Origin: Candidatus Methanomethylophilaceae archaeon
GTDB lineage: Archaea > Thermoplasmatota > Thermoplasmata > Methanomassiliicoccales > Methanomethylophilaceae
Direction of reading: 5' to 3'
Assembly: GCA_944321985.1 (NCBI GenBank)
Contig: CALUNK010000006.1
Coordinates: 1-39,093, forward strand
Length of the DNA: 39,093 bases
A program made the position numbers and the translations under genes. Positions 1 through 39,093 of the stretch are shown here, one piece after another. Under the pieces are notes generated by a model. That model searched no databases. It saw only the letters and a list, made by a program, of their open reading frames with translations, and was not told the origin of the DNA. Every line of letters starts with the position of its first letter. Positions within the stretch are counted from its first letter, which is position 1.

Positions 1-15
1 AACGTAACGGAGTGA
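1..15 (+). CDS. C-terminal tail of an upstream gene (partial)
   Basis: Frame 1 reads N-V-T-E then TGA at 13-15, directly before the ferredoxin start at 21. Such close spacing would fit an operon with the downstream lipid genes. Only four codons are visible, so the product cannot be named and the frame assignment is a guess. The GGAG at 9-12 inside this tail is the likely ribosome binding site of the next gene. Confidence 0.25.
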   Translation, partial: NVTE

Positions 16-20
16 TGTGA

Positions 21-185
21 ATGAAGGTAGACGTGAACAAATGCCTCCACTGCGGAGGATGCGTGGGCTCCTGCCCCAAGAACGCCATATTCCTGAACGA
101 CTTCGTTCTGGAGTTCAACGACGACTGCATCAAATGCGGCATCTGCGTCAAGCTCTGCCCCGTCGCCGCCCTTTCCCTGGAGTGA
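21..185 (+). CDS. Small 2x[4Fe-4S] ferredoxin
   Basis: A 54-residue protein that is almost entirely ferredoxin fold. It has two complete cluster motifs, CLHCGGCVGSCP near residues 8-19 and CIKCGICVKLCP near 37-48, each C-x2-C-x2-C-x3-CP, so it should carry two [4Fe-4S] clusters. The ATG at 21 follows GGAG at 9-12. The TGA at 183-185 lies 6 nt before the geranylgeranyl reductase start, so the two are surely co-transcribed. In Methanosarcina a ferredoxin encoded beside geranylgeranyl reductase supplies electrons for full saturation of archaeal lipid chains. The same role is inferred here from the arrangement. The protein is soluble and has no signal peptide. Confidence 0.9.
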   Translation: MKVDVNKCLHCGGCVGSCPKNAIFLNDFVLEFNDDCIKCGICVKLCPVAALSLE

Positions 186-191
186 TCATCC

Positions 192-1382
192 ATGAAGACA
201 TACGAGTGCGACATAGTCGTCGTCGGGGCCGGACCCGGCGGAAGCATGGCTGCCAGGTACTGTGCCCAGGGCGGTCTGAAGACCATACTGATCGAGAAGA
301 AGGCCGAGATCGGAGCTCCCCTCAGGTGCGCCGAGGGTGTCTCCAAGAAATGGCTGGAGGAGGTAGGGATCGAGCCCGACCCCACCTGGATACGCGGAGA
401 CATGAAGGGTGCCATCATCAAGTCCCCCCAGGGCACCACGTTCCAGCTGGACGAGTCCAAGGCGGGGTCCGAGGTCGGCTACGTCCTCGAGAGGCACCTC
501 TTCGACAAGGCCCTCGCCAGGGATGCCGCCGAAGCCGGCGCCCAGATCATGCTGAGGACCTCCTGCACGGGGATCATCCGCGAGGGCGGCAAGATCGTCG
601 GAATCAGGGCGAAGAGCATGGGCGAGGAGATCGAGATCCGCGCCAAGTGCGTTGTGGCCGCCGACGGGTACGAGAGCCAGGTCGGAAGGTGGGCGGGGAT
701 CGACACCAGTCTCAAGCTGAGCGACATAGACTCGTGCATCCAGTACAGGATGTGCAACATCGACTGCGCTCCCGACTACTGCGAGTTCGTCATCGGATCC
801 GTCGCCCCTGGTGGATACATATGGATATTCCCCAAGGGGGAGGGCGTCGCCAACGTCGGTATCGGTGTCGCGGGCTCCAAGTGCAAGGGCAACGGTGACG
901 CCAAGTACTACCTCGACAAGTTCATCGCAGAGGACCCACGCCTGAGCAAGGGCCAGTGCCTGGAGATCATGGGCGGTTTCGTCTCCACCTGCCCCGGACT
1001 GGACTGCGCCGTGGACGACAACATCATCCTCGTCGGGGACGCCGCCAGGATCATCGACCCCATCACGGGAGGGGGCATATGCCATGCCTGCAGGACCGGG
1101 ATGTACGCGGGGAAGGTCCTGACCGAGTGTGCCAAGACCGGTGACTTCTCCAAGAAGGCCCTGATGCCCTACGAGAAGATGTGGCGCGACAGGATGGAGG
1201 ACAAGCTCTTCAGGAACTGGATGGCCAAGGAGAGGCTCGCCACCCTGGACGACGACACCATCGACGAGCTGATCAAGCTGATCAAGGACTCCGACATCGG
1301 CGAGGTCAACGTGTACAACCTCCTCAAGGTCGTCAAGGAGAGGTTCCCCAAGGTCGTCGAAGGTTTCGAGGACCTGATCTGA
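192..1382 (+). CDS. Geranylgeranyl reductase family flavoprotein (archaeal lipid saturation)
   Basis: A 396-residue FAD-dependent reductase expected to hydrogenate the geranylgeranyl chains of digeranylgeranylglycerophospholipids at the membrane. The N-terminus has the dinucleotide-binding motif VVVGAGPGGS (about residues 8-17), followed by IEKK at the end of the second strand. A CAEGV motif near residues 47-51 is typical of archaeal GGR, where the cysteine is near the active site. The second FAD motif, VGDAARIIDPITGGGI, lies around 280-295. Length is normal for the family (about 390-410). It sits 6 nt after the ferredoxin that probably reduces it. Alternative members of the family reduce free geranylgeranyl chains, but the ferredoxin partner favours lipid saturation. 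Confidence 0.9.
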   Translation: MKTYECDIVVVGAGPGGSMAARYCAQGGLKTILIEKKAEIGAPLRCAEGVSKKWLEEVGIEPDPTWIRGDMKGAIIKSPQGTTFQLDESKAGSEVGYVLERHLFDKALARDAAEAGAQIMLRTSCTGIIREGGKIVGIRAKSMGEEIEIRAKCVVAADGYESQVGRWAGIDTSLKLSDIDSCIQYRMCNIDCAPDYCEFVIGSVAPGGYIWIFPKGEGVANVGIGVAGSKCKGNGDAKYYLDKFIAEDPRLSKGQCLEIMGGFVSTCPGLDCAVDDNIILVGDAARIIDPITGGGICHACRTGMYAGKVLTECAKTGDFSKKALMPYEKMWRDRMEDKLFRNWMAKERLATLDDDTIDELIKLIKDSDIGEVNVYNLLKVVKERFPKVVEGFEDLI

Positions 1383-1390
1383 AACTCAAA

Positions 1391-1408
1391 CAGGGGCTGC
1401 GGCCCCTG
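1391..1408. terminator. GC-rich hairpin after GGR
   Basis: A perfect inverted repeat, CAGGGGC-TGCG-GCCCCTG (7-bp stem, 4-nt loop), starts 8 nt after the GGR stop. It is followed by a moderately T-rich stretch. It is a candidate 3'-end or terminator hairpin and resembles hairpins after four other genes in the window. Confidence 0.45.
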
Positions 1409-1557
1409 CAACCCTTTACCCCATTTTGATAGCCAACCCTAGGCCCTCTATGCATGTCGCACCGATTCCGCACGGAAGACTTCGGAGGTTTCGCAGGTTC
1501 ATCTGTTCCGCGAGGGGCGTCCCCGAATCCCGAGCAACATGGGCGCGTCGCAACTCA

Positions 1558-1566
1558 TTTTTATAG
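1558..1566 (+). promoter_or_regulatory. TATA box of the zinc-ribbon membrane gene
   Basis: TTTTTATAG is centred about 26 nt before the ATG at 1588. This is archaeal box A spacing for a leaderless transcript starting at or next to the start codon. The rest of 1409-1587 shows no gene. Confidence 0.5.
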
Positions 1567-1587
1567 CCAGCATCTGATGCGGCCCCC

Positions 1588-1974
1588 ATGTATTGCAGGA
1601 ATTGCGGTGCCGAAATCGACTCGGATGCCAAGTTCTGCCCGCTGTGCGGGTTCGATCAAGGCTTCAGCGGCACATACGCGCCACCCGGTTCTGGCAGCCA
1701 GTCCGGCTCCTCGTGGACATTCACGGGCTCCTCTTCGAAGGACAAGGAAAAGCAGTCGATGGTGACGGGATTCATCATCGCCCTTTTGCTCTCCATCATC
1801 CTGGGGCTCCTGTGGGCGGTCGTGGTAGGGGTCATACTGCTGATCCTGTACATAATCATCAAGAAGGACACAGGATCCTTGAAGAGCGTGGTGATCGGAG
1901 GGGTGATCGGTCTGGTGGTCGGTTACCTGATCAACCTGTTCATACTCGGTCTCTTGATCGCGTCGATGTACTGA
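1588..1974 (+). CDS. Zinc-ribbon membrane protein, function unknown
   Basis: A 128-residue protein that begins with a zinc ribbon, MYCRNCGAEIDSDAKFCPLCG (C-x2-C...C-x2-C within the first 21 residues). A Ser/Gly-rich linker to about residue 45 and a basic patch follow. The rest is hydrophobic, with two or three membrane segments between about residues 52-90 and 100-128. This zinc-ribbon plus membrane architecture is common in archaea and bacteria and says little about function. The start is supported by the upstream TATA box and by the ribbon beginning at once. It stands alone, convergent with the HdrCB-like gene (25-nt gap). Confidence 0.75.
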   Translation: MYCRNCGAEIDSDAKFCPLCGFDQGFSGTYAPPGSGSQSGSSWTFTGSSSKDKEKQSMVTGFIIALLLSIILGLLWAVVVGVILLILYIIIKKDTGSLKSVVIGGVIGLVVGYLINLFILGLLIASMY

Positions 1975-1999
1975 GGACATCATCAAACGACTTACCCTC

Positions 2000-2956
2000 T
2001 CATCTTCTGAGCGAATGGAACTCCAGAGACCCGGGGTCACCGGCGGCCAATGCCACGAGCTCCGCTATGTGCATGGACGGGATGCCGTCCGGGTACGCGT
2101 CGAATTTGACCTGGCACATGGGGCATCCCACGACGATCCAGTCCGCACCGGCGCACTCCGCCTCCCTCTCCTCCATCAGGGGTCCGGCGACGGAGGTGTT
2201 CTTGCCGCAGCAACCTATGGTCGTGTTGACGACCTCGCATCCCATGGCCTCGACGACCTCCCTCATCTCCTTCCACAGGTCCGACGCCGCGCAACCCGGC
2301 TCGATCCCCACCCTCAGTGGCCTGTCCAGTCTCGGGAGGGAGTCGATGTGGTCGTGGAGGTACCTGATCATGTGCTCGGCGGGCACCGATGACTTCTGCA
2401 GCTCCTGGCTGCATCCAGCGCAGAGCGTGACGAGCGTCCGGTCGCCGGCGGTTCTCCCCATCTCGAACCGGTACGACCTGCGTTCCGGCTCCGTCATCTC
2501 CCTGAACTGGGTGGGGTGCATGCAGCATGTGTTCCCAGGGAGCTCGCCTGCTTTGACGCCCATCGTCCTGAACGCCACCGAGGCGGCGTAGATCACGTAG
2601 GGGACCTTGGCTTTGGTCACGCATCCGGGCATGACGAGGATGTCCTCGCCGGTCCAGACGGGCTCAGGCACCTGCTCTGCGGGCCTCATGGCGTATCCTG
2701 TATCCTTGAACGCCTGGGAGATATGTATGTCTCTCTCGAGAGCGATGAGGTCCTGCATCACGGCCATCGGGTCGGTTCTCCTGCAAACCGCGGAGCAGTT
2801 CCCGCAGTTGATGCATGTCGACATGTCCGCCTCCCCGCCCATCATGACTTCCATAGGGTCGATGCCCCCGTGCTTCAGCGATGGGCAGACCTTGCTGCAC
2901 TTCCCGCACCCTATGCACCTGGTGCGGAGCCTCTCGATCTCGTCGTTCAGATCCAT
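2000..2956 (-). CDS. HdrCB-like Fe-S oxidoreductase with two CCG motifs
   Basis: A 318-residue fusion of an HdrC-like ferredoxin domain and an HdrB/HdrD-like catalytic domain. Residues about 14-60 hold two cluster motifs, CIGCGKCSKVCP and CINCGNCSAVCR. The C-terminal part has two complete CCG motifs: C...NTCC...CAGC and C...GCCG...CPMC, each with roughly 35-residue spacers. In HdrB these ligate noncubane [4Fe-4S] clusters that cleave the CoM-S-S-CoB disulfide. It is far shorter than TfrB and lacks a flavin domain, so its electron donor is unknown. It is last in a minus-strand operon, 36 nt after mevalonate kinase. It may act on a disulfide, or be a GlpC/LldE-type subunit; family assignment is firm, substrate is not. 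Confidence 0.8.
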   Translation of the reverse strand: MDLNDEIERLRTRCIGCGKCSKVCPSLKHGGIDPMEVMMGGEADMSTCINCGNCSAVCRRTDPMAVMQDLIALERDIHISQAFKDTGYAMRPAEQVPEPVWTGEDILVMPGCVTKAKVPYVIYAASVAFRTMGVKAGELPGNTCCMHPTQFREMTEPERRSYRFEMGRTAGDRTLVTLCAGCSQELQKSSVPAEHMIRYLHDHIDSLPRLDRPLRVGIEPGCAASDLWKEMREVVEAMGCEVVNTTIGCCGKNTSVAGPLMEEREAECAGADWIVVGCPMCQVKFDAYPDGIPSMHIAELVALAAGDPGSLEFHSLRR

Positions 2957-2992
2957 GCGTATCTCTTCCGAAAATCGGTGATTAAGGGTGTT

Positions 2993-3934
2993 TTAGGGAT
3001 GCATCATCGCTCCGGGGACGCCGGTCTTCACGACGTACGGCGTCCCTCCCCTGGACCTTATGGCCTCGCACACCTTCTCGGGCCTGTCCGTGAGGGCCAC
3101 CATGCATCCTCCCCCGCCCGCCCCGGTCAGCTTGGCGCCGTACGAGTACGGCATGGAGGCGTTCACGAGTTTGTTGAGTTCCCTGCTCGAGACGCCCAGG
3201 ATGGACAGGAGCTTATGGTCGTTGGTCATCAGCCTTCCTAGCTCCTCCACATCGCCCCGGGCTATCGCCTGGCTGCCCTGCAGGGTGGTCTGCTCGATGT
3301 CGTCGATGATGTCCATGGCGAAGCTGCTCCGGTCCCTGAACCTCTTGACCTTGCTTACCAGGGGCCCCGTGGGGGCCTTGATCCCGGTGTTGCCGATGAC
3401 GAAAGTCATGTCGGGCACGTCCACGTCGGAGACGCTCCACGTCCTGTCCCCGCGCGTGACGGTCCAGAGGTGCCTGCCCTCCGACTCTGGGAGGTTGACT
3501 GCCACGCCGCCGCCGTGCACGCAGGCGGAGGCGTCCATCGGGCTGCCTATCCCCTGTGCGTAGAGCTCGGCTTCGTAGGCCTCCTCGACCAGTTCGTGCT
3601 CGGTCATGCGTCTGCCCTCCATCTCGCCGAGGGCGAGCGCCAGGGCGGCAGAGAGGGCCGCCGATGACCCGAGCCCCGAACCGACGGGGATCTGGCTGGA
3701 GGTCTGGAACTCCAGGCCGCCGGTGGCGTTCCTGGTGAGGTACCTGAGGTGGGGCTGCCTGCGGAAGTCTATGCGCTCGCCGTTGATCGTGTTGTATCTT
3801 GATCCGCGGACCGCGATCTCCATCCTTAGGTCCACTGCGAGGACTATCGCCGGCTTGCCGTAGACCACTGCGTGCTCGCCCAGGATGACGAACTTCCCGG
3901 GCGCGGATGCCCTGTACCAGTCGGAGCCGTTCAT
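2993..3934 (-). CDS. mvk: Mevalonate kinase
   Basis: A 313-residue GHMP kinase that phosphorylates mevalonate with ATP in isoprenoid (archaeal lipid) synthesis. Visible motifs are the N-terminal APGKFVILGEHAVVYGKPA, the ATP-binding PVGSGLGSSAALSAALALA in the first third, and the C-terminal KLTGAGGGGCMVAL. The longer open frame extends upstream, but the true start is the ATG at 3932-3934. That start overlaps the stop of the upstream gene as ATGA (translational coupling) and begins just before the conserved APGK. It lies in the operon aminotransferase - unknown - mvk - HdrCB-like. Length is normal for archaeal mevalonate kinases. Confidence 0.92.
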   Translation of the reverse strand: MNGSDWYRASAPGKFVILGEHAVVYGKPAIVLAVDLRMEIAVRGSRYNTINGERIDFRRQPHLRYLTRNATGGLEFQTSSQIPVGSGLGSSAALSAALALALGEMEGRRMTEHELVEEAYEAELYAQGIGSPMDASACVHGGGVAVNLPESEGRHLWTVTRGDRTWSVSDVDVPDMTFVIGNTGIKAPTGPLVSKVKRFRDRSSFAMDIIDDIEQTTLQGSQAIARGDVEELGRLMTNDHKLLSILGVSSRELNKLVNASMPYSYGAKLTGAGGGGCMVALTDRPEKVCEAIRSRGGTPYVVKTGVPGAMMHP

Positions 3935-4452
3935 TCGTCCAGACCGTACCTTCTCATCTCCTCGCGGATCGCATCGTTGGGGGTCCTGCCGTTGAGCAGG
4001 GGCTGGGGGATGTCCCACCACGCGTCCTCGAGGTCGGAAAGGCGGCGTTCGAAGTCCTCGTCGCCCTCCCCTTCGTTCTGCTTCACGCTCATGATGGCCT
4101 TGCGGAGCTCCCCCATCATGTCGACCTGGTGCTTCTTGTTCGTGAGGCTCATGCCGATGTAGCCATCGAGACAAGCCGCAACCTCCTCGGCGGTGTCCGG
4201 GGCGAGGCATTCCATGACAATGTCCAGGACGCTGTTGGCGGTCATCTTGAAGATCAGCTGTCTCTTGGCCTCTTCCGGGAGCTCCTTGTCCTCGTCGATG
4301 CTCTGCATCATCTCGACGCTGAACAGGTCGAAGATGGCAGAGGTCCTGTTGGGGTTCTTCCCAAAGAGCTGCTGGATGTGGGCCTCCTCCTCGGTCTGCT
4401 CCTGCTCGTCCCCTCCGAAGAGGGCCGCGTTGGGGTCGTTCTCGTTCGCCAT
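3931..4452 (-). CDS. Hypothetical acidic protein between aminotransferase and mvk
   Basis: A 173-residue protein that I do not recognise. It is strongly acidic at the N-terminus (Glu/Gln/Asp-rich to about residue 30) and predicted mostly helical. It has several Met/Leu-rich segments and a C-terminal segment with WWDIPQPLLNGRTPNDAI followed by a basic helix. There is no signal peptide, membrane segment or cysteine cluster. It is coupled to both neighbours: its ATG lies 2 nt from the aminotransferase stop, and its TGA overlaps the mvk start. Tight coupling to mevalonate kinase suggests a conserved role, but no function can be assigned. Confidence 0.75.
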   Translation of the reverse strand: MANENDPNAALFGGDEQEQTEEEAHIQQLFGKNPNRTSAIFDLFSVEMMQSIDEDKELPEEAKRQLIFKMTANSVLDIVMECLAPDTAEEVAACLDGYIGMSLTNKKHQVDMMGELRKAIMSVKQNEGEGDEDFERRLSDLEDAWWDIPQPLLNGRTPNDAIREEMRRYGLDE

Positions 4453-4454
4453 GG

Positions 4455-5582
4455 TTATCTCCCCTCGGTGATGACCTTTTTCAATATAGCCATTCCCGCC
4501 TCTATCTTCGACTCGTCCGCTGCGTAGGAGAATCTGAGGTGCTTCTCACCGAAGGTGCCGAATGCGGATCCGGGGGTGCAGATGAGCCCCGCCCTTGCCA
4601 GGTCGTTGGCGAGGTCAGCCGACTTGACGTCCTGCTCGTAGGTGGGGAAGGCGTAGAACGCCCCGCGGGGCGCTTCGAGATGCATCCCCGGTATGTCGTT
4701 GATGAGGTCCGTGATGAGGTCCCTGCGCGCCCTGTATACCCTCCTGGCGTTGTCCAGGTAGGGGCCGATGTTGGGGAGGGCGGCGAGGACGCCGTACATC
4801 GCCGGCATGGCGGGGCTGGCGCAGACGTGGTACTGCATCTTGATCAGGGTGTCCATGATGTCGTGATCGGCGCAGAGGAAGCCCATCCTCCAGCCGGTGA
4901 CCGCCATCATCTTCGAGAACCCGTTGGCGACCACGGAGCAGTCTAGGCTGTCCATGAAAGAGACGTGTCTCCCCTCGTAGACGAACTCGTTGTAGACCTC
5001 GTCTGCGAGGATGGTGATGCCGTTGTCCCTGGCGATGTCGCAGAGGGCCCTCTTGGACTCCTCCGTGAGGACTCCCCCGGTGGGGTTCGACGGGGTGTTG
5101 ACCACGATCATCGAGGTCCGGGGGGTGATCCTGGACTGGATGTAGTCGATGTCCGGCTGGAACAGCCCGTCGTCCGTGAGCCTGTATTCTACGGCTTTCC
5201 CTCCGGCGAGCTCCGCGTGGGGCCCATAGATGACGAAGCCGGGGCTGGGGACCAGCACCTCGTCGCCCGGGTCCACCATGCTCTGGGTGACCTCCAGCAG
5301 GGCCGTGGACCCGCTGGGGGTGATCATGATGTTGTTCCCGTCGACCTTCCCGTACTTGGAGAAGTAGTCCGCGACGGCGTCCCTCAGCTCCATGATCCCC
5401 GCCGTGGGTCCGTACTTGTTGCGTCCGGCGGTGGCCGCGGCGTTCATCCCCTCGATCGCCTCATTCGGGGGGTCCAGATCGGGTTCCCCGAGGCCTAGGT
5501 TGATGGAGTCCGGACCTGCCAGGTCGAACATCTTCCTGATCCCGGACATGGGGATGTCCGAGATCCTCTTCGAAATCTTCAT
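4455..5582 (-). CDS. Class I PLP-dependent aminotransferase (AspC/aromatic type)
   Basis: A 375-residue fold-type I aminotransferase, probably acting on aspartate, alanine or aromatic amino acids. Visible are NLGLGEPD near the N-terminus, the substrate-binding NTPSNPTGG, the D...Y pair in LADEVYNEF, and the PLP lysine in NGFSKMMAVTGWRMGF. The C-terminal R of LRFSYA probably binds the substrate carboxylate. The frame stays open far upstream, but a TATA box at 5605-5613 is 27 nt from the ATG at 5582. A leaderless start there (MKISKRIS) also places the family motifs at normal distance. It heads the operon that includes mevalonate kinase. Confidence 0.88.
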   Translation of the reverse strand: MKISKRISDIPMSGIRKMFDLAGPDSINLGLGEPDLDPPNEAIEGMNAAATAGRNKYGPTAGIMELRDAVADYFSKYGKVDGNNIMITPSGSTALLEVTQSMVDPGDEVLVPSPGFVIYGPHAELAGGKAVEYRLTDDGLFQPDIDYIQSRITPRTSMIVVNTPSNPTGGVLTEESKRALCDIARDNGITILADEVYNEFVYEGRHVSFMDSLDCSVVANGFSKMMAVTGWRMGFLCADHDIMDTLIKMQYHVCASPAMPAMYGVLAALPNIGPYLDNARRVYRARRDLITDLINDIPGMHLEAPRGAFYAFPTYEQDVKSADLANDLARAGLICTPGSAFGTFGEKHLRFSYAADESKIEAGMAILKKVITEGR

Positions 5583-5604
5583 GTCCACACCCATCGCGCG
5601 CGTG

Positions 5605-5613
5605 CTATTTATT
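5605..5613 (-). promoter_or_regulatory. TATA box of the aminotransferase-mvk operon
   Basis: On the minus strand AATAAATAG is centred 27 nt before the chosen ATG at 5582. The remaining intergenic DNA (5614-5829) is GC-rich and shows no convincing gene. Confidence 0.5.
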
Positions 5614-5829
5614 GTGACGCGTGAGGGGGACGGATCGCCGGGAGGCCGACAGGCCGTCCGGTCTCCGTCCCCGGCCCTCCGCCCATGTCCATGTGGTCCC
5701 GCTCGGGCTGACAGAATCGTCATCGGTCGGGTCCCTCCCGTGTCGCCCATGTGTTCCGAAACCGGATTCTAACGTCGCGCCATCCATCCAAACTTAGTTA
5801 AGCAGATAGCTTGACCGTGTTTAGGCTCG

Positions 5830-5838
5830 TTTAAATAG
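5830..5838 (+). promoter_or_regulatory. TATA box of the small acidic gene
   Basis: TTTAAATAG is centred about 24 nt before the ATG at 5858. A second in-frame ATG at 5873 is preceded by GGAG at 5863-5866, so translation could start at either one. Confidence 0.5.
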
Positions 5839-5857
5839 ATGCATCCCGCTCTCAACG

Positions 5858-6040
5858 ATGTTGGAGAAAGGGATGTCTCAAAGTAACTCTACGGATTCCG
5901 AGAAGCTGTTGGAAGCCTCGGTCAACGAGGGGATGCTCGGCGACGAGTACGAGCTCATCGGAGTCTACAACGAGGAGCCTGACGAGGATCAGGGCTTCGA
6001 ATACGAGATATTCATAGTCTCGGTGGGAACTGCCGTCTGA
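5858..6040 (+). CDS. Small acidic protein, function unknown
   Basis: A 60-residue protein (55 if translation starts at the ATG at 5873, which has a GGAG upstream). It is rich in Glu and Asp, including a NEEPDEDQ stretch, and ends in a hydrophobic IFIVSVGTAV. There are no cysteines, no clear membrane segment and no family I recognise. A good TATA box, clean start signals and a normal TGA stop support expression. It stands alone between the divergent aminotransferase operon and a secreted-protein gene. Confidence 0.6.
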   Translation: MLEKGMSQSNSTDSEKLLEASVNEGMLGDEYELIGVYNEEPDEDQGFEYEIFIVSVGTAV

Positions 6041-6276
6041 GACGGCCCTTCCCTGTGCTTTTCAGGTGGCGTTCAGAGGCATCGCCCGCATCCACCCGTC
6101 TTTCCCGCCGTTCTTCTTCGGGCGGACCCTTTGCATGGGTGTCCAGTGTTTCATAAATATCGTCAATAACAAAGATTACAATTTAAAGTAATTATAACCG
6201 CCCAGAAGATGAACGTCCGCATGCGGACCGGATAGGATGGACAGAGTTCGATCCGGATGCATCCTCGAAAGGGGGA

Positions 6277-6996
6277 ATGTATCTGAAGAAGAAGACAAAG
6301 ATAATCATAGGAGTTGCAGTGGTCCTCTTCGCGCTCTTCGTGATAGCAGTCGCGAGTTCGGACGACTACAACTACGAGTCGCAGGCGAAGGTCGAGATAG
6401 ACAAGTACGGCTATGACGCCGAGAACCTGCAGTTTGAAGTGGAGCGCGGGACCAACGTGTTCGGCGTGAGCCTGATCAAGCTGTCGGGGACCTTCGAATC
6501 CGGCGGGGTGGTCCACCGTTTCACGATGACCACGTTCACCGACCACGAGCTGGCCACCCTGGAGATAGACGGTAGCACTTTCTGGGGGGACGACATGGGC
6601 AAGGCGTCGTACAATTTCTCGGTAGAGGAGATCGGACCGTTCGCCTATGTGTTGTACGGGCACAGGTATACCGAGGCGCCCGACGACGGCATGACCTTCG
6701 CCCTGGTCACACTCACCGTGAAGAACATCGGTCACCAGGACGGGCTGACCGTCACCGCCCCGGATTTCGAGAACTCCGACGGGAACCTGTACTCGATGGA
6801 TTGGTCGGCGACCACCCACCACGACAGCTCGTACTCGGACCTGTCCTACACCTCGCTTGGCCCGGGCAACTCCGCCACGTTCACCCTGGTATTCGAGGTG
6901 CCCGAGGGGACCGTCGAAGGCGGGGCGGTCGCCTGGGACAGTCTGGATCTGGACGTCTACGGGTACATGCTGGACCCGGACCTGGAGACCTCATGA
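6277..6996 (+). CDS. Membrane-anchored extracellular protein, DUF4352/telokin-like
   Basis: A 239-residue protein with a basic N-terminus and one hydrophobic helix (about residues 8-26, IIIGVAVVLFALFVIAVAS), i.e. a signal anchor. The rest is polar and beta-rich. The second half contains FALVTLTVKNIGHQDGLTV, then a mention of GNLYSMD, and ends with a G-PGNSATFTLVFEVPEG strand. That is the layout of the DUF4352 immunoglobulin-like domain of secreted lipoproteins. There is no lipobox cysteine. The stop overlaps the next ATG (ATGA at 6993-6996). AT-rich DNA at 6150-6200 with TTTAAAG and AATTATAA probably holds its promoter. Confidence 0.65.
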   Translation: MYLKKKTKIIIGVAVVLFALFVIAVASSDDYNYESQAKVEIDKYGYDAENLQFEVERGTNVFGVSLIKLSGTFESGGVVHRFTMTTFTDHELATLEIDGSTFWGDDMGKASYNFSVEEIGPFAYVLYGHRYTEAPDDGMTFALVTLTVKNIGHQDGLTVTAPDFENSDGNLYSMDWSATTHHDSSYSDLSYTSLGPGNSATFTLVFEVPEGTVEGGAVAWDSLDLDVYGYMLDPDLETS

Positions 6997-7418
6997 CGGT
7001 CGACGAGGGCTACGAGCTGACGGACGACGGGTCCGAGAGCGACGGGGATCCGGTCGAGGACTTCCTCGAGTCGAGGCTCGTGGTGCTCAGGGACATAATG
7101 AGCGGCTACGACTGGTCCTTCCTGCTGGACGTCCGCGACCGGATGTTCGTCTCGAGGCTGGGCGAGGCGCTCGACCTCCTCGGCCTGGACCTGGAGATGG
7201 CGGCGCGTCCCCCGGCGAGGGAGGGGAGGCTCTACCGCTCCGACGCGGAGGTCATCGTGCGCCGGGGGAACGAGGCCAGGAGGTATCGCTCCACCCACGT
7301 CTCGTCGGACCCGGCCTACGCGGTGCTTGTAGCCTCGAGGGGAGCGTTCGAGTCGGCCGGGCTGATGGGGCCGCCGGAGTCCACGTCCGGCGGCGTGAGG
7401 ATCTTGGTCCGTCGGTGA
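6993..7418 (+). CDS. Hypothetical protein coupled to the DUF4352-like gene
   Basis: A 141-residue protein that I do not recognise. The start is the ATG of an ATGA overlap with the preceding gene; the open frame extends upstream only as a shadow. The first 25 residues are acidic. A helical middle (residues about 25-70) follows, then an Arg-rich segment, and a C-terminal GGVRILVRR strand. It has no cysteine cluster or membrane helix, so it is probably cytoplasmic. Coupling to an anchored extracellular protein suggests a joint role, but nothing specific can be said. Confidence 0.6.
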   Translation: MTVDEGYELTDDGSESDGDPVEDFLESRLVVLRDIMSGYDWSFLLDVRDRMFVSRLGEALDLLGLDLEMAARPPAREGRLYRSDAEVIVRRGNEARRYRSTHVSSDPAYAVLVASRGAFESAGLMGPPESTSGGVRILVRR

Positions 7419-7425
7419 CAAACCC

Positions 7426-7441
7426 GGGGGCCAAGGCCCCC
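7426..7441. terminator. GC-rich hairpin after the 6993 gene
   Basis: GGGGGCC-AA-GGCCCCC lies 8 nt after the stop at 7418. An AT-rich run follows that also contains the next promoter. It is of the same type as the hairpins at 1391, 32642, 33262 and 37468. Confidence 0.45.
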
Positions 7442-7445
7442 TATT

Positions 7446-7455
7446 CAATATTTTA
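7446..7455 (+). promoter_or_regulatory. TATA box of the DUF1846 gene
   Basis: CAATATTTTA is centred about 29 nt before the ATG at 7481 and only about 17 nt before the more upstream in-frame ATG at 7469. The spacing favours 7481 as the start. Confidence 0.45.
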
Positions 7456-7480
7456 GTACCATGAGTGCATGTACCTGCAC

Positions 7481-8965
7481 ATGCCGACGGGATTCGACAA
7501 CGACATGTACCTCAGGACGCAGTCAGAGCACATCAGGGAGCGCATCGCGAGCTCCGGTGGAAAGCTCTACCTCGAGTTCGGGGGCAAGCTTTTCGACGAC
7601 TACCATGCCTCCAGGGTGCTGCCCGGGTTCATGCCGGACAGCAAGATCCGCATGCTCATGGAGTTCGGCAGCCAGGCCGAGGCCATCGTCGTCATCAACG
7701 CCGAGGACATCGTGAGGAACAAGGTCCGCAAGGACATCGGAGTCGGTTACGACCAGGAGGTCCTCAGGCTGGTGGACTCCTTCCACGACAGGGGCATAGG
7801 GGTCTGCGGTCTCGTCATAACGCAGTACAACGGCCAGTCAGCCGCGGACGCCTTCCAGAAGAAGGCCGAGGCCCTCGGTCTGAAGGTGTACAGGCACTAC
7901 CCCATAGCAGGGTACCCGTCGAACATCCCGCTCATCGTCTCCGACCAGGGCTACGGCAGGAACGAGTTCGTGGAGACCACCAAGCCGCTGGTCGTGGTCA
8001 CCGCCCCCGGGCCGGGCAGCGGGAAGATGGCCGTGTGCCTCTCTCAGCTCTACCACGAGCACAGCCTCGGCAGGAGCGCCGGGTACGCCAAGTTCGAGAC
8101 CTTCCCGATCTGGAACCTGCCGCTCAACCATCCCGTCAACATCGCGTACGAGGCGGCCACCGCGGATCTCAGCGACAGCAACATGATTGACCCGTTCCAC
8201 CTGGACGCCTACGGGAAGACGACAGTCAACTACAACAGGGACATCGAGATCTTCCCGGTGCTGAACGCCATCCTCACGGAGATCTCCGGCAAGTCCCCGT
8301 ATCGCTCGCCCACGGACATGGGCGTGAACATGGCCGGGAACTGCATCGTGGACGACCAGGCAGTCAGGCGCGCCGCCAACAACGAGATCATCAGGCGCTA
8401 CTTCACCGCGCTCAGGGACCGCAGGGAGGGCAGGATCGACGACGACTCCGTGTTCAGGTCCGAGCTGATCCTGAAGAAGGCCGGGCTGTCGATAGAGTAC
8501 CGCAGGACGGTCACAGCCGTGAGGGCGATGATGAGGAGCACGGACAGGCCGGTCGTCGCCGCGGAGCTCGCGGACGGGACCATCGTGATGGGCAAGGCCT
8601 CGCCGCTGCTCACCGCGTCGTCGGCGATGATCCTGAACGCCCTGAAGATCCTCGCGGGCATCGACGACGACGTCCTGCTGATATCGCCGGACGTCATCAG
8701 GTCCATGCAGAGGCTGAAGGTCGACTACCTCGGGAACAGGAACCCCCGCCTGCACATCGACGAGATGCTGGTGGCGCTGTCCATCGCGGCGAACACCGAC
8801 CCCGTGGTCGAGAAGGCGGTCGCCAAGATCCCCGAGCTCAGGGGCTGCGACGTCCACTCTTCCGTGGTCATCTCCAACGTGGACGAGGGGACCTACAAGA
8901 AGCTGGGGATGTACGTTTCCAGCGAGCCGGAGCACCAGACCAAGTGCCTGTTCCATGGTGTGTGA
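7481..8965 (+). CDS. DUF1846 family protein
   Basis: A protein of about 494 residues that matches the DUF1846 family along its length. Recognisable are an N-terminal GFDNDMYLRTQSEHIRERI, an AEAIVVINAEDIVRNK strand, the VVVTAPGPGSGKMAVCLSQL loop that resembles a nucleotide-binding motif, and NYNRDIEIFPVLNAILTEI. The family is common in Firmicutes and other anaerobes. Structures exist, but I know of no established reaction. An in-frame ATG at 7469 would add four residues; I prefer 7481 from promoter spacing and because family proteins begin close to FDN. It is a single-gene unit. Transfer from anaerobic bacteria is possible but not shown by the sequence alone. Confidence 0.85.
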   Translation: MPTGFDNDMYLRTQSEHIRERIASSGGKLYLEFGGKLFDDYHASRVLPGFMPDSKIRMLMEFGSQAEAIVVINAEDIVRNKVRKDIGVGYDQEVLRLVDSFHDRGIGVCGLVITQYNGQSAADAFQKKAEALGLKVYRHYPIAGYPSNIPLIVSDQGYGRNEFVETTKPLVVVTAPGPGSGKMAVCLSQLYHEHSLGRSAGYAKFETFPIWNLPLNHPVNIAYEAATADLSDSNMIDPFHLDAYGKTTVNYNRDIEIFPVLNAILTEISGKSPYRSPTDMGVNMAGNCIVDDQAVRRAANNEIIRRYFTALRDRREGRIDDDSVFRSELILKKAGLSIEYRRTVTAVRAMMRSTDRPVVAAELADGTIVMGKASPLLTASSAMILNALKILAGIDDDVLLISPDVIRSMQRLKVDYLGNRNPRLHIDEMLVALSIAANTDPVVEKAVAKIPELRGCDVHSSVVISNVDEGTYKKLGMYVSSEPEHQTKCLFHGV

Positions 8966-9003
8966 TGTGTTGTATCAGGCGCCATGTGAACTATAATTAA
9001 CGC

Positions 9004-9186
9004 GTGTTGCGATATTTCGTCATATGCGCACTCAAGTTCAAAGCTGTTCTCAGCGGGAGCGATCCTAGGGTCACACGCACTGTTGCCATACCTGGGAGCC
9101 TGATGCTGAAGACCTCGATTCCGAACAGGTCAGTGATTCCTAGACCGGAGCTCGTCTTCGAGGGGGAGACGGTGTCCTTCAGCTGA
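9004..9186 (+). CDS. Possible small gene or N-terminal remnant
   Basis: An open frame of about 60 codons with GTG as its first possible start, following AT-rich DNA (CTATAATTA near 8991). The part ALKFKAVLSGSDPRVTRTVA resembles the first strand of plasmid pRiA4b ORF-3-like domains, but the rest does not continue convincingly. The next frame contains two TAG codons over the same stretch. It may be a broken N-terminal piece of the decaying genes downstream. Confidence is low and no function is assigned. Confidence 0.25.
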   Translation: MLRYFVICALKFKAVLSGSDPRVTRTVAIPGSLMLKTSIPNRSVIPRPELVFEGETVSFS

Positions 9187-9196
9187 GGGGAGGGCT

Positions 9197-10298
9197 GTGG
9201 ATGACGATGTCTATGTGATGTTCGAATGTGTGTGCGGGTTTCTGTCGGACGGTGACATGGTAGCCACCTGCAGGATCTGGACGGATCCGGTCGATTCGAT
9301 TGAGGACGAGGGGGGGGGGGACCTAGAGGAGCTCATCGAGGCGGTCTCAGGTCTGATGGCCGATGCGATGTCTATCTGGATGTATCCGATGACGTTGGAG
9401 TTCAGGAGCTGGGCAGGCTGTCGTTCCATATCTCCTTGCTCATTGGGGAATGGACTCGGTGGCGGAAACCTTGCCGTTGTTCAAGAACTACTCGCCCAGG
9501 TCTTGTTTAAGGCTGGGGACGGGATGTGCCAGGTGTGGGCAGAGAGGTCCGTGGCGGACAGAAGTGAACGGTCGAGGATCATGCTGGCACTGTGCTTCCT
9601 GAAGGACGCCGACGAAGTGGAGGATCCCGAGAACGGCGCCAGGTCCTTCAAGGAAGCTGTTGGGATCATGGAGGATATGAATGATCGAAGGGTCCATCTA
9701 GCACTTGCAGACATCCTCTTCAGCTCGAGGTTCGCCGACATCGACGACAAGGCAGTACTGAACCATCTGAAGATGGCGACAGCGGGCGGCGACTCAAAGG
9801 AGATGTGCGCCGCCATCCTGCTGCATCTAGAGTACTACGTCGTGTCCCTCGAAGGTATGGGCCCCAAGACGAGGTTTTTGTCCAGGTCTGGGGAGGCCTC
9901 GTTCCTGGGAAGGTCGGTGAGGACTGAGTATCCGTCGCTCTCTTGGAGTGCCGTTCCGAAGTGGACGCTGCTGATGAGGGTCATCTGCACGAGGAAGGAC
10001 GGGTTGACAGACTACAGGGAGCTGAGGGACGACAGCTGCGGTTTCGAGAATGACGTCTTCGTGTCGGTCCCGACGGTGTTCAGACGGGGCATGCCCGATG
10101 CCCCGTGCCCTTCCTGTTCAAATTCACGGGTTCGAGATGGAGTTCGGCGATGACTGCAGAGTGGTGATAGCTGTGTACGAGGACCTGGACGAGGAAAAGC
10201 TCAGACGGGTGTTTCAGATCTGCGTGGACAGTGATAGACGTTCCGTCGGGAGGCCGAGAGCGAAATCTTAGAAGGTCAGGGAGTTGGGGCTGGCATGA
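9197..10298 (+). pseudogene. Frameshifted gene, helical (possibly Sel1/TPR-like), ending in an amber codon
   Basis: A GTG start at 9197 follows a good GGGAGG at 9187-9192. One frame is open to 10153, but the best coding sense changes frame several times. MYPMTLE passes to ELGRLSFHISLLIG near 9400, then to MDSVAETLPLFKNYSP near 9450, then back to QVLFKAGDG near 9495. Further shifts at about 10103 and 10130 lead to VPFLFKFTG and then FEMEFGDDCRVVIAVYEDL. Every change is of the same sign and each can be repaired by adding one base to a short G or C run. The middle (about 9530-9830) is helical with repeat-like spacing. The last frame meets TAG at 10269-10271. If that is read, it ends at TGA 10296-10298, which overlaps the next ATG as ATGA. 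A G11 tract lies inside. Confidence 0.5.
9310..9320 (+). repeat. Poly-G tract (G11) inside a reading frame
   Basis: Eleven consecutive G encode part of an acidic/Gly stretch (DEGGGDLEE). The flanking frames agree on both sides, so this copy is currently in frame. Such tracts can change length by slippage or be miscalled. Confidence 0.85.
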
Positions 10299-11019
10299 GC
10301 GGGAACGTCTCTGGATGGGATCCGTGTCCCGAGTTGGTCGGCGATGGGCATGTCCGCAGGCTGCAGATTGGTGACTGGTTCACGTTGGGCCGGTTCTCCG
10401 AAGGGACTGTGCTGTACTATGATGACGGCTTCTCCATAGAAATGGTTATGAATTTTTACGGGCCGTAGGGAACGTTCTCCGGACCCGGGTGCGATATGGT
10501 ATTCGGTACCTTCGGAGGGAGGAGGACGTATATCGAACCAGACTAGGAGGAGTTGGAGAGGTTCATGAGGCCGACGTTCTATCATGAGCCGTCGGTTCTG
10601 GACGGCGGGTTTACGTTCCTGCTGAGCGATGAGCTGGGTCTCCATGTCACCGACGTCATGGAGGGGGCGGTTCCAAGGTTTCGCTGCAATCTTTCGTACA
10701 TGTCCTCGGACGGGAAGGCTTCCTTGGAGGCCGCAGGGGAGACCTTGTACCTGCCCGAGGATCCGGCAGTCGGCGAGGGTTTTAGGTTCCTTATTTCGGT
10801 GGACCTGATGGCGCTGAGGAAGTTCAGGGAGAGGAACCGGTTGATGATTGTCGACACACGGGGATGGCTGTTGGAGAACCCGTTCGTGGGGAGGCCAAAG
10901 AAGGCGTCGGAGATGAGGCGCAAGATTACGTCTGCTCTGACGAGGCTAAGGCTCAGCTCTAGGGGCATGAGGATCTAGAGGTGGTCGACGGCGAGGAGAA
11001 GCCGTGGGATGACCAGTGA
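10295..11019 (+). pseudogene. Gene of unknown function with two in-frame TAG codons and a terminal frameshift
   Basis: The ATG at 10295 overlaps the (amber-extended) end of the preceding gene as ATGA. The frame then runs 226 codons with only two nonsense codons, both TAG, at 10466-10468 and 10544-10546. Coding sense is good on both sides: FSIEMVMNFYGP before the first, and GRRTYIEPD before / EELERFMRP after the second. A third TAG at 10976 ends this frame. Shifting by one base near 10970 gives a more natural end, DLEVVDGEEKPWDDQ then TGA at 11017-11019. The central part resembles a beta-rich domain, and I cannot name it; weak similarity to the C-terminal half of pRiA4b ORF-3-like proteins is a guess. 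It is either an amber-decoded gene with a sequence error, or a pseudogene. Confidence 0.5.
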
Positions 11020-11392
11020 TCGTGCTATTCTGCTCAGACCTACCAGGAATATCGTAATGGCATTTTTCTTCGATTAAGAATTTTTTATTGCATATTCGCA
11101 TCAAATATATACTATAACAAAATGATTTTAGACTGAGTGCTCGATATTGAATCTGACTATGTCAGTTGAACGGCTTCCATTTCTGTATGTTAGTTCGAAT
11201 TCTTACGCATACACACGTCAAGCACGATGTATGGAATGGAAGTTTGTTGATGCAGGTCACGAAGATGGTTGCCGAATATATGCCAACATGTGGACACAAC
11301 TGTCTGTTAATTTCAAATTGGAATTAAGCATCATTCAGTCAAGGTTTTTGCTTCCTGAAATTATTTTTATTCAAATTGATAGTGGCCTTTCG
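11020..11392. other. AT-rich intergenic stretch
   Basis: Base composition drops sharply here. A TATA-like AAATATATAC lies near 11103. An open frame from an ATG at 11159 to 11419 (about 86 codons) exists, but it runs into the 3' end of the minus-strand helicase, has no clear ribosome binding site and no recognisable motifs. I see no firm gene. Confidence 0.4.
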
Positions 11393-13174
11393 TTATACTT
11401 CGAGATACACATTTATTAGGTCCGATATGAAACGGGACGGTTCTTCTTTCACAAGTCCTTTCCATCCTTTACGGTACTTCACGAAAGATAACTTGCAGAC
11501 TCTTCTTGCTCTCGTAATCGAGACGAAAAGATTGTGTCTCTCTTCTGCTAGGTCTGTTTCATTTCTGGAACGGTAATCCGGTAATATTCCTTCATTCACC
11601 GATGCTATGAATACTACATCGAACTCGAGACCTTTAGACATGTGTACGGTGGATAGGATCACTTTCCCGCCACCAGAGGTTCCGGAATTTCTCATAGATG
11701 ATGTGCTAATCATTTCTTCTAAACTCCTGCTGCCAGGGGATGTTGACATGAGATAATCGTTGGTCAGAGAATCCCACATTTCCATATCTTCTCTTATGTC
11801 ACCGAGCTCGTTTCCATCTGACAGTGTTTCGACGTACCTCTCGATTTCCATCTTGGCTTTATCCAGGGTGCCCGTGTCGTCATTGTTAAATCCAGATAGC
11901 GTTTGCACAACATTAGTTACACATCCGTTGAATCTATCTCCATGATTTGAGGACATGATATCATTCAGACGGTTTCTGTGGAAGCTATCTTTCGGATTGG
12001 TTTTGACTTTCAGGGACAGCCATATTGCAGTCATTAGGTCCGAATCGAAGGAGGGTCCGATTCCAGCAGATCTGATGGCGCACTGGATTGACATTTCAGC
12101 GAGACGACTGGCTATGTTCTCCAAAATGGTCCTGCGACGGGAGATCACGGCGATTCCCTTTGGAGATAAAGTACTGATGTCGGGATGACCTTCAGCGAGC
12201 AGTGCACATATGTCTTCTGCGATGGCCTTCGCTTCCAGGTCATCGTTATCGTAGCATGTCACCTTGAATTCCCCCTCAATAGGGACACGTCCCTCAGGTT
12301 TGTACCCGGGTTCAAGAGTTCTGGCGGCCTCCATCACGGCCCTTGACGATCTGTAATTGTCCCTGAGTTCGAACCGTTTCACATCGAAGTCCCGGGGATA
12401 TTCGACACACATGAAATTGGGGGATGCTCCGGCGAAACCGTAAATTGCTTGGTTTGGATCCCCAACCAGGAAGGTATCCATGATGTCAGAAGCCAGTGTC
12501 TTTACAAACGCATACTGAGATGGGTTCAGGTCTTGTGCCTCATCTACACACACGCCGCCGTAATAAACCTGATAGATTTCTGCTACCTTCGGATATTCAC
12601 TGATTATTCTTAATCCATAGATTATTATGTCATCATAGTCCATCGCATCCATGGATCTAAGCATATCATTATACTCTCTGATTACAGGATCATCGTAAAC
12701 GGAGAAGTCCAAAGTTCTTTTTCTAGAACTCATTTCGGAGAACCTTCTCTCAATGTACAATCTGCGTTCACGATCAGACAATCCCAATATCTTAGTCGTT
12801 TCATACGGATTGCCTGCAAGTGCTCTACTGAACAATTCGACTCTATCCTCGAAGGACTCGAACACCATGGAGTCTGGATTCATTCCAATTAAGTGGCCGT
12901 ATCTCCTGAACATGTCGAGACAGAAGCTATGGATGGTACCTACATAGAGCCGGTCGAAGAGGTCCGGGGCAAGCTCATTAATCCTTTCCCTGACATCTCT
13001 GGCAGCTTTGTTGCTGAATGTCAATACCACAGTTTTTGGAGCTTCTGGATCTTTGACCCGTTTCATTATGTAGTGGACGAGTGTCGTTGTCTTTCCACAA
13101 CCAGCACCTGCTACCACTAGAATGTGATGATTGGTTGAATCAACTACTCTCTTCTGCTCCTCTGACAGTTCCAT
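11393..13174 (-). CDS. gajB: GajB-like UvrD/Rep helicase (Gabija defence)
   Basis: A 593-residue superfamily 1A helicase. Motifs in order: VVAGAGCGKTTTLVHYIM (Walker A, about residues 20-37), CVDEAQDLNPSQ (motif II), FLVGDPNQAIYGFAG (III), DNYRSS (IV), VILSTVHMSKGLEFDVVFIA (V) and EERHNLFVSITRAR (VI). It directly follows a gajA-like OLD nuclease gene, which is the Gabija arrangement. In that system GajA and GajB form a complex that cuts phage DNA when nucleotides are depleted. The ATG at 13174 is preceded by GGTGAGG and lies 35 nt inside the end of gajA if the gajA amber codon is read through. It is somewhat longer than the first described GajB. Base composition is AT-richer than the core, suggesting transfer. 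Confidence 0.82.
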   Translation of the reverse strand: MELSEEQKRVVDSTNHHILVVAGAGCGKTTTLVHYIMKRVKDPEAPKTVVLTFSNKAARDVRERINELAPDLFDRLYVGTIHSFCLDMFRRYGHLIGMNPDSMVFESFEDRVELFSRALAGNPYETTKILGLSDRERRLYIERRFSEMSSRKRTLDFSVYDDPVIREYNDMLRSMDAMDYDDIIIYGLRIISEYPKVAEIYQVYYGGVCVDEAQDLNPSQYAFVKTLASDIMDTFLVGDPNQAIYGFAGASPNFMCVEYPRDFDVKRFELRDNYRSSRAVMEAARTLEPGYKPEGRVPIEGEFKVTCYDNDDLEAKAIAEDICALLAEGHPDISTLSPKGIAVISRRRTILENIASRLAEMSIQCAIRSAGIGPSFDSDLMTAIWLSLKVKTNPKDSFHRNRLNDIMSSNHGDRFNGCVTNVVQTLSGFNNDDTGTLDKAKMEIERYVETLSDGNELGDIREDMEMWDSLTNDYLMSTSPGSRSLEEMISTSSMRNSGTSGGGKVILSTVHMSKGLEFDVVFIASVNEGILPDYRSRNETDLAEERHNLFVSITRARRVCKLSFVKYRKGWKGLVKEEPSRFISDLINVYLEV

Positions 13175-14849
13175 GTTGGCCCCTCACCCTCAGTAGTTCC
13201 ATTAACTCTATGATTGCTGGCAACATACTTACATCCGCATTATCGCATATGTAGTTAGCCAAAGGTTCTGGATACTCCACCTTGGATGTCTTCAAAACAC
13301 CTATGTTATTCTAAACTGCATCATTGGTTTTTTGATTATCGAGTTTTTTCAAGTATGTATCCCCATAATATTCCTCGAGGAAACCGGTTACTGTATCATT
13401 CATGTTTGTGCAGATATGACCTTCTATGCTAAGCCCGTTAGGAATAACTACAATCCTCTTAGAATCACCTTGTCTTAGTTTCTCTAATCCACCCAGATCG
13501 GCTACAGCTTTGTCTATTTTATCCAAAGGTGTCTTCTCTCCGTCAGAGAATATAACCCAGTCTATCTCTAGGCTGTTGAACACATCTATGAACTGACGAT
13601 ATTCGGTTCCACCGACACCTAGAACTGTGATTCCTAGGGAATCTGCAGTCTTTCCAAAATAAGAATGGATCAAAGGTGGGAGGAACAGTTCCTCTGTTCT
13701 TCCCTCCACCAGAATTACGACCCTTGCGAAGAGTGCAGCTGGTTTGAACCGGCGTATTCTTTCTTCGACTTTCTTCAGTTTTTCTTTGTTTGTTATTTTG
13801 CTTCTTATGTATTCTGTGCCGTTTGTCTTATGTTTGCAGTTAATCAGATTGATGATTCCGCCTTCTGCTAGAACATATGGGGAATGGGTAGTAACAATGC
13901 TCTGAATATCCATTCCGGAAAGTTCACGACCCATGTCAGATTGGAGTTGGGGATGTAGGTGGGCCTCGGGCTCCTCGACCATGAGAAGCATGTATGCTAA
14001 GCCGTTTCCCAGACTGCGTCTTGAAAGAATTTCTGCAGTGGTTATTGCCGCTATGCTGCGTGTACCAAGGCCGACAGAAGAGATTGGAATCACATTCCCC
14101 CCTTCATCCACCTTTATGTCCAGTCCCCGGTATATGTCGTTCACTTCCGATGGCAAAGGATCCACATACAGATTTCCGCTTTCATTGAGTTTCTTCAGTG
14201 CTTCTGAAATAGAACTAAGAAGTTGGGAACCGTTGACTAAACGTGTGTTTATCGATCTGATAACATCCCGAATCTCTTGACTGATGTCTTCGGGAATATC
14301 GACTTTTGAGACTTCGCGGTTCCAAAGCGATCCTCTGTCATAGACGTCTTCGGAGATGTCTCTATGGGCTTCGATGTAGTAGCATCCGAAAAGTCTCATC
14401 AGATCTTCTGACAACTTGATATTTTTGTTGGCTTTGATCGTTAATCCGTTCCATTCTGTAATACTGTATCTGTTTCTGCGATAGGTTCCATTATCTTCGT
14501 CATAGGTCAACTCCGTTCTGAAACAGAAATGATTGTTCTCAGTCAGCATATTCCCGAGTTTACGCATCCATTGCTTCTTGAGTTCATCATCACCATCTAG
14601 TTCGAACCTCAAATCAACATATACCTCTTTTTCACGGGAATAGGGCTCATGATTGGAACTGTAGACATCACTTGCCATGAATCTCCTACTCCCCAGGGCT
14701 AGTTGGATTGCAAACAAAAGATTGCTCTTTCCTGCATTATTGAGGCCAAATACATAATTCGAATGGCCCAATTGCACAAACGCTTCTCTTACCGATTTGA
14801 TATTGACAACATGAACCTCTGTCAGTTTGATCCCACAACTATTTGTCAT
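13140..14849 (-). CDS. gajA: GajA-like OLD endonuclease with one in-frame TAG (Gabija defence)
   Basis: An ABC-type ATPase fused to a TOPRIM nuclease. Motifs are GLNNAGKS (Walker A, residues 35-42), SVGLGTRS (signature, about 258-265), LLMVEEPEAHLHPQ (Walker B, about 288-301), TTHSPYVL (His switch) and the TOPRIM glutamate in ILVEGRTEE (about 379-387). The start is the ATG at 14849, 26 nt from the TATA box at 14871. Codon 513 is TAG (13311-13313). Beyond it the same frame continues for 56 codons with good coding sense (KVEYPEPLANYICDNADVSM) to TGA at 13140-13142. The full product is about 569 residues, close to known GajA (about 578), and overlaps gajB by 35 nt. Ending at TAG would remove part of the C-terminal nuclease region. 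Readthrough, probably as pyrrolysine, is inferred. Confidence 0.82.
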
Positions 14850-14870
14850 ATCATTCAAAAAATGATTGTA

Positions 14871-14880
14871 CTTTATAAAG
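14871..14880 (-). promoter_or_regulatory. TATA box of the Gabija operon
   Basis: On the minus strand CTTTATAAAG is centred 26 nt before the ATG at 14849, so the transcript should be leaderless. An in-frame TTG at 14858 is therefore unlikely to be the start. Confidence 0.55.
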
Positions 14881-14894
14881 ATAGAAGCGTGAGG

Positions 14895-14996
14895 TCACGC
14901 CGAATCACAGGTCCCATCATCTATCGGCATCGGAGGAATCTGGACGTCCGTGTGGGTCCTTATCAACCCGGTGCCGTCATTGCGAATCTCATTCAT
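14895..14996 (-). CDS. Possible 33-residue ORF downstream of the zinc-ribbon gene
   Basis: ATG at 14996 to TGA at 14895-14897, 18 nt after the stop of the zinc-ribbon gene on the same strand. The peptide contains RTHTDVQIPPMPIDDG. Spacing suggests a shared transcript, but there is no recognisable motif and the ORF is short enough to be chance. Confidence 0.25.
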   Translation of the reverse strand: MNEIRNDGTGLIRTHTDVQIPPMPIDDGTCDSA

Positions 14997-15014
14997 CGGA
15001 ACCGGACGGAACCA

Positions 15015-15176
15015 TCAGTCTATCTCAACGGTCACGGTGAACCTTGTTCCGCATACGCAGCGGTACTGCTCGAACATGCCGATGTCCGTGTCACCGTTGG
15101 ACTTCATGTCGGTGACCGACTGCTCGCATCCGCACACGGGGCAGGCTATGCGCATGAAGGTGTTGTTGAATGTCAT
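15015..15176 (-). CDS. Small zinc-ribbon protein (Ogr/Delta-like)
   Basis: A 53-residue protein starting at ATG 15176 (MTFNNTFMRIACPVCGCE). It has paired CPVCG and YRCVCGTRFTVT motifs separated by about 25 residues. This spacing resembles single zinc-ribbon regulators such as phage Ogr/Delta. Binding of one zinc ion and nucleic-acid contact are inferred from the fold. The longer frame upstream has no homology-like sense. It lies between Gabija and a broken gene, so it may be a leftover phage or plasmid regulator. Confidence 0.5.
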   Translation of the reverse strand: MTFNNTFMRIACPVCGCEQSVTDMKSNGDTDIGMFEQYRCVCGTRFTVTVEID

Positions 15177-15194
15177 GATTTCTGAGATGTACCA

Positions 15195-15885
15195 ATGAGA
15201 CTTAACAGGATCATCAACGTTCTGTGGAGGAGCAACAGGCAGGGGTTCGTGTAGATCTTCGAGCAGAGGTACTAGGGGGACGTGTACCAGAAGGCACATA
15301 ACCAGGCCGAGGAGAAGAGTCAGGCCATCATCGCGGGCCTGGGGGCAAGGTTCGGATCTGTTCAAGCAGGTGGAGTATAGCAGGATGATACCGGTGACCA
15401 GGGCACCTGGAGGAGTGTATTGTTCCAGAGGTCAGAGAAGTCTGTGGAATCTGATGCAGGTTTAGTTCAAGTCATGGCGACGTAAGAGCCAGCAGTCGTC
15501 AAGCACTGAAGGAGGACTTCAACCCCGTCATCGGCAGGAGAACCATGGTCTCTGCCCCGGAAGGCTCGAGATTAAGGTGGCGGACCAATCCCAGTGGAGG
15601 ACCTCCTTACAGAGGTATATGGTCGAGAGTTTGGCGGAAGAGACCATCTACTCCGAGTCGTTCATCGATGGGAAGTACTTCGTCCACATCAATCCCAGCA
15701 AGAGGTTCATCATTGTGAGGAAGCACGACTACGGGTCGGCGATCTGCATCAACAAGAGGATCAGGTTGGACGGACTGGGGACCTACTCGGGGTTCATTGG
15801 GAAGTGCCAGCTGATGGCGGAGTACAGTGCCAGATATGATAAGATGCTGACCTATCTGCGAGGAGGTTACTTTACCTTCAGATAA
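15195..15885 (+). pseudogene. Broken gene with several TAG codons and frameshifts
   Basis: Starting at ATG 15195 the frame gives MRLNRIINVLWRSNRQGFV, then TAG (15252), IFEQRY, TAG (15273), GDVYQKAHNQAEEKSQAIIA. Coding sense later moves between frames: LFKQVEYSRMIPVTRAP near 15358-15410, ALKEDFNPVIGRRTMVSAPE near 15500-15560, and from 15577 an intact 102-codon tail containing YMVESLAEETIYSESFIDGK and FVHINPSKRFIIVRKHDYG, ending at TAA 15883-15885. Read together it looks like one protein of about 230 residues broken by small indels. The tail can also be read as a separate gene with GTG at 15577. I do not recognise the family. It converges with the helicase gene and overlaps it by 19 nt. Confidence 0.45.
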
Positions 15886-18149
15886 TAGACACATTCCTTG
15901 AGGTACTCGGATTCGCTCCCGTTAAGGGACACTAGGTGTACGGATTTCCTCGCTCTTGTCAGAGCGACATAGAACAATCTGCGCTCATCCGCCAATTTGT
16001 CCCCGTGTCCGTTCAGCAGGGACTTGATTAGTATGGATTCGCCACGCATGTCAGGGAATCCGCCTGGGCCCCTTTTATTGTTCAATATGAACACATGATC
16101 CGCTTGGATCCCTTTGGAACCATGTATCGTCATGAAGGTTATCTTCCTGTCTGAGTTGGTCCTGGTGACCGTAAAGGTCCTTCCGCCTACGTCGGGCTTC
16201 CATCTGAACCCTCCGTTCTCAAGGGACACGATGTCGTGGCGGAATCTGCTGAGGAATAGGATGCTCTCATTCACGGGAATGCTGTCCACCAGGCGGGCGA
16301 CCGACCTGGCACATGATGCCGGCGAGTTTTCCCGGATGAACACGACATTTGTATCGAAGGACGGGTCTCCTCTCAGGTTCTTGTGTATCTGCCCGGAGGT
16401 CGAGTTCATGAACGCGTTGCTGACGCGGAGGAGCTCTCCGGAGAAACGATACGTTCTCTCTATGCGGCAGGTCTCCGACGGCCCCCAGTACTTTTCGAAG
16501 TCCAGGATGTAGTTCACATCGCTGCCGTTGAAGCGGTATATGCTCTGCCAGTCGTCCCCTACACAGAACAGTTTGAAATCATGTGATTCACGGAGGGATC
16601 TCAGAAGATTGTACCTGGAGCGCGAGATGTCCTGGTACTCATCGACTATGACGTACCTGTATGCGGGAACGTACCCTCCGCTATTCACACGGTCGGATGC
16701 AAGGTTGAGCACGTCCTCGAAATCGATCTCGTCTCTATCCCTGAGTGTTCTCTGGTATGAATTGTAGATGGGTTCCAGCAGTCTCACGACACGTTTCAGG
16801 ACTCTCCTCTCACGGATTCCGGAACCTCCAGACAGGGATTCTTGCAGCGGTTGGCCGTTTTCTTTCACAAGAATCATGGCCGTGGAGAACTCCCTGACGA
16901 CCTTGTCGAGGGCAAATGAGTTCCCGTTGCTGAGCGACGAGAAGATCTCGCTGGGATTTCGCGACCCTACTTTCACTCCTGTGTTTCTAAGCCCTTTTTC
17001 CAGTTCATCCAGAAGGGAATCGTCGGAACGCTGGTAGGAGTATAGTGGGATGAGGGTCGTTCCGTTCTCCGAGTGGGTCCTGGTCTTCCATTCCATTCCT
17101 GCGCGGTACTCGGCGGAGGCATCATTGCCGTGATTGGATTTCATGAACGGTGCGACGTTACCCCGTCTGTCCACTCCGAAGTACTCGATGTACACATTCG
17201 TGTCTCTGATATGGAAATCTGGGTGGTACTGTCCGTATTCTGAGGTGCGCGTGTCTACGGGGTACGGCTCTTCGTAGGCATACGGGATGTCATGCATGTA
17301 GAGCCAGTTCGCTATGTCTGCCTCCCCCAGGCTCTTCACCGTCTTTCCGTCCAGGGTGACGAGGGGATTCTCCTTGATGAACTTCTGATAATCTGTTTCG
17401 TTATCGAAATCATCCTCGTCGAACGCGTACCTGCTGTCGAATGCCATGTATCTGTCCAGATCCCTCAGGTATCTGTCATCGGACATCAGTCCAAGGAGCT
17501 CGTTTCTCACGAAGGACTCCGTGTCGATGCTGGACACTCTGGGGACCTTGCCGTCCGATTCAGCGAGTATCCTCATACCGAGCCTGTGGAACGTGCAGAC
17601 GTCCAGTCTCATGCCCACCTCTTTTAACATCCTGCGGGACAGATCCGAAACTGTCGCATTGGTGAATGATAGGAACAGGATGTCCTCAGGTTCAGCCTTC
17701 TTTGAAAGGATGAGGTATTTGGCAAGTCCAATAATCGTAGTAGTCTTACCAGTTCCAGCACCCGCAAGGACCAGTCTGGTGTGAACATCCTTGGCAATAG
17801 CAGAAGTCTGCTGTGAATCTAAGGGGAAGCCTTCGACGTCACCAATCGTTTCGCTGACCTCAGGGACAAGAGACAATGCCATTTTCTCATTGTGTTCATG
17901 GGATCTTTCAGCAAGACTGTCGTAGTTCGTTCTGAAAGATTTGCAGCTGTCCCTGAGCTGTCTTGATCTGACCCCTATACGAAATAGAATCCCTTTGCTG
18001 ATGGATTCGGCCTGACTCCTGAGATAAGAGTACCGATTAAGTACAGCAACAATGCCTTCAGGTTCAGAGAACCTGTCTTCGGGTATGGATTCGGAAAGAA
18101 TCCTGGAGGCATCATTAAAATCCGTGTTCAGATTCTCTTTCCGATTCAT
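15867..18149 (-). CDS. UvrD/helicase-IV-like protein with inserted nuclease-like domain
   Basis: A 760-residue superfamily 1 helicase. The first 100 residues are helical with no motif. Then come RLVLAGAGTGKTTTII (Walker A, about 125-140), IVDEYQDISRSRYNLL (motif II), FCVGDDWQSIYRFNGSD (III), RTYRFS (IV), ITFMTIHGSKGIQADHVFIL (V) and ERRLFYVALTRAR (VI). Between motifs Ia and II, near residues 275-330, is an insert with IPYAYEEPYP...YHPDFHI...VYIEYFG. It has the D-(x)n-ExFG pattern of the Vsr-like PD-(D/E)XK-type insert seen in helicase IV relatives. It may unwind and nick DNA. Its position between Gabija and a restriction system suggests defence, but a repair role is possible. It ends at TAA. 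Confidence 0.8.
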   Translation of the reverse strand: MNRKENLNTDFNDASRILSESIPEDRFSEPEGIVAVLNRYSYLRSQAESISKGILFRIGVRSRQLRDSCKSFRTNYDSLAERSHEHNEKMALSLVPEVSETIGDVEGFPLDSQQTSAIAKDVHTRLVLAGAGTGKTTTIIGLAKYLILSKKAEPEDILFLSFTNATVSDLSRRMLKEVGMRLDVCTFHRLGMRILAESDGKVPRVSSIDTESFVRNELLGLMSDDRYLRDLDRYMAFDSRYAFDEDDFDNETDYQKFIKENPLVTLDGKTVKSLGEADIANWLYMHDIPYAYEEPYPVDTRTSEYGQYHPDFHIRDTNVYIEYFGVDRRGNVAPFMKSNHGNDASAEYRAGMEWKTRTHSENGTTLIPLYSYQRSDDSLLDELEKGLRNTGVKVGSRNPSEIFSSLSNGNSFALDKVVREFSTAMILVKENGQPLQESLSGGSGIRERRVLKRVVRLLEPIYNSYQRTLRDRDEIDFEDVLNLASDRVNSGGYVPAYRYVIVDEYQDISRSRYNLLRSLRESHDFKLFCVGDDWQSIYRFNGSDVNYILDFEKYWGPSETCRIERTYRFSGELLRVSNAFMNSTSGQIHKNLRGDPSFDTNVVFIRENSPASCARSVARLVDSIPVNESILFLSRFRHDIVSLENGGFRWKPDVGGRTFTVTRTNSDRKITFMTIHGSKGIQADHVFILNNKRGPGGFPDMRGESILIKSLLNGHGDKLADERRLFYVALTRARKSVHLVSLNGSESEYLKECVYYLKVK

Positions 18150-18292
18150 GCAGGAACATGGCAGATGTTCTGTTTGAACATTGTTGAATCTTTCGAATCA
18201 TCAAAGGAGGAATGTTTTCACATTCATGAACGTATCAGTTTTTCATTCATTATTAACATCGAAATGCAACCTATAGAAAGACATCATATTGA

Positions 18293-18522
18293 TTATTGAC
18301 ATACAATAATCAAAGCATCATCCAATTCTCTGTCATTTTTTGATTCCGGTATGAGGAGAATCGCGCCAACGAATGGTAGCAGATGATCATTGCGACTTCC
18401 CACGGTTCGTCTTTGATTGGTATAGGACAAATTACGTCGACCTTCCCTGGGAACAATTTGTATGATTCGAGGTTGTGGATGAGGGCATCTGACATGTGCA
18501 TCTTGTAGGCTTCGAACTCCAA
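18293..18522 (-). pseudogene. Small frameshifted gene
   Basis: From a TTG at 18522 (or ATG at 18501) the frame reads EFEAYKMHMSDALIHN... to WEVAMIICYH. Coding sense then switches near 18385 to PFVGAILLIPESKNDRELDD and ends at TAA 18293-18295. Restoring one C in the ACCATTC run joins the parts into a single protein of about 76 residues. It could be a real small gene with a sequence error, or a relic. No family is recognised. Confidence 0.35.
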
Positions 18523-18993
18523 CGTTTTGATTCAAATTTATCATTCTCTGGATTGATATCTAATTCATGTTTAGGTTTAGTTTCGCATCGGACATCGATA
18601 TTAATAATGAATCTTAGATTAGGAGTCGGACTCGTCAGAGATGATGAGTGTGAAGTTAAGTCTGAGAGGAACAGAATATAATCCACACATCTTGAATCGG
18701 GACTATCTTTTGTTAACAGACATTCAGAAATGTCTAGTTTTATTCGTCATAAGATCAATGTTTTCTGAACGGTTCTGAGATGACTTCCATTGCCATGGTG
18801 TTTCGTATCCAACCCAATAGAACATTTTGAGTTCGATTCATATTTAAAAAAACAAAACACCCTAAAGAAAAACAGAAGTAAATGAAGAATGCCGAATAAG
18901 AAAGTTTGAAAAATGGAACGTTCAGACTGTGTAACAGCCAGGAATAATATTCAACAAAGGGCTTGAGCTGATGTGGATTCGGAGAAGTGTTTC
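18523..18993. other. AT-rich gene-free stretch
   Basis: About 470 nt of AT-rich DNA between the small broken gene and vsr. Open frames are short and without motifs. An RTGATGA-like box near 18638 is followed by CTGA, but no second C'/D pair is seen. The other gap, 18150-18292, also shows nothing. Confidence 0.4.
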
Positions 18994-19028
18994 TTTATAA
19001 TGAATGAGAAATGTGAACGGAGGAAGGG
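18994..19028 (+). promoter_or_regulatory. TATA box and Shine-Dalgarno of vsr
   Basis: CTTTATAA near 18993-19000 would place transcription start near 19022-19026. GGAGGAAGGG at 19019-19028 is a strong ribosome binding site, 6-10 nt before ATG 19034. It decides that start over the ATG at 19004. Confidence 0.5.
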
Positions 19029-19033
19029 TAGCC

Positions 19034-19450
19034 ATGACCATCCACAATCCCGAGCCTACCAGTACGACCACAACGAAGGTTATGAAGGCAAATAAGGGCA
19101 AAGACACTGGACCGGAGAAAACGGTACGCAGGCTTCTTCGCGAGATTGGCTATCCCGGATATCGTCTCAACTGGAAGAAGGTACCAGGCAGGCCTGACAT
19201 CGCATACCCTGGCCGCAAGATAGCGATATTCGTCAATGGTTGTTTCTGGCATCGGTGTCCTCATTGCAACCTCCCGCTACCGAAGTCACATACGGAGTTC
19301 TGGAGGGAGAAGTTCGAGCGGAACGTGGCCAGGGATTGGGAGAAGACGAGGGCTTTGGAGGCCCTCGGTTGGACAGTCATCACAATCTGGGAGTGCGAAC
19401 TGAAGGACCCCGAGGCCGTTAAGGGGCGCCTGTCAGTCCTTCTCTCTTGA
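19034..19450 (+). CDS. vsr: Very-short-patch-repair (Vsr-type) endonuclease
   Basis: A 138-residue protein matching Vsr. TGPEKTVRRLLREIGYPGYRL leads into VPGRPDI (catalytic Asp), IAIFVNGCFWHRCPHC (zinc- and DNA-contacting region), PKSHTEFWREKFERN, and a final strand WTVITIWECEL. Vsr nicks next to T:G mismatches that arise when 5-methylcytosine deaminates, so it pairs naturally with the C5 methyltransferase encoded 1.5 kb away. About 25 residues rich in Thr precede the core. The start at 19034 is set by a strong GGAGG. Its 3' end overlaps the convergent restriction gene by 18 nt. Length is normal. Confidence 0.9.
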   Translation: MTIHNPEPTSTTTTKVMKANKGKDTGPEKTVRRLLREIGYPGYRLNWKKVPGRPDIAYPGRKIAIFVNGCFWHRCPHCNLPLPKSHTEFWREKFERNVARDWEKTRALEALGWTVITIWECELKDPEAVKGRLSVLLS

Positions 19451-20881
19451 CCTCAACCTGTCAAGGCTCTCCTTTATGACCCCTCTGATGTAGTTGTCGT
19501 TGAACCAGAAGCTCCTCTTGGTGTAGTGGCCACCTCTGAACGGATATGTGTCCTCCTTGTTCCGCCCATGTGGTCTCACATGTGCTATGAGGTGGTCGCT
19601 GGCACCGATGAAGTGATCGAAGTCCATCCTGGAGACCTTTGCCTGGGTGTCCTCCCAGACCTTCTGAATGACCTTGAAGTCCTCATCCGGGACGTACCAG
19701 AAGAACGCTCCCCTGAACGTCAGCTCCTTGCGGCCCTCGTTCCTCGGATTCGGTGTGTTGAACTGGAACACGGGGATGAGGAACCCGTGGTCGATCTGGG
19801 AGTAGAAGTCGCTGGTATCCCATGTCTGTTCCACAAGCTCCTCGTACTTGAACGCGGGGAAGGACATACTCTCCTTGGGCTGTCCGTTCAGCTTGATCCT
19901 GGCGGTCTTGATGATGATGCCCGCCTCGTCGAACTCTTTGACGCGCTTCTTGCCGAAAACATCCAGCATCGCCAGCGTCAGGGTGTAGTAGTATTGCTTC
20001 GAAGATTCGTTCAGCTCTATGTCGAGCATCCTCTCTATCTCCTGGCAGGTCTTCCCGACGAACCTGTCGAAGCGGGCCATGACGTATTCCTCGAAAGTCT
20101 GGTCTTCAGACCAGGCGCCCTTGAATATTGTGTCGGAATCATCCTTCTCTTTGACGATGGGAGCCTCTATGAACATCTCGTTCACATCCGGATGGGAGCG
20201 GAACAAGGCTGTCATGAAAGGGGCCTTGAATGAAAGGGACCTCTGCTTGGCGGGCCTGTCCGAGAACGGCTGGGGGCGGTCGTCCTTCCCATGACCGGCG
20301 CCCTTCGTGTTTGCAGCGAGATACTTGGTCTGTCTTTCAGAGAGCAGGTCGGCTTCGCCACGGAGGATGTACCCCTCGATTACCTTCCAATCGTCGAGGA
20401 TAAGACGGAGTTCCTCCTCCGTCGGCTTCCAATCGACGACCTTCAGAATGCGGTACGAGTGGACGTCTGTGTTCTCCTTCCAGTGGTAGAAGACGATTAG
20501 TATATGGGAACCCTTGTCGAGGAATGTTCTGAATCCTTTTTCGGGCACCTCACTATAGTTGATGATGCCCAGGACCATCCTCTCCTTGGATGTCATCCTG
20601 TCCCCTTCGCCCTTCATCGGGGCGACCTTCAGCTCCATGCCAACCTTCCTGAAATCCGGCTCCGGGAGGCTGTTGTTAGGAATGTGGAAGTAGTCCTCCT
20701 CGAGAATCTGTCCGAATTTGCCCTTGGAGTGGGTGTCTCCTATGACAATCTCCCCACCACTGATGAGTTCGTCCAAGGTCTTTCCTGTGAGTTTTCCAGC
20801 ATAACGGAGTATGGATCCAAGGTCCGAGTCATCATATGGTAGCTTCTCGACGGGTTCCTTCTTCGACTCCTCACTGGACAT
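19433..20881 (-). CDS. Sau3AI/MutH-family type II restriction endonuclease
   Basis: A 482-residue protein, close in length to Sau3AI (about 490). After an acidic N-terminus it shows GKFGQILEEDYFHIPNN, then PDFRKVGMELKVAPMK and TSKERMVLGIINY. This is the MutH/Sau3AI catalytic signature, with D and ExK as metal ligands. The C-terminal half (EQTWDTSDFYSQIDHGFLIP, FRGAFFWYVPDEDF) corresponds to the second Sau3AI-like domain, which acts in allosteric loop formation. Sau3AI cuts at GATC, so GATC is the expected site, by inference only. The ATG at 20881 is chosen because upstream codons overlap the divergent promoter. The partner methyltransferase is divergent and vsr convergent. Confidence 0.88.
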   Translation of the reverse strand: MSSEESKKEPVEKLPYDDSDLGSILRYAGKLTGKTLDELISGGEIVIGDTHSKGKFGQILEEDYFHIPNNSLPEPDFRKVGMELKVAPMKGEGDRMTSKERMVLGIINYSEVPEKGFRTFLDKGSHILIVFYHWKENTDVHSYRILKVVDWKPTEEELRLILDDWKVIEGYILRGEADLLSERQTKYLAANTKGAGHGKDDRPQPFSDRPAKQRSLSFKAPFMTALFRSHPDVNEMFIEAPIVKEKDDSDTIFKGAWSEDQTFEEYVMARFDRFVGKTCQEIERMLDIELNESSKQYYYTLTLAMLDVFGKKRVKEFDEAGIIIKTARIKLNGQPKESMSFPAFKYEELVEQTWDTSDFYSQIDHGFLIPVFQFNTPNPRNEGRKELTFRGAFFWYVPDEDFKVIQKVWEDTQAKVSRMDFDHFIGASDHLIAHVRPHGRNKEDTYPFRGGHYTKRSFWFNDNYIRGVIKESLDRLRSREKD

Positions 20882-20911
20882 GGCAATCGGAGGTGGATGG
20901 AGTCGCTCTAA

Positions 20912-20938
20912 GATAATTCGATCGGCAGTTTTAATTAT
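20912..20938. promoter_or_regulatory. Divergent promoters of restriction and methyltransferase genes
   Basis: TTTTAATTAT at 20929-20938 on the plus strand is about 27 nt before the methyltransferase ATG (20961), which should be leaderless. On the minus strand AATTATCT at 20919-20912 is about 34 nt before the endonuclease ATG (20881). The two boxes nearly touch, with a GATC at 20920-20923 between them, so transcription of the two genes may interfere. Confidence 0.5.
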
Positions 20939-20960
20939 CATGAAGATCTCATTCGTCTTG

Positions 20961-22199
20961 ATGGGCGACAAGATTAGGGTAGTGGAGCTGTTCGCGGGGG
21001 TCGGAGGATTCCGCATAGGGCTGGAGAATGCATCGAACAGGTTCGTCACGGTATGGGCGGATCAGTGGGAGCCCGGTAGGAAGGACCAGTTCGCATTCAG
21101 ATGCTACGATACCCACTTTAAGGACTCTGGATCCGTCAACATGAACGAGGATATTGCCGAGGTCTGGAGAGAGGCACCGGAGCATGATTTGTTGGTCGGT
21201 GGGTTCCCTTGTCAGGACTACTCGGTCGCAGCTACGCAGGCCAAGGGCATAGAGGGTAAGAAGGGTGTTCTCTGGTGGAACATCTTCGACATCATTAAGC
21301 TACGGTCCCCGAGGTTCGTTCTTCTGGAGAATGTAGACAGGCTCGTCAGGTCTCCCGCCAGTCAAAGGGGGCGTGATTTCGGCGTCATCCTCCGCTGTCT
21401 GGCAGACGAGGGATATTGCGTGGAATGGCGTGTCATAAACGCCGCCGACTACGGTCTGCAACAGAGGCGTCGTCGCACGTTCATATTCGCATGTAGATCC
21501 ACAGAATCTTTTGCGGAGATATACAAGGACCATGATTGGGAGGGAATTGTCGAGAGAATCGGATTCTTCGCCGAACCGTTCCCCGTCAACCAATTGAAGG
21601 ATGCGAGGAAGGTTGGCGAGTTCTCCATAGATGACTCTCAGTATCCATCCCTCGTGGACGTATCGGACGGGTTCGAGGAAGACTTCTACCATGCAGGGGT
21701 CATGGCGGACCATATGGTCTACACCACGGACGTAGAACCGATTGCCCCAGACATCGTGGTCAACCTCAGGGACATCCTCCAGAAAGATGTGGACGCGAGG
21801 TATTACAGGGTTGACGTATCGAAGTGGGAGTACATGAAGGGGGCGAAGAGGGAGCTCCGTACTAGAAAGGATGGATCCACCTATCATTACACTGAGGGGG
21901 CCATCCCGTTCCCAGACATCTTGGACCGTCCTGGGCGCACGATGCTGACCAGTGAGGGTTCGGTCAATCGTTCTAGTCATCTTATCGAGGATCCCCAGAA
22001 TGGGAAGCTCAGGATTCTAACACCGGTGGAATGCGAACGTCTCAACGGATTTCCAGATAACTGGACCGATACCGGTATGTCTGAACGCCAGAGGTATTTC
22101 ACGATGGGAAACGCACTAGTTGTACCTTTGATAGAGAGGATGGGTAAGAGGATTTGTGAGATATGTGATGACATTACTGTACAAACCCATTTAGATTGA
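20961..22199 (+). CDS. DNA (cytosine-5) methyltransferase
   Basis: A 412-residue C5 methyltransferase that would protect host DNA from the adjacent endonuclease. Motif I is VVELFAGVGGFRIGL (residues 7-21), motif IV GGFPCQDYS with catalytic Cys near 84, motif VI ENVDRL (about 123), motif VIII QQRRRR (about 167-172), motif IX LTPVECERLNGFPDNW, and motif X MGNALVVPLIERMG. The region between VIII and IX (about 180-340) is the target recognition domain. Paired with a Sau3AI-type enzyme, it is expected to make m5C within GATC; this is inference. The open frame extends 50 codons upstream, but the TATA box and conserved start support 20961. It overlaps the convergent AIPR gene by 26 nt. Confidence 0.92.
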   Translation: MGDKIRVVELFAGVGGFRIGLENASNRFVTVWADQWEPGRKDQFAFRCYDTHFKDSGSVNMNEDIAEVWREAPEHDLLVGGFPCQDYSVAATQAKGIEGKKGVLWWNIFDIIKLRSPRFVLLENVDRLVRSPASQRGRDFGVILRCLADEGYCVEWRVINAADYGLQQRRRRTFIFACRSTESFAEIYKDHDWEGIVERIGFFAEPFPVNQLKDARKVGEFSIDDSQYPSLVDVSDGFEEDFYHAGVMADHMVYTTDVEPIAPDIVVNLRDILQKDVDARYYRVDVSKWEYMKGAKRELRTRKDGSTYHYTEGAIPFPDILDRPGRTMLTSEGSVNRSSHLIEDPQNGKLRILTPVECERLNGFPDNWTDTGMSERQRYFTMGNALVVPLIERMGKRICEICDDITVQTHLD

Positions 22200-23973
22200 G
22201 AGGTTTGGTACTACTCACGACGTTCTTACAAGTATCCATTGTTTTGAAATCAATCGGAGCTTTAATCATTTCATTGTAACCCTTGCCAGGATTCGCGTTC
22301 ATCCACAGACTGGCATACATTGAGAGGACCATCAAGTAGTGTTCAACAACTTGGTCGACATCACTCACATCCTTCAACAGATTTGAAATATTGTGAGCAT
22401 TTCCGCTACATTCGTACTTTCCGAAGCAATTAATAAGGAAGAATGGGTTGAATATATTGCCTTTCTTACGTTCCTTTTCCAGTCTCATGAACAATAAGAG
22501 GAGTAGCACCTGGTCATTGGTTGTAATCTCGGAGTCAGTAATGAATGCCAGGGCATTTTTGTTTTGTTGACTGTTACCCTGAAGAAGTTTTGATTTGTTC
22601 TGAACAGCGTCATGAGCATCAGTGAACGATATGAAAATCTGTAATAGTTTTTCAAGGTTGATCATTAAATCGGCCGCTCTTTTGATGTCTCCGATACCAA
22701 ATTTAATCAGCAAAGGTTGACATTCTTTCAATAGTGGAGATGCGCTGTTTTTGTATTCTTCAGTGAACTTGTGATTATCACTTTGTTTGAGACAGACCAG
22801 GAAGCCTTTCCTTTTGAATTCAGTTTGAATACGGACGAATTCTGACGAGAGTGATTCGAATGTTTTAGAATCAATGGAATTCTGTGAATTGTTGAATCTA
22901 ACTATGTTTTGACTCAACTGTTTGAATTCAGCAGTTTGTTTGGGTATCTTCAGAATCTTAATCATGACGTATGTATCAGCGAACTTGCTCTGGATGGCAT
23001 CTTCTGGCAGTTCAGATAGTGTTTCATAGATGGTACTGACAGTCTGACATCCGTTCACAATCTGGGGATTTGTTATTCTAATTGTGGTTGGTTGTCCGGT
23101 TTCGATACTTCCCATATCTTTGACAATCATTGTTATGCCATTATTGTAGTAGAAGAAATTGTGACGATCATCATCATCTAGGAGTGTTTTACGGATTCCT
23201 TTGTTGACAGCCACACGAGATCCAAGGTATTCACGGATATTTGAATCAAAGAGCGGATAGCCTGAGGATTTCGATTCTTTGCAAAGTTGATACAGGTTCA
23301 GTATTGGTGTAAAGACATATCTGGCATCAATTTTCTGCTTCAATCCATATTCCTTGGAATCGATGTTGAGAATTGTACCTTTGTTCTTTGATTCTATATT
23401 AAAGGTCAACCCTTTCTTTTCTTCCAAGGGGAGGTCATAGTACAGTTCCTTTATTTCATCAAGCCAGAAGATGCGCGCGATGTAGTTCTGGTCAGAATGA
23501 GATTCGTTAAATTCTGCTATTGCATCCTCCAATGATTTCTTTTTTGACGCATTGTTTGTAATGTAGAGAGAAAGGTATACAGTAAAATCCTCATCATCTT
23601 TATATTTGTTAAAGATGGTTTGAAGCTCAAGTGAGTGTGAATATGTTCCGTTTTCCAAAGCACCTATTGCACTCACCAAAAAGTTATTTCTGACATAGTT
23701 GAGACTTAGGTCTGAGTTCTCCGAGTAATATTTGTTTTGAATCAGGTAGAGGTCTTTCGTATCCTCATGCCATACATAGCAATCGACGCCCAAATCATTA
23801 TAGTCAATGATAAGGCCTTCAATCAAATCCTCATCAACAGAATATAATTTATCAAGAACCCAGAAATTGAATGCCCATTCAGGTTTATTCATGTTAGGGA
23901 CATATGAGAATTTGGATTGATATCCGAGGATGTCCTCTTGAATCTGACTAATAAAGCTGGGGGCGGAATTCAT
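22174..23973 (-). CDS. AIPR (abortive infection phage resistance) family protein
   Basis: A 599-residue protein. The centre holds the AIPR signature, FFYYNNGITMIVKDM followed by ITNPQIVNGCQTVSTIYE. The N-terminal region has GLIIDYNDLGVDCYVW...DLYLIQNKYY, a D...QxK pattern that resembles a Mrr-like PD-(D/E)XK core. It may therefore cut nucleic acid. AIPR proteins were first linked to lactococcal phage abortive infection; their exact mechanism is not established here. The gene is distinctly AT-rich against its surroundings, which suggests separate acquisition. The ATG at 23973 is 26 nt from a TATA box. It is convergent with the methyltransferase and stands alone. Confidence 0.82.
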   Translation of the reverse strand: MNSAPSFISQIQEDILGYQSKFSYVPNMNKPEWAFNFWVLDKLYSVDEDLIEGLIIDYNDLGVDCYVWHEDTKDLYLIQNKYYSENSDLSLNYVRNNFLVSAIGALENGTYSHSLELQTIFNKYKDDEDFTVYLSLYITNNASKKKSLEDAIAEFNESHSDQNYIARIFWLDEIKELYYDLPLEEKKGLTFNIESKNKGTILNIDSKEYGLKQKIDARYVFTPILNLYQLCKESKSSGYPLFDSNIREYLGSRVAVNKGIRKTLLDDDDRHNFFYYNNGITMIVKDMGSIETGQPTTIRITNPQIVNGCQTVSTIYETLSELPEDAIQSKFADTYVMIKILKIPKQTAEFKQLSQNIVRFNNSQNSIDSKTFESLSSEFVRIQTEFKRKGFLVCLKQSDNHKFTEEYKNSASPLLKECQPLLIKFGIGDIKRAADLMINLEKLLQIFISFTDAHDAVQNKSKLLQGNSQQNKNALAFITDSEITTNDQVLLLLLFMRLEKERKKGNIFNPFFLINCFGKYECSGNAHNISNLLKDVSDVDQVVEHYLMVLSMYASLWMNANPGKGYNEMIKAPIDFKTMDTCKNVVSSTKPLNLNGFVQ

Positions 23974-23994
23974 CAGATATGAAAAGTCATCAAA

Positions 23995-24003
23995 TCATAT
24001 TAG
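23995..24003 (-). promoter_or_regulatory. TATA box of the AIPR gene
   Basis: On the minus strand CTAATATGA is centred 26 nt before ATG 23973, giving a leaderless transcript. Confidence 0.45.
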
Positions 24004-24059
24004 AATATTGACCTTTAATTCGCGTTTTCACTATCTAGTCGGAACGTCGTTATGCATGT

Positions 24060-24071
24060 GGGGGGGGGGGG
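24060..24071 (+). repeat. Poly-G tract (G12)
   Basis: Twelve consecutive G upstream of the AIPR promoter on the opposite strand, about 87 nt before its ATG. It is the second such tract in the island. Confidence 0.85.
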
Positions 24072-24238
24072 AGGTGAGTTCGTATTTCGAACATACACAA
24101 TAATCATGAAGCATATAGTGGTCACAGGTTTACTAGTCTGTTTAAGTAGCGTCCACGAGTCCAATTTGGAGGACACTGTCAATTCACAGGGACAATTCGT
24201 GGTTTAGCTGAGATGGATGACCTATAGAATCATTTCTG

Positions 24239-24385
24239 TTATGCAATGATACTTTCGAGAAAGTTCTCACTTTTTTCGTCAAGGATACATGTGTACAGTG
24301 TTTTCCTAGTTCTGCACATAATTATTGATTGGGTTGTACCTTGACCGAAAGAGACCAATAGGGATGATCGTTCAAAAATATCCAT
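24239..24385 (-). CDS. Possible 48-residue ORF
   Basis: ATG at 24385 to TAA at 24239-24241. The peptide begins MDIFERSSLLVSFGQG and ends DEKSENFLESIIA. Amino-acid composition looks protein-like, but there is no recognisable motif, ribosome site or firm promoter. It could be a fragment of an older gene. Confidence 0.25.
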   Translation of the reverse strand: MDIFERSSLLVSFGQGTTQSIIMCRTRKTLYTCILDEKSENFLESIIA

Positions 24386-24557
24386 AGGTCTGTATGGTGT
24401 ATGAGATGGAGGATTGACCGAGAGGGGCCTATTACTTGCCGAGCTTTATTGAAATTGGAAGAGGGGTGCCATCCCATTAATATCCGTCAAATCGAAGTAA
24501 ATAATATTAGAGGTAGTGTATCTTTGTTCTTTCACGGGAGATGTTATTGGCGGGCAT

Positions 24558-26696
24558 TTATGTCCCGTCTCGGATTTCGAAGTCCCAGTCCAAGAACTTA
24601 GCCACGAACGCATCGGCCAGCAGAGCGTCCGGCACGTACCTGTCGTACTTCCCGTGTCTGAGGTTCTCGCTCTCGCCGATCAGCGACCACCTGTCGTCAT
24701 CTTCACGTGTACCGTCCAGAGCCTCGCATATCTCCTTCACCGTGAGCCTGGTGTCTATGCCGATCACCAGCGGGCTGTACGCGTAAGCGACCCTCACGCC
24801 GCGGACGCGTTCCAGCATCCTCCTGAGGGTGTCGAATTTCACCGACCCCAGCCAGGGGTAGATCTCGAAGCCGTCCTCGGTCGGCACGAAGACGTCTCCC
24901 GCACCCGAATTGCGAAATGTTCTTCTCGAGTACCCAAGGGTCTCCCTGGCGGACGAGTCCAGGTACGGGAAGTCCTCGTCCGACAGGAGCACGTCCCTGG
25001 TCTTCGCCATCACCCTGTCGTGGACCGCCGGCGGCTCGGACCTCCATCTCGCGTCGGCCTCCCCGTCGGTCTCCACCGCCTCCGCCCATCCGTCCCCGCG
25101 CCTGGTGACCAGCCACACCCTCCCCGCGAGGGCCACGGTGGCGCCCACGTCCGGCGAGCCCTGCACGGTGCCCACCGTTGAACCGCCAGACCTGACCTCC
25201 GTCTCCTCTCTGACCTCGAACACGGCCTGGAAGTCCCTGCCGAATGCTACCTGCTCTCCCCTGGGCCCGATTATCAGCGTCAGGTCCTCGGTCTGCATCA
25301 GGATGCGCTTGTTGATCATGTGCTTCAGGAGGAGCCTGTAGTCCTCCCGGGTGATCCCGGAGAACGGCGACAGCGACAGCACCTCGTCGCACAGGTCCCC
25401 GAACCTCATGTCCCTCTGCGCCCCCTTGAGAACGGCCAGCGTCTGGTGGAACAGCAGGCCGTAGGGAAGCGGGTCCGGAGACATGGGCTCGGTCCATCCC
25501 TCCCCCAGATACAGCTCCGTCTCCGCGATCCCCCTGGCCAGCTCCAGGGACACGCCCTCGATCCCGGGGCGCCACTCGCCAAGGTCGTCGTTGCAGAACA
25601 TGACCATCTCCTGGCGGCCGTCCCTGCGGCCGGACCTGCCCATCCTCTGTACTAGGCTGGAGCAGGAGTACGGCGCGCCGATCTGGACCACGCGGTCCAG
25701 CCCGCCTATGTCCATGCCCAGCTCCAGGGTGACCGTGGCAACCACGGTCGCGTTCCGGTCGCCCTTCAGATCGTCCTCTGCGGTCTTCCTGACTCCTCCC
25801 GACAGGGATCCGTGGTGGACCCTCACCGGGTTGCGGGAGCCCCTGGCGGCGGACACCTTGGCGAGGGACCTCGCCGTTCTCTCGGCGCCAGCCCTGCTGT
25901 TGGTGAAGACTATGCAGCTGTAGGGGTCGGTCAGTCTGAACAGTTCCGAGTAGTACCTGGAGACGGCCCTCTCCCTGCTCCCCTCGGGGTCCTTCGGCGG
26001 GAACGTGAAGTGCTTTATGCCCATCCTGCAGGACCTGCGGTCGTCCGAGGACACGACGTCGACCTCCCCGCCGGTGCCCGACGCCAGCCATTCGGCCGCA
26101 GCGTCCGGGTCGGAGACGGTCGCCGACAGCCCGACCCTCCTGGGCGAGCACCCGCACATGCGGTGCATCCTCTCCAGCAGGCACAGCAGTTGCAGCCCCC
26201 TGTCAGAGGACATGAACGAGTGCACCTCGTCCACGACCACGAACCTGAGGCCGGAGAACATCGCCCCCACCGACTCGGGATGGTTGTCCAGGATGCCCTC
26301 CAGCGACTCCGGGGTGATCTGCAGGATTCCCTCGGGGTGCGCCATCAGGCGCCTCTTCCTGCCGTCGTCCACGTCCCCGTGCCATCCGTTCACCGGGATG
26401 CGGGACTCCCTCAGCATCCTATCCAGACGGGAGAACTGGTCGTCTATCAGCGCCTTGGTAGGACCGACGTACAACGCGCCGATCCCGGGGGCCGGGTCTT
26501 CGTGCAGCGAGGCGATGATGGGGATCATGGCGGCCTCCGTCTTGCCAGAGGAGGTGCCAGACGCTATCAGCAGATGGCGGTCGGTGTCGAAGAGGACGTC
26601 GAACGCCCTCTCCTGGACCTCGCGGAACCCGGTCCATCCGCTCCTGTGCAGGTGGTCGAGGACGAACCCCGGCATCCTGCCGGTGTGGTCGGTCAT
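24558..26696 (-). CDS. Lhr-like DEAD/DEAH helicase (BrxHI-like)
   Basis: A 712-residue superfamily 2 helicase. It opens with a Q-motif-like FREVQERAF, then LLIASGTSSGKTEAAMIP (Walker A, about residues 42-59), GALYVGPTKALIDDQ (Ia), VVVDEVHSF (II, DEVH), VGLSATVSD (III), VHHGSLSG (IV region), VATVTLELGMDIGGLDRVVQ (V) and QRMGRSGRR (VI). A long C-terminal region as in Lhr-type helicases follows. Relatives are found in BREX type 2 (BrxHI) next to BrxD ATPases, as here. The start at ATG 26696 overlaps the ATPase stop (ATGA). The frame is open upstream, but that part is a shadow of the ATPase gene. It is the last gene of a three-gene operon and very GC-rich. Confidence 0.85.
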   Translation of the reverse strand: MTDHTGRMPGFVLDHLHRSGWTGFREVQERAFDVLFDTDRHLLIASGTSSGKTEAAMIPIIASLHEDPAPGIGALYVGPTKALIDDQFSRLDRMLRESRIPVNGWHGDVDDGRKRRLMAHPEGILQITPESLEGILDNHPESVGAMFSGLRFVVVDEVHSFMSSDRGLQLLCLLERMHRMCGCSPRRVGLSATVSDPDAAAEWLASGTGGEVDVVSSDDRRSCRMGIKHFTFPPKDPEGSRERAVSRYYSELFRLTDPYSCIVFTNSRAGAERTARSLAKVSAARGSRNPVRVHHGSLSGGVRKTAEDDLKGDRNATVVATVTLELGMDIGGLDRVVQIGAPYSCSSLVQRMGRSGRRDGRQEMVMFCNDDLGEWRPGIEGVSLELARGIAETELYLGEGWTEPMSPDPLPYGLLFHQTLAVLKGAQRDMRFGDLCDEVLSLSPFSGITREDYRLLLKHMINKRILMQTEDLTLIIGPRGEQVAFGRDFQAVFEVREETEVRSGGSTVGTVQGSPDVGATVALAGRVWLVTRRGDGWAEAVETDGEADARWRSEPPAVHDRVMAKTRDVLLSDEDFPYLDSSARETLGYSRRTFRNSGAGDVFVPTEDGFEIYPWLGSVKFDTLRRMLERVRGVRVAYAYSPLVIGIDTRLTVKEICEALDGTREDDDRWSLIGESENLRHGKYDRYVPDALLADAFVAKFLDWDFEIRDGT

Positions 26697-27982
26697 ACCT
26701 CCAGGTCCTCGATGAGGTCGTCGTCCGGGTCCCTGTCCGGGGACACGACCCTGCCCTCCACCAGCTCGGAGAACGACACGTCCGGATTCTGGTGCATGGT
26801 GTCCAGGAGGCTGATGAAGTCCCTGGTGATCTCCCTGGGGGTGACCATCCCCTGCCCGATGGCGCAGGTGACCGTCTTCAGGTAGGTCTCCAGCATGGCG
26901 TCGTCGATCTCCGACCTGTATCCGTAGCGCTGCTCGTGCATCCCGCGGAGGGTCCTGAGGAGCACGAAGACCTCCTCGTTCGTCAGCGGCCTCAGGTTGA
27001 TCACCGGTCCGAGGTAGTTGTCGTATCCGTTCTCGAACCTTCCCGCCACGAGTCTGGACCTCAGCGCCTCGTAGCTGTACAGGCCCCTGTCGGGGTCCTC
27101 TATGAACTCCGGGGTCCCGCACACGTAGATGGACAGGTGCGAGGACTTCCCCTGCATGATGTCGTTGAACATCGACAGCAGCCTCTCGTAGTTGTTGCTG
27201 CGGGAGACCCTGTTCTGGATCTTGTACAGGACCACGCCCTCGTCGATGAACACGACCAGGCCTTTGTACCCTATGCGGTGGGCGAACTCCGCCCAGATCT
27301 TGATGAAGTCGTACCAGTTGGCGTCCGTGACCATGTTGCTGATGCCCAGGTCCCTGCGGACGTCCGACTTCAGATCGTACTCCCCCTTGAACCAGCGGAG
27401 CGAGGGCATGTCCTCCCTCCCGGAGGAGATGTCATCCCAGTATGCGGAAACCACCGCGGCGAAGTCCTGGTAGAACGTGAGGCCACTCATGCCGGAGGTC
27501 TCCCTGGCGAGCCTCTCGGAGACGTCCCCCGGCGGGATGTCGTTCACGGGGACGCCCCTCTCGGACGACATCCTCTGGCGGACGTCGTCGATCCACCTCT
27601 GGAGGACGAGCTCCAGCGCGCCCCCCTCGGGGCGGGACTTCACCGCCATGTTGCGGACCAGCTCCCTGTAGGTGTTCAGCCCCTCCCTCTTGCTGCCGGT
27701 GAGCCTGTGGTTGATCGACAGGTCCGCGTCCATGACCACGAACCCCTGGTCCATGGCGTAGTTGCGGACCATCTGTATCATGAAGCTCTTGCCGTTCCCG
27801 AACTTCCCCGAGATGAACCTGAAGGCGCCGCCCCCCTCGGCGGTGTCCTCCAGGTCGTTGACGAAGGTCTCGGTCTCCCTCCTCCTCCCCACGGCTATGT
27901 ACTCCAGCCCCCTGCGGGGCACCACGCCCGAGGAAAGGGCGTTCATCATGGTCACCAGCGTCCTTCTGGGAATGTCTGTCAT
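26693..27982 (-). CDS. BrxD-like ATP-binding protein (DUF2791 type)
   Basis: A 429-residue P-loop ATPase. It has FRFISGKFGNGKSFMIQMV (Walker A, about residues 55-73), KGLVVFIDEGVVLYK (Walker B, about 240-254) and a SIYVCGTPEF sensor-like strand. Together with the DxDLSINHRL region this fits the BREX-associated ATPase family BrxD/DUF2791. It is coupled on both sides: its ATG shares one base with the upstream TerB_N stop (TGATG), and its stop overlaps the helicase start (ATGA). Upstream of the ATG is GGAGGGA. The ATPase probably loads or controls the helicase. No BREX methyltransferase or PglZ is present. Confidence 0.83.
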   Translation of the reverse strand: MTDIPRRTLVTMMNALSSGVVPRRGLEYIAVGRRRETETFVNDLEDTAEGGGAFRFISGKFGNGKSFMIQMVRNYAMDQGFVVMDADLSINHRLTGSKREGLNTYRELVRNMAVKSRPEGGALELVLQRWIDDVRQRMSSERGVPVNDIPPGDVSERLARETSGMSGLTFYQDFAAVVSAYWDDISSGREDMPSLRWFKGEYDLKSDVRRDLGISNMVTDANWYDFIKIWAEFAHRIGYKGLVVFIDEGVVLYKIQNRVSRSNNYERLLSMFNDIMQGKSSHLSIYVCGTPEFIEDPDRGLYSYEALRSRLVAGRFENGYDNYLGPVINLRPLTNEEVFVLLRTLRGMHEQRYGYRSEIDDAMLETYLKTVTCAIGQGMVTPREITRDFISLLDTMHQNPDVSFSELVEGRVVSPDRDPDDDLIEDLEV

Positions 27983-30276
27983 CAGTCTCCCTCCTCTTCC
28001 GGCGTCCCCCGTCCGAGCATGACGGGATGGGCCGCCAGCATGCGGCGTACGTCATCGGCGTACTCATCGAAAACGTTCCCGTCCTCCACTATCTGGTCGC
28101 CGACGGTGTCCATGGCGACCGCGTTTATCCCGTCCTCGAAGCGGACGGCCGTGCTACCGGCGTTCCTGGCGAACGCCTCCCCGCCTCCTTCCAGGGAAGC
28201 GGCGAGGTATCCCCTCTGCCCGTCGTCGAGGCCGCTCGCCAGGTCGTCCCAGGGGTTGGCCCCCGTCGTCCCCTCCGACGCCGTCTGCGTCCGGGGCTCG
28301 CACTCGGGCTCCGGGGACTCCGTGTCCTCCGTGCCCATCATGTCCCTCACGGCGGCGAGGTCGGACTCGGCGTCTGTGACCAGCGCCCTGTCCAGCACTA
28401 TGGACGCGGCCTCCCTCCTGATCCTCTCGACCCTCCTCGCACGCTCCTGCCTCTCCGCCCATGCGTCGAGCTCCGACTCCATGGCCAGCAGGAGGCCGTC
28501 GTCGATCATGCCCGCCGGGCGTCTGGGGGCCCTGGTGCCCTGCGGTATGTTGACGGCACGGACGGCCGCCTTCAGGGCGGCGGTGAGGATCCTCCCCCCG
28601 CCGTTGGTGGGTCTGATGTCGCAGATGTTCATGCTGCAGCTGCCCCAGTCGGAGGAGAGCCCCGGGAACAGCTTCCTGCACACGGCCCTTCTCCTGCCCG
28701 TCATGCATTCCGCCAGGCTCCTGCCCGTCTTGTCGAAGATGTCGGAGGAAAGCGCTCCGAGCGCGATGTTGAACGCCGCGTCGTAGTCGGAGGGGTCCTT
28801 CATGTACGCCCTGACCCCCGGGTCCGCGAACGGCAGGGCCATCTCCACGGGGATGCGGCCTGCGGGGATGGTGTCCAGCTTCACCCACAGGAGGAGCTGC
28901 TGGTCCCTCTCGGAGCCGTCCCATGGCGGGTCCTGGCCGGTGGCTATGGCGTAGTCCTGGCAGGTCCTCAGGATGAGGCCCCTGATGGAGTCTGACGACC
29001 CCCCGTACGCCCTCAGCATGCCGTTGAGGACAGCGAGCCCGCGTTCCGGGTAGTCCTCCTCGTCTATGACCTCGCACAGCATCAGCCAGAGGTATCCGCG
29101 GTCGGTGTCCCTGTAGACGCCGTTCAGCACGTCCCCTCTCCACGAGAGGTAGTAGTCGAGCTGCTCCCGCGTCATCTCGTCATAGTTGGCGCACCAGTGC
29201 TCGGACGGGACGTAGGGGACGTCCCTGCGGCCCGTCTGTCCCCTGTGGATCCTTATCGCGGCCTCCAGGGAGTCCTTGCGGGGAATGGACATGCTCGCCC
29301 TCAGGTCCTCGAACACGGTGGGGTTCAACGGGTACTCCTCGTCCTCCTGGACCGCGGGAGCCCATTCTGCAGGGTCCCTGCGCTCAAGGCCCTCGTCGCT
29401 CGCGGAGGATTCGTCCTCCATCGCCACCCTCACCCTCTCCGCCTGGGCGTCCGTGAGCAGCAGGGCCTCCCTCCAGGGGATGTCGTGGTGGTCCCAGTGC
29501 ACGGCGGAGTACACAGTGGCCGCCAGTCCGCGGAGGATGTCGTTCCAGCGTCCGGGGCCGTCCCGCCTCAGCACCATGACGGTCGCGTACTCCGGGTCCC
29601 CGTAGTAGGCGAAGCCGTCGAACAGCAGGACCTTCTGGTCGGTGAAGCACTCCTTCCCGAAGAGGAGGGGGTCGGCCGTCCTCTCCATAGCAACTATGTA
29701 TCCGAGGCATTTGGAGAACGTTTCCGCGAACGCCTCCCTGTCCTCGACGTTCCCCAGGCAGTCCATCCCGCAGATCCGGGAGATCACGGCGAAGGGTATG
29801 CCGGGCACGGGATCGCCGAGTATGGCCTCGGCGAGGGACGCGTCCCTGAGGTAGCCCCCGGTCCAGAGGATCTGCTCCGGCCATCTCCTCCCCATGAGGA
29901 GGCACATGTCCTTGGCGGCGCTGGTCGTCAGCACTGACAGCGTGTACGAGTCCGAGAAGCGTTCGTTCATCCACAGAAGCTCGGACAGGGCGTCATCCCA
30001 TGCCGTGAGGGGGTCGTTGATGAGCTCGCAGATCCTCAGCCACACGAACGGCTAATGGGGGGCGGCCTCCCCGTGCTCCGCGACCTCCGCCCTCCATGTC
30101 AGGTAGCTCTGGAGGAGTTCCAGTCCCATCGTTGCGTGGAAGAGGGGACGGGCAGGTGGCACGGCGTGCGATGGGGCGTCGGGAGGCACCCCGTGGTAGC
30201 GAATGACGTCCCCCAGGAAGGAATCGGGAGGTTCGAACGCGCAGGAGCCCGACCTTCTCTTTATACGCGCCTCCAT
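27982..30276 (-). CDS. TerB_N/TerB_C-like protein with one in-frame TAG
   Basis: A protein of about 764 residues if TAG at codon 75 (30052-30054) is read. Before it stands LQSYLTWRAEVAEHGEAAPH, after it PFVWLRICELIND. Together these form the TerB_N signature (Y-x-WR-x3-G ... Y-x-E-LIN). A second copy, EQLDYYLSWRGDVLNGVYRD then GYLWLMLCEVID, lies near residues 370-405. The C-terminal part, with LDRALVTDAESDLAAVR, resembles TerB_C. No central TerB domain is obvious. Without readthrough only a 74-residue stub forms; restart at GTG 30045 would lose half the first domain. ATG 30276 follows GGGAGACGGGAG and a TATA box at 30316-30324. It is the first gene of the operon with the ATPase and helicase, and probably a sensor or scaffold. 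Confidence 0.75.
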
Positions 30277-30315
30277 GCTCCCGTCTCCCAGATAGTGCGA
30301 AAAAAGGGGACTGAG

Positions 30316-30324
30316 TATATCATA
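30316..30324 (-). promoter_or_regulatory. TATA box of the TerB_N operon
   Basis: On the minus strand TATGATATA would start transcription near 30294, leaving an 18-nt leader that holds the GGGAG ribosome site before ATG 30276. An in-frame TTG at 30327 lies upstream of this and is less likely as the start. Confidence 0.4.
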
Positions 30325-30440
30325 CAAACGCAGAGCCGGACGATCGATATTATGGAATCTATAGACGGTGCCGATCGTCCTTCAATGTTCCGAGGGTGCT
30401 TCGCTTCGTTCGTGGCGTATGTTGTCAACGTTGGTCTAAG

Positions 30441-30450
30441 TTTTGTATAG
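30441..30450 (+). promoter_or_regulatory. TATA box of the BASS-family transporter
   Basis: TTTTGTATAG is centred about 25 nt before ATG 30471, fitting a leaderless transcript. Confidence 0.45.
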
Positions 30451-30470
30451 CAACCGATTAAAACCTGTGC

Positions 30471-31466
30471 ATGCTCAAGGAACGCATGACGCCTAAGGAT
30501 CTGCTGAAGAGCAGCGCTTTCATGTTGTCCATGGCGCTGATAATTGCTCTTCTGACCAATGTGTCAGGAGTGTTCCCGTCACAGACCCTGACCGCAGACG
30601 TGAGGTCGAGCCTCACCGTCCTTTTCCTCGCGGTCATGATGACCCTTTCCCTTTCAAGGTACACGTTCTCGAATCTCAGCCCGGTAACCCACTGGAGGTC
30701 CGTACTCAGGGCCCTTCTCATGGGTCTGATTGTCTCCTCGCTCATACCTCTGGCGGGGTACTTCCTGCTGAAGGATACGGATTTCGGAAGGGAGGCAGCG
30801 GGGCTGGTGTTCATAGCAGCCACACCATTTGCAGCATCCGTCGCACCACTGTCGTACATCCTGAGAGGTGATATGGAGCATGCCGCCAGAGGCACCATCT
30901 ACGTCTACGTGGCGTCTCTGGTCTGGATTCCGTTCGTAGTGTGGCTGGCACTGGGGGAGGAGGTCGACATAACGCAGGTGGTCGTCGCGGTCGTCGAGAT
31001 CATCGGCATCCCACTCATCGTGTCTAGGTTCTTGACCAGGTTCGATCTAAGCCGGGACTTCATGTCCATCTTCATGAACTGCTGCATATTCTTGCTCGTC
31101 TGGCTCTCCGTGGGGTCTACCAACTTCTCCTCTTCCACCGCGCAGATCCTGGCGGCGTTCGCCGTCATCGCAGCGCTGAGGTCGTTCGGTCTCGGAAGCG
31201 CGATCGAAGTCGTCGAGAGGCGCGCCGGACTCCCATGGGGGCAGAGGGTCGCCGACATCCTGATGGCGTCCTACAAGAACAAGGGCATAGCCATAGCCAT
31301 GTGTGTTGCAACGATGGGCCCCATGGCTCCGTACGCCATGGTGGCCATAGCGACCTCCATAGTCGTGGAGATCTGCTGGGTCATATTCATGGACTCAGTT
31401 CTGTTCAACCGCAGGAGGATGGAGAGGGAGCTGGCAAGGGAGGCCGTCTCGGTAGATCCGGAATGA
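30471..31466 (+). CDS. BASS-family (bile acid:sodium symporter-like) membrane transporter
   Basis: A 331-residue protein with about nine or ten hydrophobic helices spread over its length. It has the SBF/BASS features GLVFIAATPFAASVAPLSYI in the middle, and KNKGIAIAMCVATMGPMAPYA in the last third. BASS proteins move organic anions with sodium across the cell membrane; the arsenite exporter ACR3 is a relative. The substrate here is not known. A second in-frame ATG at 30486 could also start it, but promoter spacing favours 30471. It begins the core region after the defence island and is a single-gene unit. Confidence 0.75.
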   Translation: MLKERMTPKDLLKSSAFMLSMALIIALLTNVSGVFPSQTLTADVRSSLTVLFLAVMMTLSLSRYTFSNLSPVTHWRSVLRALLMGLIVSSLIPLAGYFLLKDTDFGREAAGLVFIAATPFAASVAPLSYILRGDMEHAARGTIYVYVASLVWIPFVVWLALGEEVDITQVVVAVVEIIGIPLIVSRFLTRFDLSRDFMSIFMNCCIFLLVWLSVGSTNFSSSTAQILAAFAVIAALRSFGLGSAIEVVERRAGLPWGQRVADILMASYKNKGIAIAMCVATMGPMAPYAMVAIATSIVVEICWVIFMDSVLFNRRRMERELAREAVSVDPE

Positions 31467-31484
31467 TCTTGGGGAGACCAGTTG

Positions 31485-31491
31485 ACTTAAG
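31485..31491 (+). promoter_or_regulatory. TATA-like box of the GNAT gene
   Basis: ACTTAAG is centred 27 nt before ATG 31515. This is a weak match but at the usual distance. Confidence 0.3.
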
Positions 31492-31514
31492 AACGGTCGA
31501 CCCGATGCACAGGC

Positions 31515-32000
31515 ATGGATGTCGCGGTAAGAGCTTACGGACCGGGCGATCTGCCCGAGATGGCTGCGATCTGGAATTCGGTGGTGGAGGGCGGGATGGC
31601 CTTCCCCCAGGAGGAGCCTCTCACGCTCGAGGGAGCGGAGGAGTTCTTCGCCTCACAGTCCCACTGTGGGGTGGCGGTGCTGGACGACAGGGTCGTCGGG
31701 CTGTACATCCTTCACCCGAACAACGTGGGACGGTGCGGACACATATGCAACGCCTCGTATTGCGTAGCCAAGAGCATGGGCAACAAGGGCATAGGGGCGA
31801 CTCTGGTCAGGGACTCCCTGTCCGTGGCGAAGTCACTGGGATTCAGGGTGATGCAGTTCAACGCTGTGGTGCAGGAGAATGCGTCGGCGATCCATCTGTA
31901 TGAGAAGGAGGGCTTCAGTCGCCTGGGAATGATCCCAGGGGGCTTCAGGGCCGCTGACGGCGAGTACCACACGATTATCCTGTTCTACCATGAGCTGTGA
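31515..32000 (+). CDS. GNAT-family N-acetyltransferase
   Basis: A 161-residue acetyl-CoA-dependent acetyltransferase. The fold is visible as VRAYGPGDLPEMAAIWNSV at the N-terminus, CGVAVLDDRVVGLYIL (beta strands 2-3), YCVAKSMGNKGIGATLVRDS (motif A; the usual R/Q-x2-GxG/A appears as KGIGATL) and NASAIHLYEKEGFSRLG (motif B, NxxAIxLYEKxGF). The substrate is unknown; the family includes enzymes acting on small amines, antibiotics and protein N-termini. It overlaps the next gene by 11 nt, so the two are probably co-transcribed. It is cytoplasmic and of normal length. Confidence 0.85.
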   Translation: MDVAVRAYGPGDLPEMAAIWNSVVEGGMAFPQEEPLTLEGAEEFFASQSHCGVAVLDDRVVGLYILHPNNVGRCGHICNASYCVAKSMGNKGIGATLVRDSLSVAKSLGFRVMQFNAVVQENASAIHLYEKEGFSRLGMIPGGFRAADGEYHTIILFYHEL

Positions 32001-32631
32001 TCGGATGGATGCCAAGAAGTACGGGAGGAGCTTCGTCAGGGCGATACTGGCGGGGATGATGATCTCCATAGGTTGCTGCGTCTTTCTGGGATGCTACAAC
32101 GATGTCAAGTGGGTGGGGGCGGTGCTGTTCGCCATTGGTCTGATGACCGTGGTGGCGTTCAAGCTGGATCTCTACACCGGGAAGGTCGGCTACATCGTCG
32201 AGAACCCGCCGTCGTTCCTGTGGTACATGCCCGTAATCATCGTGGGCAACTTCATCGGGTGCCTGATCACCGGCCTGATGATGCCCTACGACGTGGCCAC
32301 GACCCTCGTCAGCAACAAGCTGTCCCTGGACTGGTACGCGGTGGTGTTCCGCGGGGTGTTCTGTGGTGTGCTGATGTTCATAGCCGTGGACTTCTTCAAG
32401 CAGAGGAACAGCTTCCTCGCGCTGCTTTTCTGCGTCCCCGTGTTCATCCTGGCGGGGTTCGAGCACTCCATCGCGGACATGTTCTACTTCTGCTCCGCAG
32501 GCGTGTTCACTCTCGACGCACTGGTGTTCATCATACTGGTCATCATCGGCAACGGGATCGGCGGAATGATCATACCGTTCTGCAGGAAGTACATGTACGA
32601 TCCGGAGCCGGATGCGCCCAAGGCGGAGTGA
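31990..32631 (+). CDS. Formate/nitrite transporter (FNT) family channel
   Basis: A 213-residue membrane protein with six hydrophobic helices. FNT features include AILAGMMISIGCCVFL near the start, GLMTVVAFKLDLYTGKVGY, a GNFIGCLITGLM helix, and the diagnostic AGFEHSIADMFYF followed by VIIGNGIGG. FNT channels pass small monovalent anions such as formate, nitrite or hydrosulfide. It is shorter than most (250-280), mainly at the termini. The ATG at 31990 overlaps the GNAT gene; an ATG at 32005 is an equally possible start. In a methanogen formate or hydrosulfide would be natural substrates; this is inference. Confidence 0.8.
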   Translation: MSCDRMDAKKYGRSFVRAILAGMMISIGCCVFLGCYNDVKWVGAVLFAIGLMTVVAFKLDLYTGKVGYIVENPPSFLWYMPVIIVGNFIGCLITGLMMPYDVATTLVSNKLSLDWYAVVFRGVFCGVLMFIAVDFFKQRNSFLALLFCVPVFILAGFEHSIADMFYFCSAGVFTLDALVFIILVIIGNGIGGMIIPFCRKYMYDPEPDAPKAE

Positions 32632-32641
32632 GGTTCAAACG

Positions 32642-32655
32642 CGGGGCACGCCCCG
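32642..32655. terminator. GC-rich hairpin after the FNT gene
   Basis: CGGGGC-AC-GCCCCG lies 10 nt after the FNT stop, of the same type as the other post-gene hairpins. Confidence 0.4.
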
Positions 32656-32710
32656 TACCCTCCTCCCCTGTCCGATCGCGTTCGGCGGTCCGACCGATGC
32701 GCACTCACAC

Positions 32711-32720
32711 TCCTTATCTA
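32711..32720 (+). promoter_or_regulatory. TATA box of the acidic protein gene
   Basis: TCCTTATCTA is centred about 27 nt before ATG 32743, fitting a leaderless transcript. Confidence 0.45.
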
Positions 32721-32742
32721 GGTCGCCGTCGTTCCTGTAACC

Positions 32743-33246
32743 ATGTCTGATGAGGACTACGCCGGATACACTCCGATCATGGACGAGGACGAGGTCGCCG
32801 ACTTCGCCCAGGCGAACGGTTTCAAGCTGACCGAGGTCACCGACTTTCTGGCACCCGACGAGGCCTTCGCCATCCTCGGGGACAACACTCCCGAGTACAT
32901 GGCCGAGTTCATGAAGACGCACGGGATCGACTCCCTGTTCTACGAGTACGACTACCTCGACGAGACGGACGCTTACGTCTTCCCCATGGACGACGACGTC
33001 ACGGAGGGCATGGAGCCTGAGGTCGCCGACGCCGTCAACAAGGCATTCGACGACTGGAACAACGAGGTGGACGAGACCGACTTCTCCTCTCCCGCCCTGC
33101 TGTACTTCTACGCCATCTACGAGGGGAGGGTGTTCGGTATCGAGATGTGGAACCCCGACTTCGAGAAGTACCTAGAGGACGACCCCATCCTGACCTGCCT
33201 CTGCCAGTGCCTCGGGAGCCTGAACCTCCCTGATTCCGACGACTGA
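32743..33246 (+). CDS. Acidic cytoplasmic protein, function unknown
   Basis: A 167-residue, highly acidic protein rich in Asp and Glu throughout. It has aromatic clusters such as SLFYEYDYLDET in the middle and LLYFYAIYEGRVFGIEMWNP later. It has two nearby cysteines (CLCQC) close to the C-terminus. No signal peptide, membrane helix or known motif is visible. Good GC3 and AGG usage as in core genes, a clean TATA box and a downstream hairpin support expression. I do not recognise the family. It stands between the FNT gene and tRNA-Ile. Confidence 0.65.
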   Translation: MSDEDYAGYTPIMDEDEVADFAQANGFKLTEVTDFLAPDEAFAILGDNTPEYMAEFMKTHGIDSLFYEYDYLDETDAYVFPMDDDVTEGMEPEVADAVNKAFDDWNNEVDETDFSSPALLYFYAIYEGRVFGIEMWNPDFEKYLEDDPILTCLCQCLGSLNLPDSDD

Positions 33247-33261
33247 CCGAAACGTATTCCA

Positions 33262-33276
33262 GGGGGCGTCGCCCCC
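33262..33276. terminator. GC-rich hairpin after the acidic protein gene
   Basis: GGGGGC-GTC-GCCCCC (6-bp stem, 3-nt loop) is 15 nt after the stop. Confidence 0.4.
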
Positions 33277-33379
33277 GCACATTCTCCATCCGGACCACAG
33301 ATCCAGGGGAACCCATCGAAGCGCCATCGAACGGAGACGCGGAAAATTCGCTTACCAGATGAAGATGAGAGAAGAGTAG

Positions 33380-33454
33380 TGGTCCCAACCGGATTTGAAC
33401 CGGTGACCTTCCGGTTATCAGCCGAACGCTCAAGCCAAACTAAGCTATGGGACC
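33380..33454 (-). tRNA. tRNA-Ile (GAU)
   Basis: A complete cloverleaf on the minus strand. The acceptor stem is GGTCCCA/TGGGACC with discriminator A. The D-arm is GCTT...GAGC, the anticodon stem TTCGG/CCGGA with loop CTGATAA (anticodon GAT), the variable region AGGTC, and the T-arm ACCGG-TTCAAAT-CCGGT. There is no intron and the 3' CCA is not encoded. It is 75 nt long. The flanking genes are ordinary core genes, and no att-like duplication of its 3' end is seen nearby. Confidence 0.95.
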
Positions 33455-33478
33455 AGCAAAACCCATGATAGACCGGTG

Positions 33479-33488
33479 AGATATAAAG
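33479..33488 (-). promoter_or_regulatory. TATA box of tRNA-Ile
   Basis: On the minus strand CTTTATATCT is centred about 30 nt before the mature tRNA 5' end at 33454. Confidence 0.45.
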
Positions 33489-33520
33489 ATTTGCATCGAC
33501 CCAGATTCTGTCAATCTCCG

Positions 33521-33529
33521 TGTTTTATC
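33521..33529 (+). promoter_or_regulatory. TATA box of the PH-like membrane protein gene
   Basis: TGTTTTATC is centred about 28 nt before ATG 33554, which supports that start over upstream in-frame codons. Confidence 0.45.
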
Positions 33530-33553
33530 TATGGCGACTGTGTTTGCCAGGAT

Positions 33554-34075
33554 ATGGAGCCTCTTTACAGGGAGACACGTCCGATACTGCCGAGGAACCT
33601 CGCCTATCTCGCGGCGGCGATCCTCATCGCAACCCTCGCCTTCATGGTGTTCTCACAGTACGTGCTGGACACACAGATGCCATCATGGACGATTCCAGCG
33701 TCCGCCGCGATCTTCGCGGTCATCATAGTCCTGCTCCTGATTCTGAGGCTAGACCTCGAGGTCTACGGAGACAGGGTGGAGATATCCTACATGTTCAGGA
33801 GGACCGTGATCAACGGCGGCGAGGTCATAGACGTCCGTCAGGGGGACCTGACCGAAATCAGGAACTACGGTAACTGGAACCTGAAGGGCGTCAAGCACAG
33901 GTCGTTCTCCCGTGTCGGAGACGACGAGGGCGTCGCCATGAAGCTCATGGGCAAGAGGGTCGTGGTCGTCTCCACGAGCGAGCCGGAGAAGGTCTCAGGA
34001 CTCATCCCAAGGGTGCCCGACGAGGGCCCCCTCGATGGGCATCAGCAGGACGATACCGAGCAGGGGGTCGAGTGA
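33554..34075 (+). CDS. Membrane protein with PH-like domain
   Basis: A 173-residue protein starting MEPLYRETRP. Two membrane helices follow (about residues 17-36 and 47-68, ending LLLILRLDLEVYGD). A cytoplasmic domain then reads VEISYMFRRTVINGGEVIDVRQGDLTEIRNYG, laid out like the bacterial PH-like domains in membrane proteins (two helices then a beta-rich module). The C-terminal tail is polar and Gln/Asp-rich. The open frame extends 26 codons upstream, but the TATA box fixes the start at 33554. It is followed after 1 nt by an RNA-binding protein gene. The function is unknown. Confidence 0.65.
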   Translation: MEPLYRETRPILPRNLAYLAAAILIATLAFMVFSQYVLDTQMPSWTIPASAAIFAVIIVLLLILRLDLEVYGDRVEISYMFRRTVINGGEVIDVRQGDLTEIRNYGNWNLKGVKHRSFSRVGDDEGVAMKLMGKRVVVVSTSEPEKVSGLIPRVPDEGPLDGHQQDDTEQGVE

Positions 34076-34076
34076 C

Positions 34077-34538
34077 ATGCCGGCGACCACGTTCCACTGG
34101 ATAAGGGTGCAGACGTTCTGCTACGCCACCGAGAGGAAGGAGCTTCTCGAGGAGGTCATGGAGGAGCTGCTTGGTGATGCCGAGTACTCGGAGGAGCCCA
34201 CCGATAGCGAGCACGGCAACACGATGACCATTCTGGAGGCCAGGCTGACCAAGCAGAGGCAGTTCAGGGACCTCTTCGATAGGCTCGGCCCCGACATAAG
34301 GTCGTGGATTGTTGATGACATCGGCAACCGCGTCGACGAGGACTGCATGTTCTACATGAGGCTCGATAAGCAGAAGGCTGTACTGGGATCCTACGAGGTC
34401 GCACATCACGGCGATGTCATAGCGATAACCGGCAAGGTGCAGTCGCACCCTGCCAGGAAGGAGGTTGCCGAGAGGATTCTCACGGAGTTCCTCTCGGGCA
34501 TGGGGGATCACTCCCCCTCTTCTGAGGGGTCCTCCTGA
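34077..34538 (+). CDS. COG1325-type predicted RNA-binding protein
   Basis: A 153-residue protein that begins ATTFHWIRVQTFCYATERKE and contains HGNTMTILEARLTKQRQFRDLF. This matches the archaeal COG1325 family, predicted to be linked to the exosome or RNA processing from gene neighbourhoods. It is cytoplasmic, with no zinc motif. The ATG at 34077 is only 1 nt after the preceding stop, so the two genes form an operon. The 3' end overlaps the convergent CBS-domain gene by 31 nt. The last 15 residues are Ser-rich and may lie outside the conserved domain. Confidence 0.78.
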   Translation: MPATTFHWIRVQTFCYATERKELLEEVMEELLGDAEYSEEPTDSEHGNTMTILEARLTKQRQFRDLFDRLGPDIRSWIVDDIGNRVDEDCMFYMRLDKQKAVLGSYEVAHHGDVIAITGKVQSHPARKEVAERILTEFLSGMGDHSPSSEGSS

Positions 34539-35797
34539 GAGAGGATCTCGAACTCGCACTCAGTCGCTCTGCGTCCTTTGACGCCAATCACCTTTATCCT
34601 TACCCTGCCCACGTCGACAGTGTCGCCTCTTAGCGGTGAACGGTCCAGCCTGTAGAACACGTACCCCGTCACGGAGTAGTCGTCATACTCCCCTGGGTCG
34701 AACTCCACTTCCAACTTCTCCATCACGTCGAATATGTTCGCGTCGCCCTTAACCTTGTACCTGTTCTCGCCGATGGGACTCACGTCCAGCTGGATGTCGT
34801 CGCTCTCGTCCCATATGTCCCCCACGAGCTCCTCCAGGATGTCCTCAAGGGTGACAATTCCCATCGTCCCGCCGTAGGAGTCCAGGACCACTGCCATATG
34901 CACCTTGGACTTCTGGAAGTCGCTGAGGATGTCGGCTATGCTCATGGTCTCCGGGACGTATTTCATAGGCTTCATTATGCTCCTGATCGTGAACGGCTCT
35001 GTGTCGAACAGGGCGGAGAAGAAGTCCTTCGAGTAGACGACGCCGATGATGTTGTCGATGCTTTCGTCGTAGACTGGGATCCTGGAGTAACCGGTCGAGT
35101 TGAACTTGGTGCGGAGTTCGTCGTTGGTGGCGCTCGCATCGATACCGACGATGTCGACTCTGGGGACGAAGACCTCGCCGACCTGGGTGTCGTCGAACCT
35201 GATGGCTGATTTGATTAGCCTGCTCTCGTTCTCTTCCAGTACCCCGTCCTCCTCGATGTCGTCGATCATGACCTCTAGTTCGTCCTCGGTCATGGTGGCC
35301 TCCTGGCCTCCGACCTTGTTGCCGATGGCGTTGGTGAACTTTGTGAACAGCCAGGATACGGGCGTGAAGACCTTCTCGATGCCTCCAACGACCATGCAGA
35401 GCTTCATGGCGTACTTCTCGGGGTTCCTCTTGGCGAGGGTCTTAGGTGTGATCTCACCGCAGATCAGGACGATGACAGTCATGACGACGGTGGAGATCAG
35501 CGAGATCGTTCCGTCCGAGCTTATGACGCCTATCAGAAGCAGTGTGATCACTGTGGTGGCGAGAGAACTCGCTCCTATGTTGACAAGGTTGTTGCCGATG
35601 AGGATGGTGGTCAGGAACTTGTCGTAGTCCTCGAGGATCCTGAGGGTCTTCTCGGCCTTCTTGTCCCCGTCCTTCGCCATCTTCTTGAGCCTCACCTGGT
35701 TGGCGCTGGTGAAAGCAGTCTCGGACATAGAGAAGAACGCGGAGCATACGATGAGTAGTGCGATAATGACAATGTATACGATCGTTATCGGTTCCAT
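34508..35797 (-). CDS. CNNM/CorC-type transporter (DUF21 plus CBS pair plus CorC_HlyC)
   Basis: A 429-residue protein. The DUF21 membrane domain has four hydrophobic segments (about residues 4-130) with the conserved FSMSETAFTSANQVRLKKMA, LIGNNLVNIGAS and GEITPKTLAKRNPE. Then come two CBS domains (MKPM...YSRIPVYDESIDNIIGVVYSK, and AVVLDSYGGTMGIVTLEDI). A C-terminal CorC_HlyC domain ends with VKVIGVKG-like strands. Family members move or regulate Mg2+ or Co2+, with CBS domains binding ATP. The length is normal. The gene is divergent from the PC4-like gene and convergent with the COG1325 gene. The ATG at 35797 begins right at the first membrane helix. Confidence 0.88.
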   Translation of the reverse strand: MEPITIVYIVIIALLIVCSAFFSMSETAFTSANQVRLKKMAKDGDKKAEKTLRILEDYDKFLTTILIGNNLVNIGASSLATTVITLLLIGVISSDGTISLISTVVMTVIVLICGEITPKTLAKRNPEKYAMKLCMVVGGIEKVFTPVSWLFTKFTNAIGNKVGGQEATMTEDELEVMIDDIEEDGVLEENESRLIKSAIRFDDTQVGEVFVPRVDIVGIDASATNDELRTKFNSTGYSRIPVYDESIDNIIGVVYSKDFFSALFDTEPFTIRSIMKPMKYVPETMSIADILSDFQKSKVHMAVVLDSYGGTMGIVTLEDILEELVGDIWDESDDIQLDVSPIGENRYKVKGDANIFDVMEKLEVEFDPGEYDDYSVTGYVFYRLDRSPLRGDTVDVGRVRIKVIGVKGRRATECEFEILSQEDPSEEGE

Positions 35798-35941
35798 GGG
35801 CTCATACGCCCCTCGGTTTCAATGATTGTCGTGACAATTCCATCAATCCGTGAATTGATATTCATCGCGCTAAGGATATAACCGTTGCTGTCACGTTCGC
35901 ACGTCGGCGGAAGCAAGTCTCTTATTATGAAAAAATAAAGC

Positions 35942-35950
35942 TTTAAAATA
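35942..35950 (+). promoter_or_regulatory. TATA box of the PC4-like operon
   Basis: TTTAAAATA lies about 35 nt before ATG 35981, implying a short leader of about 9 nt. The surrounding 35875-35960 is AT-rich and serves both divergent genes. Confidence 0.4.
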
Positions 35951-35980
35951 AAGGCGTGCATTCGCCCGAAAGGGAAAACG

Positions 35981-36202
35981 ATGGTCGAAATCAAATACGA
36001 AATCGTGGAGAAGATCGCTGTCCTCTCCGAATCATCCAAAGGCTGGACCAAAGAGCTCAACCTCATCAGCTGGAACGACAGAGACCCCAAGTACGACATC
36101 AGGGAGTGGTCGCCCGACCACATCAAGATGGGGAAGGGCATTACCCTCTCCGACGAGGAGGTCAGGTTCCTCAAGCAGGCCCTGGACTCCAGGGACATCT
36201 GA
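35981..36202 (+). CDS. YdbC/PC4-like ssDNA-binding protein
   Basis: A 73-residue protein with KGWTKELNLISWNDRDPKYD, then IREWSPDHIKMGKGITLSDEE. This is the signature of the YdbC/PC4 (transcriptional coactivator p15) family, which forms dimers that bind single-stranded DNA and RNA. A role in transcription or replication is likely. The whole protein is the domain. It is followed after 23 nt by a HEAT-repeat gene in the same direction, probably co-transcribed. Confidence 0.85.
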   Translation: MVEIKYEIVEKIAVLSESSKGWTKELNLISWNDRDPKYDIREWSPDHIKMGKGITLSDEEVRFLKQALDSRDI

Positions 36203-36225
36203 AATCATCTTCCAAGGGGCGCCCG

Positions 36226-37131
36226 ATGTCCGTAACCAAGGTGGAGTACCTGGAGCGCTTCATCGAAGCGGTGGACAGGGTCATCGCGGGCCGCCCCGGC
36301 TCCATATCCGAGGACCGCTGGCTTGTGAATTATTACGATGCGGAGAAGCTCCCCATCGTCAGCGGCTACCTCGACTGCGACGACGAGCGCGTGAGGGCGG
36401 AGACCGTCCTCCTCCTGGCGGACGTCCACGAGAGGGCGGTGCTGGAGAAGGTCGAGGACATGAGGCAGAGGGATTCCGAGAGGGTCCGTCTCGCCTGCAT
36501 CGGCTACCTGAGCACCATACAGGGGGACGACGAGCTCATCCCCCAGCTCTTCGATGTGATGGACCACGCCTCGGGCAACGAGTTCATGAAAGCCGCCAGC
36601 AGGATGGCCTCGGTCGCCAGGGAGGAGGATATCCCCCATCTGCGCAGGATCTATGGGCAGGTCGGCGGCGAGATGAGGTCTGCCGTGAAGGTGGCGCTCG
36701 ACCGCGTCATCACCAGGAACCCGTCCCTTCAGAAAAAGAGGGATCTGATCCTCTCCGTTCCGGTGTATCCGAACGAGGGCGAGTTCGAGAAGTTCCTGGA
36801 TTCCAGCATCGAGTACCTGGATGTCAGGTACAGGAACAACGTCCTCCCTCTGGAGAGGGTGAAGCTCGCCACGTACAACAACGTGGCACGCGCTCTCGCC
36901 AAGATGCGCACCCGCCTCTACAACGAGTCCGACAACCTCCAGTTCTACGGCCCGGACAAGACCGACCGCTCCAGGGAGCTCAACTCCCTGATCGCATGGG
37001 CGAACGCAGACCTCGCGAAGAAGGAGGTCGTCGGTTCCGAGAGGAGCCGCTCCCACGTGTGTCCCAGGTGCGGAGAGATGATGGTCTGCTACAAGGGCAT
37101 GTGGATCTGCCCCGACTGCGGGACGCTCTGA
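36226..37131 (+). CDS. HEAT-repeat-like protein with C-terminal zinc ribbon
   Basis: A 301-residue protein. Residues about 1-170 are pairs of helices (DERVRAETVLLLADVHERAV, SERVRLACIGYLSTIQGDDE, NEFMKAASRMASVAREEDI) in HEAT-like spacing. After a linker with another helical region, it ends in a zinc ribbon, CPRCGEMMVCYKGMWICPDC. HEAT arrays bind proteins or nucleic acids, and the ribbon suggests nucleic-acid work beside a PC4-like protein. I cannot name the specific function. The ATG at 36226 is chosen over the longer frame, which shadows the PC4 gene. The usual TGA stop is at 37129-37131. Confidence 0.75.
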   Translation: MSVTKVEYLERFIEAVDRVIAGRPGSISEDRWLVNYYDAEKLPIVSGYLDCDDERVRAETVLLLADVHERAVLEKVEDMRQRDSERVRLACIGYLSTIQGDDELIPQLFDVMDHASGNEFMKAASRMASVAREEDIPHLRRIYGQVGGEMRSAVKVALDRVITRNPSLQKKRDLILSVPVYPNEGEFEKFLDSSIEYLDVRYRNNVLPLERVKLATYNNVARALAKMRTRLYNESDNLQFYGPDKTDRSRELNSLIAWANADLAKKEVVGSERSRSHVCPRCGEMMVCYKGMWICPDCGTL

Positions 37132-37167
37132 CTTCCCAGTCGGACGATCGGTCGGCCGCGAACAAGT

Positions 37168-37176
37168 AAATTATAT
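37168..37176 (+). promoter_or_regulatory. TATA box of the CxxC protein gene
   Basis: AAATTATAT would start transcription near 37200 and leave a leader of about 70 nt. GAGGAG at 37258-37263 before ATG 37269 is a good ribosome site. The longer leader is unusual in this window and could hold regulation. Confidence 0.4.
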
Positions 37177-37268
37177 CCGTGCCGAGATTCACCCCCAAAG
37201 GCGTTCTGGTAACCTCCGGCCATCGGCGCGGAGCATTATTGGGGTACCTTCCACCAAGAGGAGATAAA

Positions 37269-37457
37269 ATGGCATACGGAGGCTACAGGGACAGAGGATA
37301 CGACAGGGACAAACCCAGGGAGTTCTTCAAGGCGGTCTGCTCGGACTGCGGAGCAGAGTGCGAGGTCCCCTTCAAGCCAACCCAGGGAAGGCCCGTCTAC
37401 TGCAGGGACTGCTTCAAGAAGCACAAGCCCGAAGAGAGGGACAGGAGCAGGTTCTGA
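37269..37457 (+). CDS. CxxC-x17-CxxC domain protein
   Basis: A 62-residue protein with an Arg/Gly/Tyr-rich N-terminus (MAYGGYRDRGYDRDKPREFF). A zinc-binding module follows, CSDC-x17-CRDC, which is exactly the spacing of the named CxxC-x17-CxxC family. The basic tail (KKHKPEERDRSRF) suggests RNA or DNA binding. It is common in methanogens, often in high amounts, with no proven function. The start is set by the GAGGAG site. A hairpin follows at 37468. Confidence 0.8.
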   Translation: MAYGGYRDRGYDRDKPREFFKAVCSDCGAECEVPFKPTQGRPVYCRDCFKKHKPEERDRSRF

Positions 37458-37467
37458 CACCAATCAT

Positions 37468-37483
37468 GCGGGCTAACGCCCGC
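37468..37483. terminator. GC-rich hairpin between convergent genes
   Basis: GCGGGC-TAAC-GCCCGC (6-bp stem, 4-nt loop) lies 10 nt after the CxxC gene stop and is followed by an A-rich run. It may serve convergent genes on both strands. Confidence 0.45.
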
Positions 37484-37528
37484 AATCAAACAACAAAACA
37501 AAAAACGAATCGGTTTCTAAGCGGTTTT

Positions 37529-37756
37529 TCAGTCCTCCTTGGGAGGCTTCGTCCTGTCCAGCCAGTGGCTCATGTCGTAGGCAGAGAACAGGCGGGTTAT
37601 GGACAGTGATATCACGGCCACGACCATGCCGGCTATGAGCATGACCACGCCGCCCGCCGCACTCCACAGCATGTAGACGGCGATGCCGAGAGCCATCACC
37701 ACGGCTCCGACAAAGAACAGGATACGGCTGATCTGCCTGAACCTGACGATTTCCAT
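37529..37756 (-). CDS. Small two-helix membrane protein
   Basis: A 75-residue protein with a short basic N-terminus. Two hydrophobic helices follow (about residues 10-33, ILFFVGAVVMALGIAVYMLW, and 35-55, AGGVVMLIAGMVVAVISLS), then a polar, charged tail (HWLDRTKPPKED). It is an inner membrane hairpin. Its ATG shares a base with the stop of the preceding flavin-binding-like gene (TGATG), so the two are coupled. The function is unknown. Confidence 0.65.
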   Translation of the reverse strand: MEIVRFRQISRILFFVGAVVMALGIAVYMLWSAAGGVVMLIAGMVVAVISLSITRLFSAYDMSHWLDRTKPPKED

Positions 37757-38154
37757 CAGATCACTCTGTCGCCGGAAGTGTCTGAAGCGCTCTCGTCCCA
37801 GACCTCCAGTGCTTCGAATTCCCAGATGGCGACCGTCGTCATGTTCATGCGTTCCAAGAACCTGTACATCTTGTCGAACTCAGGGCCGGACGTCTCCCTG
37901 GAGATCACGGCGGCCTTGATGGAGTACGCGGAGTTGCCCTTCCAGACCAAGAACTCAACCTCAGGGTTAACCTCAAGGTTCTTGACGGTCCTGTACATGT
38001 AGGCCTCGCCAACGACTATTCTGCCGCTCTCAGTGACGTCGAGGCTACCGCACACCATCATATGGGGTTTACCATCCGCGGAGACGGTCGCCAGAACCTT
38101 GTTGGTGTCGGGATGCTTAATCATCCTGACAATCGGCTCGGTCAGTTGAACCAA
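37756..38154 (-). CDS. Pyridoxamine 5'-phosphate oxidase-like split-barrel protein
   Basis: A 132-residue protein of the PNPOx-like split-barrel fold, which binds FMN or F420. NKVLATVSADGKPHMMVCGSL forms the first hairpin. It continues with GRIVVGEAYMYRTVKNLEVNPEVEFLVW, the usual barrel and flavin-contacting region. The family contains small reductases and flavin carriers; the substrate is unknown. It lies between two small membrane-protein genes in one direction, with GAGGTGG before its ATG at 38154. It is soluble and of normal length. Confidence 0.78.
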   Translation of the reverse strand: MVQLTEPIVRMIKHPDTNKVLATVSADGKPHMMVCGSLDVTESGRIVVGEAYMYRTVKNLEVNPEVEFLVWKGNSAYSIKAAVISRETSGPEFDKMYRFLERMNMTTVAIWEFEALEVWDESASDTSGDRVI

Positions 38155-38163
38155 CTGCCCACC

Positions 38164-38265
38164 TCACTCGGAGTCGGTCTTCTTCATGTTGCAGAGGCCG
38201 AGCACTATGAAGTAGATGGCGCCGACGGCCATGACCACGAGGTAGTCTGCGATTTCGAATGTCAT
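38164..38265 (-). CDS. 33-residue single-helix membrane peptide
   Basis: ATG at 38265 to TGA at 38164-38166, 9 nt before the PNPOx-like start. MTFEIADYLVVMAVGAIYFI then VLGLCNMKK form one membrane helix followed by a basic-acidic tail. The position and spacing, and the stop used as ribosome-site surroundings (GAGTGAGGTGG), suggest it is a real gene in the operon. It may be a small subunit or accessory protein of a membrane complex. No family is assigned with confidence. Confidence 0.5.
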   Translation of the reverse strand: MTFEIADYLVVMAVGAIYFIVLGLCNMKKTDSE

Positions 38266-38291
38266 GCGGCGTGAATCCTCTCTTCATTTAA

Positions 38292-38672
38292 TTAAGGTTG
38301 CGCCGGCTTGACCATGGGGCACACGGGGCAGAGGTGCTGGACCACGAGCTCGAGCTTGCCGTTCTTGTAGTAGGGAATCGCCGAGCAGTCGCACTGGATC
38401 TCCGATCCGGGTATGATCCTGCGCTTGATGCTGTTGACGCGGCTGCCGACGTTGGACGCGTTCACAACGCAGTCGGAGCATGACGTGGTGTTACCGAAGA
38501 GCTCGTAGCACTTCATCCCGATGACCTCGTCGACGCTCATGCCGAAGGCCTTCTCGCCGGCCCTGTTCATCCAGATGACCGTGTGCGCAGAGTCGTGAAG
38601 GATGATGATGTCGTCGATGGCATCCAGAATCATGTTCATGATAGTCTCAGTGTAGATCTCCGACTGTTCCAT
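38292..38672 (-). CDS. Single PAS-domain protein with cysteine motifs
   Basis: A 126-residue protein that is one PAS domain. DAIDDIIILHDSAHTVIWMN and AGEKAFGMSVDEVIGMKCYEL match the PAS core (helix-strand and the GxxxxEVIGK-like turn). It has no kinase or output domain. It contains eight cysteines, including CSDC, CDC and CPVC, a pattern suited to binding a metal or Fe-S cluster or to redox sensing. It may sense redox state or a ligand and pass it to a partner. It is first in its strand's row of small genes, with a TATA box at 38707-38715. TAA stop. Confidence 0.78.
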   Translation of the reverse strand: MEQSEIYTETIMNMILDAIDDIIILHDSAHTVIWMNRAGEKAFGMSVDEVIGMKCYELFGNTTSCSDCVVNASNVGSRVNSIKRRIIPGSEIQCDCSAIPYYKNGKLELVVQHLCPVCPMVKPAQP

Positions 38673-38706
38673 GTTATACCCCAGTACTGTAATCTGTTCT
38701 CATTCG

Positions 38707-38715
38707 CTATAAAGG
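38707..38715 (-). promoter_or_regulatory. TATA box of the PAS gene
   Basis: On the minus strand CTTTATAGC is about 39 nt from ATG 38672, giving a short leader of roughly 13 nt. Confidence 0.45.
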
Positions 38716-38873
38716 CGTGCCGGGACGGGCCCGGTTTATAGTCTCGTTTATCCTCCAAGTCGGTCGTCCGTTGTGCAGAATGCCGCAATGTCACTACGAT
38801 ATTCGTAGAAAAACTAATGAAATTCTGAAGAAATTGCCGAATTTGAATCAACTATCGAATCCGGCGTATCCAT

Positions 38874-38883
38874 ATTTTTATAT
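38874..38883 (+). promoter_or_regulatory. TATA box of the flavoprotein gene
   Basis: ATTTTTATAT lies about 28 nt before ATG 38907, fitting a leaderless transcript. Confidence 0.5.
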
Positions 38884-38906
38884 TATAACATGATTTCGTG
38901 GCTCCA

Positions 38907-39093
38907 ATGTGCTATGACGTGGTAATAGTTGGAGCAGGTTGCGCGGGTCTCACCGCCGGAATCTACGCTAGGTCAAAGATGATGAAGACCCTGATCATCG
39001 ATTCCGCTCGCGTCGGAGGGCAGCTCGTGAGCTTGTACCCCGAGAAGGGAATCCACAACTACCCCGGTTTCGAGACGATCCAGGCCAGGAAGC
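38907..39093 (+). CDS. Thioredoxin-reductase-like FAD/NAD(P) oxidoreductase (partial)
   Basis: Only the first 62 residues are in the window. MCYDVVIVGAGCAGLTAGIY carries the GxGxxG dinucleotide motif. GGQLVSLYPEKGIHNYPGF follows, where GGQL...YPG is typical of thioredoxin reductases and ferredoxin-NADP reductases of the TrxR type. FAD binding is clear. Which electron partner it serves cannot be seen without the rest, including any CxxC redox pair. The start fits the TATA box at 38874. Confidence 0.85.
   Translation, partial: MCYDVVIVGAGCAGLTAGIYARSKMMKTLIIDSARVGGQLVSLYPEKGIHNYPGFETIQARK

Follow-up and report, generated by a model that had tools for sequence, protein, structure and literature searches.

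The sngA gene and its in-frame TAG

The 39,093-nt stretch of DNA analysed here (the window) carries a gene, sngA, whose reading frame contains a TAG, which raises the question of whether the gene is broken, split in two or translated through this codon and, if it is translated, which amino acid is inserted. The gene is encoded on the minus strand, which an earlier sequence-only reading had not stated, and runs from an ATG at 30276 to a TGA at 27982, with 74 codons upstream and 689 codons downstream of its sole in-frame TAG (Table 1). Translation of this strand gave SYLTWRAEVAEHGEAAPH-TAG-PFVWLRICELIND around codon 75, thus confirming that the two halves stand in one frame, and the codon count agrees with the earlier statement that termination would leave a 74-residue stub. 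A frame free of TAA and TGA is not evidence by itself, because antisense frames here reach up to 1178 codons with 11 TAGs. The coding score based on codon usage was 246 for the sngA frame versus 14 for the antisense frame over the same DNA. In addition, the PADLOC SngA score rose from 90.3 to 101.8 bits once the part before the TAG was added.

As argued below, sngA is very probably the gene of a Shango operon in a Methanomethylophilaceae archaeon that reads UAG as pyrrolysine, the residue itself being a prediction. We infer all three of the following: pyrrolysine at codon 75, a full-length SngA and the antiviral role of the operon.

Table 1. Positions of the features discussed, in coordinates of the window
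Feature	Position	Strand	Evidence or remark
sngA, Shango TerB_N/TerB_C protein, 764 codons with TAG as a residue, TGA end	27982..30276	-	PADLOC SngA E 1.7e-29; Pfam TerB_N 352-402, TerB_C 617-735
In-frame TAG, codon 75, predicted pyrrolysine	30052..30054	-	TAG also in G076 and G098; Tyr (TAC) in G100
First TerB_N-like repeat (residues 47-149), holds the TAG	29830..30138	-	BLASTP to repeat 2 E 3e-7; hhalign 97.9%, E 4e-13
Second TerB_N repeat (residues 364-467), Arg393 in the TAG column	28876..29187	-	Pfam PF13208 352-402
TerB_C domain (residues 617-735)	28072..28428	-	Pfam PF15615 E 2e-5, 25.2 bits vs cut-off 26.3; best SngA stretch 600-747
sngB, BrxD-like ATPase	26693..27982	-	PADLOC SngB E 1.2e-150; Pfam BrxC_BrxD E 1e-135
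sngC, DEAD/DEAH (BrxHI-like) helicase	24558..26696	-	PADLOC SngC E 6e-185; ORF call
AIPR/AbiU-like gene	22174-23973		Defence island
C5-cytosine methylase	20811-22199		Defence island
MutH-type REase, beside the C5-cytosine methylase	19433-21049		Defence island
Second UvrD-like helicase	15867-18149		Defence island
gajA, in-frame TAG at codon 513 (13313-13311)	13143-14849	-	PADLOC 1e-102, residues 6-548, across the TAG
gajB	11393-13174	-	Gabija

The Shango operon

PADLOC recognised sngABC as a complete Shango defence operon, whose antiviral role is presumed. Shango inhibits phages in Pseudomonas aeruginosa, where it was tested with the PA14 operon (PMC10250203). The operon studied here has all three genes of that system, each with a strong profile match (SngB 1e-150, SngC 6e-185, SngA 2e-29), and the PADLOC SngC model outscored the BrxHI models on SngC. 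Unlike known Shango, it is archaeal, and its SngA is fast-evolving, contains an extra TerB_N-like repeat with the TAG, and shows most of its resemblance to the PADLOC SngA model over the second half. The sngA stop and the sngB start share 1 nt (TGATG), and the ATG of sngC, the position of which was set from the alignment with G076, overlaps the stop of sngB by 4 nt. With sngB and sngC both intact, the earlier description of an operon that is otherwise intact and tightly coupled proved correct.

BREX type 2, which shares the BrxD and BrxHI folds, was considered and rejected: the BREX_BrxD NCBIfam model gave 162 bits versus a cut-off of 350, and the scan of neighbouring genes revealed no PglX, PglY or PglZ. 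The family commonly carries SngC-like genes (E < 1e-170), and several tandem TerB_N protein matches lie upstream of sngC in many related species (for example, G073:C1:1244232-1249883); the copy number of SngA at the Shango locus seems to vary across related species. A search for a plasmid match for SngA found none.

The TAG lies in a variable column of a repeated motif

The TAG had been placed in the sequence-only reading inside a TerB_N motif that is repeated about 300 residues further on. The repeat was found as described: residues 47-88 and 365-406 of SngA aligned by BLASTP without a gap over 42 residues, 318 residues apart and across the TAG, and a profile–profile comparison of the two repeats by hhalign also gave a strong match. 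The assignment to the family was not reproduced directly, as the Pfam model PF13208 covers the second repeat only and gave no match on the first repeat alone; the TerB_N identity of the first repeat is derived instead from the comparison with the second repeat and from that of the profiles. On SngA as a whole, the TerB_N match was above its Pfam cut-off and the TerB_C match slightly below.

An alignment with TerB_N proteins had been proposed as a check on the TAG, so 24 copies of the motif from the genus and family were surveyed. The motif was 27 residues long in every copy, and the TAG sits in an aligned, gapless column in which the residues vary: Arg occurs seven times, TAG, Trp and Thr three times each, Glu and Leu twice each, and Tyr, Ser, Asn and Ala once each. 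The flanking W, R, Y, L and E positions show little or no variation. Because the TAG column is aligned yet variable, the comparison argues for pyrrolysine at residue 75 being a tolerated sense residue that would not be catalytic. Codon 75 may fall where the second helix of the first TerB_N-like repeat is predicted to begin; this placement is tentative because the AlphaFold model of SngA, built from four sequences, was poor (mean pLDDT 42.7).

Conservation on both sides of the TAG

We compared SngA from the source genome (G000) with the proteins of three other species of the genus, G076, G098 and G100, these four being the only close SngA orthologues in the searched sets; a scan of genome contigs added none beyond G098 and G100. 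The gene stands beside the same flanking genes in all three species, with sngABC syntenic in G076 and G098, and sngA-sngB in G100, whose contig breaks off within sngB. Codon 75 is aligned without a gap; it is TAG in G076 (83% identity) and in G098 (46%) and TAC, coding for Tyr, in G100 (66%). TAG was absent from 16 more distant SngA-like frames.

A recent nonsense pseudogene or a sequencing error might be suspected in an assembly that is MAG-like (86% completeness, 141 contigs) and in a gene interrupted at a single codon. However, the TAG is not a sequencing error, because it occupies the same codon in the genomes of two other species, one of them at 46% protein identity, and a pseudogene is contradicted by a frame that is still open, by dN/dS ratios (ω) far below 1 on either side of the TAG and by the intact sngB and sngC. 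We regard the probability of this explanation as practically negligible. Between G000 and G076, ω was 0.12 (0.05-0.26) for codons 1-74 and 0.05 (0-0.13) for codons 76-102; by this measure, the codons on either side of the TAG are under purifying selection in the TAG-bearing species.

These ratios also bear on the proposal that translation stops at the TAG and that sngA is split into a 74-residue peptide and a second protein restarted downstream. In the source genome a GTG occurs three codons past the TAG, and archaea can use GTG starts, but this codon is not conserved (G076 has GTA, G100 ATA and G098 GCC). Beyond it, the TAG-bearing species first share an in-frame start 28 codons past the TAG, yet the codons before that start, 76-102, are those with the lower ω. 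Readthrough fits far better than restart, because under restart this highly conserved stretch would go untranslated in both G076 and G098. In addition, the gene of G100 is uninterrupted, with Tyr at the site, and TAG is almost never a stop in the source genome, as described below. A split gene is therefore most unlikely.

We also looked at the RNA 3' of the sngA TAG. No structured RNA stood out there (fold z-scores 0.96, -1.38, -0.94 and -0.21), and the downstream fold of the TAG-free orthologue was no different from those of the TAG-bearing ones. A PYLIS-type signal at this TAG is thus unsupported.

Pyrrolysine machinery and stop-codon use

The source genome is that of a Methanomethylophilaceae archaeon with a pyrrolysine-decoding gene set. 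PylS (267 bits), PylB (410 bits), PylC, PylD, RamA and MtbB with an internal TAG were found, and MtmB with its classical TAG was recognised by its motif; PylS was above the family cut-off in 27 of the 31 genomes of the genus. The tRNA-Pyl was not detected by ARAGORN or Rfam; it was located by reading the region upstream of pylS and confirmed by folding and conservation. This tRNA-Pyl(CUA) adjoins pylS and has a cloverleaf fold; its sequence is 100% identical in G076 and G098. In the source genome pylB and the pylS-pylC-pylD genes are on separate contigs (G000:C14 and G000:C11); pylB adjoins pylS in G076, and two copies of pylB are present in G098.

Stop usage was counted in a sample of about 299 kb of the source genome. 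Its 235 called genes ended in TGA (215), TAA (19) and TAG (1), counts that are approximate because the gene caller missed MtmB, and TAG triplets outnumbered TAA in the DNA (3528 vs 2564). A dihydrouridine-synthase-like gene (L045) is followed by a TAG that looks like a genuine stop; hence TAG stops, though rare, may not be entirely absent. The release factor aRF1 is present in the source genome, and some termination at TAG may therefore occur.

Kivenson and co-workers are said to have described, in Science in 2025, an archaeal 'Pyl code' in which TAG generally stands for pyrrolysine. The source genome resembles it in having almost no TAG stops, in-frame TAGs in unrelated genes and a Methanomethylophilaceae affiliation, and nothing contradictory was found. 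Candidatus Methanomethylophilus alvus belongs to the same family as the source archaeon. It was reported to have 1.6% TAG stops and, in addition to the methylamine methyltransferases, 16 predicted Pyl proteins, one of them the CRISPR protein Cas1 (Borrel et al. 2014, PMC4153887). That report predates the description of Shango, and SngA and GajA are not named in its account of these proteins.

Decoding of the TAG as a standard residue (e.g. Gln, Tyr or Lys) by a near-cognate or suppressor tRNA would be in keeping with the Tyr of the G100 orthologue, one base away, and suppressor tRNAs are a common feature of some recoded phages. The only tRNA gene in the window is, however, a tRNA-Ile, and the genome contains a complete pyl set with a conserved tRNA-Pyl(CUA), the TAGs of MtmB and MtbB being classical Pyl sites, which makes a standard residue extremely unlikely.

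The sequence-only reading had left the residue unnamed. We take pyrrolysine as the clear candidate, for which the following course can be proposed. The tRNA-Pyl(CUA), charged by PylS, would insert pyrrolysine at codon 75 of the sngABC mRNA, and translation would continue to the TGA and then proceed, by way of the 1- and 4-nt overlaps, to sngB and sngC. The TAG has probably been kept as an ordinary sense codon in these cells at a position tolerant of many side chains, with no special role for the pyrrolysine. That the TAG would have to be read for a full SngA is supported, because both of its sides are conserved and the restart codon is not, the Pyl machinery is present and TAG stops are nearly absent.

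A second TAG in the Gabija operon of the same island

According to the sequence-only reading, this was a second defence-type operon in need of TAG decoding; the other one meant is presumably the Gabija operon, GajA/GajB. The claim is upheld by the position of the SngA TAG inside the Shango operon and by that of the GajA TAG inside its family match. A Paenibacillus homologue aligns past the GajA TAG as well, and reading this codon adds 56 further residues and makes gajA overlap the start of gajB. Gabija and Shango delimit a defence island at 11393-30276 of the window.

A variant of the pyrrolysine reading differs in the reason for keeping the codon: pyrrolysine at residue 75 would be selected for its own function, for example by tying immunity to the pyrrolysine or methylamine status of the cell. 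The TAG is present in three of the four species, including the most diverged one (46% identity), and gajA in the same island has a TAG too. On the other hand, Tyr stands at the site in G100, Arg in the paired repeat and nine standard residues in the column, and the 16 more distant frames lack the codon; we find such selection very unlikely. The broader proposal that pyrrolysine has been maintained for a function in immunity, with the Shango and Gabija systems of one island working only while pyrrolysyl-tRNA is made, is quite improbable. If true, it would tie defence to methylamine metabolism, and these Shango and Gabija genes would be non-functional in hosts without pyrrolysine.

TAG decoding itself is known biology, of which sngA is a well-supported new case: a defence gene of a Pyl-decoding archaeon in which an in-frame TAG is conserved. 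What is new is the predicted pyrrolysine in Shango and Gabija, which join the proteins of gut-type methanogens that need UAG to be decoded. Because sngA and gajA would be taken as broken or truncated in standard annotation, the defence systems of Methanomethylophilaceae are probably under-counted. Additionally, codon 75, in a variable motif column, offers a clean site for comparing pyrrolysine with Tyr and Arg.

We do not claim an enrichment of TAG in defence genes generally, as the SngC genes are without TAG and genes of other kinds contain it. An in-frame TAG lies midway along the Pfam CLC match of a voltage-gated chloride channel gene in the source genome (L048:2076-3317, minus strand). In G076, one was seen inside the Pfam match of a prismane/hybrid-cluster protein (L076:11881-13434, minus strand) and another in a gene for a TruA-like pseudouridine synthase (L077:2953-3621, plus strand).
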